This document shows positions 1 through 64,000 of a stretch of DNA of 64,000 nucleotides, in pieces (position 1 is the first letter of the stretch; the number at the start of each line of letters is the position of its first letter). This DNA is from Psychrobacillus vulpis (lineage in GTDB: Bacteria > Bacillota > Bacilli > Bacillales_A > Planococcaceae): assembly GCF_006861825.1 (NCBI RefSeq), contig NZ_VDGI01000002.1, positions 190,716 to 254,715 of the forward strand, given 5' to 3'. The notes under the pieces are model-generated. The model was not told the origin of the DNA, did no database searches, and worked only from the letters and a program-made list of their open reading frames with translations. The translations under genes were made by a program, and so were the position numbers.

Positions 1-42
1 TAAGTTGAGAAGACGGAAGCACTTCATAAATGATTTTAAAAG

Positions 43-82
43 GCCTGTAACTAGTTTTGAGAATAGTTACAGGCTTTCTTTT
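43..82. terminator. bidirectional intrinsic terminator
   Basis: An 11-bp perfect stem (GCCTGTAACTA at 43-53, TAGTTACAGGC at 64-74) is followed by a T-rich run on the + strand and by a T-run on the - strand as well. It lies just beyond the stop of the minus-strand gene at 81 and probably also ends a plus-strand transcript entering from outside the window. Confidence 0.85.
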
Positions 83-491
83 AGTTAGAAACATTATGAT
101 TTGTATTTTCCTGTTTAGCCGGGGATTCGTTGTTGTCTTCTTGGTAAGACTCTTTCATTTTGGGTAGTTTTTTTTGTTGCGATTTTGGAAAAGCTTGTTT
201 TGCTTCCGCTTTAGAATCTGGACTTTGAACTTTTTCAATATAATATTGAACACTATACATGGAGCCCTCTTCGACCATACGATTGTCGTCAGGATCGTTT
301 GGATCAGAGAAACCTGCTTTCGTCATTTGAGTTGGCTGATGCTTTCTCGAATCCATATAGGAAGACATTTTTGTTTTCGAATTTTTCATCGTCGTTTTCG
401 CTTTTTCTCTATTTTCCATTTTGTTGAAATACACGACAGCGAAGGCAACAAGCCCTCCGATTAACATGGAACGTTTTTTACCTTTTAGCAT
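81..491 (-). CDS. small membrane-anchored hypothetical protein
   Basis: About 136 residues. A short basic start (MLKGKKRS) leads into one hydrophobic segment (about residues 9-22, MLIGGLVAFAVVYF). The rest is long, hydrophilic and charged, rich in Lys, Gln, Glu, Asn and Ser, and likely disordered. This suggests a single-pass protein with one large polar tail. I chose the ATG at 491 because AGGAG sits about 8 nt upstream; GTG and ATG codons at 500 and 497 overlap that ribosome site. I do not recognise the family. It resembles YtxH-like small membrane proteins only in general layout. It is convergent with nothing and is followed immediately by a strong terminator, so it appears to be a single-gene unit. 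Confidence 0.7.
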   Translation of the reverse strand: MLKGKKRSMLIGGLVAFAVVYFNKMENREKAKTTMKNSKTKMSSYMDSRKHQPTQMTKAGFSDPNDPDDNRMVEEGSMYSVQYYIEKVQSPDSKAEAKQAFPKSQQKKLPKMKESYQEDNNESPAKQENTNHNVSN

Positions 492-571
492 CTTCATCAC
501 TCCTTTTACTTATTGTAATAGTGATACCCATTTAAAACTGTCACCAAACATTCACTCATTGATGTTTACTA

Positions 572-937
572 ATGACTAATAGTCAGAAAAAACTTATAAT
601 TTGTATGAGGAATGATAATGTAACTTTATTATGGGGTGAAAGATGGGATGGTATGAATGGGACGGAAAAAGATTTTGCAACGGAAGCATTTATTAATACA
701 CTTCCAAATGGATTAATTTATCGATATATGCGAAGAACTTTTGATATTGTAACGAATGGTGAGTACTCCAAGTTCCATGAGGAAAGTGGGTATGATCCAG
801 TTATGCACGATCCAATTGTAGCAAATTTGGCAAGTACAACTTTTAAGATACCGGAGTGGCTTGCTTTAGAGATTTACGAAGAGACGGAAGTAGCGATAGC
901 CAGATATCATTTTAAACGGAAGAATCCAACGGTATAA
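572..937 (+). CDS. hypothetical protein, 121 aa
   Basis: A small soluble, acidic-basic mixed protein with no signal peptide or membrane segment. Tryptophan and aromatic residues are frequent (LLWGERWDGMNG, IYRYMRRTFDI, IPEWLALEIYEE). I do not recognise it and assign no function. No convincing ribosome site precedes the ATG at 572; the next in-frame ATG, at 605, is no better, so the start is uncertain. It is followed within 30 bases by a bidirectional terminator shared with the convergent sigma-like gene. Codon use looks like that of its neighbours, which supports a real gene. Confidence 0.6.
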   Translation: MTNSQKKLIICMRNDNVTLLWGERWDGMNGTEKDFATEAFINTLPNGLIYRYMRRTFDIVTNGEYSKFHEESGYDPVMHDPIVANLASTTFKIPEWLALEIYEETEVAIARYHFKRKNPTV

Positions 938-963
938 TTGTATAACTTTTGCTAAATTATAGA

Positions 964-1004
964 AAAGCAATTCCTGTAGTTACTTTATACAGGAATAGCT
1001 TTTA
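964..1004. terminator. bidirectional intrinsic terminator between convergent genes
   Basis: AAAGC plus ATTCCTGTA pairs with TACAGGAAT plus GCTTT around a short loop, with A-rich and T-rich flanks on both sides. It separates the 121-aa gene from the convergent sigma-like gene. Confidence 0.8.
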
Positions 1005-1036
1005 TGCATTATGGATATCTTGCAAAAAGCATTTTA

Positions 1037-1519
1037 CTACTTTTGCTTCATATCCTCCCTCAGCTTCTTCAACATTCTTTCTCTTCTTTTCTTAATGCCA
1101 GGAATAGAAATTCCAGCGCGTATTGCAGCTTGTTGGAGAGAGATTCCTTCAACAAAAATCCAAAGAAGTAATTGGCGTTCGTTTAATGTCAGGTTCTCCA
1201 GAGCAAGCCCCAAGTCTTCATTTTGAATATGTCGGATTAAAACTTGTTCTAATAAGAAACTCAGTTTTTCATCCTCCATAGGGTTGATTGTTTCTTCAAA
1301 ATTTCTTTCTCTCTTGAGTTCATCTAGTATTGCACCGTACATGAAGCGATATGCATATGGTGCGAAGTCTCCTCTTGTTTCATCATATCTTACCCATGCT
1401 TTCCACAATGCTATTCTTCCTGCTTGTTTATATAGCTCGTGATTTTTGTATATGTGTAATTTTCGAATACAGGCAGAAATCATCGGTTCGTATTGTGTCA
1501 GAATTTCATCAAATGTCAT
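1037..1519 (-). CDS. short sigma-70-like factor (SigH/ComX type)
   Basis: A 160-residue protein with two recognisable sigma-70 parts. Residues about 5-75 match region 2 (YEPMISACIRKL, IALWKAWVRYD, FAPYAYRFMYGAILDELKRE), the core-binding and -10-recognition helices. Residues about 105-157 match region 4 (LTLNERQLLLWIFVEGISLQ, then a helix-turn-helix and a basic tail). Region 3 and region 1.1 are absent. This is the size and layout of minimal sigma factors such as streptococcal ComX, staphylococcal SigH or phage-like Xpf. It is divergent from comK across 324 bases, which suggests a competence link, but this is inference from position. The ribosome site (AAAGGA) is rather far upstream of the ATG, so expression may be low. 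ECF factors are an alternative, but region 2 reads closer to SigH/ComX-like proteins. Confidence 0.75.
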   Translation of the reverse strand: MTFDEILTQYEPMISACIRKLHIYKNHELYKQAGRIALWKAWVRYDETRGDFAPYAYRFMYGAILDELKRERNFEETINPMEDEKLSFLLEQVLIRHIQNEDLGLALENLTLNERQLLLWIFVEGISLQQAAIRAGISIPGIKKRRERMLKKLREDMKQK

Positions 1520-1843
1520 CCAAATGCTATCCTTTGGAGTCGTGCACGATTCGTTTATTCCTAGGTAGCAAAAGCATAATGGGTTTTATCATTGTTATCG
1601 AATAAGCAAAAAGGCTAGTTACTTAGAAAGAATCGTGCATGTATTTTAGAAAAATTAGTCGTTTCGTAAGTAGATATGTCAGATTCCTTATTAAATTACA
1701 TTATTGGAAATGTTTAGGGTATAAAATTGGTAATACAACCATAAAATTTCACATAATTACATATTTTCAGTATATTTAGACTATACAATAATATGAAAAT
1801 TTGGTAGTATATATCCAAACGAGACGAAAAGGGGGATTTTTTT
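1520..1843. promoter_or_regulatory. divergent control region of sigma-like gene and comK
   Basis: This 324-base stretch has no credible gene. It contains a perfect 10-bp inverted repeat (TGCACGATTC at 1543-1552, GAATCGTGCA at 1630-1639) separated by 77 bases, and is otherwise very AT-rich. AAAA/TTTT-type boxes of the kind bound by ComK occur (for example around 1652-1665), but in DNA this AT-rich they are not diagnostic. No consensus sigma-A promoter for comK could be placed with confidence. Confidence 0.5.
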
Positions 1844-2368
1844 ATGATGAACTGTGATTCTAATTTAATTGACGATCGAGCATTGATGATTGAATCTGTT
1901 TTTACAGATGGTTATAAATCGAAAATCACTACAACCCATGGAATCTATTATTCCAAAATGGCCGTCCTTCATTTACTTAATAATGCATGTATACGATATG
2001 CTTCGACATTAGAAGGGCGTATTCAAGGAACTAAACAGCTTATGGATTTTCAAAATAAATCACCAATACTTATCGAACCTAATAAGATTGCCGCATTTCC
2101 AACAATGTCCTACAAAAATATAGAATGTGTTTGGATCTTTAATCATCGCTTTCACGTAGAAGAACTAGGGAAGGGAAAGTCACGTGTGACATTTAGTAAT
2201 GGTATGTATAGCATAGTGAATGCTTCTAAAAGTGTTCTATTAAAACAACAACAACGACTCCACTCCCTTCAAAACATGTACAATATTATCCATCATGAAA
2301 AGAAAACATACATAGGTAATGATCCTATAGTAAAATCTCAATCATCTTCAAGTGATATAAAGAAGTAG
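1844..2368 (+). CDS. comK: competence transcription factor ComK
   Basis: A 174-residue ComK-family protein. The family's central blocks are visible: HGIYYSKMAVLHLLNNACIR, then TLEGRIQGTK, then the proline block KSPILIEPNKIAAFPTMSYK with ECVWIF following. ComK is the master activator of late competence genes; it binds paired AT-rich boxes and switches on DNA uptake and recombination genes and its own promoter. The C-terminal tail after about residue 150 is polar and variable, as usual. GGGGG about 8 nt upstream serves as ribosome site for the first of two adjacent ATGs. It sits alone, opposite the sigma-like gene, and ends at a strong terminator. In Bacillus subtilis ComK is limited by MecA/ClpC proteolysis; nothing in this window speaks to that. 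Confidence 0.88.
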   Translation: MMNCDSNLIDDRALMIESVFTDGYKSKITTTHGIYYSKMAVLHLLNNACIRYASTLEGRIQGTKQLMDFQNKSPILIEPNKIAAFPTMSYKNIECVWIFNHRFHVEELGKGKSRVTFSNGMYSIVNASKSVLLKQQQRLHSLQNMYNIIHHEKKTYIGNDPIVKSQSSSSDIKK

Positions 2369-2431
2369 AGTTTCCAACGATAATTACATCTTTCATTTGT
2401 TCAGCCATACTCAGAATTTCATAGAGACAAC

Positions 2432-2486
2432 AAAAAAGCTGCCTCACTAAGTTGATACAAGAATCGACTTAGTGAGGAGCTTTTTA
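2432..2486 (+). terminator. intrinsic terminator of comK
   Basis: A long stem (CCTCACTAAGT with ACTTAGTGAGG, extended by AGCT and A/T pairs) ends in TTTTT. It lies about 65 bases past the comK stop and has A-rich 5' flanks, so it may also work for the convergent gene at 2557. Confidence 0.85.
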
Positions 2487-2556
2487 TTGTTAAATCAAAT
2501 AAATTAGTAAAAGTTAAAGTAAGAAGGCTACAAACAAAGCAACTCTTTCGATTTCT

Positions 2557-3303
2557 TTAAAAAAAGAATTTCATAAAACCAAAATATTCTCTAGCCGTTG
2601 AATCCGCAATAAAAGTCACAAATAATATAAATAGAATCGTAAATGTAGCAATGTACAGTATAAATCCGTATAGTGGGTCAGCACCAGTTGGGTTTTTTAT
2701 TAGTAAATAACTAATTACATAAAGTGGCAGAATAAAAATAGCTAAAAGAAGACATATCGTTAAAATTGTGTTCCCATAGGTAAACGATTTTACTAGCATA
2801 AGTAAGATAGATACTATAACTCCGATATTAAGTAATGATAGGTGACCTCCATAAAAACTGATAATAGCTTTAAGTTTATACTGTGGGCCAAAGAAATTAT
2901 TGATGAGAAAAAGAGAAAGTACGAGGATACAAATCATAAAGAATGTAAGAAAAAATACTTCTAGAAAGAAGGATAAAAAACTTGGTGAATTGCTCCAATA
3001 TAGATCCTTCGTAATCAAAAATAACGACATCGAAAAAAGTACTGTAAATAAAACGATACTAATTAGACTACTAGTTAGTTCTGATTCTCCACGATTGAAA
3101 GCAACAGAAGGTTTTTTTAGTTGTTGCACAAAATAGACGATATATTTTTTTGATTTCTTTTTAATATTTTCTACATATACGTTTGGTTCTACCGATTTTG
3201 GTTCTATTGTGTCTGTAACTATTAGAGGTTCTGCAAATTTAGTTCCACATTTACTGCAATAATTACCTACAGCTTGTTCGTGGCCGCAATTTAAACATTT
3301 CAA
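2557..3303 (-). CDS. zinc-ribbon integral membrane protein
   Basis: A 248-residue protein. The N-terminus is a zinc ribbon with two CxxC pairs (CLNCGH at residues 3-8 and CSKCG at 16-20). A polar linker to about residue 75 follows, then about six hydrophobic helices (for example LISIVLFTVLFSMSLFLI, FFLTFFMICILVLSLFLI, GFILYIATFTILFILFVTFI). The start is a TTG at 3303 with AAAGGGGGA about 8 nt upstream, which places the ribbon at the extreme N-terminus as in relatives. Such proteins (DUF6574/YIP1-like families) are widespread in Bacillales, and their role is unknown. No catalytic motif is visible. It is monocistronic and convergent with comK. Confidence 0.75.
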   Translation of the reverse strand: MKCLNCGHEQAVGNYCSKCGTKFAEPLIVTDTIEPKSVEPNVYVENIKKKSKKYIVYFVQQLKKPSVAFNRGESELTSSLISIVLFTVLFSMSLFLITKDLYWSNSPSFLSFFLEVFFLTFFMICILVLSLFLINNFFGPQYKLKAIISFYGGHLSLLNIGVIVSILLMLVKSFTYGNTILTICLLLAIFILPLYVISYLLIKNPTGADPLYGFILYIATFTILFILFVTFIADSTAREYFGFMKFFF

Positions 3304-3628
3304 AATAAATTCCCCCTTTATTAATTTTTTTAGTAAGCATTATTGTACTGATTATATGTATTGTATTAATCTTATATTCTTTGAATTTCCTTAGAGGAGA
3401 ATGCTACTCTCCCAGTAAATCTTTTAGGGGAAATGCCTTTTTTATTGTTAAAACAAAATAGTGCCCCTCTAGCAAAAAGTGTTTTACAATTTTTTGCATT
3501 TTTCGTGTTGAACTATATTATTTTTCCTTATTTTTAAATAGCTGCTTATTATTCTATTTAATTTATTCATATATTTATGCTGTTTTAAATAGGATAAGCG
3601 AACAGCTAATTAATATAGGAGGGAAACT
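3304..3628. other. 325-base AT-rich spacer upstream of the nucleotidase gene
   Basis: No gene is seen. A small GGAGA-N7-TCTCC hairpin (3396-3412) lies in it. The last 150 bases are very AT-rich and presumably hold the promoter of the 5'-nucleotidase gene, but no clean -35/-10 pair could be fixed. No Pho-box-like repeat series was recognised. Confidence 0.4.
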
Positions 3629-6301
3629 ATGAAAAAGAATACGATGAAAAAATCTGTAATTGCAACGGTTCTTGCAACGTCCCTATTAACTTCTACAAGT
3701 GTTAGTTTTGCTAATAATTCATTGCAAGATATTGTAGATCAAGCGAGAAAAGATTTGAAAGAGGCAGCTTATGCTTATGTAGTACCATCTCAAAATGGAA
3801 AACTTGCTACAAGTTTGGATTTGTATCCAGCATTGAATACTGCAAAAGTAAATTATCAAAAAGCAAGAAATGCAATATTGAAATCGGATGCAAAAAATAA
3901 GGATGCTTTGTTAAAAGATTTAGATGACTTATATAACGAAAGAATTACAAAAGGAGTTATCCCATATATTGACGCTTACAATTATGCGGACAAGTATTTA
4001 ACACCAATAATGGCTGATATTAAGAAAGCGGAAACAGAAAAAGGTTGGGCTAAAGTGGAGACATTATATCATAAGCTATCTGTTCAATTAAAAAGCCGTA
4101 CTGCTATTCTCTACCGTTTTACAGGAAAAGATGCGAGGGATTTATTATTAAAACAATACAAAGATCCAGCAAATCTCAAGCGTGATCAGTTAATGGTTCC
4201 TGTAACCGTTTATATGAAAGTGAAGGAAGCGGAAAGGTTACTAGCAGCTGGAAGACAAGCTGATGCTATTAGAGTTCTGGAAACTATTAAACCTTTACTT
4301 TATAGATTGCCACCTACAACTAATATGCCAATGGTGAAAGAGTTACTTGAAGAACTAGAAATGGTAAGTAAAAAAGCAGGAGTTGAAATAATAACACCTA
4401 CTACTCCTCCAACTACTGGTGGTGGAGGAAGTAGTGGAGGCGGTAACAGTGGTGGTGGCAACAATAGTTCTAACTTTAAATTATCATTGATGCATACAAA
4501 TGATACACATGCAAACTTGGACAATGTAGCGAAGCGTGTTACAGCTGTAAAAGACGTTCGTAAAGCGAAACCATCTGCATTGTTAATAGATGCAGGAGAT
4601 GTATTCTCCGGAACTTTATATTTTAATGAATTCAAAGGACAAGCGGATATAGAATTTATGAATTTAATGAAATACGATGTGATGACTCTTGGAAACCACG
4701 AATTTGATCTTGGGTCAAGTACGGAAGGTCATAAAGCATTAGCCGATTTTATTAAAAAAGCTAATTTTCCAATTGTAAGCTCGAATGTTGATTTTTCAAA
4801 GGATGATACTTTCAAAGGATTATTTAATGTAAAAGTATCAACTAATGCGAAAAACAGTCAAATTTATAGTGGCATTATTAAAGTTGTAAACGGGCAAAAA
4901 GTAGGGTTGTTCGGCTTAACGACTGCAGAAACGAAAGATATTTCTAGTCCAGAGAAGGTGACGTTTACAGACTATGTGAAAGCAGCCCAAACAATGGTTG
5001 ACGAGTTCCAAAAACAAGGTGTAAACAAAGTGATTGCTGTTACTCATCTTGGTTATGATGATAATCCTGCGTATGACAATGACTTACAGTTAGCAGCAAA
5101 AGTAACAGGTATTGACGTAATTGTTGGTGGTCACAGCCATACAAAACTTGAGAAACCAGTTGTTGTAAACAAAGATCTAAATGGAAAAGCGAAAGACCCA
5201 ACAATTATTGTTCAAGCTTATCAATACAGTGAGTTTTTAGGAACGTTAGATGTAGAGTTCGATAAAAACGGAAAAGTAGTTAAGCACTCAGGAGAGTTAA
5301 TAAGCATTAATGCGAAACAAGAGGATGCTCAAGCGGCTGAATTATTGAAAAAATACTCATCTAAAATTGCAGACTTGAAAAATGAGCCAACTGGGGCAAC
5401 AGCTATTAATGCGCTAGAAAACCCTCGTACAGAGAGTAATAGCGTACGTAGAAATGAAACACCATTAGGGAATCTTATTACAGATGGTATGTTGAAAAAA
5501 GCGAAAGTGTATAACAAAGATGTCATCATGGCATTCCAAAATGGTGGAGGAATAAGAGCTGCTATTGATAAAGGTCCAATTACAGTAGGTGAAGTAATTA
5601 CAGTACTTCCATTTGGAAATACATTAGCGACTATAAAACTTACTGGAGCAGAATTAAAAGCAACATTTGAAACTAGTTTTAGAGATTACCCAAAAGAAAA
5701 TGGTGGATTCCTTCATATATCTGGAGCAAAAGTAGAATTTGATTCTTCGAAGCCAGTAGGTAAACGCGTAGTATCCATCGCTTATAAAGACACAGACGGC
5801 AATTTTGTTAATATCGAAGATACAAAAACGTACACAATTGCTACTAATGCATTCACTGCTAAGGGTGGAGACGGTTTCGATGTATTGAAAAAAGCATATG
5901 AAGAGGGAAGAGTTACTGATTTAGGGCTTTCTGATTGGGAAAACTTACGTGAACATATTGCAAGTATCGTAAACGTTGATCCGAAAGTGGAAGGGCGTAT
6001 TGTGGATGTTGCTGGACAAGAACCAGGTACTGAATTCCCTGGTGGTGAAGTGGCGCCAGAAGATTTCTCGGGTACACCAGAGGCACCAAAAGTGTACAAT
6101 GGCGACGTTACAGTATCACTAACAGATGTAACTAAACTTGAGAATGCAATTATTAAAGGAAATCTAATCCTAAAAGGTAGTCCAAGTGGAGATATTACTT
6201 TTTCCAATATTACAGTTGAAGGAAATGCAGATTTTTCTGGACTAAGTGGGAAAACATTAAACTTAGATGGACTAACAGTTGAAGGCGAAATGATTCTTTA
6301 A
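3629..6301 (+). CDS. secreted 5'-nucleotidase with SbsC-like wall-binding module
   Basis: An 890-residue exported enzyme that should remove phosphate from nucleotides outside the cell. Residues 1-29 are a signal peptide ending SVSFA. Residues about 30-255 form an all-helical domain resembling the wall-polymer-binding part of the S-layer protein SbsC; the same module occurs in the protein at 14362. A Gly/Ser-rich linker (about 258-280) follows. The calcineurin-like metallophosphatase domain starts at HTNDTHAN (about 288) with GNHEFD near 355 and GGHSHT near 500. The 5'-nucleotidase C-terminal domain holds FQNGGGIRAAI (about 635) and TNAFTAKGGDGFD (about 739). The last 70 residues are beta-rich. 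GGAGGG lies 8 nt upstream of the ATG. Its partner is the nuclease gene downstream. No LPXTG signal is seen, so anchoring probably relies on the helical domain. Confidence 0.9.
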   Translation: MKKNTMKKSVIATVLATSLLTSTSVSFANNSLQDIVDQARKDLKEAAYAYVVPSQNGKLATSLDLYPALNTAKVNYQKARNAILKSDAKNKDALLKDLDDLYNERITKGVIPYIDAYNYADKYLTPIMADIKKAETEKGWAKVETLYHKLSVQLKSRTAILYRFTGKDARDLLLKQYKDPANLKRDQLMVPVTVYMKVKEAERLLAAGRQADAIRVLETIKPLLYRLPPTTNMPMVKELLEELEMVSKKAGVEIITPTTPPTTGGGGSSGGGNSGGGNNSSNFKLSLMHTNDTHANLDNVAKRVTAVKDVRKAKPSALLIDAGDVFSGTLYFNEFKGQADIEFMNLMKYDVMTLGNHEFDLGSSTEGHKALADFIKKANFPIVSSNVDFSKDDTFKGLFNVKVSTNAKNSQIYSGIIKVVNGQKVGLFGLTTAETKDISSPEKVTFTDYVKAAQTMVDEFQKQGVNKVIAVTHLGYDDNPAYDNDLQLAAKVTGIDVIVGGHSHTKLEKPVVVNKDLNGKAKDPTIIVQAYQYSEFLGTLDVEFDKNGKVVKHSGELISINAKQEDAQAAELLKKYSSKIADLKNEPTGATAINALENPRTESNSVRRNETPLGNLITDGMLKKAKVYNKDVIMAFQNGGGIRAAIDKGPITVGEVITVLPFGNTLATIKLTGAELKATFETSFRDYPKENGGFLHISGAKVEFDSSKPVGKRVVSIAYKDTDGNFVNIEDTKTYTIATNAFTAKGGDGFDVLKKAYEEGRVTDLGLSDWENLREHIASIVNVDPKVEGRIVDVAGQEPGTEFPGGEVAPEDFSGTPEAPKVYNGDVTVSLTDVTKLENAIIKGNLILKGSPSGDITFSNITVEGNADFSGLSGKTLNLDGLTVEGEMIL

Positions 6302-6386
6302 TGCAGAGTAGCAAACTGCCTAAGCTTTTCATTTTTAATGATAATTGCGACACTGAAAATCCCTATATAAAAGGAGAATTGTTTAG

Positions 6387-9300
6387 ATGAGTAAAAGGAA
6401 TTGGAAAAAGCCTATAAACGCTTTTCTATCTGCTAGTTTAATAGCAAGTTTAATAATCCCAGGGATGCCAACTAAGGCTGTAGCTGCAACGAATGCGAGT
6501 GACTTGATTATTTCAGAGTATATAGAAGGTGGTGGAGAAAATAAGGCACTCGAGCTTTATAATGGCACAGGAAATGATATTAATTTAAAAGATTACACAT
6601 TAGAAATCTATTCAAATGGAGCATTAACTGCAAGTCAAACACTATCATTTGCGGAAACAGATGCAGTGGCTAATGGAGCAACATATGTTTTAGTTAAAGA
6701 TCATAGTAATACAGATGCAACTTTAAAAAGTAAGGCAAATAAGCTAAACTCGACTGTTATTAATTTTAACGGTGATGACCCTATTGTACTAAGAAAAAAT
6801 GGTACAGTGGTGGATTCCATTGGACAGATTGGAAAGAGAATTGAGAATTTAAAAGATATTACTCTAGTACGTAATAGCAATGTTACTACTGGTGATACAA
6901 ATCCAGAGGATGCATTCGAACCATCTGCAGAGTGGGGAAAATATCCAAAGGACACTTTTGATTATTTAGCCTCGCACATAATGGATAGTGATGATCCTGG
7001 CCCAGTAGAAACTAAAGTTGAAGCTGTAACAGTGTCTTTACCATCTTCAAGTGTTCCATCGGGGACGGAAATTACATTATCTACAAACACTAAAGAAGCT
7101 ACGATTTATTATACGGTAGATGAATCGGATCCAACTAACTCCAGCTCACGTTCTGAATATTTAAATCCTATTGTAATTGATAAAGATATGACGATTAAGG
7201 CAATTGCTATGAAAGATGGATTAGATAACAGTGAAATTGCAGAGTTTACTTATACTATAACAAGTGAATCTGAGGTCCTGTCAATTGCAGATGCTCGTGC
7301 ACTTAAAGAAGGTGAAGTAAAAGTAAAAGGTATTGTCACTGCATTATTAAAAAATACTCTCCATTTTCAAGATGAGACAGGTGCACTCGCTGTTTTTCCA
7401 AAATCATCATTAAATGTTCAGCTTGGTGATGAAATTATTGTTATGGGTACTTTATCTGAATATAATGGCTTATTACAATTACAAACAGCAAAACTTGTAG
7501 GAGAACCAGTATCAAAGACAGTACCAAATCCAATAGAACTTACAGGTGCTGAAGTTAATGAAGAAAATGAATCTAAACTGGCAAAAGTAAATAATGTAAT
7601 AATATCTGGTGCTGCTCCAAATTACACAGGTAAGGATGCACAAGGAACACAATTTGTTGTCCGTGATGAAAATAGTAACTTAGGATTAGTAGCGGGTACA
7701 AAATATGAATCTATCACTGGAATTGTCCAAGAATTTAATGGTACCTATCAAATCATCCCTCGCTCAATGCAAGATATCGTCGCTGATAGTTCAACCATTC
7801 AACCAGTTGTAGCAAATCCTACTAGCGGTACATTTGTGGGAAGTACAACTGTAACTTTATCAACAACTACTGCAGGAGCAGAAATTTACTACACATTAGA
7901 TGGTAAAGAGCCAACAAAAAATAGCACAAAATATACAACATCTATAGTGATTGATCAAGATACAACAATCAAAGCAATAGTAATCACATCAAAAGGCTCT
8001 TCTGAAGTAAAGACTTTCGAATACAAAATTACGAATAGTTTACAAATACATGATATTCAAGGAGCGGGACATACCACTTCTTTTAATAATCAAACAGTTC
8101 AAGGAATTGAAGGGATAGTAACTTATTCATTCACACTTAATGGCTCAACTTATTACCACATTCAAACACCAGATGAATTAGCGGATAACAATCCTAATAC
8201 TTCCGAGGCTATTTTACTTTATAGTGGTAGCAAAGCTTGGCCAATTCAAGTTGGAGACTTAGTTTCGGTAACTGGAAAAGTAAGTGAGTTTGCTTATGAT
8301 GGATATTCAGATAGACAAGAAACAGACCTAAAGACTACTCAAATTAATGTTCGAAATGACCAAGGTGGATCAGTTGTTGTAGTTAAAAGTGGTATAGCTT
8401 TACCAGCTCCAATTATCATCGATGAAACAAATATGGCATTAGAGGCAATAGACAGTGACAATCTAACTGTATTTAATCCAACTGAGGACGCAATTGATTT
8501 CTGGGAAAGTATTGAAGGAATGCGTGTACAAGTTGGGAATGTGAAAGCAGTAGCACCACAAGAGCACGGAGATTTAATTACTGTTTTAGAAAATGCTCCA
8601 ACGAATTCACTTCATGGTGGAGTATTGTATGAAGAAGGAAACCAAAATCCAAATCGTATTCAATTCCGTTTAGAACCTAATGGACCTGGTCGTGATTTTG
8701 AAGTGGCAACGGGTGATAAATTTACTGGTCCGATTACTGGAGTAGTAGGTTATTCATTCCAAAACTTCAAAATCTATGTTTCCTTAGACTCTATGAAGGC
8801 TGCTCATAAGAAAGGAGCAGCTACACCAGAAAAAACAACAATTGTTAAAGCAGATGACAAGTTAACAATTGCTTCTTATAACTTAGAGAACTTTTCGAAC
8901 AATAAAACATCAACTTCGGACGACAAAGCGCGTAAATTAGCAAGAGCTATTGCTACTGATATGCAAAGTCCTGATATTGTTGGAGTAACAGAAGTTCAAG
9001 ATAATAACGGTGAGAGTACAGGAAATTCTGCAGCAGATCAAAGTTATGCAAGATTAATTGCAGCTATTAAAGCAGCAGGTGGGGTAGAGTATAAATACGT
9101 AAATATCGACCCAGAGAATAATCAAGACGGTGGTGCACCAAATGCAAATATTCGAGTTGGTTTCCTTTACAATCCAGCACGAGTATCATTAACTCCAGGT
9201 ATTTCAGCTGGTAATGCAACAACTGCAGTTGGTTACGAAGATGGTAAGTTAACATTAAATCCAGGTAGAATTGACCCAACTAATAGCGCATTTAATAGCA

Positions 9301-11162
9301 GTCGTAAGCCTTTAGCTGCTCAATTTGATTTCCAAGGTGAAAGTGTTGTTGTAATTGCAAATCACTGGAACTCCAAATCAGGAGATACTCCATTATTTGG
9401 TTCAAAACAACCTCCTGTATATGAATCAGAAGCTCAGCGTCATAAAATTGCTAATATCGTTTATAACTTTGTGAACGACATAAAAACAAAAAATTCAAAA
9501 GCAAATGTTGTATCTTTAGGGGACTTTAATGATTATCAATTCTCTCAATCTCTAAAAATTCATGAGGGTAACCTTATTACAAATATGATTAACAAAGTTG
9601 AAACATCTGATCGTTACACGTATTTATACCAAGGTAACTCTCAAGTTTTAGATCACATTTTAGTTTCTAAAAACTTAGAACCAAAAACTAAAATCGATAT
9701 TCTTCATATTAACGCAGATTTTACAGATATGGCTGGACGCGCGAGCGATCACGATCCTGTAATGGTTCAAATTGATTTACTTGCTGATGATATTGAAGTA
9801 CCTATCGAAGTAGAAAACACATATAACATTACAAAGCTAAAAACAAAAAAATTGACGATTGGTAAACGTAGCGTATCCGTTACATTAGATAATGAGTCAG
9901 TTATTACAGAAGGTATTCTGTTTACAGGCGCTTATGCAGAATTCAACGGAGCAGGATTTGCAAAGCATACTGTGACAATTAAACCAGCAAGTGCTGGAGC
10001 AATTATTGACTTTAAAGGTGTAGAGGTTCAAAAAGTAATTATTGATGGTACGAATGTAAAAGAAATCCGTGGTGCTGAAAATATTCAAGAAATTGAATTT
10101 ATTAATGGTGCGACTAGTGATTCAATTAAATTTACAAACGTGAAAGGGGAACCCATTGAGGTTCCTTCTTTTCCTAGTGAAAACAAAGCTCCAATTGTAA
10201 AGAAACCAATTCCAAATAAAGATGTTAAAGTTGGAGAAACTATTTCCATTTTATTAACAGATCACTTCTCCGATCCAGAAAATGATAAATTAACATACAC
10301 TGCAACAAAAGGTACTATTCAAGGGAATACTTTAACTCTAACTTTGGAAGAAGGAACTCATGTAGTTGGAGTTACTGCTTCAGATGGTAAAAAAAGTGTA
10401 ACAGCAAGTTTCAGTGTTATAGTAACCTCTGCTTCTTCACCAACAGATGAATACTATAAAGATGCATTTGGTAAAGAGGGGCAAGCATTAAAAGCTGCTT
10501 TGCATGAAATTATTGATGGGCATACACAACTTTCATACGATCAAGCATGGGAAGCGTTGAGAGAAACAGATGAAGATCCAAAAAACAAGAATAATGTTAT
10601 ATTATTTTATTCTGGTGAGTCTCGCTCTAAAAGTAGTAATGGCGGAGGGGTAGGGCAGTGGAACCGAGAACACACATGGGCACAATCGCATGGGAAATTG
10701 GGTACAGAGAAAGGTCCAGGCACAGATATTCACCATTTACGTCCTACAGATGTTCAAGTAAATAGTTCAAGAGGAAACTTGGATTTTGATAACGGCGGAA
10801 GCCCAGTGGAAGGCTGTAATGGTTGTTTTATTAAAAAAGGAAGTTCATTTGAGCCACCAGATCGTGTAAAAGGTGATGTAGCACGAATTCTATTTTACAT
10901 GGCAACTCGTTACGAAAAAGGCGATAAAGTTGATTTAGAACTAAACGAAAAGCTTAATAATGGAAGTGCTCCATACCATGGTAAGCTGTCCGTACTTCTA
11001 AAATGGCATGAACAAGACCCAGTCGATGAGTTTGAGCGTAACCGAAATAATGTCATCCAAAAATGGCAAGGAAACCGAAATCCATTTATCGACCATCCAG
11101 AATGGGTTAATCTAATCTGGAAACAATCAAGCTCATCAATAATCATCCCAAAAGCTTCATAA
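6387..11162 (+). CDS. giant secreted nuclease with two different nuclease domains
   Basis: A 1591-residue exported protein. A signal peptide (about 1-34) is followed by a lamin-tail-like domain (about 36-170), a chitobiase-C-terminal-like beta domain (215-290), an OB-fold region (about 295-400, as in YhcR), and a second chitobiase-like domain (about 480-550). A further beta region leads to an endonuclease/exonuclease/phosphatase domain (about 828-1135) with SYNLENF, NHWNSKSGD, LGDFND and SDHDPVM. After a cadherin-like repeat (about 1265-1345) comes an endonuclease I/Bsn-type His-Me-finger domain (about 1355-1580) with NREHTW, DIHHLRP and RGNLDFD. It should cut extracellular DNA or RNA to fragments for the nucleotidase encoded 85 bases upstream. 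Both genes have strong ribosome sites and look co-transcribed. No sortase motif or transmembrane anchor is seen at the C-terminus, so it is probably released. Having both catalytic folds in one chain is unusual. Confidence 0.88.
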   Translation: MSKRNWKKPINAFLSASLIASLIIPGMPTKAVAATNASDLIISEYIEGGGENKALELYNGTGNDINLKDYTLEIYSNGALTASQTLSFAETDAVANGATYVLVKDHSNTDATLKSKANKLNSTVINFNGDDPIVLRKNGTVVDSIGQIGKRIENLKDITLVRNSNVTTGDTNPEDAFEPSAEWGKYPKDTFDYLASHIMDSDDPGPVETKVEAVTVSLPSSSVPSGTEITLSTNTKEATIYYTVDESDPTNSSSRSEYLNPIVIDKDMTIKAIAMKDGLDNSEIAEFTYTITSESEVLSIADARALKEGEVKVKGIVTALLKNTLHFQDETGALAVFPKSSLNVQLGDEIIVMGTLSEYNGLLQLQTAKLVGEPVSKTVPNPIELTGAEVNEENESKLAKVNNVIISGAAPNYTGKDAQGTQFVVRDENSNLGLVAGTKYESITGIVQEFNGTYQIIPRSMQDIVADSSTIQPVVANPTSGTFVGSTTVTLSTTTAGAEIYYTLDGKEPTKNSTKYTTSIVIDQDTTIKAIVITSKGSSEVKTFEYKITNSLQIHDIQGAGHTTSFNNQTVQGIEGIVTYSFTLNGSTYYHIQTPDELADNNPNTSEAILLYSGSKAWPIQVGDLVSVTGKVSEFAYDGYSDRQETDLKTTQINVRNDQGGSVVVVKSGIALPAPIIIDETNMALEAIDSDNLTVFNPTEDAIDFWESIEGMRVQVGNVKAVAPQEHGDLITVLENAPTNSLHGGVLYEEGNQNPNRIQFRLEPNGPGRDFEVATGDKFTGPITGVVGYSFQNFKIYVSLDSMKAAHKKGAATPEKTTIVKADDKLTIASYNLENFSNNKTSTSDDKARKLARAIATDMQSPDIVGVTEVQDNNGESTGNSAADQSYARLIAAIKAAGGVEYKYVNIDPENNQDGGAPNANIRVGFLYNPARVSLTPGISAGNATTAVGYEDGKLTLNPGRIDPTNSAFNSSRKPLAAQFDFQGESVVVIANHWNSKSGDTPLFGSKQPPVYESEAQRHKIANIVYNFVNDIKTKNSKANVVSLGDFNDYQFSQSLKIHEGNLITNMINKVETSDRYTYLYQGNSQVLDHILVSKNLEPKTKIDILHINADFTDMAGRASDHDPVMVQIDLLADDIEVPIEVENTYNITKLKTKKLTIGKRSVSVTLDNESVITEGILFTGAYAEFNGAGFAKHTVTIKPASAGAIIDFKGVEVQKVIIDGTNVKEIRGAENIQEIEFINGATSDSIKFTNVKGEPIEVPSFPSENKAPIVKKPIPNKDVKVGETISILLTDHFSDPENDKLTYTATKGTIQGNTLTLTLEEGTHVVGVTASDGKKSVTASFSVIVTSASSPTDEYYKDAFGKEGQALKAALHEIIDGHTQLSYDQAWEALRETDEDPKNKNNVILFYSGESRSKSSNGGGVGQWNREHTWAQSHGKLGTEKGPGTDIHHLRPTDVQVNSSRGNLDFDNGGSPVEGCNGCFIKKGSSFEPPDRVKGDVARILFYMATRYEKGDKVDLELNEKLNNGSAPYHGKLSVLLKWHEQDPVDEFERNRNNVIQKWQGNRNPFIDHPEWVNLIWKQSSSSIIIPKAS

Positions 11163-11171
11163 GTTTTATTA

Positions 11172-11210
11172 CAAAAGTGTTACTGGTGCCAGGCACCAGT
11201 AACACTTTTG
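11172..11210. repeat. dispersed palindrome, copy 1 (39 nt, perfect)
   Basis: Perfect inverted repeat with 19-bp arms around a single A; the core is GGTGCC-A-GGCACC. It starts 10 bases after the nuclease stop codon and ends in CTTTTG, so it may double as a terminator. Confidence 0.9.
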
Positions 11211-11393
11211 CAATATGTCTTTATTTATTTTATAAGGGGTACTTTGGACCCTGGTGTTGTTGGGGTTCATTCCGTCTATTTAGTCAGCCTTGCTAATGTT
11301 GTAAAGTAATAGAATATATTGCTAAGGAGGATTTACCTCGAAAGGAGTAATTTACAATTTAGCAAGAACAACATTAAAGGAGAATTTTCAAGC

Positions 11394-11879
11394 ATGACAG
11401 GAAACACACACATCGTAGGCGGTCTAGCAGCAAGTCTTGCTTATGCACAATTTTCGAATTATGATCCAGTAATACTGGTGGGAGCGGGTGTCGTAGGAGC
11501 TCTTATTCCGGATATTTGTCACGGTGGAAGTAAGATAGGAAAGACATTTCCGATCGTATCAAAAATTATTAACATACTTTTTGGGCACCGTTCATTCACA
11601 CATAGTCTTTTGTTTTTGTTTCTAATTGGGATTCTACTTCATTCATTTGTAACGAATGAATCAATCATAATGGGAATTTTAGTTGGGATTGTTAGTCATC
11701 TCGTTTTAGATATGGCAACAAAAAATGGGATCAAACTATTGTTTCCAATTAAAGTAACAATACGCTTTCCACTAACAACGAAGACTGGTGGCAAAGTGGA
11801 GAATATAGTTTACGCTGCTTTGTCGCTTCTTTCCGTTTATTTCGGATATGGGGTATTTGCTTCTTATTTTGTAAATTGA
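11394..11879 (+). CDS. YdjM-family membrane-bound metal-dependent hydrolase
   Basis: About 161 residues from the ATG at 11394, which has AAAGGAG 11 nt upstream; the open frame reaches further upstream without support. The family signature is clear: THIVGG at the start, then IPDICHGGSKIG, GHRSFTHS and SHLVLDMA, giving conserved His and Asp residues suited to bind a metal. Four hydrophobic helices place it in the membrane. In Escherichia coli YdjM is an SOS-induced inner-membrane protein of unknown substrate. No LexA-like box was noticed here. It lies alone, with a dispersed palindrome before it. Confidence 0.8.
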   Translation: MTGNTHIVGGLAASLAYAQFSNYDPVILVGAGVVGALIPDICHGGSKIGKTFPIVSKIINILFGHRSFTHSLLFLFLIGILLHSFVTNESIIMGILVGIVSHLVLDMATKNGIKLLFPIKVTIRFPLTTKTGGKVENIVYAALSLLSVYFGYGVFASYFVN

Positions 11880-12265
11880 AATCGAATGACAAATGATAAA
11901 TATAGTTAACAAGTTATGAAAGTTGTCCTAAAAGTCGATATAAGTCGACTGATGGGTCAGCTTTTTTTACTTCGAGAGAGTTGTTTTAGACGACCATCGG
12001 TGGGAGAGGTTTTCTTCGAATACGAGCGCTTAAGAAGGTCAATTCCAATTAGTGCATTTCCAGATGCAATTGCCATTCAGATGTTTTCCTAGATGCAGAA
12101 GTCGTATACTCTCGTTATTCAAGAGATTAAATAATACCTACTTAATAGATTGCAAAATATAATTATCGTGGATTGTTAATATTTATTTTTTATGTTTTCT
12201 GTTAATTTAAAATAGCAAAATATGCTTTCATCTTTTAAAATTAATAGAATAAAGGGGATGAAAAA
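11880..12265. other. 386-base spacer, no gene recognised
   Basis: I see no credible gene or RNA here. A weak hairpin (CTGA-TGGG-TCAG then a T-run, about 11948-11967) may terminate the YdjM-like gene. The middle part is less AT-rich than usual for a spacer here and could be old coding remains, but no family is recognisable. The last 100 bases are very AT-rich and should contain the promoter of the next gene. Confidence 0.4.
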
Positions 12266-13159
12266 ATGAGAAAAGCGTTAGTATTAGGGGGAACTAGATT
12301 TTTTGGGGTGCATCTAGTGGAGGCCTTGTTGGAAGAAGGTTATGAGGTAACGATTGCGACGAGAGGAAAAACGCAAGATCCATTTTCAACAAGAGTGAAT
12401 AGAATCATATTTGATCGATTAAATTTTGATGAATTTAAGGAACTATGTGGAAATGAAAATTGGGACATCGTTTACGACCAAATCTGTTATTCTTCACAGG
12501 AAGCTTTGGACGCAATCGAAGTGTTTAAGGACAAGACAAAGAAATATGTGTTCACTTCCTCCAAGTCCGTATATGGTGAAAAGAGTGGGGAAGTAGGGTT
12601 TAACGAAGAAGACTTTAATCCATTCGAACACAAAATCATACAAGGTCCAAAAGAGGACTTTTCATACAACGAAGGGAAACGGCAAGCAGAAGCGGTATTT
12701 TTTCAAAAAGCTCCATTTCCGGTTGTAGCAGTGAGATTTCCAATTGTTCTAGGATTAAACGATTACACAGAACGACTCCATTTCCATATTGAAAAAGTAC
12801 GAAATAATGAGGAGATACATTTAGTAAATCCAGCTGCGTCTATTGATTTTATCTCCGAAGAAGAAGCAGGGAAGTTCCTAGAATGGGTCGGTCTTCTAGA
12901 GTTTACTGGACCAATTAATGCTACATCAAATGGAAAGGTAAGTTTAGGAGATTTGATCAACGAGATAGAAGACAAAACTCAAACTTCAGCTAGGATTACA
13001 TCTACTCCTAATGAAGCGAATGTTTCACCATTCAATATATCTAATACTTGGTTACTCAGTAACAAAATAGCTCGGGATTTAGGTTTTCATTTTAAGGACT
13101 TAAACGAATGGTTGCCGGTGTTGATTAATGATCTATTGGCTGAGATGGAGTCTAGGTAA
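12266..13159 (+). CDS. NAD-dependent epimerase/dehydratase family (extended SDR) protein
   Basis: A 297-residue Rossmann-fold protein. Residues 6-14 (VLGGTRFFG) are the dinucleotide-binding loop in the GGTxFxG form typical of a subgroup of extended or atypical SDRs. FTSSKSVYG (about 94-102) carries the Ser/Thr of the active site and YNEGKRQAE (about 134-142) the YxxxK catalytic pair. VVAVRFPIVLG follows as in epimerases. The substrate cannot be told. AAAGGGG lies about 9 nt before the ATG. It is monocistronic, closed by a strong terminator, and convergent with the alpha/beta hydrolase gene. Confidence 0.82.
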   Translation: MRKALVLGGTRFFGVHLVEALLEEGYEVTIATRGKTQDPFSTRVNRIIFDRLNFDEFKELCGNENWDIVYDQICYSSQEALDAIEVFKDKTKKYVFTSSKSVYGEKSGEVGFNEEDFNPFEHKIIQGPKEDFSYNEGKRQAEAVFFQKAPFPVVAVRFPIVLGLNDYTERLHFHIEKVRNNEEIHLVNPAASIDFISEEEAGKFLEWVGLLEFTGPINATSNGKVSLGDLINEIEDKTQTSARITSTPNEANVSPFNISNTWLLSNKIARDLGFHFKDLNEWLPVLINDLLAEMESR

Positions 13160-13173
13160 GGTTAAATATTGTG

Positions 13174-13213
13174 AAATTCCCACTAAGCAAAGCTTGAAGT
13201 GGGAATTTTTTTA
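13174..13213 (+). terminator. intrinsic terminator of the SDR gene
   Basis: AAATTCCCACT (13174-13184) pairs with AGTGGGAATTT (13198-13208) and runs into seven Ts. Confidence 0.9.
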
Positions 13214-13388
13214 TGCAAAAACTTCGCAAGTTCTTTCCCAAAAAGTCATTGCTTATTGTAGAGTAGCTTAGACCAAGTACTACTTTTGGAATATGTCTAT
13301 CAATGGAGTAGCAATTATTTCCCCTGAAATAATATAAGCATAACAATTTTCTAAATGGAAGTGATCAATTGATGTTGATTGTAATGTT

Positions 13389-14198
13389 TCACCCAATAAA
13401 ATTAGCAAGCTCTTGGTTAAATTTCTCAAGCTCACAATAGAATAACCCATGTCCACTAAATTCAAATGGAATCAATATGGAGTTTTTAATGCTGGAATGC
13501 AATAGTTCTCCTAAAACGAAGGGGCATACTTTATCTTGTTTTCCATGCAAAATAGCAGTAGGAACTTGAATGAAAGATAAATCATTTCGTAGATCTTCAT
13601 CGCGAAGAGAAGTTAAGCATTTTGCAGTTGCATTACCGGAAGCCATTAGTCCGAGACCTTGGAACCAATCTATAAAGCTTTTAGTTAAATAACGCGCAAA
13701 GAAAATATCGCCAAAGTCACTTAGCATTTTGGGGCGATCAGTGTAGGTGGCTTTTATTAATTGATTCACTTCGTCTTTTGTCATTCCGTATGGGAAATTT
13801 GGTCGCTTTGTGAAAACAGGTGCCGCTGCTCCGATAAGTGCAAGTTTGGACACTTTATGCTCACGATGACGTGCCATGTAGCGAATGGAAATAGCTCCCC
13901 CCATTGAATGGCCGGCAAGTGTAATGTCCTCCAATTGTAGCGTGTCAATTACAACTCGAATGTCATCAGCTACTCGATTATAGGAATACCCGTCCCACGG
14001 TCTGCTGGACTTCCCAAATCCACGAATATCAATCCCAATACAACGATAGCCCATTGCTGGAAGAAAGTCGAACTGATATTCGAACATTTGATGATTTGCC
14101 GGCCATCCGTGAATAAACAAGATGGTTTTATTCGAAGACGAGTTAATATCCTCTACATAAATGTTTACACCTTTTTCCACCTTCACATAGTACCCCAT
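13389..14198 (-). CDS. alpha/beta-fold hydrolase
   Basis: About 269 residues from the ATG at 14198, which has GGAGG 7 nt upstream; the longer open frame adds an unsupported leader. Fold markers appear in order: LFIHGWPANHQMFEYQ (oxyanion region), GIDIRGFGKSSRPWDGYSY, the nucleophile elbow GHSMGG, the acid in HGKQDKVCP, and the catalytic His in SGHGLFYCE. This pattern is close to non-haem chloroperoxidase/arylesterase-like hydrolases. The substrate is unknown. There is no signal peptide, so it is cytoplasmic. It stands alone between the convergent SDR gene and the divergent secreted protein gene. Confidence 0.85.
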   Translation of the reverse strand: MGYYVKVEKGVNIYVEDINSSSNKTILFIHGWPANHQMFEYQFDFLPAMGYRCIGIDIRGFGKSSRPWDGYSYNRVADDIRVVIDTLQLEDITLAGHSMGGAISIRYMARHREHKVSKLALIGAAAPVFTKRPNFPYGMTKDEVNQLIKATYTDRPKMLSDFGDIFFARYLTKSFIDWFQGLGLMASGNATAKCLTSLRDEDLRNDLSFIQVPTAILHGKQDKVCPFVLGELLHSSIKNSILIPFEFSGHGLFYCELEKFNQELANFIG

Positions 14199-14361
14199 TA
14201 AAAAACCTCCATTACAAAGCAGATTAACTAATATATGAGTATTTAATAGTAGATATTCAAATAATGTATTAAATATCAATAATAAATAAAGATATTTTCA
14301 TATTATTGTATTATCTATACATATATTAACAATGGTGAGCGTAAAGAAGGGAGAATGTTTT

Positions 14362-16620
14362 ATGAGGAATAAAACAATTAAAATCGCTGTTTCATCTATA
14401 ATAGCGACTTCCGCGTTTGTTGCGGCAGCACCATCCAGTCAACACGGGGATGCGGCAGCGAATATGGAACAATTAATGACAGATGCGCAAAATGCCGGGA
14501 ATATATTAAAGTGGGCGATTTCTGTCGAGGGTTCTGCAGATGGAGTGACTCAGCCATGGAAACAGTTTAATGATGCAAAGATTGCAGTTGCAAATGTAGA
14601 GGCAGCTTTAGGAGAAGTAGGTTTCTCAGAAAAATTGAAGTACGAAGCTCGATTAACAGATGTAAAAATACAAATTCAACGTGCACAAGGTTATCTTGAT
14701 GCTATCACGGCAAGCACTAAGATTCATGCAAAAACGAACGCACTTTCAGTAGCAGTCTATTCAAATAACTTAGACAAAGTGGAAACGGCATATCACGAAA
14801 TGACGGCAGAATTTCGAAAACAAACGATTCTTTTGGATCGAGTGTACGGCCAATCAACTCGTGATAGAATTCGCAACGCTGTAAAAGGACCGGCAGAAAA
14901 GTTAATTCGTGATTTAAAGAACGATGTCACTGTTCATATGTTAGCTAAAGGTGCTGCTTCAGACGTTAAAAAAGGTAATTATGCGGAAGCATCCAAGAAA
15001 GTTTATGAGGCCCAGGCTATTCTACGTTCAAATGTTTTAATTTGGGAGAACGTACTACAAAAAAGGATAGACGAAGTGAATGTATCTTTACCGTTTCAGA
15101 TTGTTTCAATATCTCATGTAAACAATACTACGTTAACTTTAAAACTGAACAGAGCAATTTCTTCAATCAAAGCTTCAGATTTTTCCTTTAATAACGGATT
15201 ATCAGTTACAAACGCTTCATTAAATAAAGATGGAGTAACGATTACGTTAACAACTTCGGTACAAACACCAGGCTCATATTATACATTGAAATATAAAGGG
15301 AATACCGTTAGTTTTAGTGTGCCAGGAAGTATCGTGCCAATTTATGTTGGAGATATGACAATCCAACATAAAGAGACTTCTGAAATATTAGCATTAACAG
15401 CTATATTTAAAGAGTCGAATGGTCAGCCTTCTAAAGCAACTATACGTGTGGATATTCCTGCTGGATTGAAATTAGTTTCCGTCAATGGAGCGGCGAATAA
15501 TACGGCAGGAGCAAGATCGGTTAATGTAACTCCAGATAGAAACGGGACAGTAACAATTGTATTTACTGCGAAGGATTTGAATGTTTCAGCACTAGATAAA
15601 ATAATCACCTTTAACAAAATAGAGAAAAGTAAAGTAGTAGAAACTCAATCTTCAGGAACTATCAATTTCTATGTAGCTGCAAAAGAAGGCACCATTTCAA
15701 ATAAAAAAGTCCATTTCGTAGATACGTACCATAACTACTTTGTTACAAATGACGGAGTGAAATACAATATGAAAGCAACTAGAGACGTTTATCGTAATGA
15801 AGGTAACTTGGTTTCCTTTGATTCATTTAAAGCTGCCTTAGATGTGGAAGATGTTGTCCAAGGAACTTATCACCCAACGTCAACCTCGTCTTTCAACATT
15901 TCTTCTAATATGTATGTAACCCCAGTAAATCTTGATACAAAGTTTTCTTACAAAAACGGCACGACAGGATATCGTATGAATGGAAGTAATATCGTCTTGT
16001 TTGGCACCGGGGAACCAAATTATGAAATATTCTTTTACAAAAATGCTGGGATTTCCCTTGGAAAGACAAAAGTGAAATCGAATGGAACGTGGACGTTTAC
16101 AACGGATGTTGAACAACGGGCAATAAACGATTTTTCAATTGTTCAACAAACTGCTGGTAAAGCTATTCCCGCATATAATGGCTGGGGTGAAAAAACACTA
16201 AGAGTAATAGAAGCGCCATTTGAAATTGAGTCAATTAGTGAAGGTGCGAGTAAAGATAATGATCTTTCGAACGAGGAGATAATCTTCAAAATTGCCCCAT
16301 CTAAACATAAAAATGGTGCGATACTAGCTCAAGATCAAGCACTAGTTACGAAACAAGCTTCCATTATAGTAATAGATTCTGATGGTACTAAAGTCAGGTT
16401 CACAAACAATCAAAGCGAATCTTACTTTCAGTCAGTCAAAAACGGTTTTACTATTAAGTTTGGTTCAATTGATACAAATAAAAGATCTGGATCACTCCTC
16501 GACAAAGGCCGCGATGGGAAACTTTCTGGAACGTTAGCGATTGAATCCATTGAAGGTGTTACGAATGAATATGGAATGAATCTAACACTGAATAAAGGAA
16601 ATCAAATCACGGGATATTAA
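14362..16620 (+). CDS. secreted S-layer-like protein with SbsC-type helical domain
   Basis: About 752 residues from the ATG at 14362 (GGGAG 8 nt upstream); the open frame starts 10 codons earlier. A signal peptide (about 1-27) is followed by a helical domain to about residue 240 that matches the helical domain of the nucleotidase at 3629: both have a stretch of the type YHEMTAEFRKQTILLDRVYG followed by VHMLAKGAASDVKKGNYAEA. This type of domain binds wall polymer in SbsC. Several beta-sandwich regions follow (VSISHVNNTTLTLKLNRAIS is a typical S-layer Ig-like start near 250, then a cohesin-like stretch near 335-430). No enzymatic motif, sortase signal or SLH domain is seen. It is probably a wall-associated structural protein. 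Confidence 0.75.
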   Translation: MRNKTIKIAVSSIIATSAFVAAAPSSQHGDAAANMEQLMTDAQNAGNILKWAISVEGSADGVTQPWKQFNDAKIAVANVEAALGEVGFSEKLKYEARLTDVKIQIQRAQGYLDAITASTKIHAKTNALSVAVYSNNLDKVETAYHEMTAEFRKQTILLDRVYGQSTRDRIRNAVKGPAEKLIRDLKNDVTVHMLAKGAASDVKKGNYAEASKKVYEAQAILRSNVLIWENVLQKRIDEVNVSLPFQIVSISHVNNTTLTLKLNRAISSIKASDFSFNNGLSVTNASLNKDGVTITLTTSVQTPGSYYTLKYKGNTVSFSVPGSIVPIYVGDMTIQHKETSEILALTAIFKESNGQPSKATIRVDIPAGLKLVSVNGAANNTAGARSVNVTPDRNGTVTIVFTAKDLNVSALDKIITFNKIEKSKVVETQSSGTINFYVAAKEGTISNKKVHFVDTYHNYFVTNDGVKYNMKATRDVYRNEGNLVSFDSFKAALDVEDVVQGTYHPTSTSSFNISSNMYVTPVNLDTKFSYKNGTTGYRMNGSNIVLFGTGEPNYEIFFYKNAGISLGKTKVKSNGTWTFTTDVEQRAINDFSIVQQTAGKAIPAYNGWGEKTLRVIEAPFEIESISEGASKDNDLSNEEIIFKIAPSKHKNGAILAQDQALVTKQASIIVIDSDGTKVRFTNNQSESYFQSVKNGFTIKFGSIDTNKRSGSLLDKGRDGKLSGTLAIESIEGVTNEYGMNLTLNKGNQITGY

Positions 16621-16676
16621 GTTCCTTAGAGGTTAAATAGGAATTGTATTATAAATTAGAAGAAAAAATTAGATAA

Positions 16677-16719
16677 AATTCCGTCAAGATAAAGTACCCA
16701 TTCTTGACGGAATTTTTTT
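16677..16719 (+). terminator. intrinsic terminator
   Basis: AATTCCGTCAAGA (16677-16689) pairs with TCTTGACGGAATT (16702-16714) and is followed by five further Ts. It closes the S-layer-like gene. Confidence 0.9.
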
Positions 16720-16751
16720 GAATTTGAAAAAGTGATAATTTACCATTAAGT

Positions 16752-16800
16752 TTGACATAAATATTGTAATAGTTTTATAATTTGGTTGACTGACCAAATT
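16752..16800 (+). promoter_or_regulatory. consensus promoter with TetR operator (site 1)
   Basis: TTGACA (16752-16757), 18 bases, then TATAAT (16776-16781). Overlapping the -10 and the start point is a palindrome with 8-bp arms AATTTGGT and ACCAAATT around six bases (16779-16800). Such placement blocks RNA polymerase, so the TetR protein encoded just downstream probably represses itself here. Confidence 0.8.
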
Positions 16801-16815
16801 ATTGAGGTGAAAAAT

Positions 16816-17367
16816 ATGGGCAACGAGGATAAACGAAAACGATTGATTGATGCAGCATACAAGGTATTTGTTAAGAAAGGTTTTACAAATGCATCGATAA
16901 AAGATATTGCAAAAGAGGCTGATATTACTCCCGGACTTGTTCATTATTATTTTAAGAATAAGGAGGAGTTGCTATTTTCTGTTCAAAATCAAGTTCAACA
17001 GCAATATCATAAAAATTATGATGATAAAAACTCTTCTCTATCCCCAATGAATACATTGCAAGAGATTAAGTCAAGAGCTGAAAAAGACCCTGATTGGTAT
17101 CGATGGCGTTATGAATTATATTCACTAGGATTAAAGAATGTAGAACTTCAACAAGAAGTATCATCTATTCTAAAAAAGGGAAGAGAAAGTTTATCAATAC
17201 CACTGCAAACCCTTGTCAGTCATTCTGAAGATACTAATGAAATGGCAAGTATACTTGTAGCTTGCTTTGATGGTTTAGCCTTACAGAAAATCGTGGATGA
17301 TAATTTTGAAATTGATCGAGCATACGATCTTTTATTAAAGCTATTAGAAATCTATTTAAAAAAATAG
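16816..17367 (+). CDS. TetR/AcrR-family transcriptional repressor
   Basis: About 183 residues from the ATG at 16816, which has GAGGTG upstream; the upstream TTG in frame lies inside the operator and is not the start. Residues about 5-50 form the TetR helix-turn-helix (RLIDAAYKVFVKKGFTNASI, KDIAKEADITPGLVHYYFK, NKEELLF). The C-terminal part is the variable ligand-binding and dimer domain; no ligand can be named. The same operator pattern (TTTGGT-N6-ACCAA) occurs before this gene and before the beta-lactamase-fold gene that follows, so the likely regulon is these two genes. Confidence 0.88.
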   Translation: MGNEDKRKRLIDAAYKVFVKKGFTNASIKDIAKEADITPGLVHYYFKNKEELLFSVQNQVQQQYHKNYDDKNSSLSPMNTLQEIKSRAEKDPDWYRWRYELYSLGLKNVELQQEVSSILKKGRESLSIPLQTLVSHSEDTNEMASILVACFDGLALQKIVDDNFEIDRAYDLLLKLLEIYLKK

Positions 17368-17377
17368 ATTTTTTTTA
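17347..17377 (+). terminator. weak AT-only hairpin between tetR-type gene and its target
   Basis: AAATCTATTT and AAATAGATTT flank a short A-rich loop and lead into T8. The stem has few GC pairs, so it would only partly stop transcription and overlaps the end of the TetR gene. Confidence 0.35.
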
Positions 17378-17382
17378 GAACG

Positions 17383-17406
17383 AATTTGGTTAGTTGACCA
17401 ACCAAA
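17383..17406 (+). promoter_or_regulatory. TetR operator (site 2)
   Basis: AATTTGGT-TAGTTG-ACCAACCA repeats the arm and spacer design of site 1 (TTTGGT-N6-ACCAA). It lies 25 bases before the start of the hydrolase gene, consistent with control of that gene by the same repressor. Confidence 0.7.
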
Positions 17407-17430
17407 AAAGAAGGGAATAGGTGGGGGAAA

Positions 17431-18858
17431 ATGAAAAAGGTGATGTTATGTTTAATATTAGTTATAGTAACTATTCTTCCTTTATCGGTTAATGCTGTTC
17501 GCAACGATCAGACAATACTAATAGAAGAGTATATGGAAAAGGCAATCCAAGAATATCAAATTCCTGGAGTTTCGTTAGCAATTATTAAAGATGGGGAAAT
17601 AATGTTCCAAGAGAACTGGGGAATTCAAAGTGACGGTTCACGAGTAACTACAGATACATTGTTTACATTAGGTTCTGTTAGTAAACCTTTGACTAGTCTA
17701 GCTATTATGAGATTGGTAGAGCAGGGTGAGATAGAGCTTGATCATTCAATCGATACTTACTTACCAACTTTTACGTATCATAAGAATGACTACAAAAATG
17801 ATATAACAATACGGGATTTATTAGCCCACACAAGTGGAATCAGCTCTTTTGAAGGCTTGAAAATTTCTGAGCTTAAACTAAGAGGAGAGGATTCTATAAA
17901 CGAAGCAGTAGAAAAACTGAATAACGTAAAGCTTAATCATGAACCAGGTGAAGTCCATCAGTATAGTCCTGCCAACTATTTACTTTTGGCTTCTATAATT
18001 GAACATATAACAAATAAAACTTTTTCAGAATATATGGAATCAGAGATTTTTTCAACCTTGGATATGAACAACACTGTCTCCAATTATGAAGCTGCTCTTG
18101 ATTTAGAATATCAGCCCGGATTTCAATCTTGGTTTGGGAGGCCAATAAAAAGTGAGAACTTCTTCGATGATAGTGGAGTTCCATATGGGTATATAGCTTC
18201 CACTTCCAATGACATGTTGAAATACATAGATTTCTTGTTAGAAGGTGGAGAATTATTAACAGATCAATATTTTGAGTTATATACATCTCCACAAGTATGG
18301 AGGAAGGAAGATATGTATTATGGATTAGGATGGAGGATTTCTACAAAGAAAAATGATGAGTTCTTCTTCCATGGGGGAGAAACGCCGGATTCACGCGCTG
18401 AACTTTTTATAAATCGTCAAAAAAATTATGGATTCATATTACTTACTAATAAAAACAATTTTTCCGAAGTCTTGCATACATTTTATATAAGGGAAGGTAT
18501 TAAAACAATTTTAGAGGATAATAGGATGCCTGATATTCCTAAGTCAAACTATCAAATGCAATGGATAACACTGATTGTGACTTGTGCGCTGGCAATACTA
18601 ATTTTGTTTAATTTATTTCGTTTGAAACGTAAAGTCATTATTCATGTGAAGTATTGGAATATGGTTGCAGTATTATCAGTAATTTTATCAATCTCTTTAA
18701 TCCCTATATTAACTTATTTATTTGATGCGCCTTGGCGTACTATTTATTCATTTGCACCGGATACAGCCATATTTATAAGAATTTTAGTAGGAATTTTAGC
18801 CTTCTATGGTATTACATCGCTAATCATTATTAACGTTAAAAGGAGGAAAAGAGTTTAA
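17431..18858 (+). CDS. membrane-anchored beta-lactamase-fold serine hydrolase
   Basis: A 475-residue member of the class C beta-lactamase/penicillin-binding-protein-like family. A signal sequence (about 1-22) exports it. The active-site SxxK is in LGSVSKPLTSL (about residue 85), the YxN in YSPANYLLL (about 178), and the KTG position reads HGG in FFHGGETPDS (about 315). Three hydrophobic helices fill residues about 370-470 (MQWITLIVTCALAILILF and two more), so the catalytic domain faces outside with a C-terminal membrane anchor. Relatives act on peptidoglycan-type or other D-amino-acid peptides or are esterases; which applies here is unknown. It is likely under control of the TetR protein just upstream. 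Resistance to beta-lactams is not implied. Confidence 0.85.
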   Translation: MKKVMLCLILVIVTILPLSVNAVRNDQTILIEEYMEKAIQEYQIPGVSLAIIKDGEIMFQENWGIQSDGSRVTTDTLFTLGSVSKPLTSLAIMRLVEQGEIELDHSIDTYLPTFTYHKNDYKNDITIRDLLAHTSGISSFEGLKISELKLRGEDSINEAVEKLNNVKLNHEPGEVHQYSPANYLLLASIIEHITNKTFSEYMESEIFSTLDMNNTVSNYEAALDLEYQPGFQSWFGRPIKSENFFDDSGVPYGYIASTSNDMLKYIDFLLEGGELLTDQYFELYTSPQVWRKEDMYYGLGWRISTKKNDEFFFHGGETPDSRAELFINRQKNYGFILLTNKNNFSEVLHTFYIREGIKTILEDNRMPDIPKSNYQMQWITLIVTCALAILILFNLFRLKRKVIIHVKYWNMVAVLSVILSISLIPILTYLFDAPWRTIYSFAPDTAIFIRILVGILAFYGITSLIIINVKRRKRV

Positions 18859-19249
18859 ATTCTGTTGAATTGAAGAGATTTAATTTAACCCCCGTTAAAA
18901 ACAAAAAAAGGGGAATGAGTATATGTATATGAACAAAGTAAAGCAATTAATAGGTGATGAACATGGCTGAATTACTAATCGTCTTCGTCGAAGATTTCTA
19001 TAAAAATCCAAGCGGCTATTAATTTTGCTCATAATTAGCAACAAAAAGGTCGTGTTGAGTGGAAATATATTAAAGAGGGGGTAGAGCTACAGTCAAGTCG
19101 TAACATTCAAAATACAGTACAAGGAAATTTTCGAGTATTGAGTTACAGAAAAATGCCTTACTTGTTGGAGGATTTATTACTATTAACAGCGAAGTTGAAT
19201 GAATGCATTATAATGGATTTACATAAGTTCAGGTAAGGGGGAGAGGGGA
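18859..19249. pseudogene. 391-base spacer with probable gene remnant
   Basis: No intact gene is present. From about 19040 to 19236 one frame reads an unbroken protein-like stretch containing GRVEWKYIKEGVELQSS and VLSYRKMPYLLEDLLLL, ending at TAA, but without a start codon and ribosome site that fit. Upstream fragments after GGTGATGAACATG are interrupted by stops. This looks like the tail of a decayed gene; I cannot name its family. No insertion sequence is visible. Confidence 0.35.
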
Positions 19250-20401
19250 ATGGGTGGACCATTAGAAGGGATTAGAGTTCTCGATTTGACTTCGGTTGTG
19301 ATGGGGCCATACTGTACACTCATGTTAGGGGATATGGGGGCAGATGTCATCAAAATAGAAAATCTTTCGGGAGATATAACTAGATATCTTGGGCCATCCA
19401 AACATGAAGGGATGGGTAGTCTCTTTCTTCATTTAAACCGAAACAAGCGAAGCGTTTCACTAAATCTAAAAAGTGTTGAGGGTCGAGAAATTCTACTAGA
19501 ACTAGTAAGAGAGGTGGACGTTTTCGTTCATTCCATGCGTCCCCAATCGATAGAGAGATTAGGGTTGTCTTACCAGGATTTAAAGGAATTGAACAATCGA
19601 CTCATCTATTGTGGTATGTATGGCTTCAGCAAAGAAGGACCTTATGGAGATAAACCGGCATATGACGATATAATCCAAGGTGCATCTGGGATCGCTGCGG
19701 CTCAAGGTGAAATCACTGGTGCCCCCCAATACTTGGCAACTGTTTTAGCCGATAAAACAGCAGGGGTGGTAGGACTTAGCTCTATACTAGCTGCTTTATA
19801 TCATCGAGAATCGAGCGGAGAAGGTCAAGAAATCGAAGTCCCCATGTTTGAGACAATGGTTTCATATTCAATGATTGAGCATATGTATGGTAAAACATTT
19901 TCACCACCAGTTGGACCTTCATACTATTCCAGGGTCACTTCACCGTTTCGGAAACCATACAAAACAAAAGATGGGTATATTGGTGTGATGATTTATAATG
20001 ATAAACAATGGAAATCTTTTTTCAAGATTTCAGGACGAACTGATTTGCAGAATGACGAGCGTTTCAGTAACATAACAGAACGTACTAAACATATTGATTT
20101 TGTATATGGAACAATCGAAGAAATTATGGCTACGAAAGATACAAGTGAGTGGCTTGAAATTCTTGAAAAAGCAGATATACCTTGTACGAAGATTAACACA
20201 CCAGATACGTTATTTGAAGACCCGCATCTACTTGCAACTGAATTCTTTAGGAGTACTCTTCATCCAACTGAAGGGGAGATTTGGGAAATGAAGTTTCCGG
20301 TTAATTTTTCAGAAACACCAACTTCCACACAAAGACATGCCCCAAACCTTGGGGAGCATAATGAGGAAATCATGAAGGAAATAGGAAGGACTATAATATA
20401 G
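19250..20401 (+). CDS. CaiB/BaiF-family (class III) CoA transferase
   Basis: A 383-residue class III CoA transferase, which moves CoA between carboxylic acids through an aspartyl-CoA intermediate. The N-terminal block LEGIRVLDLTSVVMGPYCTL with GADVIKIE is the family start. The catalytic Asp should be in PAYDDIIQGASG (about residues 138-149). RNKRSVSLNLKS and the C-terminal APNLGEHNEEI complete the pattern. Length is typical. GGGGGAGAGGGG precedes the ATG. Substrates may be carnitine-, formate/oxalate- or acyl-type acids; nothing decides this. It is transcribed alone, followed by a strong terminator, though the acyl-CoA module at 30-35 kb could share substrates. Confidence 0.9.
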   Translation: MGGPLEGIRVLDLTSVVMGPYCTLMLGDMGADVIKIENLSGDITRYLGPSKHEGMGSLFLHLNRNKRSVSLNLKSVEGREILLELVREVDVFVHSMRPQSIERLGLSYQDLKELNNRLIYCGMYGFSKEGPYGDKPAYDDIIQGASGIAAAQGEITGAPQYLATVLADKTAGVVGLSSILAALYHRESSGEGQEIEVPMFETMVSYSMIEHMYGKTFSPPVGPSYYSRVTSPFRKPYKTKDGYIGVMIYNDKQWKSFFKISGRTDLQNDERFSNITERTKHIDFVYGTIEEIMATKDTSEWLEILEKADIPCTKINTPDTLFEDPHLLATEFFRSTLHPTEGEIWEMKFPVNFSETPTSTQRHAPNLGEHNEEIMKEIGRTII

Positions 20402-20463
20402 AAGGAATAGTAAGTTGAGTTCTTCTTTACTATGAGTGAAAGCAATTTACAAAAAACAAATCA

Positions 20464-20506
20464 AAATCCAGCCCTCTCCAATGGAGAAAGGCTGGATTTC
20501 TTTTTT
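20464..20506 (+). terminator. intrinsic terminator of the CoA transferase gene
   Basis: AAATCCAGCC (20464-20473) pairs with GGCTGGATTT (20490-20499), then CTTTTTT. Confidence 0.9.
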
Positions 20507-20516
20507 ATTACAAAAA

Positions 20517-20565
20517 TGTTACTGGTGCCTGGCACCAGTAACAATCAGTAACAATCAGTAACAAT
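20517..20565. repeat. dispersed palindrome, copy 2, with tandem 10-mer tail
   Basis: TGTTACTGGTGCC-T-GGCACCAGTAACA (20517-20543) is a perfect 27-nt palindrome. Its right arm is extended by three tandem copies of the decamer CAGTAACAAT (20536-20545, 20546-20555, 20556-20565), the first overlapping the arm. Confidence 0.9.
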
Positions 20566-20662
20566 AAAAAAATAATATTGGGTGATTGAAATTGGTTATA
20601 TATGTCTATGCTTTTTTGGAGAAGAGACTTTAAAGATCATTCATTTTAAGGAGACTATGAGT

Positions 20663-21406
20663 ATGTCAGAAGAAAAGAAAAACATTACAAGAAGAGACTT
20701 TTTAAAAACGTCGGGTGTTGCTGCTGGTGCTTTAATCGGCGGTGGATTAATTGGTGGTCTAGTTGGATATAACGTCAATAATAATGCAAATGTACCGGGT
20801 AAAGTAATGCCTAGTGAACATGCAACTATGGTGCCACAGGCTATGCAGTTTTTCCAAAACAGTCGTGATTTTCAGGTGCTCTCCAATGCTACGGAGCGAA
20901 TTTTTCCAAAAGATGATTTAGGACCAGGGGCAATTGATCTTGGGGTTCCTTATTTCATTGATCATCAATTAGCTGGTCAATATGGTAGTAATTCAAGAGA
21001 GTACATGCATGGTCCATTTGCAGTAGGTGCTCCTACACAAGGTTATCAAAGTCGTTTAACAAGGGCTGATATTTTTAAACAAGGAATAATCAAATTGGAG
21101 GAAGAGGCACAGAAAAGGTTCAATAGTGGTTTTTCAAGTCTTGAAGGGAAGCAAATGGATGAAATATTAACAGCTTTTCAAAAAGACGAAGTAAAAATGG
21201 CAGGAACTACATCCGCATTTTTCTTCCGGTTGCTTCGAACTGCAACATTAGAAGGAGCATATTCTGACCCAATGTATAACGGGAACAAGAATATGGATGG
21301 TTGGAGAATGAAAGGATTTCCAGGACATCAAATGGCCTATATCAATGTAATTGAAAGTGAGAAATTTCAAAAAATCGAGCCAATGCCACTTGGCGAAATG
21401 AGGTAA
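20663..21406 (+). CDS. Tat-exported gluconate-2-dehydrogenase subunit-3-like protein
   Basis: About 247 residues from the ATG at 20663 (AAGGAG 9 nt upstream; an ATG six bases earlier is too close). The N-terminus has a twin-arginine signal, ITRRDFLKTSG, followed by a glycine/alanine-rich hydrophobic stretch (about residues 18-40), so it is exported folded by the Tat system. The mature part resembles the small (gamma) subunit of membrane-bound sugar/gluconate dehydrogenases, which pairs with a GMC flavoprotein and lets it ride through Tat without its own signal. The flavoprotein gene follows after 18 bases and tatA/tatC after that, so the exporter and its cargo form one operon. Confidence 0.88.
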   Translation: MSEEKKNITRRDFLKTSGVAAGALIGGGLIGGLVGYNVNNNANVPGKVMPSEHATMVPQAMQFFQNSRDFQVLSNATERIFPKDDLGPGAIDLGVPYFIDHQLAGQYGSNSREYMHGPFAVGAPTQGYQSRLTRADIFKQGIIKLEEEAQKRFNSGFSSLEGKQMDEILTAFQKDEVKMAGTTSAFFFRLLRTATLEGAYSDPMYNGNKNMDGWRMKGFPGHQMAYINVIESEKFQKIEPMPLGEMR

Positions 21407-21424
21407 GGGGAAGGGGTATTACAA

Positions 21425-23137
21425 ATGGCTACTACATTACCAAAGGTTGATGTTGTTACAGTAGGTTTAGGATGGACAGGCGGTATTGTCGCCGCAGAAT
21501 GCTCAAAGGCAGAATTAAAAGTTGTTGGTTTAGAAAGAGGAGAAAAACGGGGTACAGAAGATTATTTAAAAATACATGATGAATATCGTTATGCTGTTCG
21601 ATATGAATTAATGCAAAACTTATCTAAAGAGACAATTACCATTCGAAATCACCGCAAAATGCCAGCACTACCAATGCGTCAATTAGGGTCTTTCCTGCTA
21701 GGAGAAGGACTAGGAGGTTCTGGGACACACTGGAATGGGCATTGTTGGAGATTTTTACCTTATGACTTTCAAATCAAAACAATGACGGATGAAAAATATG
21801 GTCCGAATAAATTATCTAAAGATTATTTACTACAAGATTGGGGAGTTACCTACGACGAACTAGAACCTTACTTTTATAAATATGAACAAATGATGGGGGT
21901 TTCTGGTGATGATATCAATCCATTTTGGGGAAAACGAGCACAACCATTTCCAACTCCACCGATGAAAAAAACACCTATACTAAGTAAGTTTGAAGGTGCT
22001 ACAAAAAAATTAGGTTACACTCCATTTATGCTACCATCTGCAAATCTATCGGAACCGTATACAAATCCAGATGGCGAAGCGATAAATGCCTGTCAATATT
22101 GTGGTTTCTGTGAGCGTTTTGGTTGTGAATATGGCGCAAAAACTGCACCGGAAATTACAGTTATACCAACTGCTACAAAGACAGGGAATTTTGAAATGAG
22201 GTTCCGTGCAAATGTTGTGGAAGTATTAAAGAGTGGTAATAAAGTAACCGGTGTAAGATATTTAGATACGCTTTCTGGGGAAGAATTTATTCAACCAGCA
22301 GAAATAGTTGTTCTAACAAGTTACGTTATGAACAATGCAAAACTTTTAATGGTATCTAATATTGGAGAACAATATAACCCTGATACAGGGAAAGGAACAC
22401 TTGGGAAAAACTATTGCTACCAAATACTCCCTGGTGCTACTGGTTATTTTGAAGAACAAATGAATACATTTATGGGTGCAGGAGCACTTGGGATGACTAT
22501 TGATGACTTTAACGGAGATAACTTCGATCATAGTGATTTAGATTTTATTCATGGTGGTAGTATATCACTTACACAAACAGGATCAAGACCTATTGAAACG
22601 AATCCAATTCAACGAGATACCCCTACATGGGGAGCAGAATTTAAGAAAAACTCTATATACAATTATACGCGTACTTTGGGAATAGGAACACAAGGTGCAT
22701 CGATGCCGCATAAGGAGAACTTCCTTTCATTGGATAGTAAGTACAAGGATGCTTATGGGATACCTCTTCTTCAAATGACGTACAATTTTACGGACCAAGA
22801 CCGAGCATTGCATAAGTATATCACGGAGATATCCGCAAACATTATGAAGGAAATGGGTGCTAAAACGGTTGAAAGCCGCACACCTATTACGGACTATGAT
22901 ATTGTAGGCTATCAAACGACTCATAATACAGGTGGAACAATTATGGGAGGCAGTCCAGATAACAGTGTCGTGAATAATTATTTGCAACATTGGGATGCAG
23001 AGAACTTATTTGTCATTGGAGCAGGAAACTTTGCTCATAACGGTGGATATAATCCGACTGGAACTGTAGCCGCTTTAGCTTATCGAAGTGTGGAAGGCAT
23101 TATTAAATATAGTAAATCAGGCGGTTCACTCGTTTAA
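21425..23137 (+). CDS. GMC-family FAD-dependent oxidoreductase (large subunit)
   Basis: A 570-residue flavoprotein of the gluconate-2-dehydrogenase/sorbose-dehydrogenase branch. The FAD-binding Rossmann motif is VGLGWTGGIVAAE (about 12-24) with VVGLERGE following. A cysteine-rich stretch CQYCGFCERFGC (about residues 222-233) could hold an iron-sulfur cluster, as described for related FAD-glucose dehydrogenases. The C-terminal GMC signature with active-site residues is HNTGGTIMGG and GAGNFAHNGGYNPTGTVAAL (about 500-550). It has no signal peptide and probably leaves the cell in complex with the twin-arginine small subunit encoded just before it. No cytochrome c subunit is encoded nearby, so the electron acceptor is unclear. 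The substrate is probably a sugar or polyol, by family. Confidence 0.9.
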   Translation: MATTLPKVDVVTVGLGWTGGIVAAECSKAELKVVGLERGEKRGTEDYLKIHDEYRYAVRYELMQNLSKETITIRNHRKMPALPMRQLGSFLLGEGLGGSGTHWNGHCWRFLPYDFQIKTMTDEKYGPNKLSKDYLLQDWGVTYDELEPYFYKYEQMMGVSGDDINPFWGKRAQPFPTPPMKKTPILSKFEGATKKLGYTPFMLPSANLSEPYTNPDGEAINACQYCGFCERFGCEYGAKTAPEITVIPTATKTGNFEMRFRANVVEVLKSGNKVTGVRYLDTLSGEEFIQPAEIVVLTSYVMNNAKLLMVSNIGEQYNPDTGKGTLGKNYCYQILPGATGYFEEQMNTFMGAGALGMTIDDFNGDNFDHSDLDFIHGGSISLTQTGSRPIETNPIQRDTPTWGAEFKKNSIYNYTRTLGIGTQGASMPHKENFLSLDSKYKDAYGIPLLQMTYNFTDQDRALHKYITEISANIMKEMGAKTVESRTPITDYDIVGYQTTHNTGGTIMGGSPDNSVVNNYLQHWDAENLFVIGAGNFAHNGGYNPTGTVAALAYRSVEGIIKYSKSGGSLV

Positions 23138-23149
23138 GGAGGAAGTAAG

Positions 23150-23350
23150 ATGGGCGGGTTCGGAAGTATTGGTGTACCTGGATTAATCGTCATTCTAGTA
23201 ATTGTTCTGATTTTATTCGGTCCAAAAAAGTTACCAGAGATAGGATCGGCAGTTGGAAAAACTTTTTCTGAATTTAAAAAATCAACAAAAGAGCTTATAG
23301 ATGAAGAGGTACCTGTACAAAAAGAAGAGAAAAAAACGGATTCTCTATAG
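23150..23350 (+). CDS. tatA: Sec-independent translocase TatA
   Basis: A 66-residue TatA/E-type protein: one N-terminal membrane helix (about 8-22), the conserved [10 protein letters not shown] hinge, an amphipathic helix ([15 protein letters not shown]) and a charged tail. TatA multimers form the passage for folded proteins. AAGGAGG lies 7 nt upstream of the ATG, and the gene follows the GMC gene by 12 bases, so it is co-transcribed with its presumed cargo, as in phoD-tatAd-tatCd of Bacillus subtilis. Confidence 0.95.
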
Positions 23351-23362
23351 AAGGTGTAAGTA

Positions 23363-24121
23363 ATGGATCCATATGGAAATCATGCTGTAAACATGAATAC
23401 AGATGATACTGCTGATTTAAAAGACGAAGGAACACTAGTCGAACATTTAACAGATCTTCGTAAACAGTTGATAAAAAGTGCATTTGTATTTTTATTCTTT
23501 TTCATTGTCGTTTTTTCTAGTATAAATGTATGGTTTCCATACGTAACAAGAGGAAATGAATTAATTGTCCTTGGGCCACTTGAAGTCGTAAAATTATATA
23601 TGTCTATTTCAAGTACTATCTCATTAGGCTTAGCTTTACCCTTTTTATTTCATTTTATGTGGCAATTTATAAAACCCGGGTTAAATACTAGAGAGAGTCG
23701 ATTTATCGGATATTATTCTCCACTCATGCTTGTCCTTTTTATAATAGGTATTGCTTTTGGTTATTATGTTGTAAATCCCTTGAGTTATCAATTTCTTATT
23801 AATATTGGTGAAGTAAATTTTGATGTAATGGTGTCTGCAGGGGAGTATATTCATTTCTTAATTGTAACGACAGTACCGTTAGGATTACTTTTTGAATTAC
23901 CTATTATTGCAATGTTTTTATCCGCAATTGGGATTTTAACTTCCGAAAAGATGAAGAATGTTCGTAAATGGTCCTATGTTATTTTAGGGGTGTTATCGGC
24001 ACTGATGACACCACCTGATTTTGTTAGTCAGTTACTAGTATTAATTCCAATGATACTTTTATATGAAATCAGCATTCTTATTGTCATTAAACTTGAAAAA
24101 AAACAACTACTGACCGAATAA
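23363..24121 (+). CDS. tatC: Sec-independent translocase TatC
   Basis: A 252-residue TatC. The family start LVEHLTDLRKQLIKS (about residues 27-41) precedes six membrane helices; the FxF-type loop LPFLFHFMWQFIKPGL and NPLSYQFLINI are conserved points. TatC recognises the twin-arginine signal. It begins 12 bases after tatA and ends the operon before a terminator. Gram-positive bacteria often run a minimal TatA-TatC pair without TatB, which fits here. The N-terminal 25 residues are polar and longer than usual. Confidence 0.95.
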   Translation: MDPYGNHAVNMNTDDTADLKDEGTLVEHLTDLRKQLIKSAFVFLFFFIVVFSSINVWFPYVTRGNELIVLGPLEVVKLYMSISSTISLGLALPFLFHFMWQFIKPGLNTRESRFIGYYSPLMLVLFIIGIAFGYYVVNPLSYQFLINIGEVNFDVMVSAGEYIHFLIVTTVPLGLLFELPIIAMFLSAIGILTSEKMKNVRKWSYVILGVLSALMTPPDFVSQLLVLIPMILLYEISILIVIKLEKKQLLTE

Positions 24122-24144
24122 AAATTGATAATTTACAAAAGATA

Positions 24145-24186
24145 AAATGTTATTCCGCGGAGAAATCCACAGGGAATAGCATTTTT
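24145..24186 (+). terminator. terminator of the GMC-Tat operon
   Basis: AAATGTTATTCC pairs with GGAATAGCATTT with one G-T pair, followed by Ts. Confidence 0.8.
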
Positions 24187-24327
24187 CATCTTCTATACTG
24201 ACTATAAATGACAAGTAATAATATGATTCGACAATATCCGAGAGTGAAAAATTGATTTGTTAGGGATATTTTGCTATTCTTTAAAGCGTGAGCAATTAAT
24301 ATAAATGAATATTTTGGAGGGTTTTAC

Positions 24328-24870
24328 ATGGCAGAACGTATGGTAGGTAAACAAGCACCAAGATTTACAATGGATGCTGTATTAGCGGACAAGTCTTTCG
24401 GTAAAGTAAGCTTAGAGGAAAACATGAAACAAGATAAATGGACAGTATTATTCTTTTATCCAATGGATTTTACTTTTGTATGTCCAACTGAAATCACAGC
24501 GATGTCTGATCGCTATGATGAATTCGAAGATTTAGATGCAGAGGTAATTGGAGTTTCTACGGATACTATTCACACACATTTAGCTTGGATCAACACAGCT
24601 CGCCAAGATAATGGCTTAGGTGAGTTAAAATATCCATTAGCTGCAGACACAAATCACGAAGTTTCACGTGAATATGGTGTGTTAATTGAAGAAGAAGGTA
24701 TTGCTTTACGCGGTCTATACATCATTAATCCAGAAGGTGAAATGCAATACCAAACAGTATTCCATAACAACATCGGTCGGGACGTAGATGAAACACTTCG
24801 TGTACTTCAAGCACTTCAAACTGGTGGTCTTTGCCCAGCAAACTGGCGTCCAGGTCAAAAAACACTTTAA
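24328..24870 (+). CDS. 2-Cys peroxiredoxin (AhpC/Prx1 type)
   Basis: A 180-residue typical 2-Cys peroxiredoxin that reduces hydrogen peroxide and alkyl hydroperoxides in the cytoplasm. The peroxidatic cysteine is in FYPMDFTFVCPTE (about residue 52) and the resolving cysteine in GGLCPANW (about 170). TDTIHTHLAWI and the conserved Arg region are present. GGAGG lies 8 nt upstream of the ATG. No ahpF-type reductase is adjacent; a thioredoxin-like protein is encoded next, which could be the reductant by inference. A long AT-rich leader precedes it, without a convincing PerR box. Confidence 0.92.
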   Translation: MAERMVGKQAPRFTMDAVLADKSFGKVSLEENMKQDKWTVLFFYPMDFTFVCPTEITAMSDRYDEFEDLDAEVIGVSTDTIHTHLAWINTARQDNGLGELKYPLAADTNHEVSREYGVLIEEEGIALRGLYIINPEGEMQYQTVFHNNIGRDVDETLRVLQALQTGGLCPANWRPGQKTL

Positions 24871-24950
24871 TTTTATTCAGTAAGCGTTTGGACGCACCAT
24901 TGAATAAAATTAAAGCCTACGGCGATTGTTTGCGCAAGAGCAATTACGCC
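24868..24950. other. structured intergenic element after the peroxiredoxin gene
   Basis: A perfect 12-bp stem (TAATTTTATTCA 24868-24879 with TGAATAAAATTA 24901-24912) encloses a small GCGT-TTGG-ACGC hairpin. Directly after it, GGCGATTGT and GCAATTACGCC (about 24921-24950) flank the palindrome TTGCGCAA. The first stem has no T-run. The role is unknown; it could stabilise the mRNA or be a lineage-specific repeat. Confidence 0.55.
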
Positions 24951-24979
24951 AAGGCGAATTTGATTTGAATTGATAAATT

Positions 24980-25017
24980 GTTCTCCATGTTACGAACAGG
25001 TGCATGGAGAACTTTTT
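24980..25017 (+). terminator. intrinsic terminator or attenuator ahead of the thioredoxin-like gene
   Basis: GTTCTCCATG (24980-24989) and CATGGAGAAC (25003-25012) form a perfect 10-bp stem followed by TTTTT. It lies only about 10 bases before the next ribosome site. Confidence 0.88.
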
Positions 25018-25042
25018 ACATATGTAAAAGGAGGAACTTCAA

Positions 25043-25504
25043 ATGAAATTACGTACACCAATGCCTGAATTGACGGGTGCTACAGCATGGTTGAATGGAG
25101 AAGTCTCCACAAGCCAATTAGTCGGCGAAAAACCGACATTGGTTCATTTCTGGTCAATTAGCTGTGGTTTATGTAAAGAAGCAATGCCAAATGTTAACGA
25201 ATTTCGTGAGCAATATAAAGAGGAGCTAAACGTTGTGGCAGTTCATATGCCACGCTCCGAAAAAGACGTAGACCTTGAAGAAATTAAAAAAGTTGCTGCA
25301 GAACACGATATTACTCAACCAATTTTTGTAGATAGCGATATGAAGCTTACTGATGTATATGAAAATCAATACGTACCAGCTTATTACGTATTCGATAAAG
25401 ATGGACAACTTCGTCATTTCCAAGCAGGTGGAAGTGGTATGAAAATGCTAGAAAAACGCGTTAACCGTGTGCTAGATGAAATGCGTAACGCAGATGCTGA
25501 ATAA
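25043..25504 (+). CDS. thioredoxin-like (TlpA/redoxin) protein
   Basis: A 153-residue thioredoxin-fold protein with the redox motif SCGLCKEA (CxxC at about residues 41-44) in LVHFWSISCGLC. The cis-proline region is QYVPAYYVFDKDG (about 112-124). No signal peptide or membrane anchor is seen, so it acts in the cytoplasm, unlike most TlpA/ResA proteins. Its location next to the peroxiredoxin suggests thiol redox work, possibly reducing it. AAAGGAGG precedes the ATG at the right distance. A terminator stands just upstream, so it either has a promoter overlapping that element or depends on read-through. Confidence 0.85.
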   Translation: MKLRTPMPELTGATAWLNGEVSTSQLVGEKPTLVHFWSISCGLCKEAMPNVNEFREQYKEELNVVAVHMPRSEKDVDLEEIKKVAAEHDITQPIFVDSDMKLTDVYENQYVPAYYVFDKDGQLRHFQAGGSGMKMLEKRVNRVLDEMRNADAE

Positions 25505-25515
25505 ATAAAAGCAAT

Positions 25516-25563
25516 GCCAAGAACAGTGGATCAAATAGTCCATATAGTTCTTGGCTTTTTTTA
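25516..25563 (+). terminator. intrinsic terminator of the thioredoxin-like gene
   Basis: GCCAAGAAC (25516-25524) pairs with GTTCTTGGC (25547-25555), with an inner TGGA/TCCA pair, then seven or more Ts. Confidence 0.88.
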
Positions 25564-25618
25564 ATGGCAAAAAAGAGCACTCTTGCACTTTGTAAAGTAG
25601 TAGTAATTATTACAGAGG

Positions 25619-25645
25619 TGTTACTGGTGCCAGGCACCAGTAACA
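25619..25645. repeat. dispersed palindrome, copy 3
   Basis: Perfect 27-nt form TGTTACTGGTGCC-A-GGCACCAGTAACA. Confidence 0.9.
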
Positions 25646-25725
25646 ATTTTGAAACAGTAGGAAGCAAATTATTAAAAGGCCAAAGTCGATTATGATAGAA
25701 TATTTAAAAAGATAGGAGACTGATT

Positions 25726-26181
25726 ATGGATAAATTTATGAAGCGTGCTGTAGAGTTGGCTATTGAGAATGTGCATAACGGAGGACAACCATTTGGGGCT
25801 GTTCTCGTAAAGGACGACAAGGTAATTGCGGAAGGTGTAAATGAATTGCATATCAAGCATGACGTTAGTGGACATGCTGAACTGTTAGCAATTCGACGAG
25901 CGCAGGAGCAATTACAAACGAATGATTTATCAGGGTTCACAATGTATGCGAGTGGAGCTCCTTGTCCAATGTGTTTTGCTGCGATGATGTTTGCAGGAAT
26001 AGAGAAGGCATATTTTTGTGCAACACTTGATCATGCTAAAGCTGTAGGTTTGGGGAAGTCAGGAGTTATTTACGGGGAGTTACAAAAAACTCCGGAAGGA
26101 CGCTCATTCGAAATGATTCATATGGAATTAGGAGAAGGAATGGCGAATCCAATGCAATTGTGGAAGGATCGAAATAACTAA
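25726..26181 (+). CDS. nucleoside/guanine deaminase (CDA superfamily)
   Basis: A 151-residue zinc deaminase. The zinc site is GHAELLAIR (HAE at about residue 47-49) and APCPMCFAAM (PCxxC at about 78-81). The overall sequence resembles guanine deaminase GuaD of Bacillus subtilis and related nucleoside deaminases, including the C-terminal segment with HMELGEGMANPMQLW. It would hydrolyse guanine to xanthine and ammonia if GuaD-like; exact specificity is inferred. TAGGAGA lies upstream of the ATG at normal spacing. It is flanked by dispersed palindromes on both sides. Confidence 0.85.
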   Translation: MDKFMKRAVELAIENVHNGGQPFGAVLVKDDKVIAEGVNELHIKHDVSGHAELLAIRRAQEQLQTNDLSGFTMYASGAPCPMCFAAMMFAGIEKAYFCATLDHAKAVGLGKSGVIYGELQKTPEGRSFEMIHMELGEGMANPMQLWKDRNN

Positions 26182-26201
26182 TTCTCCTATTATTACATTT
26201 A

Positions 26202-26227
26202 TGTTACAAGTGCCTGGCACCAGTAAT
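26202..26227. repeat. dispersed palindrome, copy 4 (degenerate)
   Basis: TGTTACAAGTGCCTGGCACCAGTAAT keeps the core but has mismatches in the arms. Confidence 0.75.
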
Positions 26228-26266
26228 TTTAGAGTATGATAGTGAAAAAGGGTGAGGGGGATTTTT

Positions 26267-26962
26267 TTGAAGCCAGTTATCGGTATTTCTTCTAATTTAA
26301 AGGAACAAGTTCTTTCTGTATCTATGGATAATATACATGCTGTAATGGAATTTGGTGGTGTTCCCATTGTTTTACCTAATATGGAGGAGATCGAATCGAT
26401 TGCTGAAACAATTGATGGATTACTTTTGACTGGTGGAGGAGATATTGATCCAACTTTATTTGGAGAAGAGCCTCATGAAGGTCTTGGTAGTATCACTCCT
26501 GAACGCGATGCTTTTGAAATTGCCGTTATTCATAGAATGATGCAGCTGAATAAACCTATACTAGGAATTTGTCGAGGTGCTCAAATTCTAAATATCGCAG
26601 TTGGCGGAGATATGTATCAAGATATCCATACACAAATAGAAGATAAACTTTTACAACATACGCAACAAGCTCCTCGTTGGCATGCATCTCACTATGTGCA
26701 AGTAACGAAAGGGACTGTTTTAAGTGAAATCGTACAAGTAGAAAAAATGAAAGTGAATAGTTTTCATCATCAAGCTTTACGGGATATTCCATCGGATTTT
26801 GTCGTTAGTGCTGTTGCAAGTGATGGAATCATTGAGGCAATAGAAAGTAAAAACCATACATTTGTTATGGGGGTACAATGGCATCCAGAAAGTCTAATGT
26901 TGAAAAATGATTTGGCTTCTTCACATATTTTGAAAGCATTTATTGACGCTTGTAAAAAATAA
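26267..26962 (+). CDS. class I glutamine amidotransferase-like (PuuD-type) hydrolase
   Basis: About 231 residues from a TTG at 26267, with GAGGGGG upstream; the GTG at 26252 lies inside that ribosome site. The protein is of the gamma-glutamyl-gamma-aminobutyrate hydrolase family: LLLTGGGDIDP (about 51-61), nucleophile Cys in LGICRGAQILN (about 105), and the His-Glu pair in GVQWHPES (about 208). Members release glutamate from gamma-glutamyl compounds such as gamma-glutamyl-GABA in putrescine breakdown. No other putrescine genes are nearby, so the substrate is open. Confidence 0.87.
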   Translation: MKPVIGISSNLKEQVLSVSMDNIHAVMEFGGVPIVLPNMEEIESIAETIDGLLLTGGGDIDPTLFGEEPHEGLGSITPERDAFEIAVIHRMMQLNKPILGICRGAQILNIAVGGDMYQDIHTQIEDKLLQHTQQAPRWHASHYVQVTKGTVLSEIVQVEKMKVNSFHHQALRDIPSDFVVSAVASDGIIEAIESKNHTFVMGVQWHPESLMLKNDLASSHILKAFIDACKK

Positions 26963-26982
26963 TTAAATAAATAAAAATGGCG

Positions 26983-27014
26983 GAAACGACTGATTCAAAA
27001 CAGTCGTTTTTTTG
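26983..27014 (+). terminator. intrinsic terminator
   Basis: GAAACGACTG and CAGTCGTTTTTTT flank an 8-nt loop. Confidence 0.9.
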
Positions 27015-27114
27015 TGCATTTAATCATTAATAGAAATTCCCATCTTTATTTTGTTCATGAAATTATTTTAAATGGGAAAGCTACAGTAAGTATTTAATTA
27101 AGGAGGCATTTTAA

Positions 27115-28107
27115 GTGAGATATTGGATTCAACTTACATTTACTATGAGCGTCTTTTTCTTTCTTTTTTCCTCCGTTGCTTTAGCAGCCGAAGAATTAAC
27201 GAGAGAGCAAATTTTAGAAAAGCGAATGGATTATTATATAAAATATTCAAGTGAATCTACTCCTTGGTATTATCTGGCGGCTGTAGACCAATACGAACGC
27301 AATATCCAACAAGTACGTAATGATATTCCTGAAAGGGATGGTGTAGTTGCCATTCAGTTTTCAGATGATTTTTGGACGGGTATTTTAAATCCAATGAGAG
27401 AAGATATAGATTTGACTTCCATTGTATTTTTTAATGGTAATGGATCGGATGCAAACCAAGATGGTTTCGCAGATCGTAAAAATGATGACGATGTGATACT
27501 TACAATGGCTGAATATTTAGGGACATACGGCCCTTCAGAAATAGATTTTAAAAGGGCTTTAAAGGAGTATTATCATCGAGATGAAACCGTTAACCAAATA
27601 TTGATCATTTCGAAAATTTATAAACATTTTGAAACATCTAATTTAGATAAACATGCATTCCCACTTGCCATTAATCACGATTATAGTTATCGAAGCACTT
27701 GGGGGGACAGAAGAGGTTGGGGTGGACGTAGAATGCATGAAGGTACTGATTTATTTGCTTCATACGGTGTACCAGTGAAGTCAACCTCATACGGTATCAT
27801 TGAAATAATGGGATGGAACGATTATGGTGGCTGGCGCATTGGAATACGGGATATTCACAATACGTATCATTATTATGCCCACTTATCTGGTTATCAAAAA
27901 GGGATAAAAGAAGGAGATATATTGGAGCCAGGAGCTATTATTGGTTACGTTGGAAGCTCAGGATATGGTAAAAAAGGAACTTCTGGAAAATTTCCTCCCC
28001 ACCTGCATTATGGTATGTACAAATACAATGGAAGAATTGAATGGGCATATGATCCTTTTCCATCCTTGAAGCGTTGGGAACGAGAGGAACGCAAAATGAA
28101 AAAATAA
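27115..28107 (+). CDS. lytH: LytH-like L-Ala-D-Glu endopeptidase (M23)
   Basis: A 330-residue exported peptidoglycan peptidase with a signal peptide ending VALA (about residue 24). The N-terminal helical part (TPWYYLAAVDQYERNIQQVR, then FWTGILNPMREDI) and the phrase STWGDRRGWGGRRMHEGTD are hallmarks of the YunA/LytH family, which in Bacillus subtilis trims side chains to single L-alanine in the spore cortex. The M23 zinc site is HEGTDLFA (His and Asp, about 205) with HLHYGMY (about 298). The GTG start has AGGAGG upstream. It is monocistronic, and a sporulation promoter would be expected but was not resolved. Confidence 0.88.
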   Translation: MRYWIQLTFTMSVFFFLFSSVALAAEELTREQILEKRMDYYIKYSSESTPWYYLAAVDQYERNIQQVRNDIPERDGVVAIQFSDDFWTGILNPMREDIDLTSIVFFNGNGSDANQDGFADRKNDDDVILTMAEYLGTYGPSEIDFKRALKEYYHRDETVNQILIISKIYKHFETSNLDKHAFPLAINHDYSYRSTWGDRRGWGGRRMHEGTDLFASYGVPVKSTSYGIIEIMGWNDYGGWRIGIRDIHNTYHYYAHLSGYQKGIKEGDILEPGAIIGYVGSSGYGKKGTSGKFPPHLHYGMYKYNGRIEWAYDPFPSLKRWEREERKMKK

Positions 28108-28116
28108 TTGGCAATT

Positions 28117-28153
28117 TAAATCCGGCAGCTAATTAGTTGCTGGATTTTATTTT
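28117..28153 (+). terminator. intrinsic terminator of lytH
   Basis: AAATCCGGCAGCT and AGTTGCTGGATTT pair with minor mismatches and are followed by a T-rich run. Confidence 0.8.
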
Positions 28154-28397
28154 AATAAAAGAAATCCAAAAAAGATACTGAATTAGGCAAATTAGATATA
28201 GACTCCTATCAACAGTTGTTTGTAATTTTTCGTCGTAGTTTAGTCATGATAAACATTAACAATTTGCAGCTGTAACTGGTGCTAATATGACGAAATTAGT
28301 GTTAAATTATACGTAGTGTTGGAAGATTTTATTCAGATACATAGAAAATAATCATTAAAGGTGTATTATTAATGAAGGAAAAAGGGGGAGTATATTA

Positions 28398-29063
28398 ATG
28401 AAAAATACTACTTTTGTGTCTTCCTGGAGTGGCGGAAAAGATTCTGCATTGGCCTATTATCGTGCGATGAAATTAGGTATGCAACCGAAGAAGATCTTGA
28501 CAATGTTTGAGGAGGATGGAGAAATATCTAAGTCACATGCGCTACCTGTAGAGGTTGTGCAAGCACAAGCGGATAGTCTTGGAGTTTCTTTAATAACGAA
28601 AGAAGCTAGTTGGGGGACATATGAAGAACTTTTTGTGGAAGCCATGAATGAATGTCGTGATAAAGGGATTACACACGGAGTTTTTGGTGATATAGATATT
28701 GAAGGACATTTAGAGTGGGTTCAACAAACTTGTGCGAAATCAGATATAGTATCTGTGCATCCGTTATGGCAAGAACCACGCAGAGCCATTGTAGAAAGGC
28801 TACTAGACGAGGGGTTTGAAGCTTGGATTATTGTAGTGAATACAACATTAATGCCTGCAAAGTATGTTGGGAAAAAAATTACGAATGAGTTAATTGAAGA
28901 GTTAGAAGCCGCAGGTATTGATTCGTGTGGTGAAAATGGAGAGTTTCATACAGTTGCTATAGATGGACCGATTTTTTCTGAACGTGTGGATATCGAAATT
29001 GGGGAGCCAGTAAAAAGAGGAGATTATATTTTTACGCCAGTTTCATTGAAAAGTTTTAATTAA
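28398..29063 (+). CDS. Dph6-like ATP pyrophosphatase (PP-loop) protein
   Basis: A 221-residue member of the ATP_bind_4 family. The PP-loop SWSGGKDSALAYYRA is at residues 9-23, and the family segment GVFGDIDIEGHLEWV and the C-terminal SCGENGEFHT (about 183-192) are present. Archaeal and eukaryotic Dph6 amidate diphthine on elongation factor 2. Bacteria lack diphthamide, so the bacterial substrate is unknown. AAAGGGGG precedes the ATG. The gene looks complete and constitutive; neighbours do not reveal a pathway. Confidence 0.85.
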   Translation: MKNTTFVSSWSGGKDSALAYYRAMKLGMQPKKILTMFEEDGEISKSHALPVEVVQAQADSLGVSLITKEASWGTYEELFVEAMNECRDKGITHGVFGDIDIEGHLEWVQQTCAKSDIVSVHPLWQEPRRAIVERLLDEGFEAWIIVVNTTLMPAKYVGKKITNELIEELEAAGIDSCGENGEFHTVAIDGPIFSERVDIEIGEPVKRGDYIFTPVSLKSFN

Positions 29064-29151
29064 TTGATCGTGGAATGGCGACTATTTCTTTTGGAAAAGG
29101 GTAACTTAACAAGGAAAATACATAATCTATTTACACCTTCGGAGGATGCAG

Positions 29152-29649
29152 ATGAAAAAGATGAATAGAGGTATCGTTACCGCCTTATCGGCAATTGGTA
29201 TTGCACAAGGATTGAAAATACTAACTCATAAAAAGTTAACTGGAAAATGGGACATGAAACAGTTTTTCACAACTGGTGGGATGCCTAGTTCCCACTCAGC
29301 AGGTGTTGCCGCAATCGCTTCGTATGTCGCTGCACATAAAGGTATACGTCACACGGAAACAGCATTAGCTGTAGTGTTTGGTACTATAGTAATGTATGAT
29401 GCACAAGGGATTAGAAGACATACTGGTGAAATCGCGCAACTTGTTAATGATTTAGAAGACAATGTGGCAGAGCTATCTGGAAATTTCCCAAGTTTTGAGT
29501 ATGTACAGCGAGATGTGGAGCTAAAGGAACTGCTCGGACATCAACCTGTGGAAGTAGCAGTAGGCGCTCTTTTCGGAGTCGCCTTTGGACTAATTAGTGC
29601 CAAACTAGAAAACAATGATAGAAAAGCACGAGCAGAAAAAACCTCATAA
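29152..29649 (+). CDS. YuiD-like divergent PAP2/DUF212 membrane protein
   Basis: About 165 residues from the ATG at 29152 (GGAGG six bases upstream; the ATG at 29146 abuts it). The acid-phosphatase/vanadium-peroxidase-like signature is TTGGMPSSHSAGVAAIASY (about residues 38-56), followed by YDAQGIRRHTG (about 83-93). The protein has several hydrophobic helices. Relatives such as YuiD of Bacillus subtilis are uncharacterised membrane proteins, presumed lipid phosphatase-like. A dispersed palindrome with an extended stem follows the stop directly. Confidence 0.87.
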   Translation: MKKMNRGIVTALSAIGIAQGLKILTHKKLTGKWDMKQFFTTGGMPSSHSAGVAAIASYVAAHKGIRHTETALAVVFGTIVMYDAQGIRRHTGEIAQLVNDLEDNVAELSGNFPSFEYVQRDVELKELLGHQPVEVAVGALFGVAFGLISAKLENNDRKARAEKTS

Positions 29650-29656
29650 CCCATTT

Positions 29657-29707
29657 TTATTACAGGAATATTACTGGTGCCAGGCACCAGTAATATTCCT
29701 GTGATAA
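29657..29707. repeat. dispersed palindrome, copy 5 (extended 51 nt)
   Basis: Arms extend to 25 bp with one mismatch: ACAGGAATATTACTGGTGCC (29662-29681), A, and the exact complement at 29683-29702, plus flanking TTATT/GATAA pairing. Flanking bases unique to this locus also pair, so the stem was extended locally. Confidence 0.9.
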
Positions 29708-29757
29708 TTCTTAAGAATGATGAAAAAACAGATGAATAATAATTGTAAGATGAACAT

Positions 29758-29787
29758 GCTCCAGCTCAAATGTGCTGGAGCTTTTTA
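29758..29787 (+). terminator. intrinsic terminator-like hairpin
   Basis: GCTCCAGC (29758-29765) and GCTGGAGC (29774-29781) are followed by TTTTT. It is about 110 bases past the YuiD-like gene and is probably its terminator. Confidence 0.85.
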
Positions 29788-29829
29788 TATGAAGAAGTAT
29801 TGACAATTGAAAGAGAAATGTTACACGAT

Positions 29830-29856
29830 TGTTACTGGTGCCAGGCACCAGTAACA
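29830..29856. repeat. dispersed palindrome, copy 6
   Basis: Perfect 27-nt TGTTACTGGTGCC-A-GGCACCAGTAACA. Confidence 0.9.
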
Positions 29857-30078
29857 CACCAGGACCAAAAAACACAGCAGGCACCTCAGTAACAAAAAAT
29901 TATGCGAGATTTTTTAGATATTTTAATGGATTCAATCGTATATTTAATAATTAGTAAATTAAATTCAATATTTATATTGGTTCAGAAAGTTATTTACTTA
30001 CAAAAATGTATTAGTATAATAAGTTTAAATATTAATTTTTCTGAAAAATCAATATTTTTAGTGAAGGAGGTCATTTTG

Positions 30079-31227
30079 GTGAGTTTATCTTTTTTGACTG
30101 AAGAACATATTCTGTTTCGAAAATCTTTACGAAAAATGTTGGACAAAGAGGCTTATCCATTTTTTAATCAGTGGGAAGCGAATCGAGATATTCCGAAGGA
30201 TGTTTGGTTGAAGATGGGTGAAAATGGATTTTTATGCCCTTGGGTGGATGAAGAATATGGTGGTTTAGGTCTCGATTTTTCCTATTCCATGATTTTGATA
30301 GAAGAGTTAGAACGGGTTGGTCAAGGGTTGGCTGGAGGAATGTGCTTGCATTCTGAAATTGTCAGTCCTTATATTTCAGAGTATGGTACGGAAGAACAAA
30401 AACAAAGATGGCTTCCAGGTTGTGTACGGGGAGAACTGATTAGTGCTATCGGGATGACGGAACCGGGTGCTGGTTCGGATTTGGCTGGCGTGAAGACAAG
30501 CGCGCGTAGAGAAGGAGACTACTATATTCTAAACGGGGATAAAACATTCATTACTAATGGACTGACAGCTGATATTGCAGTTGTTGTTTGTAAAACAGAT
30601 CCTAAAGCACAGCCTGCACATAAAGGGATTAGTTTACTTGTTGTGGAGAAGGGTATGATAGGTTTCAAAAGGGGGAAGAAACTCGATAAAATTGGCATTC
30701 ATAGTGGAGATACGGGAGAACTAATATTTGAAGATGTAAAGGTTCCTGTCGCAAATTTACTTGGAGAAGAAGGCAAAGGGTTTTATTATCTAATGCAAAA
30801 CTTGCAACAAGAACGGTTAGTAGTTGCGATTCAATGTCAGATCGAGGCAGAGGAAATGCTCCGAATTACTATTGACTATGTAAAAAATCGAAAAGCATTT
30901 GGACAAACAATTAGTAAATTTCAAAATACGCAATTCAAAATTGCGGAAATGGCTACGGAAATAGATATTGGAAGAACGTATGTGAATCAATTAACTGTAC
31001 GTCATTTAGAAGGAGCAGACATTGTGAAAGAAGTGTCGATGGCTAAATGGTGGATTAGCGAAATGGCTAAAAGAGTGGCAGCAGAGTGCTTGCAGCTACA
31101 TGGTGGCTATGGATATATGGAAGAATACGAGATTGCTAGGAGATACCGAGATATTCCAGTAGCAAGCATTTATGCAGGTTCAACGGAAATTATGAAGACC
31201 ATTATTGCAAAAAAATTAGATTTATAA
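30079..31227 (+). CDS. acyl-CoA dehydrogenase
   Basis: About 382 residues from the GTG at 30079 (AGGAGG 8 nt upstream; a TTG directly before it is the alternative). It matches the normal family length, while the open frame runs 59 codons further upstream without support. It oxidises acyl-CoA to enoyl-CoA with [17 protein letters not shown] (about 130) and ITNG are FAD/substrate loops; [11 protein letters not shown] and RYRDIPV are near the end. The usual catalytic glutamate position reads Ala (IYAGST, about 366). A Glu in QERLV (about 245) matches the alternative base used by isovaleryl-CoA and long-chain enzymes. It heads a cluster with an acyl-CoA ligase, an NPD flavoprotein and a hydroxyacyl-CoA dehydrogenase. 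Confidence 0.92.
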
Positions 31228-31392
31228 GTGAGATAAGTAAATTGGACATATGGTTTTGCAAGGCTCTATGAACTAGTTTCAACAATGGTATAAGTCAGAA
31301 GATGAAAAGTCAGAGGCAGAATTGCAATAATTCTATACTGATTATTTATTAGAAAAGTAAATTACATCATTTAATACAAAGGGGATTGAGAG

Positions 31393-32887
31393 ATGTTCGT
31401 TACTGAAAAATTGGCATTCCATGCAAAAGAGCAACCAAATCATTTGATTACACAATTTAAAGGTAGAAATACTACGTATTCACAGTTCTATGAGCAAGCC
31501 AAAAGATTAGCAGGCTATTTTCAAACAAAAGGGTTTCAGAAAGAAGATATTATTGCAGTGTATTTGAATAACTCGGATTATTTCTTAGTTTGTTATTATG
31601 CTTGTCAACTAGGTGGATTCAGCGTTACGCCTGTCAATACAAAGCTAACTGCTCCTGAGGTGGATTATATTTTGACGCATTCAGAAGCAAAAGCACTTAT
31701 TTATGACACTCAATTGTTATCTGTATTAAATGAAGTACCTGATGCATTTACAAGATTTGAGAATTATCTACAAATTGGTGGCAAGGACACTTTCCAAGAA
31801 GTAATAGCGGATGAATCTATTCTATTCACTGAAGAAAAAGTAGAGGGAAATACGACGACTGTAGTTTTATATACTTCTGGTACAACAGGGAAGCCGAAAG
31901 GTGTAATGTTGACTGCTGAAAATGTGAAAGCAAGCGCTCAAGTATGGGGAGAAGCGATGGGGCTTAATTTGGATGATCGAATGCATAGTCACACCATTAT
32001 TTCATTGTGCCGCAATCCATGTTTTTTGCATTCCGGTAATTTATGCGGGTGGAACAATTATTGTAGAAGAAGCATTTTCTCCTGAACGAACAATGAATAC
32101 GATGGAAAAAGAGAATGTAACGATATTTTTTGGTGTTCCAGCAATGTACAGTATTTTATTGAATACCCCCAAAATGCGAGACTTACATCTTCCCAATCTT
32201 CGACTCTTTACTTATGGGGCGGCCCCAATGCCATACGAATTAATTCGAAAAGTGAAAGCATTATTCCCAAATGTGAAAGTTCAAAATTTATATGGGCAAA
32301 CAGAAAATTCTCCAGCAGCGACTACTTTAAAAGACCATCATGCACTTGAAAAGGTTGGATCTGTTGGCGAGCCATTACCGATGACGGAGGTGCAAGTGGT
32401 TGATGAGTTTGGAGATCCACTTCCAGTTGGTCAAGTAGGAGAAATAGTTATCAAAGGTCCACAAATAATGAAGGGCTATTTGAAAAATGAAGATGCTACG
32501 AGACAAGCTGTTAAAAATGGTTGGTTATATAGTGGGGATTTAGGACGTTTTGATGATGATGGTCTACTTTATATAGTGGACCGTAAAAAGGATATGATAA
32601 TCCGGGGAGGGGAAAATGTTTACCCGGTGGAAGTTGAAGAAGTTTTGTACCAAATTCCTGAAGTGTTAGAAGCAGCGATTGTTGGAGTCCCAGATAAAGT
32701 TTACGGGGAAGTACCGAAAGCATTTGTCGTTCTAAAAGAAAGTCAACAATTGACGGAGGAAGATATTATTTCTTTTTGTTCAAAACAGTTAGCGAAATAT
32801 AAACTACCGGAAGAAGTTGTTTTTATTGATCAGCTACCTAGAAATGCTAGTGGAAAAGTGCTGAAAAACTCACTTCGGAATGTATAG
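31393..32887 (+). pseudogene. acyl-CoA synthetase (AMP-forming), frameshifted
   Basis: Two overlapping frames together encode one complete adenylating ligase of about 498 residues. The first part (31393-32085 open) carries LYTSGTTGKPKGVML, the P-loop. The second (open from about 31973) carries the YGQTEN motif, YSGDLGRFDDDGLLYIVDRK, GGENVYPVEVE and the C-terminal PRNASGKVLK with the catalytic Lys. Family alignment expects DDRMH followed by IVTPLFHCAA. The join falls at ATGCATAGTC near 31981-31990, where loss of one AT dinucleotide from ATGCATATAGTC would explain the shift exactly. No second start with a ribosome site exists at the break. It is either a recent mutation or a sequencing error; all motifs on both sides are intact. 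Context suggests activation of a fatty or branched acid for the neighbouring dehydrogenases. Confidence 0.85.
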
Positions 32888-32936
32888 ATGGAAGTAGAAA
32901 TTTTAAAATTAGAAAATATATAAGGGGGAAGTGTAC

Positions 32937-33845
32937 ATGTTTGAGAACTTATCAATTCCTGTTATCGTTGCGCCAATGTTTCTAGTATCAAGTCCAGAGC
33001 TAGTCATAGTTTCTTGTAGAAGTGGGGTTGTTGGATCTATTCCCCTACTCAATGCAAAGACTGAGGAAGTTTGTGAAGAGTGGTTGAGAGAATTAAAAAA
33101 TGCATTGCCTACTGAACCGTGGGCAGTGAATTTTATAGCACATAAAACGAACAAACGACATGATAAAGATTTGGAATTAATAAGTAAATATCAGCCGCCA
33201 ATTGTAATTGCATCTTTAGGTCATCCCCGTGTTGTTACAGAAGTTGTACACGAATATGGTGGGTTAGTATTTTCAGATGTTGCGACGGTAAAACATGCGA
33301 GGAAAGCCGCAGCAGCTGGAGTAGATGGGCTTATTTTAGTCTGTGCAGGAGCAGGCGGGCACGCTGGAATGTTAAATCCATTTGCATTTTTGGATGCCGT
33401 TCGAGAATTTTGGGATGGCTACATCATTTTAGCAGGAGGCATATCACATGGAAAAGATGTATTAGCTGCTCAAATTATGGGAGCGGATTTTGCATACATG
33501 GGAACTAAATTTATTGCAGTGGAGGAAAGTGTAGCGTTTCCAGAATACAAAGAAATGCTTGTAGAATCAACGATTGAAGATATCTTGTATACTGATTCAT
33601 TTAGTGGTGTACATGCAAATTATTTGGTGCCAAGTTTGTTAAAAAATAATATTGATCCTTCTAGCTTAAAGCCTCGTGAAATAATAGATCTGTCTCATAT
33701 GGTAGACGTGAAAGCTTGGCGCGATATATGGTCTGCCGGACATGGGGTGACGACTATAAAATCAGTTGAGAGTACAGCTTCCATCGTAAATCGTCTTTTG
33801 AAAGAATATGTTGAGGCAAAAAAAGGGATGATGAACCATGTTTGA
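32937..33845 (+). CDS. NPD/nitronate monooxygenase-family flavoprotein
   Basis: About 302 residues from the ATG at 32937 (AAGGGGGA 8 nt upstream; the GTG at 32931 is too close). TIM-barrel FMN protein of the 2-nitropropane dioxygenase-like family: IPVIVAPMFLVSSPELVI at the start, GADFAYMGTKFIAVEES (phosphate-binding end of the barrel) and the central VCAGAGGHAG motif. The GGHAG motif is typical of the family, whose best-known members oxidise nitronates; similar proteins in fatty-acid clusters have unknown roles. It lies 49 bases behind the ligase and 94 bases before the hydroxyacyl-CoA dehydrogenase gene, and is probably in one operon with them. Confidence 0.87.
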   Translation: MFENLSIPVIVAPMFLVSSPELVIVSCRSGVVGSIPLLNAKTEEVCEEWLRELKNALPTEPWAVNFIAHKTNKRHDKDLELISKYQPPIVIASLGHPRVVTEVVHEYGGLVFSDVATVKHARKAAAAGVDGLILVCAGAGGHAGMLNPFAFLDAVREFWDGYIILAGGISHGKDVLAAQIMGADFAYMGTKFIAVEESVAFPEYKEMLVESTIEDILYTDSFSGVHANYLVPSLLKNNIDPSSLKPREIIDLSHMVDVKAWRDIWSAGHGVTTIKSVESTASIVNRLLKEYVEAKKGMMNHV

Positions 33846-33939
33846 AACATTACTTTTGCTGATTGCTTGAACTTCATCCTACAGAGGATAACTACCTTCT
33901 TTGAGAGGAGAGTAATAAAACAAATAGGGAGTTGAAACA

Positions 33940-34782
33940 ATGAAAATAGGTGTTTTAGGTTCTGGTACTATGGGTAATGGTATAGCACAAGTGATGGCCG
34001 ACGCAGGGCATTTCGTTGTTTTGTGTGATGTAAATAAAGAGGCACTTCAAAAAGCAGCAAAAACAATTGATGCTAATTTATGGAGAGTGTATAAGAAACT
34101 CGGAAAAGAGTTAGATGATATTGGTAAAGTTTTAGCAAGGATTACATTTACAACGGAGATAAGTCTTTTGAAAGATGTAGACGTTGTTATCGAAGCAATT
34201 ATTGAAAATATGGATGTTAAGAAGAAAGTATTTGCTGATCTAGACGCCCTTTGTGACGAGAATACAATTCTTGCATCGAATACATCTGGACTAAGTATTA
34301 CCGAACTTGCTTCAGCAACAGAAAGAGCACATAAGGTAATCGGAATGCATTTTTTTAATCCTGTCCCAATAATGAAGCTTGTGGAAATTATTAGAGGATC
34401 TGACACTTCTGAAGAAACTTATAAGGTAGCGAAGGGTTTAGTTCATTCAATTGGAAAAGAAAGTATTGAAATTTCAGATGCACCATTGTTTGTTGTAAAC
34501 CGGATATTGGTTCCTTTAATTAATGAGGCGATTTTTATACTCGGTGAAGGAATTGCGTCGGCCGAAGATATTGACAAAGGCATGATGCTAGGGGCAAATC
34601 ATCCTATTGGACCGCTAGCGCTCGCCGACTTAATAGGGTTGGATACAATGCTATTTGTAGCAGAGACCCTCTTAGAGGAAACTGGAGATTCTAAATATAG
34701 AATTCCTCCTCTATTACGCAAACATGTGCGAGCTGGACACCTTGGTAGAAAAAGTGGCCAAGGATTCTATAACTATAGTTAG
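33940..34782 (+). CDS. 3-hydroxyacyl-CoA (3-hydroxybutyryl-CoA) dehydrogenase
   Basis: A 280-residue NAD(P)-dependent enzyme of the Hbd/MmgB type, which interconverts 3-hydroxyacyl-CoA and 3-oxoacyl-CoA. The Rossmann loop is VLGSGTMGNGIAQ (about 4-16). SNTSGLSITELA (about 114-125) and GMHFFNPVPIMKLVEII (about 135-151) hold the catalytic Ser/His-Glu region. The C-terminal helical domain with LGANHPIGPLALADLIGLD and GRKSGQGFYNY completes it. Length is normal. It ends the acyl-CoA cluster, closed by a very strong terminator. Confidence 0.93.
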   Translation: MKIGVLGSGTMGNGIAQVMADAGHFVVLCDVNKEALQKAAKTIDANLWRVYKKLGKELDDIGKVLARITFTTEISLLKDVDVVIEAIIENMDVKKKVFADLDALCDENTILASNTSGLSITELASATERAHKVIGMHFFNPVPIMKLVEIIRGSDTSEETYKVAKGLVHSIGKESIEISDAPLFVVNRILVPLINEAIFILGEGIASAEDIDKGMMLGANHPIGPLALADLIGLDTMLFVAETLLEETGDSKYRIPPLLRKHVRAGHLGRKSGQGFYNYS

Positions 34783-34803
34783 TGTTGGTGGTGTCACTTT
34801 TGT

Positions 34804-34846
34804 AAACGCATCTAATTCGTTTAATCGAATTAGATGCGTTTTTATT
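34804..34846 (+). terminator. strong intrinsic terminator
   Basis: A perfect 16-bp stem (AAACGCATCTAATTCG with its complement, loop TTTAAT) is followed by Ts. Confidence 0.93.
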
Positions 34847-34984
34847 ATGTAAATTTTTGCTCACACTTTAACACCAATTTATCAGTGAATAAATAATAAT
34901 TTGGAAATCGGATTTCCATAATGAGAATTCGACAAACAGTACCCATTTTAAAAACAAAGTCAATTCCTGTCATAAAATGCGTGA

Positions 34985-35028
34985 GAATTGTGTCGGTGCC
35001 AGGCACCCAAACAACTCTGACACAATTC
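34985..35028. repeat. dispersed palindrome, copy 7 (variant B, nested)
   Basis: The core GGTGCCAGGCACC is enclosed by a second, outer inverted repeat GAATTGTGTC (34985-34994) and GACACAATTC (35019-35028). The flanks differ from the main type but resemble copy 9 at 50970. Confidence 0.85.
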
Positions 35029-35035
35029 AGAATAA

Positions 35036-35058
35036 TTACAGGTGCCAGGCACCAGAAA
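35036..35058. repeat. dispersed palindrome, copy 8
   Basis: GGTGCC-A-GGCACC core with short, partly decayed arms (TTACA / AGAAA), placed 8 bases after copy 7. Confidence 0.8.
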
Positions 35059-35639
35059 TAATACCAGAAACAATTCTGAAATGTTGTTTAGGTATAAAAA
35101 TTACAGTTTTAAGTATCTTTATACCGAGATATTTGTAGTTATCAATAATTTAAAAAATGATTCAAAAGTATTGATTTTTGAAACTGTTTATGAATTTTTG
35201 ATATTTTAAAAATTTTAATACAGTATTATGAGAAAAAAGTGACAAATTGATTTGGATATTAAAAAGACGTGACATTAGTCCGTGGGTTGATAGTTCTATA
35301 GAAGATTTTGTTAATTTTGGGAATGCTTTGACGGGAATAAATTGTAATGTTATTTATTATATTACAGGAAAAGTTAGGAATTTAATTTGAATATTTATCC
35401 AAAAAAGTAAAAGGGGAAGATGAAATGTATTGTAAAAGCATTTCTTCATCTCAGTAGAACAATTTTTGTGATCTATCTCCCAATAGGGAATGTATTTAAT
35501 GATTGCATCAATTTGGAATACTGTTTTGGGTAGCGCCTCTCTACCGGAAGTGAGACTTAATGGAGGGCGTGCTGTGAACAAATAAGAAAATCTGGAAGTA
35601 TCTACTTTGAAAAGGTAATTTATCATCATTATCAGTTAA

Positions 35640-35668
35640 TTGCCTTGTCAAAGCAGTTATTTTATAAA
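35640..35668 (+). promoter_or_regulatory. probable sigma-A promoter of esxA
   Basis: TTGCCT (35640-35645), 17 bases, TATAAA (35663-35668), about 36 bases before the esxA start codon. The fit is four of six and five of six. Confidence 0.55.
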
Positions 35669-35703
35669 CACGACAAAATTTCAAGATAAGGGAGATGTAT
35701 GAA

Positions 35704-35997
35704 ATGTCAGGAATTATTCGCGTAACACCAGCAGAATTAGATTCAATGGCCTCACGTTACAACCATGAATCCAGCGAGGTAGCTTCCCAAATTGGCCGAT
35801 TAGATGGAATGATTGGTGAGCTTCAATCCATGTGGGAAGGTGCTTCCAGTGCAGCGTTCGCTGAGCAATATGAAAGACTTAAACCTCACTTTAATGAAAT
35901 GCGTGAACTATTAAGTGAAGTAGGTATTCAATTAAGCCGTACAGGTCAAGCATTACAAGATGCAGATCAACAAATTGCGGGACAAATCCGCGGATAG
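35704..35997 (+). CDS. esxA: WXG100 protein EsxA (YukE)
   Basis: A 97-residue WXG100 protein from the ATG at 35704 (GGGAG nine bases upstream; the ATG at 35695 abuts that site). It is a helical hairpin with the turn motif MWEGASSAAF (WEG at about residues 43-45), and it belongs to the family exported by type VIIb systems as a dimer. The C-terminal DQQIAGQIRG resembles that of YukE. It is the first gene of the locus and is separated from the next by a terminator, as expected for the most abundant component. Its export needs EssC, encoded downstream. Confidence 0.95.
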   Translation: MSGIIRVTPAELDSMASRYNHESSEVASQIGRLDGMIGELQSMWEGASSAAFAEQYERLKPHFNEMRELLSEVGIQLSRTGQALQDADQQIAGQIRG

Positions 35998-36025
35998 TTG
36001 TTCCGACTTGGGAAATTCGAAATAA

Positions 36026-36056
36026 GAGCGTCATTCCTAAAGGAAGACGCTTTTTC
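36026..36056 (+). terminator. intra-operon terminator after esxA
   Basis: AGCGTC-ATTCC and GGAA-GACGCT form a bulged stem followed by TTTTT. It would let most transcripts stop after esxA and a fraction continue into the machinery genes. Confidence 0.8.
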
Positions 36057-36130
36057 CTTAAGGAAAAAACAATAAAATAGCATCAAAACATGATTGTCAA
36101 AAGTCTAGCTTTGCTATTGAGGTGAAGAAT

Positions 36131-36370
36131 TTGTATATAGAAATTACAGTAGATTTAACGAATTACGAAGGTGATGTTATCGACATAAGACTGTCAGATT
36201 ATTATTCTATAAAAAAAATGATGGATATCGCTTGGCAAGCAAATTCCATATCCAAAATTCCGCGTGAAGGCCGCTGGGTACGTGTAGTAAACAAAGACAA
36301 ATTATTTCCTGGACATTTGACGATGCGATATTGCGGAATCACTACAGGTGACAGGATTGAAATCATTTGA
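36131..36370 (+). CDS. esaB: ubiquitin-like YukD/EsaB protein
   Basis: A 79-residue beta-grasp protein. I place the start at the TTG at 36131, which has GAGGTG seven bases upstream; the GTG at 36122 is part of that site. The sequence MYIEITVDLTNYEGDVIDIR and the ending CGITTGDRIEII are characteristic of YukD/EsaB. It is a small cytosolic factor of type VIIb secretion with a ubiquitin-like fold but no conjugation tail. It lies 18 bases before essB. Confidence 0.9.
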   Translation: MYIEITVDLTNYEGDVIDIRLSDYYSIKKMMDIAWQANSISKIPREGRWVRVVNKDKLFPGHLTMRYCGITTGDRIEII

Positions 36371-36388
36371 AGTGAAGGAGTAATAAAA

Positions 36389-37567
36389 ATGGCTACTAAT
36401 TCACATACATATTTAAAAAATCGGATAGGTGCAGAAATAAGCGAAGAAGATAATAAAACTACCTTCGTTTTTCAAAAAGAAAGAGTTGGTTTTAAAAGAA
36501 CGGATGAAATTATTTTTCTAAAAGAAGTCCATCCGAACATAAGGAAAGAAGTTGTTATTACAGATGATGAATTAATTATTCAAGCACATATTCCAAGTAA
36601 TTATAAGCGATTTAGTAAAATCCACTTAGAAGACGCTAAGTCTAGGTGGATGTTTGCTCATCAGCTTATTGAAAGGGTTTATTCGCATCCACATCCTAGA
36701 CTGAATTTGATTGTTTGTCCAGAAAATATTGTGTACAGCAGAGGTATGGATCCCGTTTTTATTTATTACGGGGTGTTAGGAAGCTTACCGCCATTTGATA
36801 AAAATGATGAGCGTGTATGGCTTGAAACAAAAGCTGTTGTTGCTGCGACGATTGACGACTCTTTCACATTTGAAGAGTACTTAAAGTATTCCGAGGTTCT
36901 AGAGTTAAAAGAAATCGGTGCAAAAGTAATGACTATGCAAGATAGCCAAGTATTACTCGATTATATTGGTGAGCAACTTGAGTTATTGGAAATAAAAGAA
37001 AGAGAAAATGTGAATCTCCCACGTAAAAAGTGGAAGGTTACTAAATGGTTATCAATTGGGCTTGGTGTATTACTTCTTCCTGCTATCATATTTACCATCA
37101 TTTATTTCATACACGAAAAGCCAAAAAACGAAGCGTTTATTGATAGTCATCAATCCTTTTTAGGGCAAAACTATAGTCAAGTTGTAACGGATCTTAGCCC
37201 TTATAGTGTGAAATCTATGCCTTTTATAGTTCTATATGAACTTGCCTACTCATCCGTAACAAATGAAAGATTAGATGAAGAACAGAAAAAGAATGTATTG
37301 TCGAATATTACGTTGCAAACGGACGCGAATTATTTAAAATATTGGATTTACCTTGGTAGAGAGGAAGCGGAAAATGCTGTTGATTTGGCAAGGTCAATGG
37401 AAGATGGAGAACTCATTACTTATGGTTTACTGAAAAGACGTGAAGAAATTAAAGCAGATCGAAAACTTTCAGGTGAAGAAATCCAAACTCTATTAGATGA
37501 AGTTGATAGAGAAGTAGAAGAATATGAAAAGCTGATGGAACAAGAAGAAAAGGAATCCGAAGAGTGA
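36389..37567 (+). CDS. essB: type VII secretion protein EssB (YukC)
   Basis: A 392-residue single-pass membrane protein. Residues about 1-215 form the cytoplasmic pseudokinase-like domain. A single helix lies at about 219-240 (WLSIGLGVLLLPAIIFTIIY), and the C-terminal half is extracellular, helical and acidic. This matches YukC/EssB, a core machine part that contacts EsxA and EssC. AAGGAG precedes the ATG; the spacing to yukD and essC shows one operon. Confidence 0.93.
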   Translation: MATNSHTYLKNRIGAEISEEDNKTTFVFQKERVGFKRTDEIIFLKEVHPNIRKEVVITDDELIIQAHIPSNYKRFSKIHLEDAKSRWMFAHQLIERVYSHPHPRLNLIVCPENIVYSRGMDPVFIYYGVLGSLPPFDKNDERVWLETKAVVAATIDDSFTFEEYLKYSEVLELKEIGAKVMTMQDSQVLLDYIGEQLELLEIKERENVNLPRKKWKVTKWLSIGLGVLLLPAIIFTIIYFIHEKPKNEAFIDSHQSFLGQNYSQVVTDLSPYSVKSMPFIVLYELAYSSVTNERLDEEQKKNVLSNITLQTDANYLKYWIYLGREEAENAVDLARSMEDGELITYGLLKRREEIKADRKLSGEEIQTLLDEVDREVEEYEKLMEQEEKESEE

Positions 37568-37600
37568 TTTTAAAAATATGAGTATCGAAAGAAGGTGTAC

Positions 37601-40600
37601 TTGTTGTTACAACTATGGGTGTTTTACGGGGAATACTATCAGCGAATATATTGGGAGCAAAATGAATTTACTTCACTGACAATAGGGCCGGCTATCGAAA
37701 ATGATATTACGATTTTATCGTATCCCTTTACATTTGGGCATTTTACAGTTGAAAAGGAAGGACAGAACATCACAGTTTATGATGGAAATAAGAATATTGG
37801 GATAATTGATTCAGTAAAAGGACTGTCCATAGAGCAACAAGAACGATTACTCCATTTGTATATATCAACCGAACCTGTTTCATCGGATATGTATTATATC
37901 GATTATGAAAATGAGGTTTCATTTGATAGTCAGATTGAAACAGCAACGTTTCATAGAATCGAAACGATTAATTCGGCAGTGGAGTCTGGTCATTTTTCAC
38001 TTAATAAAACGTCATCAGGATGGGTAATTAAGAAGGATTTTAATTGTCCCCTATATGTGAATGGCAACCGAGTTGAAACAAATCAAGTTCTCCAAATCGG
38101 TGATGTTCTCCAGTGGGCATTCATGGAAATGAAATTAATCGAAAAAGATATATTGGAAGTTGTTTCCTCAGTAAATTATGAGACATACTTACCAAAAATA
38201 GAAGTTCCAAAGTCTGAGATATTCCAAATGTACCCCGAATATAGAAGAACACCTCGAATGATTTATGATTTGCCAAACGACAAAGTGTCGTTATCATTTC
38301 CAACACAGGAAAGTGATGATACAGGGCGTGGTCTCTGGCTTATTATTACACCACCTCTAGTCATGCTAATAGTAATGGGACTTGTTGCAATCCTTAAGCC
38401 TCGAGGGATATATGTGATCATTTCTATTTCGATGTTCCTCATGTTCTTAGTTACCTCCACTGTTCAATTTTTTAAAGAAAGAAAAAAGCGTAAGGTGAAT
38501 GAGGAGAAAAGAAGACGAGTCTACACTGCTTACCTAGAAAACATTCGCCATGAACTTCACGAGCTTTCCGAAAAACAAAAGGAAGTATTGAACTATCATT
38601 TCCCATCATTTGAACAAATGAAACAAATGACTAATCAGTTATCCGGGAGAGTCTGGGAAAGAACGTTGGAAAGTCATGACTTTCTAGAATTTAGGCTTGG
38701 AACCGGAGATGTCCCTTCAAGCTATGACGTCAAATTATCCTCTGGCGATTTGGCGAACAGAGAAATAGATGATTTATTGGAACAGACGAAGCGTATGGAG
38801 GAAGTATATAAACAAATCCCAAATGCACAGATCACCACTTGCTTATCAGAAGGAATTTTAGGCCTAGTCGGAAAAGAATCCATTATTAAGCGTGAACTGC
38901 AGCAGATTGTTGGTCAATTATCTTTTTCTCATAGCTACCACGATGTTAGGTTCGTGCATATTTTTAACAATAAAGAATACGCGGACATTGAGTGGATGAA
39001 GTGGCTGCCCCATTTCAAGCTTCCCAATATGCATGCGAAAGGGTTGATTCATAACGAAGAGACTCGTGACCAGCTATTGTCTTCGCTTTATGAAATGATT
39101 CGTGAGCGAGATGCGGATGAAATGAAAGGGAAAGTGAAATTTGCACCTCATCTCATTTTCATCGTTTCAGATTACTCGTTAATAGCAGAGCATGTCATCC
39201 TAGAATATTTAGAAAGTAAACATAATAAGGAACTTGGCATATCGGTCATCTTTGCAGAATCTTCGAAAGAGCGTATGACGGAAAATGTACATACGCTTGT
39301 GCGTTACGTAAATGAAGGAGAAGGAGATATATTGATTGAAGCTGGAAAAGCAGTGAATACACCGTTCCAACTCGATAAATATGAACGAACTACGAATGAA
39401 CGCTTTGCTCGTACTCTGAAAACCCTAAATCACCAAATAGGAATGAAAAACTCAATCCCAACTTCCGTTAGCTTTCTTGAAATGTTCGGCGTAAAAGATG
39501 TAGCAGAACTTCCAATAGGGAATTATTGGAAGATTAATGAATCAGCAAAGTCTCTTTCAGTTCCAATCGGTTTAAAAGGGAAAAAAGAGCTCATTCAATT
39601 GAATTTGCATGAAAAGGCGCATGGTCCACATGGTTTGCTAGCAGGAACGACTGGTTCGGGGAAAAGTGAGTTTCTTCAGACATATATTTTATCGCTGGCT
39701 GTTCATTTTCATCCGCATGAAGTTGCTTTTCTTTTAATTGACTACAAAGGTGGAGGTATGGCACAGCCATTTAAGAATATTCCACATCTATTAGGAACGA
39801 TTACGAACATAGAAGGAAGTAAAAACTTCAGTATGCGTGCACTTGCTTCTATCAATAGTGAACTGAAACGTAGGCAGCGTCTATTCGATCAACATGTCGT
39901 TACACATATTGATGATTACAAGATGCTTTATAAGGAAGGTAAAGCAGAGGAGCCATTGCCTCATCTATTCCTCATTTCGGATGAATTTGCAGAGTTAAAA
40001 AGCGAAGAACCGGAATTTATTCGAGAACTTGTTAGTACTGCACGAATTGGTCGAAGTCTTGGTGTTCATCTCATTTTGGCAACGCAAAAACCAGGTGGGA
40101 TTATTGATGACCAAATATGGAGTAACGCTCGCTTCCGTATTGCTTTAAAAGTACAAGATGCATCGGATAGTAAGGAAATTTTGAAAAATAGCGATGCTGC
40201 ATCGATTACTGAAACTGGTCGAGGGTACTTGCAGGTAGGGAACAATGAAGTGTACGAATTGTTCCAATCTGCATGGAGCGGTGCACCTTATATGGAAGAA
40301 ACCTTTGAAGGGGAAGACGAAGTAGCGATTGTGACAGACCTTGGAATATATCCTCTTTCCGGCATAGAAACGAATGTGAGTAAGAAAAAAAGTATCCTAA
40401 CTGAAATGGAAGCTGTAACATCAAAAATTGCACAAACTCAAGCAGATATGTCGATTCATAAATTGGCTAGTCCTTGGTTACCACCATTGGCATTACGAAT
40501 CGAAAATAAGGAAGACACTTTTATCATGCAACAAACATTTCCTTTAGGCATGATAGATGAACCAGAAAAACAAAGTCAAACCCCTATTACTTATGATTGG

Positions 40601-42082
40601 AAAAAAGATGGTAATGTTGGTGTTTTCGGTACTTCTGGTTATGGAAAATCGTATACCTTACTTACAATGCTCCTAGGGATAAGTGACTATTTGACACCGA
40701 TTGAAGCACATTTTTACATTTTAGATTATGGGAACGGGTCGTTGCTTCCGCTGCGACAACTTCCACATACAGCTGATTATTTCACGATAGATGAAGATTT
40801 GAAAAGGGAAAAACTCGTTAAATTAATAAAAGAAGAAATCTCGAAAAGGAAAATAGCACTCCAACAAGCAGAAGTTAACAATATTCATATGTACAATAAA
40901 TTATCTGACCTTAAGTTACCACTTATTTATATAGTTGTAGATAATTACGATATTGTTCGAGAAGAGATGGAAGATCTGGAATCACAATTAATCCAGTTTG
41001 GAAGGGACGGCCAATCACTAGGTATTTATGTGTTTATCGCTGCTACAAGGGTGCAATCGGTTAGACAATCACTGATGAATAATTTGAAAACAAAGATTGT
41101 GCATTATCTAATAGATTCGACTGAAGCTTACAGTATTATAGGTCGTGTTCCGTTTAATTTGGAGCCTTTCCCTGGCAGAGCGATATTAAAGAAAGAGGAT
41201 GCGAAGTTTGCACAAATCTTCCTTCCAGCAAGTGGAGACGATGATTTCGAAGTATTAGAATCTATCAAAATGAAAGTTCAATCGCTAAGGGTAAGATATC
41301 GTGAAGAGGAACTTCCTGAACCTATTCCGATGTTGCCATTTGAATTGACATCTAACATTTTCCCTTCTTACTTTGATAGTGAAAGAAAAATCGGACTTGT
41401 TCCAATTGGATTAGATGAAGAGACGGTACGCCCAGTTTCAATTGATTTCAAGAAAAATCGACATTGTTTACTTGTTGGTCAAGTACAGCGAGGAAAAACA
41501 AATACATTGAAATGGATGATTCATAATCTTTTGGAACAGGAAACAGGTTTCATTGCCATCTTTGATTCGTTCGAACGTGGTTTATCTATGTTCACGGAAG
41601 ACTCTAAAATCGATTACTTGGAAACGAAAGAACGACTAATTGATTGGGTTACAAGGGTAGAACATTATTATGAAGAAGTAGAGAAAGAGTATTTAGAAAA
41701 CATGCAACGAGGAAATGGACCAGAAATAGTTCTATCTTTTTTCATTATCGACGGATACACAAGATTTTTACAAGTAGTAGATATCGGCATACAAGACCGA
41801 CTATCAAAACTAATGAAAAAATATGCTCATTTAGGATTCAATGTCATTATCTCTGGAAATAACGCGGAGATTACAAAAGGTTACGATGCATTCACGAATG
41901 AAATAAAACTTGTTCGCCAAGCGCTTATTTTCATGAAAAAATCGGAGCAGACATTATATACGGTGTCTTACGAGCGAAAAGAAATGGAACTCCCGCTTGG
42001 ATTTGCCCATTATATTTTAAACGGGAATGCTATAAAAATCCAAACCCCGTTATGCAAGATTGAGAGGAAGATCATGCAATGA
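37601..42082 (+). CDS. essC: type VII secretion ATPase EssC (YukBA)
   Basis: About 1493 residues, starting at TTG (37601 or 37604) behind AAGGTG. The motor has two N-terminal FHA-like regions (about 1-190), two membrane helices (about 245-295, GLWLIITPPLVMLIVMGLV and a second), then three FtsK/SpoIIIE ATPase domains. Walker A motifs are GTTGSGKS (about 683), GTSGYGKS (about 1012) and GQVQRGKT (about 1295). The first has a full DEFAEL Walker B (about residue 795). In the second the B motif reads YIVVDNYD, and the third is more degenerate, as in Geobacillus/Staphylococcus EssC where only some sites are active. It drives export and, by its C-terminus, selects substrates. The gene ends overlapping esaA by four bases. 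Confidence 0.95.
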   Translation: MLLQLWVFYGEYYQRIYWEQNEFTSLTIGPAIENDITILSYPFTFGHFTVEKEGQNITVYDGNKNIGIIDSVKGLSIEQQERLLHLYISTEPVSSDMYYIDYENEVSFDSQIETATFHRIETINSAVESGHFSLNKTSSGWVIKKDFNCPLYVNGNRVETNQVLQIGDVLQWAFMEMKLIEKDILEVVSSVNYETYLPKIEVPKSEIFQMYPEYRRTPRMIYDLPNDKVSLSFPTQESDDTGRGLWLIITPPLVMLIVMGLVAILKPRGIYVIISISMFLMFLVTSTVQFFKERKKRKVNEEKRRRVYTAYLENIRHELHELSEKQKEVLNYHFPSFEQMKQMTNQLSGRVWERTLESHDFLEFRLGTGDVPSSYDVKLSSGDLANREIDDLLEQTKRMEEVYKQIPNAQITTCLSEGILGLVGKESIIKRELQQIVGQLSFSHSYHDVRFVHIFNNKEYADIEWMKWLPHFKLPNMHAKGLIHNEETRDQLLSSLYEMIRERDADEMKGKVKFAPHLIFIVSDYSLIAEHVILEYLESKHNKELGISVIFAESSKERMTENVHTLVRYVNEGEGDILIEAGKAVNTPFQLDKYERTTNERFARTLKTLNHQIGMKNSIPTSVSFLEMFGVKDVAELPIGNYWKINESAKSLSVPIGLKGKKELIQLNLHEKAHGPHGLLAGTTGSGKSEFLQTYILSLAVHFHPHEVAFLLIDYKGGGMAQPFKNIPHLLGTITNIEGSKNFSMRALASINSELKRRQRLFDQHVVTHIDDYKMLYKEGKAEEPLPHLFLISDEFAELKSEEPEFIRELVSTARIGRSLGVHLILATQKPGGIIDDQIWSNARFRIALKVQDASDSKEILKNSDAASITETGRGYLQVGNNEVYELFQSAWSGAPYMEETFEGEDEVAIVTDLGIYPLSGIETNVSKKKSILTEMEAVTSKIAQTQADMSIHKLASPWLPPLALRIENKEDTFIMQQTFPLGMIDEPEKQSQTPITYDWKKDGNVGVFGTSGYGKSYTLLTMLLGISDYLTPIEAHFYILDYGNGSLLPLRQLPHTADYFTIDEDLKREKLVKLIKEEISKRKIALQQAEVNNIHMYNKLSDLKLPLIYIVVDNYDIVREEMEDLESQLIQFGRDGQSLGIYVFIAATRVQSVRQSLMNNLKTKIVHYLIDSTEAYSIIGRVPFNLEPFPGRAILKKEDAKFAQIFLPASGDDDFEVLESIKMKVQSLRVRYREEELPEPIPMLPFELTSNIFPSYFDSERKIGLVPIGLDEETVRPVSIDFKKNRHCLLVGQVQRGKTNTLKWMIHNLLEQETGFIAIFDSFERGLSMFTEDSKIDYLETKERLIDWVTRVEHYYEEVEKEYLENMQRGNGPEIVLSFFIIDGYTRFLQVVDIGIQDRLSKLMKKYAHLGFNVIISGNNAEITKGYDAFTNEIKLVRQALIFMKKSEQTLYTVSYERKEMELPLGFAHYILNGNAIKIQTPLCKIERKIMQ

Positions 42083-44928
42083 AAATAAATAAGAATACTG
42101 ATTTTTGGAAAATAATTATTGGGATTATATTAATAATAGCTGTTCCGATTTTGTTCTTTCAGTTTATGGGTGTTAGTATTTTGGATTTTGACAACCAAAA
42201 TAAACGAATTATCGCTATTGTTAACGAAGATATCGGTCTTACAAAAGATGATGAATCAGTTGATATGGGAGTGGAAGTCGTTTCCATCTTGGCGAAGGAC
42301 TCACCTTATGAATGGAAAGTGATGGGACGTGGAGCTGCGGTCAATGGATTGAAATCGAATCAGTATGATGCGATCGTCTACATTCCTTCTAACTTCTCAG
42401 AAAATATTATGTCCTATGATCAACAAAACCCGAAGAAGGCGGAATTTTCTTATCAAGTGCAACGCCAAAAAACGGGCTTACGCAAAGAAAAAGTACTACA
42501 TGAAATTGAAACTGCTACAAACCGTGTAAATGAGAAGATATCTACTCTTTACTGGAGTTATGTTGCACAAGAAATGAACCATATAAAGAAAGAATTCACG
42601 AATATTTTAGGAAAAGAAACGGATTTTCTGACTGCAATGTCTGGCTATTACAAACCAGAGTCAGAGACGTTAGCTGAAGAAATGAAAAGTCAGAAAGAAC
42701 AAATGGAAGGACTTCTTTCCATGATTGGTTCTGCAAATAATGGTTATAATTCTAGAATTGAAAATGCTGATACATTTGGACAGCAGATGAATGGTTTTAT
42801 CACGTACGTCCAACAGTATAAAGAATTCCAAGATAAGCAAAAAGAAATTCTACAGAAGGTCCAAGATAACAGCTTAGCTAAAATTCATGCCGCTGCCAAA
42901 ACACAAGCGGATCAATTCACTAAATCTGTTCAAGTGTTAGAAGAAAATAACGAAATGTTGAATGATGAAATTGAAAAAGTAAATATCATCATCGATGAAA
43001 ACAATGAGAAGTTCAATGCATTGTCGGAACTGCGAAAAAGTGAGGTAGATAGACAGTTAGAGGATCTTCTGATTGTACAAGGAGAAGCAATTGATAGATA
43101 CAATAACACAATTTTGAGTAATTTAGAAAAAGGAATTGAGAGTGGGAAAAGTGGAGTAGCAGTATTAGGTATGGCTAATATTGGCTCTGTTCAGCAACAA
43201 ATGTCTGTAATTTTTGATGAAATGAAGAGCAAGGCAGCTGCTAAAACAGCAACTGGATTACCTGGATTTGAGGAAGAGCGTACGAAAGTAAATGGCATTT
43301 TATCAGCGCTCACTGCAATAAAATTAAAATTTACTGAAACGGATCCTAACTCTACTTATATTAGAGAATTAGAACAGCTCGAAAAGGAGTTAACTTCCGT
43401 AAATGCAGTCATCACTGAAAAAGAAAATATTTGGAGCAGTAAAAGCCAAGAAGGAACAAATGATTATGCTAAAGCAACCACTGACTATGCAGATTTGTTA
43501 GGAAATTACAATTCAGTGTACAAGGAATATGAATCCGTTCAACAAATTTTGAATTCATACCCAGTGGATACAGCGAGAATTGGTGTTGAAATAAAAAAGA
43601 AGGAAGAATCACTTCTTAAGAATGATAAATTATCAGCCGACCAGCGTGTACGAATGGAGGAATTGTTTGCTAAAGGGGCTGCAAGAACAGATTTGAGTGC
43701 ACTTCTTTCTTATTATGCAACGCTGGAACAATTTGAGTTTACGCTCAATGAAAGTGGGCAAAGTGCAAATAAAGATGCCATTTTAAAAGATGAAATATTA
43801 ACTTCTTTATTGAAAAATGCAGTAGATCTAAATGAAATTGAACTCGCTAGCTGGACTTCTGTTAGTGATGGAATTCCTGAAACAAAGCTTGGTATGACTG
43901 ATTTAAGTACGACATTTGCTGCGATTATGTCTGGTTACAAAGAATCAGTGGAAGAGCAACACGCAGCACTGTTCAGTGACTTGAATTCGATTGATGATCA
44001 AGCGAATATTCTTCTACAACAAATAAAAACACCTTCCATGATGATTGCTACGGGCGAGCCTGTGCAGACAACAACAGAAGGAGAAGTAATTGCTGGTCAA
44101 CAAAATGTAAGTAACCAACTTCTTACACTGAGTGAAATGATAAAGTCTTTATCTCAAAAACAAAGTAGTCTTGTCAATTATGCAAATGACCTACATGTGA
44201 AAGCAGCAGATATAAAAGACACTTCGAACGATTTCAGCGACAAATGGGAAACGAATGTAGATGCTATGTCAGAGTTTGATGGTGATATACAAGGTTTTCT
44301 TGCAAATACGTATGTAGATGGTCAAGAAAATGGATATGTGTTCAATCACTTTGTTAATCCTTTAGATGTTAAAGGAGAAGCAGCTGTCGCAGATGAAGTA
44401 AAAAAAGTTCCACCTGTTATTTTATTTATTATTCTACTTATTAGCAGTCTATTAATAGGTTATTTCACTTATCAAATCAAAGATGGTTCGATTGGAATTC
44501 GATTAGGATTAACTGGAATATTATCCTTACTCGTAGGACTCATTATCAGTTTATACAGTATCAATATGTATATTCTGAACGATGAACGTGCAGTTGAATG
44601 GACAATTTTCACTATTCTTTTGTTACTAGCAAGTGCTTCGATTATCCGTGTCGCACTTGAGTTCGGACAGTCGGCAGGATGGATTGCGAGTGTCAGCTTA
44701 ATGTGTTTATACATTATCCCACTTCTAATCCTTGCAGTACCTGACATTAACATTCCTGATATTTTATCGACAGTGTATATGTCTATAAAATATGAACCTG
44801 AAACAAGCTTTATAGGAGGAACAGTAATAACAGCAGTTATTGCATTCATCATGCTAGCTGTTTCATATTTTATTAATAAAAATAGAAAAATTGAATCTAC
44901 CAAGGCGACCGAAGCCTATGATAATTAA
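42079..44928 (+). CDS. esaA: type VII secretion protein EsaA (YueB)
   Basis: A 949-residue membrane protein: one N-terminal helix (about 10-31), a large extracellular coiled-coil-rich region (about 35-770), and about five C-terminal helices (from VPPVILFIILLISSLLIGYF, about 778, to residue 935). In Bacillus subtilis the YueB ectodomain is the SPP1 phage receptor. The start ATGA overlaps the essC stop, pointing to coupled translation. Length is close to staphylococcal EsaA (about 1009) and shorter than YueB (1076). Confidence 0.92.
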   Translation: MKINKNTDFWKIIIGIILIIAVPILFFQFMGVSILDFDNQNKRIIAIVNEDIGLTKDDESVDMGVEVVSILAKDSPYEWKVMGRGAAVNGLKSNQYDAIVYIPSNFSENIMSYDQQNPKKAEFSYQVQRQKTGLRKEKVLHEIETATNRVNEKISTLYWSYVAQEMNHIKKEFTNILGKETDFLTAMSGYYKPESETLAEEMKSQKEQMEGLLSMIGSANNGYNSRIENADTFGQQMNGFITYVQQYKEFQDKQKEILQKVQDNSLAKIHAAAKTQADQFTKSVQVLEENNEMLNDEIEKVNIIIDENNEKFNALSELRKSEVDRQLEDLLIVQGEAIDRYNNTILSNLEKGIESGKSGVAVLGMANIGSVQQQMSVIFDEMKSKAAAKTATGLPGFEEERTKVNGILSALTAIKLKFTETDPNSTYIRELEQLEKELTSVNAVITEKENIWSSKSQEGTNDYAKATTDYADLLGNYNSVYKEYESVQQILNSYPVDTARIGVEIKKKEESLLKNDKLSADQRVRMEELFAKGAARTDLSALLSYYATLEQFEFTLNESGQSANKDAILKDEILTSLLKNAVDLNEIELASWTSVSDGIPETKLGMTDLSTTFAAIMSGYKESVEEQHAALFSDLNSIDDQANILLQQIKTPSMMIATGEPVQTTTEGEVIAGQQNVSNQLLTLSEMIKSLSQKQSSLVNYANDLHVKAADIKDTSNDFSDKWETNVDAMSEFDGDIQGFLANTYVDGQENGYVFNHFVNPLDVKGEAAVADEVKKVPPVILFIILLISSLLIGYFTYQIKDGSIGIRLGLTGILSLLVGLIISLYSINMYILNDERAVEWTIFTILLLLASASIIRVALEFGQSAGWIASVSLMCLYIIPLLILAVPDINIPDILSTVYMSIKYEPETSFIGGTVITAVIAFIMLAVSYFINKNRKIESTKATEAYDN

Positions 44929-45433
44929 AAAAGTTCTACTTCTGTTAAGTGTGATTCTAATTAGTTGGTCATTTAATGTGCATGCAAACAAAGATGAATC
45001 CATTTCGAATTTAGAACCAGTTATTTATGAAAAATTAACGTTCAAGAAAAATACGGATTATTTGCATGATGTTAAAAAGATAGAAATGAAAAATACCATT
45101 CCAGTAAAGCAGTTTGATATTTACTTTGATGGGAGAAAGCAGCTTCCAAATAGGAGCGATACATCCTATCTTTTTCAAACGGCAGAACGCGGAGAGAAAA
45201 GTACAGTCGCGGCAAAAACTTCTGAATTAAAGCTCTTTTCGAAAGAGGGTAAAGGTGAGAAGGAGTTGTCAGGAAATACAGTAAATGAGGTAGAAACAGC
45301 TAGTGATAATGCGCGCACAATGATTTTACTAGCTATTATTGCTGTTGGTCTCATTACTTTGTTTATGGTGTTTATACCAAGATTAGTTAATGCAACTGAA
45401 ACGTCTAAAAAACAATTCGTCCATAACCGTTAG
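44918..45433 (+). CDS. essA: type VII secretion protein EssA
   Basis: About 171 residues from the ATG at 44918, which overlaps the esaA stop (ATGATAATTAA) and has AAGGCGA upstream; the longer frame from 44891 has no support. An N-terminal hydrophobic signal/anchor (about 4-22) leads to a polar outside part (contains FDIYFDGRKQLP) and a C-terminal membrane helix (MILLAIIAVGLITLFMVFI, about 133-151). This layout and position match EssA (YueC), a small machine component of unclear detail. Confidence 0.85.
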   Translation: MIIKKVLLLLSVILISWSFNVHANKDESISNLEPVIYEKLTFKKNTDYLHDVKKIEMKNTIPVKQFDIYFDGRKQLPNRSDTSYLFQTAERGEKSTVAAKTSELKLFSKEGKGEKELSGNTVNEVETASDNARTMILLAIIAVGLITLFMVFIPRLVNATETSKKQFVHNR

Positions 45434-45449
45434 GAAAGGAGGAACAGAC

Positions 45450-45815
45450 TTGCTTGGATATTATTATGCACTTTTAGCGAAAAAACAAGAAGAACTAAGA
45501 CGACTGATTGAATGCCAATCCTCATTATCGGAAAAACAATCTCAATTTAATGAGAATGAACATAAGTGTCTTGAACCAGAACTTACTGCTACTACATGGT
45601 ATGGAACACTTGCTACCAGTTTCGACGAAATTCGGGAAGCTGGAATTCATACTTCGTATTTAGAAATAGCTGGGGCCCAATTTTCTGCTGTTTTTAGCGC
45701 AATCTCGAATAAAATTGCATCTCTAAATGCAGAAATCGAGTCTATAAAACAAACAATTGCAGATCTTTTAGCGAGAGAGGCAGAGGAAAGGGCTAGAGCT
45801 AGAGCTTCTAAATAA
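45450..45815 (+). CDS. YwqH-like (DUF5082) LXG partner protein
   Basis: A 121-residue, almost wholly helical protein from the TTG at 45450, which has AAAGGAGG eight bases upstream. It contains a WxG turn (TTWYGTLA, about residue 50) and a charged C-terminal coiled coil ending in AREAEERARARASK. It is of the YwqH family, which with YwqI-like proteins precedes LXG toxins in Bacillus. Such small helical partners bind the LXG domain and target the toxin to the secretion machine. Start-to-stop spacing of 16 bases from essA ties the toxin cassette to the machinery operon. Confidence 0.85.
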   Translation: MLGYYYALLAKKQEELRRLIECQSSLSEKQSQFNENEHKCLEPELTATTWYGTLATSFDEIREAGIHTSYLEIAGAQFSAVFSAISNKIASLNAEIESIKQTIADLLAREAEERARARASK

Positions 45816-45834
45816 CGAAGGGGGTAGAAATTTA

Positions 45835-46137
45835 ATGTCAACCGAAGTGAAAATAGTGTATGCAGACGTGGAAACACAACTAACCGAAATGACCAATGCC
45901 TTGGCATCGCTTAATCCAAAAGCAGAACCGCCGATTACAGGGAATACAATGGATGTAGTAACTAAATTAACAGAGCTTTCTTCCAATCTGGAACAGTTAT
46001 TGACGAAATATCAAACCGTCCTAAATACAAATATTAGAACTACTATAAGTTCTGTTGAGTTTATGAAAGAATCAGACGAAAAAATCTCGAATGTTATGCA
46101 AAGTACAGCTTCTGGACCGAGGAAGGTGATCCCATGA
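45835..46137 (+). CDS. YwqI-like (DUF5344) LXG partner protein
   Basis: A 100-residue helical protein (TEVKIVYADVETQLTEMTNA, LSSNLEQLLTKYQTVLNTNI) of the YwqI/YxiC type, the second small partner found before LXG toxins. GAAGGGGG precedes the ATG. Its stop overlaps the LXG start by four bases (ATGA), so the two should be made in equal amounts and probably form a complex for export. Confidence 0.85.
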   Translation: MSTEVKIVYADVETQLTEMTNALASLNPKAEPPITGNTMDVVTKLTELSSNLEQLLTKYQTVLNTNIRTTISSVEFMKESDEKISNVMQSTASGPRKVIP

Positions 46138-47705
46138 AAGTCTTAGATATTAGCCCATTTCATGACGGTTTACAACGAAATATTCAAATGCTGAATAGGA
46201 TTGAAGGGGAGATGAAAGCAATTGAATCCTCTATTGATGGGCTCGTTGCTTTGGAAGATTCGTTAAAAGGAGAAGGGGGAAATGCAATCCGATCGTTCTA
46301 CAATGATTGTCATTTGCCTTTCTTACAATTTTTCACGACATTTAAAAACTATTTTAATACTACACTCACTCAAATGGATTCCTCCCTTGATGCTTTAGAG
46401 CCAGATCCGAACGGTTTTATTCGTCAAAGTTTCTTGGAAGGTGAAGTGGAAGATGGACTTAGAGAAATTTCCCAGGTGACAAGTAATTTAACAGCTGAAT
46501 CAAATGCCATTATGAACCAAGTATCTGATATTGTTGCACTTCCTCATTTAGATGATAGTGATGTGCAAGAAGGTGTCAGTAATGCGCGAAAGAAGCGAGA
46601 TACTACAGTTACCGATTTGAACGAATTTGATTCAACTCAGACAAATGCATTAACACAAGTAGAATCAGATTTACTTATGTTGGAACTATGGTTATTGGAT
46701 TTAGAAGGTATGATGAATGACGGTCTGACAGATATAGATTTTCCTGCAGAACGTTGGAAAGAGTATACCCAAAGTCACCCGCTTCGAACGGAGCTAGATA
46801 GTCGTTTGGGAGATACGGATAATGTAGAGGCGGATGGTAAAGAAGAAAAGCCGGGAGATGTGTCCTCAGCAAACCCAAGCGTTGTGGCATTGAAGGAAGC
46901 AGTAGGATTGGCTAAAAAAGCAAATACTGCAATTACAGGTGGAATCTCTGCTTTTGGTATGTATGTAGCAGGTAAAGATGGAGGGTTAAGCACATCAAGA
47001 GTCTTTGATCCAAAAACCGGGGCGTATTCGTATCGAATCAATGCAACAGGCAAAGCTTTAAATAATCTGAGAACAGACTTAGATTCGAAAGCATTTAAAG
47101 AATTAATGCGTAATGTTCCGAAAGGAAATAAAAAATGGTCACCTAAGCATTATGAAATTGCAGCAAACAACACGGTTACACTTAAATATGCAACAAAGAA
47201 ACCAGGGCAAAGTGGTTGGTCTGGCACTGGAGATGAAGCCTTAAAAAAACATCCTTCGCTTGCTTATTGGAATGATCAGGCAACTTCTGTTCAAAAGGCT
47301 AAAACTGTAGGAAGTGCAACGCTTAAAGGAACCGGAAAGGCTTTTACAGATCTTGTCGATGTCAAAGGAATGGCGACAAGTGGATTTCTCAAAGGGACAG
47401 GAAAAGCACTAGGTCCTATAGGTGCGGGATTAAGTTATTATAGTAACTATACTACTGCAAAGGATGCAGGACTTAGCGATGGAGAAGCTGCTGGACGTGC
47501 TACAGTGGATACAGCGATTGATGTTGCTGTTGGTGGGGCAGTTCAGACAGCATTTACGGCAGCTTTCACAGTTGCAATTCCGATTCCTGGTGTTGGTACA
47601 GCTGTAGGTGTCGGGTTAGGAATACTTGCAAATGTTGCGTTAAATACTAAATTTGGAGATGAAGATAAATCAGTGATGGATCATATAAAAGGTTGGTTCC
47701 ACTGA
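46134..47705 (+). CDS. LXG-domain toxin with glycine-rich pore-type C-terminus
   Basis: A 523-residue polymorphic toxin. Residues about 1-215 form the helical LXG domain (MKVLDISPFHDGLQRNIQML at the start), used for recognition by type VIIb secretion. A short acidic linker follows. From about 260 the toxin part begins, with a basic, lysine-rich middle. The C-terminal 100 residues are strongly hydrophobic and glycine/alanine-rich with GxxxG-type patterns (about 425-450 and VPGVGTAVGVGLGILANVAL-like near 485-503). No nuclease, NADase or ADP-ribosyl motif is visible. Glycine-zipper tails occur in membrane-permeabilising LXG toxins such as streptococcal TelE and, more distantly, TspA. I infer a pore-forming or depolarising toxin. 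The genes just downstream are the likely immunity. Confidence 0.85.
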   Translation: MKVLDISPFHDGLQRNIQMLNRIEGEMKAIESSIDGLVALEDSLKGEGGNAIRSFYNDCHLPFLQFFTTFKNYFNTTLTQMDSSLDALEPDPNGFIRQSFLEGEVEDGLREISQVTSNLTAESNAIMNQVSDIVALPHLDDSDVQEGVSNARKKRDTTVTDLNEFDSTQTNALTQVESDLLMLELWLLDLEGMMNDGLTDIDFPAERWKEYTQSHPLRTELDSRLGDTDNVEADGKEEKPGDVSSANPSVVALKEAVGLAKKANTAITGGISAFGMYVAGKDGGLSTSRVFDPKTGAYSYRINATGKALNNLRTDLDSKAFKELMRNVPKGNKKWSPKHYEIAANNTVTLKYATKKPGQSGWSGTGDEALKKHPSLAYWNDQATSVQKAKTVGSATLKGTGKAFTDLVDVKGMATSGFLKGTGKALGPIGAGLSYYSNYTTAKDAGLSDGEAAGRATVDTAIDVAVGGAVQTAFTAAFTVAIPIPGVGTAVGVGLGILANVALNTKFGDEDKSVMDHIKGWFH

Positions 47706-47727
47706 TAAAGAAAGAAGAGTGGTTATC

Positions 47728-48480
47728 TTGAGATTTATAGAAGAAGATTTTCGAGTACTTAGAGGACCTTTCGAATCTGGTAGACAAACTCCAGGTAATT
47801 TAGGTTTTACTTTAATTATTAGTATATTTTTACAAGCAATGCTCTATGCTCTAGAGTATTTTATGGCAGCAGATTCGACGATTTTTCCGTACAAAGATAA
47901 TATATTGCAAGTACATTTCTGGTTAACTGTTGTACTTGTTATATTATCTATTATTTATGCTATTCCTGCAGTTTATAAAAGAAGTGGAAAAATGCAGTAT
48001 CTTGTTACTATAATTGTTACTCAAAATATGTCTTCCATTCCATTTTTAATCATGGCTTTATTTTTAGTTGGAAAAGAGGGAGAGGGTATGATTGCTACTG
48101 AGGGTTCTCTACTTCGTTTCACTTTTATAATCCTATTAATTGGACTACTGATTTTTATATTTACGTTTATTCGCTTTAATACGCTGCTACGCAAGGGACA
48201 TTATCGTAAAGGTTCAAAAAAAGATGAGTTGAGAGGACGATTTGAAAACACTTCTTATGTACCAGCTGCTATTATCGTTGGTCTCGGTATTGTATTTATT
48301 ATCCAATATATCGTTCGGAGTACTTCCATTGATGATATTAATATGATAGTGCTGATTGTTGGTGGGATCACTGCATTTTTTGTAATGCTCTTTATTTTAC
48401 CAGAGCAACTTGTTATTTTATATTGTAAATTCCGATTTAAGAGCTTCAATTTTAATGAGCGAGGTTATTTGAATAAATAG
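47728..48480 (+). CDS. six-helix membrane protein, probable immunity (paralogue 1)
   Basis: About 250 residues, starting at a TTG at 47728 so that MRFIEEDF aligns with the N-termini of the two following paralogues; no strong ribosome site is present. Six hydrophobic helices are visible (for example LGFTLIISIFLQAMLYALEY, VHFWLTVVLVILSIIYAI, YVPAAIIVGLGIVFIIQYIV). A conserved tail follows: LPEQLVILYCKFRFKSFNFN. I do not recognise the family with certainty; membrane proteins of S. aureus ess loci (DUF5079, or the TsaI/DUF443 type) are possible relatives. The position behind a membrane-active LXG toxin makes immunity the best guess. Confidence 0.75.
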   Translation: MRFIEEDFRVLRGPFESGRQTPGNLGFTLIISIFLQAMLYALEYFMAADSTIFPYKDNILQVHFWLTVVLVILSIIYAIPAVYKRSGKMQYLVTIIVTQNMSSIPFLIMALFLVGKEGEGMIATEGSLLRFTFIILLIGLLIFIFTFIRFNTLLRKGHYRKGSKKDELRGRFENTSYVPAAIIVGLGIVFIIQYIVRSTSIDDINMIVLIVGGITAFFVMLFILPEQLVILYCKFRFKSFNFNERGYLNK

Positions 48481-48505
48481 GGTTGAATTGAAGTGGAGTG
48501 CTCAA

Positions 48506-49264
48506 ATGACAAGAAAACTAAAGGAAGAAGATTTTGAAGTAATGAGAGGACCCTTTGAGTATGGAAGACAAAGACCGGAAGCTTTATCAGGAGTTCTAAT
48601 ATTATCTATATTTTTGCAGGCTTTACTATTTGCCTTAGAGTATTTTATGGCAGGTCGTCACACCGTCTATCCATATAATGACCAAATTCTTTTGATCCAT
48701 TTTGTAGTTACAGTAATACTCAGTGTATTGTCACTTATCTATGCAATGCCTATAGTATATAAGAAAAGTGAAAAGATGCAGTATTTGCTATCCATTTTAG
48801 TATCACAAAACTTATTTTCAATTTCCTTTTTAATAAGTGCATTATTTATAATCGGTTACGATGGGGAAGGAAAGGTTGCTAATGCAGAATCTCTCATTCA
48901 GTTCACGTATATCGTACTAGGAATTGGATTCTTAATCTTTGTTGCTACTTTTATACGCTTTTATATTCTATTGAGAAAAGGACATTATAGAAAAGGTTCT
49001 AAAAAAGATGCATTGAGGAGTCGTTTTGAAACTACATCTTATGTGCCGACTGCAATTATTGGAAGTCTAGGATTAGTTTTTATCATTCAATATATTGTGA
49101 GAACGTCTGCTATTAATGATCTTAATATGATGATACTCATTGTAAATGGTATTGGACTGTTTTTTGTAATGTTATTTATATTGCCAGAGCAACTTGTTAT
49201 TTTATATTGTAAATTCCGATTTAAAAGCTTTAATTTTAATGAGAGAGATAATTTGAATAAATAG
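48506..49264 (+). CDS. six-helix membrane protein, probable immunity (paralogue 2)
   Basis: About 252 residues from the ATG at 48506 (leader GTGGAGTGCTCAA). It matches paralogue 1 over the full length: N-terminal EEDFEVMRGPFEYGRQRPEA, the same six helices, and the identical tail LPEQLVILYCKFRFKSFNFN. Differences cluster in the extracytoplasmic loops after helices 1 and 3 (GRHTVYPYNDQ and GYDGEGKVANAES), where a toxin would be met. It is separated from paralogue 1 by 25 bases. Confidence 0.75.
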   Translation: MTRKLKEEDFEVMRGPFEYGRQRPEALSGVLILSIFLQALLFALEYFMAGRHTVYPYNDQILLIHFVVTVILSVLSLIYAMPIVYKKSEKMQYLLSILVSQNLFSISFLISALFIIGYDGEGKVANAESLIQFTYIVLGIGFLIFVATFIRFYILLRKGHYRKGSKKDALRSRFETTSYVPTAIIGSLGLVFIIQYIVRTSAINDLNMMILIVNGIGLFFVMLFILPEQLVILYCKFRFKSFNFNERDNLNK

Positions 49265-49288
49265 GTTTAAATTGAGTGGAGTGCTTAA

Positions 49289-50053
49289 ATGTCAAAAAAA
49301 CTAAAGGAAGAAGATTTTGAGGTACTTAGAGGCCCTTTAGAAGCAGGAAGACAAAGCCCAGGAAGTATAGGATTTGCGCTAATATTAGGTATTATATTTC
49401 AGCCGATGCTCTATGCTTTAGAGTATTTTGTTGCAGCGGATTCAACCATCTTTCCGTATAAGGAAGAGATATTGAAGGTTCATTTTTGGTTGACAGCTGT
49501 GCTAGTTGTGTTATCTCTCATTTATGCAATTCCAGTTGTATATAAAAACAGTGAAAAAATGCAGTATTTTGTTTCTATATTAATATCACAAAACATCTTC
49601 TCCCTTTCCATTTTTATCTGTGCAATATTTATTATTGGAAAAGAGGGAGAAGGGATGACTGCTACTCCTAGTTCACTCTTGAATTTCACTTATATTTTAT
49701 TAGTTTTAGGTTTTTTGGTTTTTATAGCTACGTTTATTCGTTTCTATATTCTATTGAAAAAAGGTCATTATAAAAAAGGCTCTAAAAAGGAAGAGTTGAG
49801 AAATCGATTCGAAACATCCAAATATATGCCAGTGGCTATTCTAGGTGGTCTTGGAATCGTTTTTATTATCCAATACATTGTTAGGAACACTGCTATGAAT
49901 GATTTGAATGCTATGGTTGTTATTGTAATTGGGATTGCTTTGTTCTTTGTCATGCTATTTGTTTTACCGGAACAGCTTGTTATTTTGTATTGTAAATTCC
50001 GATTTAAAAGCTTTAATTTTAATGAGCGTGGTTATCTATATAAGAAGGAATAA
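49289..50053 (+). CDS. six-helix membrane protein, probable immunity (paralogue 3)
   Basis: 254 residues from the ATG at 49289, whose leader GTGGAGTGCTTAA is nearly identical to that of paralogue 2. N-terminus EEDFEVLRGPLEAGRQSPGS, the same six helices and tail. Its loop after helix 1 (AADSTIFPYKEE) is closer to paralogue 1 than to paralogue 2, so the three genes form a mosaic family. It ends with YLYKKE in place of LNK. Confidence 0.75.
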   Translation: MSKKLKEEDFEVLRGPLEAGRQSPGSIGFALILGIIFQPMLYALEYFVAADSTIFPYKEEILKVHFWLTAVLVVLSLIYAIPVVYKNSEKMQYFVSILISQNIFSLSIFICAIFIIGKEGEGMTATPSSLLNFTYILLVLGFLVFIATFIRFYILLKKGHYKKGSKKEELRNRFETSKYMPVAILGGLGIVFIIQYIVRNTAMNDLNAMVVIVIGIALFFVMLFVLPEQLVILYCKFRFKSFNFNERGYLYKKE

Positions 50054-50073
50054 TTATAGAAAGGGTGGTAAAG

Positions 50074-50529
50074 ATGGGCATAGAATTGTGTTCTTTAGTA
50101 TTCGATAATGTATTGACTTATAAAGTGGAGCAGAAAAAAGAAGATTGGCAAGAGGGTATTTATGCATTGGAAGATTTTACACTTAATAAAGATGTCTACA
50201 AAAATGGGCCATTGTTCTTTTCATTTGTTCAGAGTTCGAGAGATTACAAGTCTGGTAGCTTTACTTACTACTTACCTATTAGTAGCCCAGTAACTCTTTT
50301 AGATGAAACGGATTTTTCCTACTTAGATACTTTGGTGTTAGAAAGAGCATTGTTGTTGAGGCAAGCTGATCAAGAAATGGACTTTTATTCTGCTTTTGAA
50401 AAAGTAAAATCATACGCAAATACTAATCAAATAGAGTTAGACGATACATATTATTGCGTATTATTAGAAGTTTATGGAGATTATATTATTGATTTGTATG
50501 TGCCGATTAAAGGAAAAGGTGATCAATGA
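50074..50529 (+). CDS. DUF5085/GyrI-like small protein (paralogue A)
   Basis: About 151 residues from the ATG at 50074 (AAGGGTGG six bases upstream). No signal or membrane helix. It has two halves with the strand pattern GPLFFSFVQ...TYYLPI and YYCVLLEVYGDYIIDLYVPI, which resembles the two-fold SHS2/GyrI-like binding fold. I believe it belongs to the DUF5085 group seen in Bacillales toxin loci, but this is from memory. The role could be cytoplasmic chaperone or targeting factor for the toxin, or a ligand sensor. It overlaps the next gene by four bases. Confidence 0.65.
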   Translation: MGIELCSLVFDNVLTYKVEQKKEDWQEGIYALEDFTLNKDVYKNGPLFFSFVQSSRDYKSGSFTYYLPISSPVTLLDETDFSYLDTLVLERALLLRQADQEMDFYSAFEKVKSYANTNQIELDDTYYCVLLEVYGDYIIDLYVPIKGKGDQ

Positions 50530-50975
50530 TGATTGTAGAAAACCATCAAATTGCTTACCGAAATGTTGCATCAAAATTATATAATTTTTTACCTGAGGAA
50601 ATTGATACTGCTTTAATGGATTTTGATTCGATTTTAACAAGTCATGGATATCATCCTACTGGTCCAATATTCTTTTCCATTATTAGTGATCCAACAGCAG
50701 AAGTGATGACAGCTCAATTATTCCTGCCGATTGCAGAAAATTATTTTTCTCTTCCAAAAGAAGAGGAAGTGAATTTCAGCAGTTATTTTAATGTCGATAA
50801 CTTACTAATGACAAGAGTAACAGAAAACTACGAAGTACAATCTCAAGTGAAGTATTGGGAGCTCTTTAATTATATGAACGAACATAACATGACTCAAAAA
50901 ACACCAATATTTGTACAGTTCAAAAAAACGAACTCAAACCGGACCTACGCCGAAATAAGTCTAGGTGTTCTGTGA
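50526..50975 (+). CDS. DUF5085/GyrI-like small protein (paralogue B)
   Basis: 149 residues; the start ATG overlaps the previous stop (ATGA), with AAGGTG just upstream. It shares the layout of paralogue A: VDNVL/VASKL-type start, GPIFFSIISDPTAEVMTAQLFLPI in the first half and a helix plus C-terminal strand (PIFVQFKKTNSNRTYAEISL) in the second. The two are clearly related but diverged. Tight coupling suggests they work as a heteromer. It is the last gene of the type VII/LXG locus, followed by a variant palindrome and a terminator. Confidence 0.65.
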   Translation: MMIVENHQIAYRNVASKLYNFLPEEIDTALMDFDSILTSHGYHPTGPIFFSIISDPTAEVMTAQLFLPIAENYFSLPKEEEVNFSSYFNVDNLLMTRVTENYEVQSQVKYWELFNYMNEHNMTQKTPIFVQFKKTNSNRTYAEISLGVL

Positions 50976-51014
50976 CTGGTGCCAGGCACCCACACAATTC
51001 GGACACTATTCTGA
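50970..51014. repeat. dispersed palindrome, copy 9 (variant B)
   Basis: GACTGGTGCCAGGCACCC core followed by ACACAATTCGGACACTATTC, the same flank type as copy 7. It begins within the last codons of paralogue B. Confidence 0.8.
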
Positions 51015-51046
51015 AAACTATTAATGTAATGAAAGTGAGTTATTAG

Positions 51047-51082
51047 AAAACGCATCTTATCGGTTAGGATAGATGCGTTTTG
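51047..51082. terminator. terminator of the type VII/LXG locus
   Basis: AAAACGCATCT-TATC and GA-TAGATGCGTTTT pair with a T-run after it on both strands, so it can also stop the minus-strand small gene at 51112. Confidence 0.85.
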
Positions 51083-51111
51083 TTATGTATGAAATCTTAG
51101 TAGTTTATGTT

Positions 51112-51312
51112 CTAAAATTGGATTTTCACATTAATACTTTGCAATTGAGCAATATTGATTGTGTATTTATTTTCTGTGCTAACAAATATACCACCATTAA
51201 TTACTTCCCTTTTAGCGGTCCGGATGTCGGTATTTGTTTCAAAGACTAAATGTTGACCGCCTTTAAACACTAAATAAAACTTATATTTTTTTCGCTCCTT
51301 GAATTCTCTCAA
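51112..51312 (-). CDS. small hypothetical protein, 66 aa
   Basis: A likely real small gene. The TTG start at 51312 has AAGGAG eight bases upstream. The product has a basic N-terminus (MREFKERKKYKF) and a beta-rich body (YLVFKGGQHLVFETNTD, FVSTENKYTINIAQLQSINV). It has no cysteine or membrane segment. The strand pattern would suit a small SH3/Sm-like barrel, but I do not recognise the family and assign no role. It points toward the end of the type VII locus and shares its terminator. Confidence 0.6.
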   Translation of the reverse strand: MREFKERKKYKFYLVFKGGQHLVFETNTDIRTAKREVINGGIFVSTENKYTINIAQLQSINVKIQF

Positions 51313-51581
51313 TTTTCACACTCCTTTTTTTATATCAGTATATCATACTTACAAATGATTTCCATATTAGGGTTTCGACATAAAGTGACATGAAACAATG
51401 TCTGTTTTGTTCTGGTGAATTGTGTCGAGCTTAGAAATGGATAGAAGAATGTATAAAATAGGAGATATTCGGTTGATAGTATATAATGTAGTGATAGAGA
51501 AGAAATGGTTTCTACTAACAATTATCTGATTTTAAAAATCGCTCATCTCACATAAATGGACATAGAAGGAGTTTGAATTAT

Positions 51582-52022
51582 TTGAGTAAGAAAATAATTA
51601 AAAATGAGTTACCTGAGAATTATGAGGAACTAAAAAAAGCAGCCAATCGTACATCAAGCTGGAGAGCACGTTTTAATGCAATAGAAGAACTAGGGAATTA
51701 TAATACAAGCCAAGTTATTGATATATTAAACACAAGATTGGTAAACGACCCAGTCTATAAAATTCAAGAACTTGCTTACCGAATCCTTCTTGAATTTGGA
51801 GAAGATGTGCAATTACCTGCGCCTAAAAAATTTGAGGTTATTAAAGGTGCTAATAAAGTGTTCTTAAGAGTAAAGAAGAGTTTACCTGCAGATCATACAG
51901 TTGAAGAATTCGCTGCGAAACTTAAAAGAATGCGAATTGATGTGTATGATGCTTATGAAGGAGAAAAAGGAAACGACTTTAATACATGGTTAGAAAATGA
52001 ATGGAAGAATTTGAAGAAGTAA
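51582..52022 (+). CDS. HEAT-repeat protein
   Basis: About 146 residues from a TTG at 51582 (AGAAGGAG nine bases upstream; the TTG at 51573 abuts it). Residues about 15-70 contain HEAT-like helix pairs (RTSSWRARFNAIEELGNYNT, then VYKIQELAYRILLEFG), a module for protein contacts. The C-terminal part (FLRVKKSLPADHTVEEFAAK to the end) is a different small alpha/beta unit. It is cytoplasmic and a single gene with its own terminator. No function is assigned. Confidence 0.75.
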   Translation: MSKKIIKNELPENYEELKKAANRTSSWRARFNAIEELGNYNTSQVIDILNTRLVNDPVYKIQELAYRILLEFGEDVQLPAPKKFEVIKGANKVFLRVKKSLPADHTVEEFAAKLKRMRIDVYDAYEGEKGNDFNTWLENEWKNLKK

Positions 52023-52051
52023 AAAATCAATAATTTTTTGACTATATTAGA

Positions 52052-52083
52052 AAAGCCACTCAAGCTGCTTGAGTGGCTTTTTG
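52052..52083 (+). terminator. intrinsic terminator of the HEAT-repeat gene
   Basis: AAAAGCCACTCAAGC pairs perfectly with GCTTGAGTGGCTTTT (15-bp stem), followed by T. Confidence 0.93.
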
Positions 52084-52102
52084 TATAGAATTGTTACAGG
52101 TG

Positions 52103-52128
52103 TGTTACAGGTGCCTGGCACCAGTAAC
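52103..52128. repeat. dispersed palindrome, copy 10
   Basis: TGTTACAGGTGCC-T-GGCACCAGTAAC, with one arm mismatch. Seven bases from the 3' end of the IclR-type gene. Confidence 0.85.
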
Positions 52129-52135
52129 CATAAAG

Positions 52136-52873
52136 TTATGTGGAGGAGCCTAGTTTTTCGGAAATTGTATTGCCTGCTTCTAGAACCTTATTAATTAGAA
52201 ATTCTAGTCGATTATCGGTTAGGTTGAAGCTGACGAAGCCGATACTGATTGCCCCTATTACATCTCCAAAACCATTTACAACTGCTACTGCTACAGAGGA
52301 TGTGCCTTCCGTTTTTTCGGCGTGGCTTGTTGCATAGCCCTGTTTTTTTATTTGTTGAAGGAGTGTTTGCATTTCTAGCACTTGTTCTTCCGAGAGTAGC
52401 TCTTTTAAAATTGCAGTTGCCTTTTCGCGTGGCATTGCAGCTAGCATTGCTTTATTTGCTGCTCCAATATTCATAGGAATGCGCATTCCAAGTTGGTCTA
52501 CAATGCGAATCGGATTGTTTTCACTGTCAATTCTTTCAACGACGAGTGCCTCTAATCCCACAGGCTTACTAAGGTACACACTTTCGTCTACTTCTCTCAT
52601 TAACTTTTCTAACACAGGCCTGATTTTATTTACATAATCCATCGTGTCATATACTTGTAAACCATATTCTAACCAAATCGTGCCTAGTCGATAAGTTTTT
52701 GTTCCTTCGTCTTGTTCAACCATTCCTTGTTTCATCATTGCTTGTAGTAATCTGTGCATTGTACTAAGTGGTAGCTCACATTGTTTGGATAAATCCGAAA
52801 TGGATACACCGTGCTCAGCAGCATTTGCTGCCAAAACCTTAGCTACTGTCATTGCACGAGTAATGGACTGCAT
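52136..52873 (-). CDS. IclR-family transcriptional regulator
   Basis: About 245 residues from the ATG at 52873 (AGGAGGTG seven bases upstream). The N-terminal winged helix (residues about 2-65: VSISDLSKQCELPLSTMHRL, LLQAMMKQGMVEQ) is followed by the IclR effector-binding domain (RIPMNIGAANKAMLAAMPRE, QGYATSHAEKTEGTSSVAVA, NGFGDVIGAISIGF). It is divergent from the amidinotransferase operon. Two palindromes lie just downstream of that operon's consensus promoter, which fits repression relieved by a substrate such as an arginine derivative; the ligand is inferred only. Confidence 0.9.
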   Translation of the reverse strand: MQSITRAMTVAKVLAANAAEHGVSISDLSKQCELPLSTMHRLLQAMMKQGMVEQDEGTKTYRLGTIWLEYGLQVYDTMDYVNKIRPVLEKLMREVDESVYLSKPVGLEALVVERIDSENNPIRIVDQLGMRIPMNIGAANKAMLAAMPREKATAILKELLSEEQVLEMQTLLQQIKKQGYATSHAEKTEGTSSVAVAVVNGFGDVIGAISIGFVSFNLTDNRLEFLINKVLEAGNTISEKLGSST

Positions 52874-52949
52874 AAAAGGCACCTCCTGATTGAGTAAAAA
52901 TCACTTAAATAATATTTCAAAATAGCGAATTTTAATATTCTAAATATTA

Positions 52950-52978
52950 TTGACATTGTATCATGTTAGCACTATATT
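52950..52978 (+). promoter_or_regulatory. promoter of the arginine-derivative operon
   Basis: TTGACA (52950-52955), 17 bases, TATATT (52973-52978): a near-consensus sigma-A promoter about 60 bases before the first start codon. Confidence 0.75.
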
Positions 52979-52990
52979 TTAAATATAAAC

Positions 52991-53028
52991 TTTCCGATGT
53001 ACGGAAACGTTTTCCACTATGCGGAAAA
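52991..53028 (+). promoter_or_regulatory. tandem palindromic operators, probable IclR-type sites
   Basis: Two adjacent palindromes, TTTCC-GATGTAC-GGAAA (52991-53007) and TTTTCC-ACTATGC-GGAAAA (53010-53028), centred 19-20 bases apart (about two helix turns). The second overlaps the ribosome site of the first gene. The TTTCC/GGAAA arms resemble known IclR-family sites. Confidence 0.7.
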
Positions 53029-53039
53029 GGAGAGACGAA

Positions 53040-53912
53040 ATGTCCTATAATTCATCTATGTACAAAAAACTAGAAAGAGTTATTGTGAAGCATCCAAACG
53101 AAGCTTTTATTAGTCAAGAACATCTTGCAGAAGCATGGAAAACTTACAATTACTTAGAGCAACCAAATTTTGAAGAGGCTCTTCGTGAATATAAACAATT
53201 CATCGAAATTCTAGAAAAACATGTTCCTCAAATTGATTATTTACCTGCCTCAGACAAAGTAGGTTTGGATTCAATTTACGCACATGATCCAGTGAAGTTT
53301 ACACCTGCTGGAGCAATAATTTTGAAATCAGGCAAAAAGCTAAGACAGCCTGAAGCAGAAGTTTATAAAGAATTTTTAATAGAAAAAGGGATTCCTATTG
53401 TTGGAGAGTTAACTGGCGATGCTGTATGTGACGGTGGGGATATTGTTTGGTTAGATGATAAAACGTTTGTAGTTGGTCGCGGATACCGTACAAATGATGA
53501 AGCAATTCGTCAATTAAAAGAAATGACAGCATCATTTGTAGATGAATTTATCGTTGTACAGCTTCCACATGATCTAGGAGAAGCGGAATGCTTGCATCTA
53601 ATGTCTTTCATCAGCATGGTAGATAAAGATTTGGCAGCAGTACATTCTCCATTAATGCCTGTATTTTTCCGTCAGTTACTGATTGAGCGTGGCATTCAAT
53701 TAGTGGAAGTACCAAAAGCAGAATACGATAATCTTGGTTGTAATGTTCTAGCGTTAGCACCACGTGTGTGTGTAATGGTAGAAGGTAATGAATCTACAAA
53801 ACAACAACTGTTAGATGCAGGAGCTACAGTTTATGAATACAAAGGACGCGAAATCAGTGTATTAGGAACTGGCGGTCCAACATGTCTAACAAGTCCTGTA
53901 ATAAGAGATTAA
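53040..53912 (+). CDS. amidinotransferase/DDAH-superfamily enzyme
   Basis: About 290 residues from the ATG at 53040 (AAGGAG eight bases upstream; the ATG at 53019 lies in the operator). It has the five-bladed propeller fold of arginine-modifying enzymes. Recognisable points are SIYAHDPVKF (substrate Asp region, about 85), CDGGDIVW (about 133), the catalytic His in GEAECLHLMSF (about 183), and the nucleophile Cys in GGPTCLTSP (about 282). It should hydrolyse or transfer the amidino group of arginine or a methylated arginine. A second, distinct family member follows within 15 bases, so the two probably act on different compounds or in sequence. Confidence 0.85.
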   Translation: MSYNSSMYKKLERVIVKHPNEAFISQEHLAEAWKTYNYLEQPNFEEALREYKQFIEILEKHVPQIDYLPASDKVGLDSIYAHDPVKFTPAGAIILKSGKKLRQPEAEVYKEFLIEKGIPIVGELTGDAVCDGGDIVWLDDKTFVVGRGYRTNDEAIRQLKEMTASFVDEFIVVQLPHDLGEAECLHLMSFISMVDKDLAAVHSPLMPVFFRQLLIERGIQLVEVPKAEYDNLGCNVLALAPRVCVMVEGNESTKQQLLDAGATVYEYKGREISVLGTGGPTCLTSPVIRD

Positions 53913-53927
53913 TAGGGGGAAAATAAA

Positions 53928-54695
53928 ATGAGTCAATTTAAAAATGTTATCGCAAAAACACCTGGAAAAAGTTATGTAGAAGGATTAACAACATCTGATC
54001 TTGGAAAACCAGATTATGAAAAACTATTAGTTCAGCATGAAGCTTATGTAGAAACATTGAAAAAGTGTGGAGTAGAAGTAACACTTCTTTCTGCAAGTGA
54101 GGAATTTCCAGATTCAACGTTTGTAGAAGATGCTGCAGTACTTACAACTGAGTTTGCTGTTGTTACGAATCCTGGTGCGGAATCTCGTAATGGAGAGATT
54201 GTTGAAATTGAAAGCGTTTTAAAAGACTTCTATAAGAAGTTTCATTATATAAAATCACCTGGAACACTTGATGGTGGGGATATTCTACAAGCAGATAATC
54301 GTTTTTATATCGGAATTTCTGAACGTACGAATGAAGAAGGGGCTCGCCAGTTAAAAGAAATTCTAGAGGGTGAAGGATTTGAAGCAACAATCATACCTCT
54401 AAAAAAATTCTTCCATTTGAAAACGGGTATCGCTTATTTAGGGAATAACAAAATGGTCGTTGCAGGCGAATTTGTGGATCATCCAGCATTTGATTCATAC
54501 GAAAAAATCGTTATTAGCAGTGAAGATGAATACTCTGCAAACTGCATTCGCGTGAATGATTATGTAATTATCCCAGAGGGGTATAGCGAAACGAAACGCA
54601 AAATTAATGAGGCTGGATATGAAACAATTGAACTAGATATGTCTGAGGTTCGTAAACAAGATGGTGGTTTAAGCTGTTTATCTTTGAGATTTTAG
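53928..54695 (+). CDS. ddaH: dimethylarginine dimethylaminohydrolase-like enzyme
   Basis: A 255-residue DDAH-type protein. DSTFVEDAAVLTTEFAVVTN (about 64-83), GTLDGGDIL (about 115-123), the catalytic His in KFFHLKTG (about 163), and the nucleophile Cys in DGGLSCLSLRF at the very C-terminus (about 249) match this family. DDAH cuts methylated arginines to citrulline and methylamines. The size fits bacterial DDAH. It is the second gene of an IclR-controlled operon with an amino acid permease and a RocB-like protein. Confidence 0.87.
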   Translation: MSQFKNVIAKTPGKSYVEGLTTSDLGKPDYEKLLVQHEAYVETLKKCGVEVTLLSASEEFPDSTFVEDAAVLTTEFAVVTNPGAESRNGEIVEIESVLKDFYKKFHYIKSPGTLDGGDILQADNRFYIGISERTNEEGARQLKEILEGEGFEATIIPLKKFFHLKTGIAYLGNNKMVVAGEFVDHPAFDSYEKIVISSEDEYSANCIRVNDYVIIPEGYSETKRKINEAGYETIELDMSEVRKQDGGLSCLSLRF

Positions 54696-54720
54696 TTAAA
54701 TAGATAGGGGGAGGGATGTT

Positions 54721-56142
54721 ATGTCTAATATTGGGGATCCATCACAACAAAATCTTTTAAATCGCTCTATGAAAAGCCGTCATTTGTTGATGCTTTCTCT
54801 TGGAGGAGTAATTGGGACGGGGTTATTTTTAAATGCAGGGTATACAATTAATCAAGCAGGTCCGGGGGGGGCTATACTTGGTTACTTGTTCGGTGGTTTA
54901 ATCTTATATATGGTTATGGTTTGTCTAGGTGAGCTTGCTGTTTATATGCCAGTAACTGGCTCTTTCCAAACATATGCAACACGCTTTATTAGTCCATCTG
55001 CTGGGTTTTCACTAGGATGGATGTATTTTGTAGGATCGGCTGCTACAGCGGGTGTAGAATTTACAGCAGCTGGAATACTTATGAAACATTGGTTCCCAGA
55101 TGTTCCAGTCTGGATTTGGTGTGCTATTTTCATGGTAGTATTATTTGCTCTGAATGCGCTTACAACAAAAGCATTTGCTGAAGCGGAATTTTGGCTTGCG
55201 GGTATTAAAGTAGTTGCGGTAGTTCTGTTTATTATCATTGGTGTTGCAGTAATTTTCGGTATTATTCCACTGGAAGAGAGAGCTACACCATTTGTTACTA
55301 ATTTAGCACCTTCAGGACTGTTCCCAGCTGGAATTGCTATTGTTTTTGTAACAATGATGAACGTAATATTCTCCTATCAAGGATCTGAGTTAGTAGGTAT
55401 TGCTGCTGGAGAAACAGAAAATCCAGAAAAGAATATTCCAAAAGCGATTCGAACAATTCTTATTAGAATCGTCGTGTTTTATATTGCTTCAATTATCGTA
55501 TTATCTGCTATTTTTCCAGCATCTGAACTTGGGCTACTCGAAAGTCCTTTCGTTACATTGATGAATTTAGCTGGCATACCATTTGCAGGTGACATTATGA
55601 ACTTTGTTATTTTAACTGCCATTTTGTCGGTAGGTAATTCATGTTTATATGCTGCAACACGTTTGCTGTGGTCAATGGCTAAAGAAGGAATGGCACCAAA
55701 AGTATTTGGTCGACTTTCTAAACGAAAAGTTCCACTAGCAGCATTAATATTCACGATGGCATTCTCTTTATTGTCATTATTGACAAGTGTAATGGAAGCG
55801 GACACAGTGTTTGTATTATTAATGTCGATAGCAGGAATTTCTGTCACTATTTCTTGGATGGGGATTGCGACATCACAATTAATGTTCCGTCGCCATTATA
55901 TAAAGAATGGTGGTAAATTGGAGGACTTAGGTTATAAAGTTCGATTCTACCCGTTCGTTCCGATTTTCTGTATCGCGTTTTGTTTATTGATATTAGTGTT
56001 TTTAGCGTTCGATCCTACACAACGAGTTGGGCTTTATTATGGGGTAGGCTTTTTCGTAGCTTGTATGCTATTCTATAAATTGAAATTAAGTAAGAAGGAT
56101 AAAGCAGCTACAGCAAATAGTAAGGTTGCCTCTGAACAATAA
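54721..56142 (+). CDS. APC-family amino acid permease
   Basis: A 473-residue transporter with 12 predicted helices. The N-terminus has SRHLLMLSLGGVIGTGLFLNAGYTI, the substrate-binding first helix of amino acid permeases of the RocE/GABA-permease branch; YQGSELVGIAAGETENPEKN (about residues 218-237) is the family signature. It probably imports arginine or a methylated or otherwise modified arginine, given its operon. GGGGGAGGG lies upstream of the ATG at good spacing. Its C-terminal part is normal. Confidence 0.88.
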   Translation: MSNIGDPSQQNLLNRSMKSRHLLMLSLGGVIGTGLFLNAGYTINQAGPGGAILGYLFGGLILYMVMVCLGELAVYMPVTGSFQTYATRFISPSAGFSLGWMYFVGSAATAGVEFTAAGILMKHWFPDVPVWIWCAIFMVVLFALNALTTKAFAEAEFWLAGIKVVAVVLFIIIGVAVIFGIIPLEERATPFVTNLAPSGLFPAGIAIVFVTMMNVIFSYQGSELVGIAAGETENPEKNIPKAIRTILIRIVVFYIASIIVLSAIFPASELGLLESPFVTLMNLAGIPFAGDIMNFVILTAILSVGNSCLYAATRLLWSMAKEGMAPKVFGRLSKRKVPLAALIFTMAFSLLSLLTSVMEADTVFVLLMSIAGISVTISWMGIATSQLMFRRHYIKNGGKLEDLGYKVRFYPFVPIFCIAFCLLILVFLAFDPTQRVGLYYGVGFFVACMLFYKLKLSKKDKAATANSKVASEQ

Positions 56143-56174
56143 TAACTATTTGTTCAGAATATTCATAATAATTT

Positions 56175-56195
56175 TGGTGCCTGGCACTAGTAACA
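56175..56195. repeat. dispersed palindrome, copy 11 (partly decayed)
   Basis: TGGTGCC-T-GGCACTAGTAACA; one arm carries a C-to-T change. It lies inside the operon, between the permease and RocB-like genes, just before the latter's ribosome site. Confidence 0.8.
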
Positions 56196-56210
56196 AAGGA
56201 GATATATAAG

Positions 56211-57809
56211 ATGAGTCAATTATTGTGGAGTACGCCAGAATCGCTTCGAAATTTGTTATGTGAAATTGTTAGTTGGGATAGTATTACGTTAACGGAAGGT
56301 GAACGTGCTTTTGCTCCGAAAGTGGCTGATAAATTAAGAGAATTGGATTATTTCCGTGAGAATCCATCCCATTTAGAGCTACATGATGCAGGTCTAGGTA
56401 GACATGCTGTGACAGCATTGTATAAACACCCAGAAGCAACAGAAACGGTAGTATTAATTAGCCATTTTGATACAGTTCAGACGGAGGAGTATGGTGTACT
56501 AGAGCCACTAGCTTACTTTCCAGAAGAACTAACGAAAAAGCTATTAGAACATAAAGAAGATCTTCCAGAATCTGCGCGTATTGACTTGGAAACAGGGAAA
56601 TATTTATTTGGTCGTGGCACAATGGACATGAAAATGGGACTTGCTCTTCATATGCAATTGATTGAAAAGGCGAGCACGGAGCATTGGCCGATTAATTTAA
56701 TTTTAACGACTGTTCCAGATGAAGAAGTGAACTCAGCAGGAATGCGTGCAGCAGTTACCGAGCTTGTACGAATTCGTGAAGAGCATGGATTAACTTATAA
56801 GCTTTATTTAAATAGTGAACCATGTTTCTCCCAAAAACCTAATGATATTGCAGAGTATATTTATTCTGGAACGATTGGAAAAATTATGCCTGCAGCATTA
56901 TTTTATGGGAAAGAGACGCATGTTGGTGAGCCAATGAAAGGTATGACTGCGAACTACATCGCATCCTATTTGACTCAGCGTATGGAATGGAATCCTTTAT
57001 TCCGAGAGACAGATTTAGGAGAAAGCACACCACTTCCGGTTTCATTGCAACAAAAAGATTTGAAAATGTCTTATTCGACCCAAACTCCATACCGTGCAGT
57101 GGCACTTTACAACGTATTTTTACTGAAACGTACTGCATCAGAAGTGATGGATTTGTTCGAACAAGTTGCAGTGGAAGCAATGGACGTTTTGAACGAAAAC
57201 TATAAAGTCATTTGCGAGCGTGAGAAGGTGTCAGGTGTAGGAGAAGTGAAGGTTCTACGCTATGAACAGCTTTTAGCACATGCAATTCAAAAATTAGGTA
57301 CTGCAGAAGTAGAGCGTTTGAAAAACGAAGCTCTTCAAAATGATGAATGGGACGATCGCGAGAAATCACTTCGTATTGTCGATAACCTAATGATTCAATG
57401 TCAAGAGCTTGCACCTGCAACAGTTCTATTATTCGCACCACCATATTATCCAGCTGTAAATACGTCAGACGATCCACTAGTAATTGAATTGGTGGAACTA
57501 ATGCAAAAATCGGCTGAAACATTTAATAATAAAGTAGATCAAATCCATTACTTCAATGGTATTTGTGATTTGAGCTATGTTAACTATACAGACGACTCAA
57601 ATGGTTGGGCTGCTTTCGAAAGTAACACTCCAGTATGGGGAGACACATATAGCATCCCATTCGAAGACATGGCTCAACTGAAAGGGCCAGTGTTGAACGT
57701 AGGTCCATTTGGTAAAGATGCACACCAAAGAACAGAGCGTCTACACGTAGATAGCGCATTTGTTGAAATGCCTGTCATGTTGGAAACTCTTATTAAAAGC
57801 CTATACTAA
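56211..57809 (+). CDS. rocB: RocB-like M20-family arginine-catabolism protein
   Basis: A 532-residue member of the M20 peptidase family closely resembling Bacillus RocB in order of motifs: LISHFDTVQT (metal ligands, about 85), FGRGTMDMKMGLALH (about 133), TVPDEEVNSAGMRA (about 168), and FFNGICDLSY-type segment near 448. RocB belongs to the arginine/ornithine degradation operon in Bacillus subtilis, where its biochemical step is not established. Here it sits with two amidinohydrolase-like enzymes and a permease, not with rocA or rocD. AAAGGAG precedes the ATG. It ends the operon. Confidence 0.85.
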   Translation: MSQLLWSTPESLRNLLCEIVSWDSITLTEGERAFAPKVADKLRELDYFRENPSHLELHDAGLGRHAVTALYKHPEATETVVLISHFDTVQTEEYGVLEPLAYFPEELTKKLLEHKEDLPESARIDLETGKYLFGRGTMDMKMGLALHMQLIEKASTEHWPINLILTTVPDEEVNSAGMRAAVTELVRIREEHGLTYKLYLNSEPCFSQKPNDIAEYIYSGTIGKIMPAALFYGKETHVGEPMKGMTANYIASYLTQRMEWNPLFRETDLGESTPLPVSLQQKDLKMSYSTQTPYRAVALYNVFLLKRTASEVMDLFEQVAVEAMDVLNENYKVICEREKVSGVGEVKVLRYEQLLAHAIQKLGTAEVERLKNEALQNDEWDDREKSLRIVDNLMIQCQELAPATVLLFAPPYYPAVNTSDDPLVIELVELMQKSAETFNNKVDQIHYFNGICDLSYVNYTDDSNGWAAFESNTPVWGDTYSIPFEDMAQLKGPVLNVGPFGKDAHQRTERLHVDSAFVEMPVMLETLIKSLY

Positions 57810-57812
57810 TAG

Positions 57813-57851
57813 AAAAAGTGACTCCATTCATGTCAATGGAGTCACTTTTTT
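57813..57851. terminator. strong terminator of the arginine-derivative operon
   Basis: AAAAAGTGACTCCATT and AATGGAGTCACTTTTT form a 16-bp perfect stem; it can act for both strands. Confidence 0.95.
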
Positions 57852-57878
57852 AACGCTTTTTTTGGTTTGTTACGGAAA

Positions 57879-57905
57879 TGTTACTGGTGCCTGGCACCAG
57901 TAACA
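57879..57905. repeat. dispersed palindrome, copy 12
   Basis: Perfect 27-nt TGTTACTGGTGCC-T-GGCACCAGTAACA, with extra CGTAACATT repeats next to it (to about 57930). Confidence 0.9.
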
Positions 57906-57930
57906 TTCACCCGTAACATTCTTGTAACAC

Positions 57931-59040
57931 TTATTGGATGAGGAAGGATTCTGTTGTTAGTTCTTTTAGTTTTTTCTCGTCTACTTCGATTCCTAAGCCT
58001 GGTGCTTCAGAGAGATAGACATAGGGAATTTCAAAGTTGAGCTTAGCTATATCGTCACTAAACATTAAAGGTCCAACAAGTTCATTGCTATGAATGGATT
58101 TTTTCGCTAATGCTAAGTGTAGCCCAGCAGCAGAGGCAACTGCAGATTCAACCATGGAACCGATTTGGCAGTCGATGCCGCCAAGCTCTGCTTGATGTAC
58201 TAATTGTGACGCTGGGTATAAGCCCCCACACTTCATTAGCTTAATGTTTATTTTATCTGCAGCTCGTTTAACAATTACCTCTTTTAATTCTTTTGTACCA
58301 TGCAGACCTTCATCAATCATGACTGGAATTGACGTTTTTTGTTTCACTTCTAGTAGTGCATCGATATCACTAGCAACTACTGGCTGTTCAATCAATTCGA
58401 TTTCACAAGCTTTAATTCGATCGAGCACGTACATCGTATTGCTGCTATTAACCCAGCCTTGATTCGCATCGACTTTGATCGGTATGCCCGAACCAACAGC
58501 TGCACGTACGGCACAAATACGTTCGAAATCTAACTCCTTATTTGTTCCAACTTTAAGCTTTAACGACGTATATCCGTTCGCTAATGCCGTTTTAGCTTCT
58601 TCAGCCATTTCTTCTGGCGTTAAGATACTTATCACTTTAGGAACCTCTAACTTCTCATGGTATTGCCCACCTAATAAGTTATACACGGGCTGACCAGTTG
58701 CTTTCCCCATAATGTCATAGCACGCAATATCAATAGCTGCTTTAGCAGAAGGTACGTCTAGTACGATTTGATTCATTTTGTCATGCATTTTTTCTATTTG
58801 GAATGGGTTATAACCAATCAAAGAAGGGGCAAGTGTCTTCGTCAAAACCGCATACGTGCTTTCCCATGTTTCTCCTGTTACATGTTCGTCCGGTGTTGCT
58901 TCTCCAAACCCAATAATTCCATTATCAGTTTCCATTTTTACAATAATCGATGGCATATCCATATACGTGTGATAGCTAATAATAAATGGGGTGATAAAAG
59001 GAAGTCGAATAGCAAACACTTCAATCGATTTAATTTTCAT
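57931..59040 (-). CDS. enolase-superfamily (mandelate racemase/MLE type) enzyme
   Basis: About 369 residues from the ATG at 59040 (GGAGG eight bases upstream; overlaps the preceding gene). Metal and catalytic motifs: LKLKVG (KxK, about 160), VDANQGW (about 190), IEQP (about 218), DEGLHG (about 242) and INIKLMKCGG (second Lys, about 265). These give the two-base mechanism of racemases and epimerases. Fold and N-terminal GETWEST resemble Ala-Glu epimerase relatives. The D-x-D motif that dipeptide epimerases use to hold the substrate amino group is not found after VESAVASAAG; the sequence reads NELVGPLMFSDD. The substrate is therefore uncertain. The gene is coupled to the amidohydrolase gene before it. 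Confidence 0.85.
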   Translation of the reverse strand: MKIKSIEVFAIRLPFITPFIISYHTYMDMPSIIVKMETDNGIIGFGEATPDEHVTGETWESTYAVLTKTLAPSLIGYNPFQIEKMHDKMNQIVLDVPSAKAAIDIACYDIMGKATGQPVYNLLGGQYHEKLEVPKVISILTPEEMAEEAKTALANGYTSLKLKVGTNKELDFERICAVRAAVGSGIPIKVDANQGWVNSSNTMYVLDRIKACEIELIEQPVVASDIDALLEVKQKTSIPVMIDEGLHGTKELKEVIVKRAADKINIKLMKCGGLYPASQLVHQAELGGIDCQIGSMVESAVASAAGLHLALAKKSIHSNELVGPLMFSDDIAKLNFEIPYVYLSEAPGLGIEVDEKKLKELTTESFLIQ

Positions 59041-60199
59041 CCTCATTACCTCCTCTTAAATAATTCAGCACACCAGTTGTAAATAACTCAACTCCAACAG
59101 GCAGCATATCTTCATCAATATCAAATTTTGGATGATGATGACCGTAAGGAGTATCTTCCTTACCAACTCCTATAAAGGTAAAAGAAGCTGGGATTTCATG
59201 CGAGTAATAGGAAAAGTCTTCACTACCTAAAATAGGGTCGATTTCGACAACTTTTTCTTCTCCAAAAAGAGAGATAGCTGTTTTTTGAATAAAAGCAGTT
59301 AACGCTTTGTCATTTAACACAGGTGGATCACCGTGAATATAATCAAGCTCATACGTAGCTCCAAAAGATTTACAAACGCCTGCAATAATATCTTCTATTC
59401 TTTTTTCAATAAGCAAGGAAGTATCTTTATTGAAATATCGAACTGTACCTGATGCAAATGCAGTATCCGGTATTACATTATAGCTTGTCCCTGAATGTAA
59501 CTCTCCGATACTAATAACTGCTTGATCAATTGCTTTAATGCTGCGACTTACAATCGTGTGGAGTTGAGTAATAATTTGCGAGATGACAAGCGTTGGATCT
59601 ATCGTTTCTTCAGGCATCGATCCATGACCGCCTTTTCCAAAAATGCGAATGATAAATCGGTCGGCACCTGCCATAGTAGGTCCTTGTCGAACGCCTATTA
59701 ATCCGGATTTTAATGGTTGCCATAAATGATATCCAAAAATTGCTTCGATATTGTTTAATCCGTTTGCGCCAACGATCTCTACTGCACCACCAGGAACCTC
59801 TTCTTCGGCATGTTGGAATAATAGATGAATAGTGCCGTGTATTGCTGATTTATTTGAAACTAGTAATCTAGCAATACCTAAAAGAATAGACATGTGTCCA
59901 TCGTGCCCACAGGCGTGCATAACACCATTGTTTACAGAACTGAATGGAAGCCCTGTTTCTTCTAGTATTGGAAGCGCGTCCATATCAGAACGTATTGCTA
60001 CAGTTTTACCAGGATGATCTCCTTTAATGATTCCGATGACGTCTTTACCAGTAATAGAATACGTTTCTATTCCTAAACCATGAAGCTGACTTGTAATATA
60101 AGTTTTTGTTTCTTTCTCTTGATGTGAAAGTTCTGGATGCGTGTGTAAATAGCGACGTTGTTCGATAATCCATTCTGTTAAATTAGTATCAGGTTTCAT
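59030..60199 (-). CDS. M20-family amidohydrolase
   Basis: About 389 residues from the ATG at 60199 (AAAGGA upstream; the open frame is six codons longer). Typical N-acyl-amino-acid amidohydrolase/hippurate hydrolase: RSDMDALPI (about 66-74), HACGHDGHMS (about 96-105), QHAEEEVPGG (about 129-138), FGKGGHGSMPEE (about 184) and LGSEDFSYY (about 345). These residues bind two metal ions. It should cleave an acyl or peptide amide bond in the cytoplasm. Its end overlaps the start of the racemase-type gene by 11 bases, so translation is coupled. Confidence 0.9.
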   Translation of the reverse strand: MKPDTNLTEWIIEQRRYLHTHPELSHQEKETKTYITSQLHGLGIETYSITGKDVIGIIKGDHPGKTVAIRSDMDALPILEETGLPFSSVNNGVMHACGHDGHMSILLGIARLLVSNKSAIHGTIHLLFQHAEEEVPGGAVEIVGANGLNNIEAIFGYHLWQPLKSGLIGVRQGPTMAGADRFIIRIFGKGGHGSMPEETIDPTLVISQIITQLHTIVSRSIKAIDQAVISIGELHSGTSYNVIPDTAFASGTVRYFNKDTSLLIEKRIEDIIAGVCKSFGATYELDYIHGDPPVLNDKALTAFIQKTAISLFGEEKVVEIDPILGSEDFSYYSHEIPASFTFIGVGKEDTPYGHHHPKFDIDEDMLPVGVELFTTGVLNYLRGGNEDEN

Positions 60200-60235
60200 T
60201 GCTTCATTTCCTTTCAAAAAACTAATAGACTATTA

Positions 60236-61645
60236 TTAAGAAAATCCTATATAGTGTGCGATTGTAACGAAAATTGCACCTAACGCATAGTGGATAATAA
60301 TAAGTGGTAAAATCCATTTTACCCATTTCACCCAAGAAATTCTTGCGAGTGCGAGACCTGCCATGAAATACCCGGATGTTGGAGTGAAAATATTAGATAT
60401 TCCATCTCCAAACTGGAAGGCAAGTACTGCTGTCTGACGAGTAACCCCTACAAGATCAGAAAGTGGTGCCATAATTGGCATTGTCAGAGCAGCCTGTCCG
60501 CTACCAGATGGAATAATGTAGTTTAGTAAACATTGAACGATATACATCCCAAAAGCTGCAAAACCGGATGGCATTTCTCCAATAACAGAAGAGAATCCGT
60601 AAAGAATTGTATCCATAATTTTACCGTCTTGAAGTACGACTAGAATCGCGTTTGCTACCCCAACTACAAGTGCTCCCATAACAAGTACACGGCAGCCTTC
60701 AATAAAGGACTCGGAAATTTGGGTGAAATTCATTTTCCCAGTTAATCCAATTAGAATCCCCATTAATAGAAATAACCCGGCAATTTCTGATAAATACCAG
60801 CCTAACTTAATAACACCGAATGCAAGTGTAACAAGTGTTGCAAGCAAAATAGTGAAGATGAATTTGTGACGACCAGTAAGCGTTAATATTGTTTCAGGTA
60901 TTTTGAAACTGTCACTGCTTACTTCATTATAAAGTAAGCTTTTTGTAGGATCTTTCTTAATTTTCCTAGCATATCGCATAACGTACCAAATACTAACTGA
61001 TAGAAAAATAACAAAGAATATAATTCGTAAATAAAGACCTGAGAACAAAGGAATTTCTGCAATACCTTGTGCAACACCTACCGTAAAAGGATTCATAAAT
61101 GCTGCAGTAAATCCTGCGGATGTTCCAAGAAGGACTACCGCTGCTCCAACCATGGAGTCATATCCTATTAAAAGCATCAAAGGTACTAAAATCGTAATAT
61201 ATGGAATTGTTTCTTCTGCTAAACCAAGCATAGCACCAGATAAACCAAAAAACGTCATCAGAATAGGTATTATTAAGATTTCTTTCCCCTTCATTTTTTG
61301 AGAAATAGAACCAACTGCCGCCTCAATAGCACCAGTTGCTTGTAATATCCCAAAAGAACCCCCAACTATGAAAATATAGAAAATAATACTTGCTGAATTT
61401 ACCATTCCTTTATGAACTGCTTGGAAAATGGACCAAAAGCCTGCTGGTGTAGACTCTGCTTCTTGGTAAGTATCAGCTACGACAATTGTTCTTCCTGCAT
61501 CGTCCACCATTCGCTCGTATTCCCCTGCTGGAAATATGTAAGTTGAAATTGCTGCAACAATAATAAGTGAAAACAATATGACATACACATGTGGAATAGA
61601 AAATTTCCCCTTCTTTTTTTGCTCATGAACATTTGTTGCTCCCAT
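60236..61645 (-). CDS. YfcC-family (DcuC-like) transporter
   Basis: A 469-residue membrane transporter. After a basic N-terminus, IPHVYVILFSLIIVAAISTY and YIFPAGEYERM are the family's first helix and loop. About 11-12 helices follow, including VVLLGTSAGFTAAFMNPFTVG (binding hairpin) and the matching C-terminal SGSGQAALTMPIMAPLSDLVG. The family resembles C4-dicarboxylate and arginine/ornithine carriers; substrates in most bacteria are unknown. It is the first gene of the operon with the amidohydrolase and the racemase-type enzyme, so it probably imports their substrate, perhaps an acylated amino acid or peptide. AGAGGGG precedes the ATG. Confidence 0.87.
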   Translation of the reverse strand: MGATNVHEQKKKGKFSIPHVYVILFSLIIVAAISTYIFPAGEYERMVDDAGRTIVVADTYQEAESTPAGFWSIFQAVHKGMVNSASIIFYIFIVGGSFGILQATGAIEAAVGSISQKMKGKEILIIPILMTFFGLSGAMLGLAEETIPYITILVPLMLLIGYDSMVGAAVVLLGTSAGFTAAFMNPFTVGVAQGIAEIPLFSGLYLRIIFFVIFLSVSIWYVMRYARKIKKDPTKSLLYNEVSSDSFKIPETILTLTGRHKFIFTILLATLVTLAFGVIKLGWYLSEIAGLFLLMGILIGLTGKMNFTQISESFIEGCRVLVMGALVVGVANAILVVLQDGKIMDTILYGFSSVIGEMPSGFAAFGMYIVQCLLNYIIPSGSGQAALTMPIMAPLSDLVGVTRQTAVLAFQFGDGISNIFTPTSGYFMAGLALARISWVKWVKWILPLIIIHYALGAIFVTIAHYIGFS

Positions 61646-61662
61646 TTATTTTTCCCCTCTCT

Positions 61663-61701
61663 ATTAACGTTCGGTATATGGTCGTTAATTCGTTCATTAT
61701 A
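61663..61701 (-). promoter_or_regulatory. promoter -10 and palindromic operator of the YfcC operon
   Basis: On the minus strand TATAAT (61701-61696) is followed directly by a palindrome with 7-bp arms ATTAACG and CGTTAAT around 13 bases (61663-61689). No good -35 is seen 17 bases upstream, so an activator or this palindrome may control it. The neighbouring regulator gene is the obvious candidate protein. Confidence 0.6.
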
Positions 61702-61776
61702 CTTAAAGGGGAATTGAGAAGTCGATGAGTTTTTTGATAATTTGTAATTGACAATAAAATGAATGCTGTATACATT

Positions 61777-63069
61777 TTATATTTTGGGAAGCTTTAATCG
61801 ATATATGGAACGAGGCCTACCGCTTAAATGAGGTTGTTCTTCTCCAATTATTTCAAGATAACCACCGTCAGCAAACTTCTTCAATATACGCTCAGCTGCA
61901 CGTTTACCAATGCCGAAATAATCTGAAATATCACTAGATGTGAAGCGATTAACAGGTCGAGTTTTATAAAATTGAAACATTTTGTTGAGATTAGTTACGC
62001 TTATTCCAAGTTCCTTTGAAATTTTAATAAACTCCTTATTTTCACTTTTTAAAAGGGAACTATTCTTTTGATTGTTAAAGGGAGAAGTGACAATTTGTTC
62101 TTCCGTAACGACGTGTAGCGTATTGTCCATTGGATTTTTTTCTGAATAAGATAGCGCGATATTTGCATTTTTTTCTGCTTCAACAATCGTCATACCATAA
62201 CCGAAACCAATGCTCACAGTCGATTCTAAAGTAAATAAAGATAGGAAGTACTGATCCAGAAGTTCTTTATTTTCCAGTAAATACTCGATTCCACTGCGTG
62301 TTCCATAAATATAAAAAAGCTGTGGACTTACTTTTTTGACTGAGCAATTGATAGTCTTGGCTATGTTATGTAGTTCTGTAGTGAAATTTTCTTTATTATT
62401 TTTAGAATGAAATGCGAAAGCACCTACTGCAATTTGTGATTTTTTTGCTCGATTGAGAATTCCTAAATTACGTGCTTCAATGAGTGAATCGACAATGTTT
62501 TTTTTAGGTTCCATTAATCGTAAACATGGAATATTTAGCGCGACAAGCCTATCATAAACGGCGTGAATACTCGTAACAACGTAGGAAATCTGTTTAGTTT
62601 CCCAAAGCTTGATATGTTTGTTGATAACGTCCTCTATTTGGAATACTTTGTCCGTTTCTTCTTTTAACCAAGGGTAATCTTGAATGAAAGAAGATGCTAA
62701 TTCAATATTCAGTTGTTTGACAACCTCTTGCAAAAACGTACGATCAGTCAGGTCAATTGATAGCTTGTTGTAGTCTATTTTTAGATGGTTTGTAATATAA
62801 AGAAGAGTAAGCGCTACACTTAACTCATTATCCGGTATATAAAGGGCTGGTTTATTTAATTTTGCTAACTCTTTTTTCGCATAGTAAAAAGGAAGTTCAC
62901 CTGAGAAAAGTATGACATCGCATTGTTTCGCTTCATGGAGAAGTGTTCTTGCTTCTTCTGGTGTTTGGTACATAATTAAGGACACTTCTATATTTTCTAA
63001 ATTATCCTCCAATGCTTGTACCTGTTGTAATGTCTCCTCTGAACCAATCAATGCAATTCGTATTGCCAT
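61777..63069 (-). CDS. transcriptional regulator with sensor, degenerate GGDEF-like and winged-helix parts
   Basis: A 430-residue protein. Residues about 1-180 look like a two-lobed sensor (IRIALIGSEETLQQVQAL; CDVILFSGELPFYYA) of the PrpR-N type. Residues about 215-310 carry SIGFGYGMTIVEAEKNANIA, which reads like the end of a GGDEF/nucleotide-cyclase-like domain; the GGDEF signature itself is missing, so cyclase activity is unlikely. The C-terminal 75 residues form a winged helix (TSSDISDYFGIGKRAAERIL, then a wing with LEIIGEEQPHLSGRPRSIYR). It probably senses the substrate of the adjacent YfcC-amidohydrolase-racemase operon and controls it. No usual regulator family name fits all three parts. 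Confidence 0.75.
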   Translation of the reverse strand: MAIRIALIGSEETLQQVQALEDNLENIEVSLIMYQTPEEARTLLHEAKQCDVILFSGELPFYYAKKELAKLNKPALYIPDNELSVALTLLYITNHLKIDYNKLSIDLTDRTFLQEVVKQLNIELASSFIQDYPWLKEETDKVFQIEDVINKHIKLWETKQISYVVTSIHAVYDRLVALNIPCLRLMEPKKNIVDSLIEARNLGILNRAKKSQIAVGAFAFHSKNNKENFTTELHNIAKTINCSVKKVSPQLFYIYGTRSGIEYLLENKELLDQYFLSLFTLESTVSIGFGYGMTIVEAEKNANIALSYSEKNPMDNTLHVVTEEQIVTSPFNNQKNSSLLKSENKEFIKISKELGISVTNLNKMFQFYKTRPVNRFTSSDISDYFGIGKRAAERILKKFADGGYLEIIGEEQPHLSGRPRSIYRLKLPKI

Positions 63070-63143
63070 TCACAGCACCTACTTTTCTAGTATTAAATCT
63101 TATTCTAATTATAGTATATACCACTTGGTTTATTTCAGTTGTA

Positions 63144-63166
63144 TTTCTGGTGCCAGGCACCAGAAA
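63144..63166. repeat. dispersed palindrome, copy 13
   Basis: TTTCTGGTGCC-A-GGCACCAGAAA, perfect 11-bp arms with CTGGTGCC core; arm tips differ from the main type. Confidence 0.85.
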
Positions 63167-63263
63167 CATTACTGCAATAATATTGGCATTATTTTCAATT
63201 TGAAAATGAAGAGGATTGCATAATTATTAATTTGGATTTATATATATGTTGAATGTTACTTGA

Positions 63264-64000
<737 letters not shown>

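Follow-up and report, generated by a model that had tools for sequence, protein, structure and literature searches.

An operon of four genes in Psychrobacillus vulpis, divergent from a gene for an IclR-family regulator, may serve the catabolism of N-substituted, chiefly methylated, arginines. The substrate would be taken up, converted to citrulline by two hydrolases and carried on to ornithine by a homologue of RocB; we put the probability of this reading at about 0.5. Gene families, co-inheritance, promoter, operator pair, terminator and active-site residues are features of the sequence, and from them we infer every enzyme activity, transport substrate and repressor role. If the reading is true, many soil Bacillales feed on methylarginines, presumably derived from protein.

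When substrate is lacking, the IclR protein would bind the pair of palindromes that directly follows the promoter, blocking transcription. In the presence of inducer, an APC-family permease would import the modified arginine. A dimethylarginine dimethylaminohydrolase (DDAH) would convert asymmetric dimethylarginine and monomethylarginine to citrulline and methylamines, and a second pentein enzyme with a different guanidinium pocket, here called PEN1, would hydrolyze a related derivative of arginine in like manner. Citrulline, the product of both, would then be split into ornithine, CO2 and ammonia by the RocB homologue, which is an M20 amidohydrolase. Ornithine could pass to glutamate and beyond through RocD, for which the genome has a gene outside the operon, and glutamate dehydrogenase, whose gene lies next to that of the RocB homologue in some relatives.

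Architecture of the operon

The window analysed is a stretch of 64,000 nucleotides, and the features of the operon within it are as follows.

52136-52882, minus strand: IclR-family regulator gene, divergent from the operon
52950-52978, plus strand: sigma-70-type promoter TTGACA-17-TATATT, 11 of 12 consensus bases
52992-53006, no strand assigned: first palindrome TTCCGATGTACGGAA, probable IclR operator
53012-53026, no strand assigned: second palindrome TTCCACTATGCGGAA, separated from the first by 5 bases and likewise a probable IclR operator
53040-53912, plus strand: PEN1 (gene 1), putative pentein hydrolase, open frame
53928-54695, plus strand: DDAH-like enzyme (gene 2), open frame
54721-56142, plus strand: APC-family amino acid permease (gene 3), open frame
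56211-57809, plus strand: RocB homologue (gene 4), open frame
57812-57851, plus strand: intrinsic terminator closing the operon, 17-pair stem and T run

The four co-directional genes (53040-57809) are separated by 15, 25 and 68 bases, and the operon is bounded by a promoter with two tandem palindromes at one end and by a terminator at the other. The PEN1 frame is listed from an ATG at 53019; because AAAAGGAGAG directly precedes 53040, the latter is the likelier start. The open frames and Pfam matches above cut-off bear out the sequence-only reading, which described an IclR-controlled operon of two arginine-type hydrolases, a permease and RocB. Gene 3 scores 447.7 bits against AA_permease, above the cut-off, and is presumed to import the operon substrate.

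The same reading held the classical arginase route to be absent. This is true of the window but not of the genome, which encodes both arginase (366.2 bits; cut-off 227.6) and the ornithine aminotransferase RocD (549.1 bits; cut-off 378.4). This genome has no carbamate kinase match; among 27 genomes with PEN1, eight have one above the cut-off and a further one has a split copy.

Regulator, promoter and operators

The regulator gene product matches IclR_C (103.3 bits) and HTH_IclR (43.1 bits), both above cut-off. A divergent IclR gene lies near PEN1 in all 40 genomes that carry PEN1. Of the 80 named loci, 78 have an IclR gene at a distance of no more than 10 kb. These domains, together with a palindromic operator at the promoter, are those of an IclR-type system with predicted binding. 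Between 52100 and 58100 the promoter and terminator are the best of their kinds, and the numbers of promoter-like sites (17, shuffled mean 19.2) and terminator-like sites (5, shuffled mean 4.3) show no excess.

The operator pair occurs at the PEN1 promoter in 69 of the 80 named loci, the other 11 lacking it by the search expression used. In all 69 the palindromes are spaced by 5 bases and a similar promoter lies within 60 bases before them (mean mismatches 0.99, compared to 3.73 when shuffled). The pair upstream of PEN1 is the only one in the P. vulpis genome at up to one mismatch. Altogether 73 pairs are found, compared to one in reversed sequence. Three of the four that are not at PEN1 precede a permease gene relocated to the far side of the IclR gene (L246, L258 and L263), which thus has its own operator pair, and the fourth precedes a PatA-like gene.

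Operator sites are also found away from PEN1. A search of 126 genomes at up to one mismatch returns 38 sites in 33 genomes, and the reversed-pattern control returns 15 sites, spread over 14 genomes; chance can therefore account for a lone site with one mismatch. Inspection covered three sites with no mismatch (G064, G011 and G016) and four with one (G003, G010, G052 and G001); five further sites, each with one mismatch, lie in G018, G022, G127, G147 and G156. All seven inspected sites but that of G001 precede YfcC-M20, M20 or RocB-homologue genes. The YfcC-M20 pair also joins the operon itself in 11 of the 80 loci, and its association hints at an acylated substrate.

These pairs under a like operator favor a reading in which the operon serves a different amino acid with a guanidino or ureido group, such as canavanine, hydroxyarginine or an arginine of acylated or opine type, and the specificity of the DDAH-like enzyme has shifted. 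Together with M20-like and aminotransferase-like genes near PEN1 in Shinella, they suggest acylated or transaminated intermediates, and genomes differ in their transporters, with APC, ABC, SSF and AgcS types exchanged for one another or added. However, the residues of gene 2 match those of Pseudomonas DDAH apart from one triad acid (see below), and we regard this alternative as quite improbable.

Conservation of the gene set

PEN1 is present in 40 of 201 genomes, including that of P. vulpis. DDAH, at an identity of 44% or more, is present in 44, among them all 40 with PEN1. Near PEN1 in these 40 genomes are found DDAH (40), the permease (39) and the RocB homologue (38), and the corresponding counts for the 80 named loci are 78, 77 and 71. 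All three lie within 10 kb of PEN1 in 70 of the 80 loci, in varying order. In one genus, close orthologues of PEN1 and DDAH are both present in 13 of 19 genomes and both missing from the other six. Co-occurrence on this scale rules out chance clustering. The sequence-only reading named failure of the genes to co-occur elsewhere as a refutation; instead, the four-gene set recurs as a conserved and apparently co-regulated unit in many genera.

Nine loci have no RocB homologue nearby; three of these (L212, L213 and L227) end close to the operon, two (L231 and L257) represent one strain, and the genomes of L206, L248, L252, L257 and L262 carry a RocB homologue elsewhere. Both loci without a nearby DDAH (L248 and L262) belong to genomes that have an IclR-DDAH-RocB unit without PEN1 at another position. 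The set also recurs once in another class of the same phylum, where DDAH (51%), PEN1 (50%) and a RocB homologue (32%) are accompanied by an AgcS symporter gene and, on the opposite strand, a GntR gene.

The DDAH-like enzyme

Gene 2 matches the ADI family of Pfam (46.2 bits, above cut-off) and aligns with Pseudomonas aeruginosa DDAH (3rhy) over residues 4-255 (283 bits, E 2e-83). Alignment to 3rhy and 1h70 shows that FPDS..FVED, the GAESR arginine, RTN, HLKTG and SCxSLRF are all kept. The catalytic Cys and His and the residues that bind the arginine derivative in the P. aeruginosa enzyme are thus present, the triad acid being Asp in place of Glu. Of 79 DDAH copies, 76 have FVED and 78 have HLK. 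Residue roles come in part from a published account, according to which the Lys of DDAH at the HLM/HLD position leaves room for the dimethylamino group (PMC11659421). By its residues gene 2 would be a dimethylarginine dimethylaminohydrolase; it is filed as DDAH-like because it scores 322.6 of the 450 bits required by the NF045658 dimethylargininase equivalog model.

The RocB homologue

Gene 4 takes the name RocB from the sequence-only reading, and its orthology to B. subtilis RocB is presumed. The product matches Peptidase_M20 (PF01546; 35.7 bits, cut-off 24.6), and its model (pLDDT 88.9) is predicted to fold like DapE (best match, Z 28.1), LysK, ArgE and carboxypeptidase G2, all of which cut acyl or amide bonds. 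HFD, GRGTMDMK and PDEE are invariant in 45 aligned sequences. The predicted fold and these motifs make it an M20-family metal amidohydrolase. No ureidohydrolase is recognized among the 50 fold matches listed.

A citrullinase activity is proposed for this protein. RocB is named a probable citrullinase in one review (PMC4813224). B. subtilis RocB, a probable homologue, belongs to a SigL- and RocR-dependent rocABC unit according to PMC4348106, whereas gene 4 is found beside IclR, DDAH and PEN1. That RocB handles the step after citrulline formation, as initially suggested, fits the two genomes in which DDAH and RocB are paired beside their own IclR gene; the reaction itself we infer. The RocB homologue is linked to a DDAH-like enzyme through gene order, co-inheritance and an operator in common, and the characterized relatives of that enzyme make citrulline; the reaction of the homologue can therefore be tested directly.

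RocB homologues are also common outside the operon. At E up to 0.001, matches (a few of them weak) occur in 118 of the 201 genomes, some adjoin unrelated genes, and no roc cluster is found among ten neighbor proteins scanned in total at seven other loci. A tree of 68 copies (38 operon, 30 other; L115 and L287 are one locus), which leaves out those below 50% identity or with a stop, implies at least eight switches between operon and stand-alone positions. Shuffled labels give a mean of 22.5 changes and a minimum of 16, compared to eight observed, so the labels also cluster. One Priestia plasmid carries a permease, IclR and a RocB homologue, with DDAH and PEN1 absent from the stretch seen.

PEN1, a second pentein enzyme

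PEN1 scores 77.5 bits against the ADI family (PF02274), above the cut-off, and its model (pLDDT 86.4) shows the pentein fold, including the Cys, the His and an acidic residue. Arginine deiminase (ADI) is the best VIA-align match (Z 31.3, 280 residues superposed at rmsd 2.3), with DDAH at Z 27.7 and ArgZ at Z 27.2, and the best Foldseek match is DDAH (E 2.3e-17). Amidinotransferases share the fold but score lower in VIA-align than ADI and DDAH (AGAT 4jdw Z 25.0, SxtG Z 25.4). The product was originally called amidinotransferase-like, a label for which the closest folds give no support, both structure comparisons placing it nearer DDAH and ADI. The broader proposal, import of modified arginines and their conversion to citrulline, is partly supported, by the conserved set and the DDAH residues.

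Cys282 and His186 are invariant and an Asp or Glu precedes GGD in 46 aligned sequences and in nine diverse members. YAHD or YTHD, HLM and PTCL are each found in 79 of the 80 loci. Unmatched motifs mostly reflect narrow search expressions; a D60-like Asp is missed by its expression in 15 of 80, yet is invariant in the 46 aligned sequences. The two carboxylate arginines are kept, as is one guanidinium Asp. HLM replaces the HLD of ADI, so that Met takes the place of the second guanidinium Asp in 79 of 80 loci (one unmatched) and in all nine diverse members. The guanidinium loop of these nine has Arg-Asp, as in ADI, in two and His-Asp in the others. The HLM signature is kept across Bacillota and Rhizobiales. 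Among five aligned plasmid relatives it is present in Shinella and Rhizobium and missing from Ensifer, Kozakia and Haladaptatus. PEN1 is a putative hydrolase of an apparently undescribed pentein group (HLM...GGPTCLT) and probably acts on an N-substituted arginine. The HLM signature rules out a classical ADI.

CtlX, an ADI relative of the same superfamily (PF02274) tied to citrulline use and proposed to cut citrulline (PMC9007349), raises the question of whether PEN1 might itself be the citrullinase. The RocB homologue would then have another role, such as deacylating an N-acylated arginine derivative, consistent with its deacylase-like fold and with the YfcC-M20 pair that joins the operon or bears its operator in relatives. 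CtlX has FPNN and HTN in place of FTRD and HLD, but PEN1 lacks both Asn changes, has YAHD or YTHD and HLM instead, and keeps one guanidinium Asp, so identity with CtlX is ruled out. Destruction of citrulline within the OTC-argG-argH cluster described below would be wasteful, and two genomes have DDAH-RocB pairs without PEN1. A citrullinase role for PEN1 is accordingly judged quite unlikely.

A bolder extension of the methylarginine reading is a long shot. PEN1 would found a pentein group, marked by HLM and GGPTCLT and in most cases by His-Asp in the guanidinium loop, that hydrolyzes an arginine derivative unusable by DDAH, such as symmetric dimethylarginine. The RocB family would be an aerobic citrullinase, or act on N-methylcitrulline, and the operon would take every methylarginine all the way to ornithine.

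Relation to known systems

A methylarginine catabolism controlled by DdaR (PA1196 and its DDAH) was reportedly described in P. aeruginosa by Lundgren in 2017, as far as citing papers relay it. There too, a DDAH is placed under a dedicated regulator for methylarginine use. However, DdaR is said to be sigma-54-dependent, whereas the operon studied here has IclR with a tandem operator, and includes a second pentein enzyme and a RocB homologue. The ArcABC arginine deiminase pathway likewise reaches citrulline by guanidine hydrolysis, but the P. vulpis genome has no carbamate kinase match, and PEN1, at 290 residues, is without one of the ADI aspartates. The arginine dihydrolase ArgZ/AgrE resembles PEN1 in its pentein fold (Z about 27), but has a second domain that PEN1 lacks. 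No description of this gene set is among the open-access literature matches listed, and one may exist elsewhere.

PEN1 outside the gene set

In one genome PEN1 lies in the run OTC, argG, PEN1, antiporter, argH, so that its contexts converge on citrulline. Five distant genomes of the phylum have PEN1 without a DDAH orthologue, and in Rhizobium it is accompanied by ABC transporter, TetR and aminotransferase genes. These occurrences, and that in Shinella, indicate that PEN1 does not depend on DDAH.

They also bear on whether the substrate of PEN1 is arginine without modification, PEN1 being then an arginine deiminase or a dihydrolase like cyanobacterial ArgZ. The operon would in that case be an additional route for arginine, with DDAH feeding in from the side. 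Placement in the OTC-argG-argH cluster recalls the ornithine-ammonia cycle, the distant genomes manage without DDAH, ADI and ArgZ are among the closest structural matches, and two of nine diverse members retain Arg-Asp. The loss of the second guanidinium Asp argues against this, as do the arcA model (TIGR01078), against which PEN1 reaches 65.1 of 489.1 bits, and the arginase already encoded in the genome. We consider use of plain arginine unlikely and retain an N-substituted substrate as the preferred reading.

A long open reading frame of RocB size beside PEN1 in L297 was rejected as RocB and belongs to the Na+/H+ antiporter family. The M20 gene next to the Kozakia ADI-family gene gives no RocB match (tblastn, 1e-4, at least 40% of the query). 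The seven distant PEN1 contexts include L298 and L301, the latter without the HLM signature; the neighbors scanned in L296, L299 and L300 give no clear hint. Homoserine dehydrogenase-like and glutamate racemase-like genes lie upstream of PEN1 in L300.

Architecture and conservation of the operon

The operon reads away from a divergent IclR gene and consists of four genes on one strand:

52136-52882, minus strand: IclR gene, divergent from the operon
52950-52978: promoter, TTGACA-17-TATATT
53040-53912, plus strand: PEN1, first operon gene, a pentein of the ADI/DDAH superfamily
53928-54695, plus strand: DDAH-like gene, second, after a 15-base gap
54721-56142, plus strand: APC permease gene, third, after a 25-base gap
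56211-57809, plus strand: RocB homologue, fourth, after a 68-base gap
57812-57851: terminator of 17 pairs

Close PEN1 orthologues (64-100% identity) occur in 40 of the 201 genomes searched, the source genome included. All co-occurrence counts from this set come from genomes related to each other, and a hypergeometric value computed from them cannot be taken as a fair probability. Near PEN1, every one of the 40 regions carries IclR and DDAH genes, 39 carry the permease and 38 a RocB homologue; one of the two misses is a locus cut by a contig end (L055), and the other genome (G007) has its copy elsewhere. In genus g4 the genes are arranged PEN1-RocB-DDAH. DDAH orthologues (at least 44% identity) are present in 44 of the 201 genomes: every genome with PEN1 has one, and so do G020, G033, G055 and G065, which have no close PEN1 orthologue. 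Of 19 genomes in the window's genus, 13 carry close orthologues of both genes and 6 lack both.

A second set comprises the best 80 of 182 relatives in a scan of named genomes, from Psychrobacillus, Sporosarcina, Lysinibacillus, Peribacillus, Cytobacillus, Neobacillus, Ureibacillus, Brevibacillus, Planococcus and others. It shares several records with the 40 genomes, and the two counts are not independent. IclR (78/80), DDAH (78/80), permease (77/80) and RocB homologue (71/80) genes lie within 10 kb of PEN1, the last three jointly at 70 loci. Same-strand runs comprise 16 different gene lists, of which the window's is the commonest (43/80). Six exceptional genomes searched whole all contain a RocB homologue and DDAH, each at 66% identity or more. 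Two of these six, the genomes of L248 and L262, have a second unit in which DDAH and RocB adjoin a separate IclR gene.

That these genes are inherited as a set, with a conserved promoter-operator, is far more certain than the complete pathway proposed for them, in which N-substituted arginines would be imported, hydrolysed to citrulline and, by the RocB homologue, split to ornithine. To that whole chain we assign a probability of about 0.5.

The operon is also present in a record named Arthrobacter (L208), where it is 74-86% identical to the Psychrobacillus genes. This record sits among Sporosarcina matches, and its name is probably a label error. At L225, a methyl-accepting chemotaxis receptor gene (13532-15223) follows RocB, and IclR and permease genes were not found nearby.

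A paired palindrome downstream of the promoter

Two palindromes, TTCC-N7-GGAA, lie 5 bases apart upstream of PEN1. At least one TTCC-N5-to-8-GGAA element occurs within 220 bases upstream of PEN1 in 38 of 40 regions. The pair is found at PEN1 in 69 of the 80 loci, and its spacer is 5 bases in all 69, with 4 to 6 allowed in the search. The 80 loci hold 73 pairs in total, compared with 1 in the reversed-sequence control; of the 4 that lie elsewhere, 3 precede a permease gene relocated beyond IclR and 1 a PatA-like gene. A sigma-70 promoter ends 10-14 bases upstream of the pair, with a mean of 0.99 mismatches versus 3.73 in shuffles. Palindromes that directly follow a promoter in this way have the anatomy of a putative repressor site.

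The 4.02-Mb source genome contains the pair once at up to 1 mismatch. Across 126 genomes there are 38 sites, against 15 for the reversed control. Seven copies away from PEN1 were inspected: three precede a YfcC-M20 gene pair (G064, G003, G010), one an M20 gene with a transporter-like gene cluster (G011) and two a lone RocB homologue (G016, G052), while the copy in G001 precedes none of these. In G010 (L185, contig C10), a PEN1 fragment with two stops (6179-6440) lies between the operator pair (1 mismatch) and YfcC-M20 and looks like the remnant of a degraded copy of the operon.

The window has its own YfcC-M20 group at 57931-63069 on the minus strand, encoding an MLE-superfamily enzyme, an M20 amidohydrolase and a YfcC-type carrier, together with a protein whose weak PrpR_N match falls below cut-off. 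YfcC-M20 pairs about 40-45% identical to these genes share the operon or operator in other genomes; the search of the source genome (up to 1 mismatch) placed no operator pair at this group.

Two penteins

Cys282, His186 and an acid before GGD are present in PEN1, a small pentein that also keeps the two carboxylate-binding arginines of the substrate site. VIA-align ranks ADI first for its predicted model (pLDDT 86.4; Z 31.3), followed by DDAH (27.7), ArgZ (27.2) and amidinotransferases (about 25); Foldseek places DDAH at the top. ADI holds the guanidinium with two aspartates. One is kept in PEN1 (YAHD or YTHD, 79 of 80 loci), and the other is replaced by Met (HLM, also 79 of 80). DDAH has Lys at this place, which according to one paper leaves room for the dimethylamino group (PMC11659421). 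The ADI-related putative citrullinase CtlX differs in having FPNN and HTN (PMC9007349). Nine diverse PEN1 members, which come from Rhizobiales as well as from the phylum of the window, all carry HLM and GGPTCLT, with His-Asp in the guanidinium loop of seven and Arg-Asp in two. By their motifs PEN1 members look like a distinct group, and we infer a substituted arginine as substrate.

The P. aeruginosa DDAH matches the second protein across its length (283 bits), and its substrate residues are kept, with the triad Glu changed to Asp. Because it scores 322.6 bits with NCBI's dimethylargininase model, below the cut-off of 450, we call this protein DDAH-like.

The RocB homologue and the proposed fate of citrulline

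The name RocB for the fourth gene is our assumption; none of the NCBIfam models matched by its product carries that name. The predicted structure (pLDDT 88.9) is an M20 amidohydrolase, nearest to DapE (Z 28.1), LysK, ArgE and carboxypeptidase G2. Homologues (E up to 0.001, a few weak) occur in 118 of 201 genomes, some adjoining a glutamate dehydrogenase gene in Psychrobacillus and others, outside that genus, a PatA-type aminotransferase gene. In a tree built from 68 copies, the label 'operon' or 'other' changes at least 8 times, versus 22.5 in shuffles. The copies are partly clustered by label, yet they have repeatedly joined or left the operon, behaviour expected of an enzyme with a general role. 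One Priestia plasmid pairs a homologue with IclR and a divergent permease (52% identical to the window's permease); DDAH and PEN1 were not found in the 15.6 kb examined there. The source genome has a second homologue, 33% identical (L130, G000:C8:58000-75000, at 7450-9102), among genes for GcvPA- and GcvPB-like proteins, an amino acid ABC transporter, an AMP-binding enzyme and an SDR.

The sequence-only reading held that the arginase route is absent here, which is true of the window only: the genome has arginase and ornithine aminotransferase. Carbamate kinase gave no match in this genome and exceeds the cut-off in 8 of 27 PEN1 genomes searched, with a split copy in one more (G017), so most of them would have to convert citrulline to ornithine by a different route. 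A review describes RocB as a probable citrullinase (PMC4813224).

Distant contexts and known systems

In a phylum-wide draw, the PEN1 profile matched 8 of 398 genomes at 1e-30, the source genome included. One distant locus (L295) has, in a row, DDAH (51%), PEN1 (50%) and an AgcS symporter gene, followed by a GntR gene on the opposite strand and then by a RocB homologue (32%). Another (L297) has OTC, argG, PEN1, an antiporter gene and argH on one strand. DDAH, OTC, ArgG and the reaction proposed for RocB converge on citrulline, and PEN1 is placed at citrulline because they meet there. Four other distant PEN1 loci, with neighbours scanned at three, gave no clear functional hint, and L301 lacks the HLM signature. 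Among distant genomes with HLM-type PEN1, only that of L295 has a DDAH orthologue; in the five others none was found, the best other matches reaching at most 37% identity. The HLM-type gene of a Rhizobium plasmid is accompanied by genes for ABC transporter, TetR and aminotransferase proteins, and on an unannotated Shinella plasmid tblastn places aminotransferase-like and M20-like genes near the HLM-type gene.

P. aeruginosa is known to use methylarginines via a dedicated DDAH under DdaR, work that is cited in two papers. Unlike that system, the window's operon has an IclR neighbour with an operator, a second pentein and a RocB homologue, and these are its new features. Among the matches listed in searches of an open-access library, none described the gene set.

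An ADI-family gene on a Haladaptatus salinisoli plasmid (L293) has motifs that are not PEN1-type (VRD and HLA) and lies with genes for a nitrilase-type hydrolase, an Lrp regulator, a polyamine-type ABC transporter and an aminotransferase. Elsewhere in the window, at about 47740-50053, three paralogous membrane-protein genes stand in tandem, with 67-100% identity to the third.
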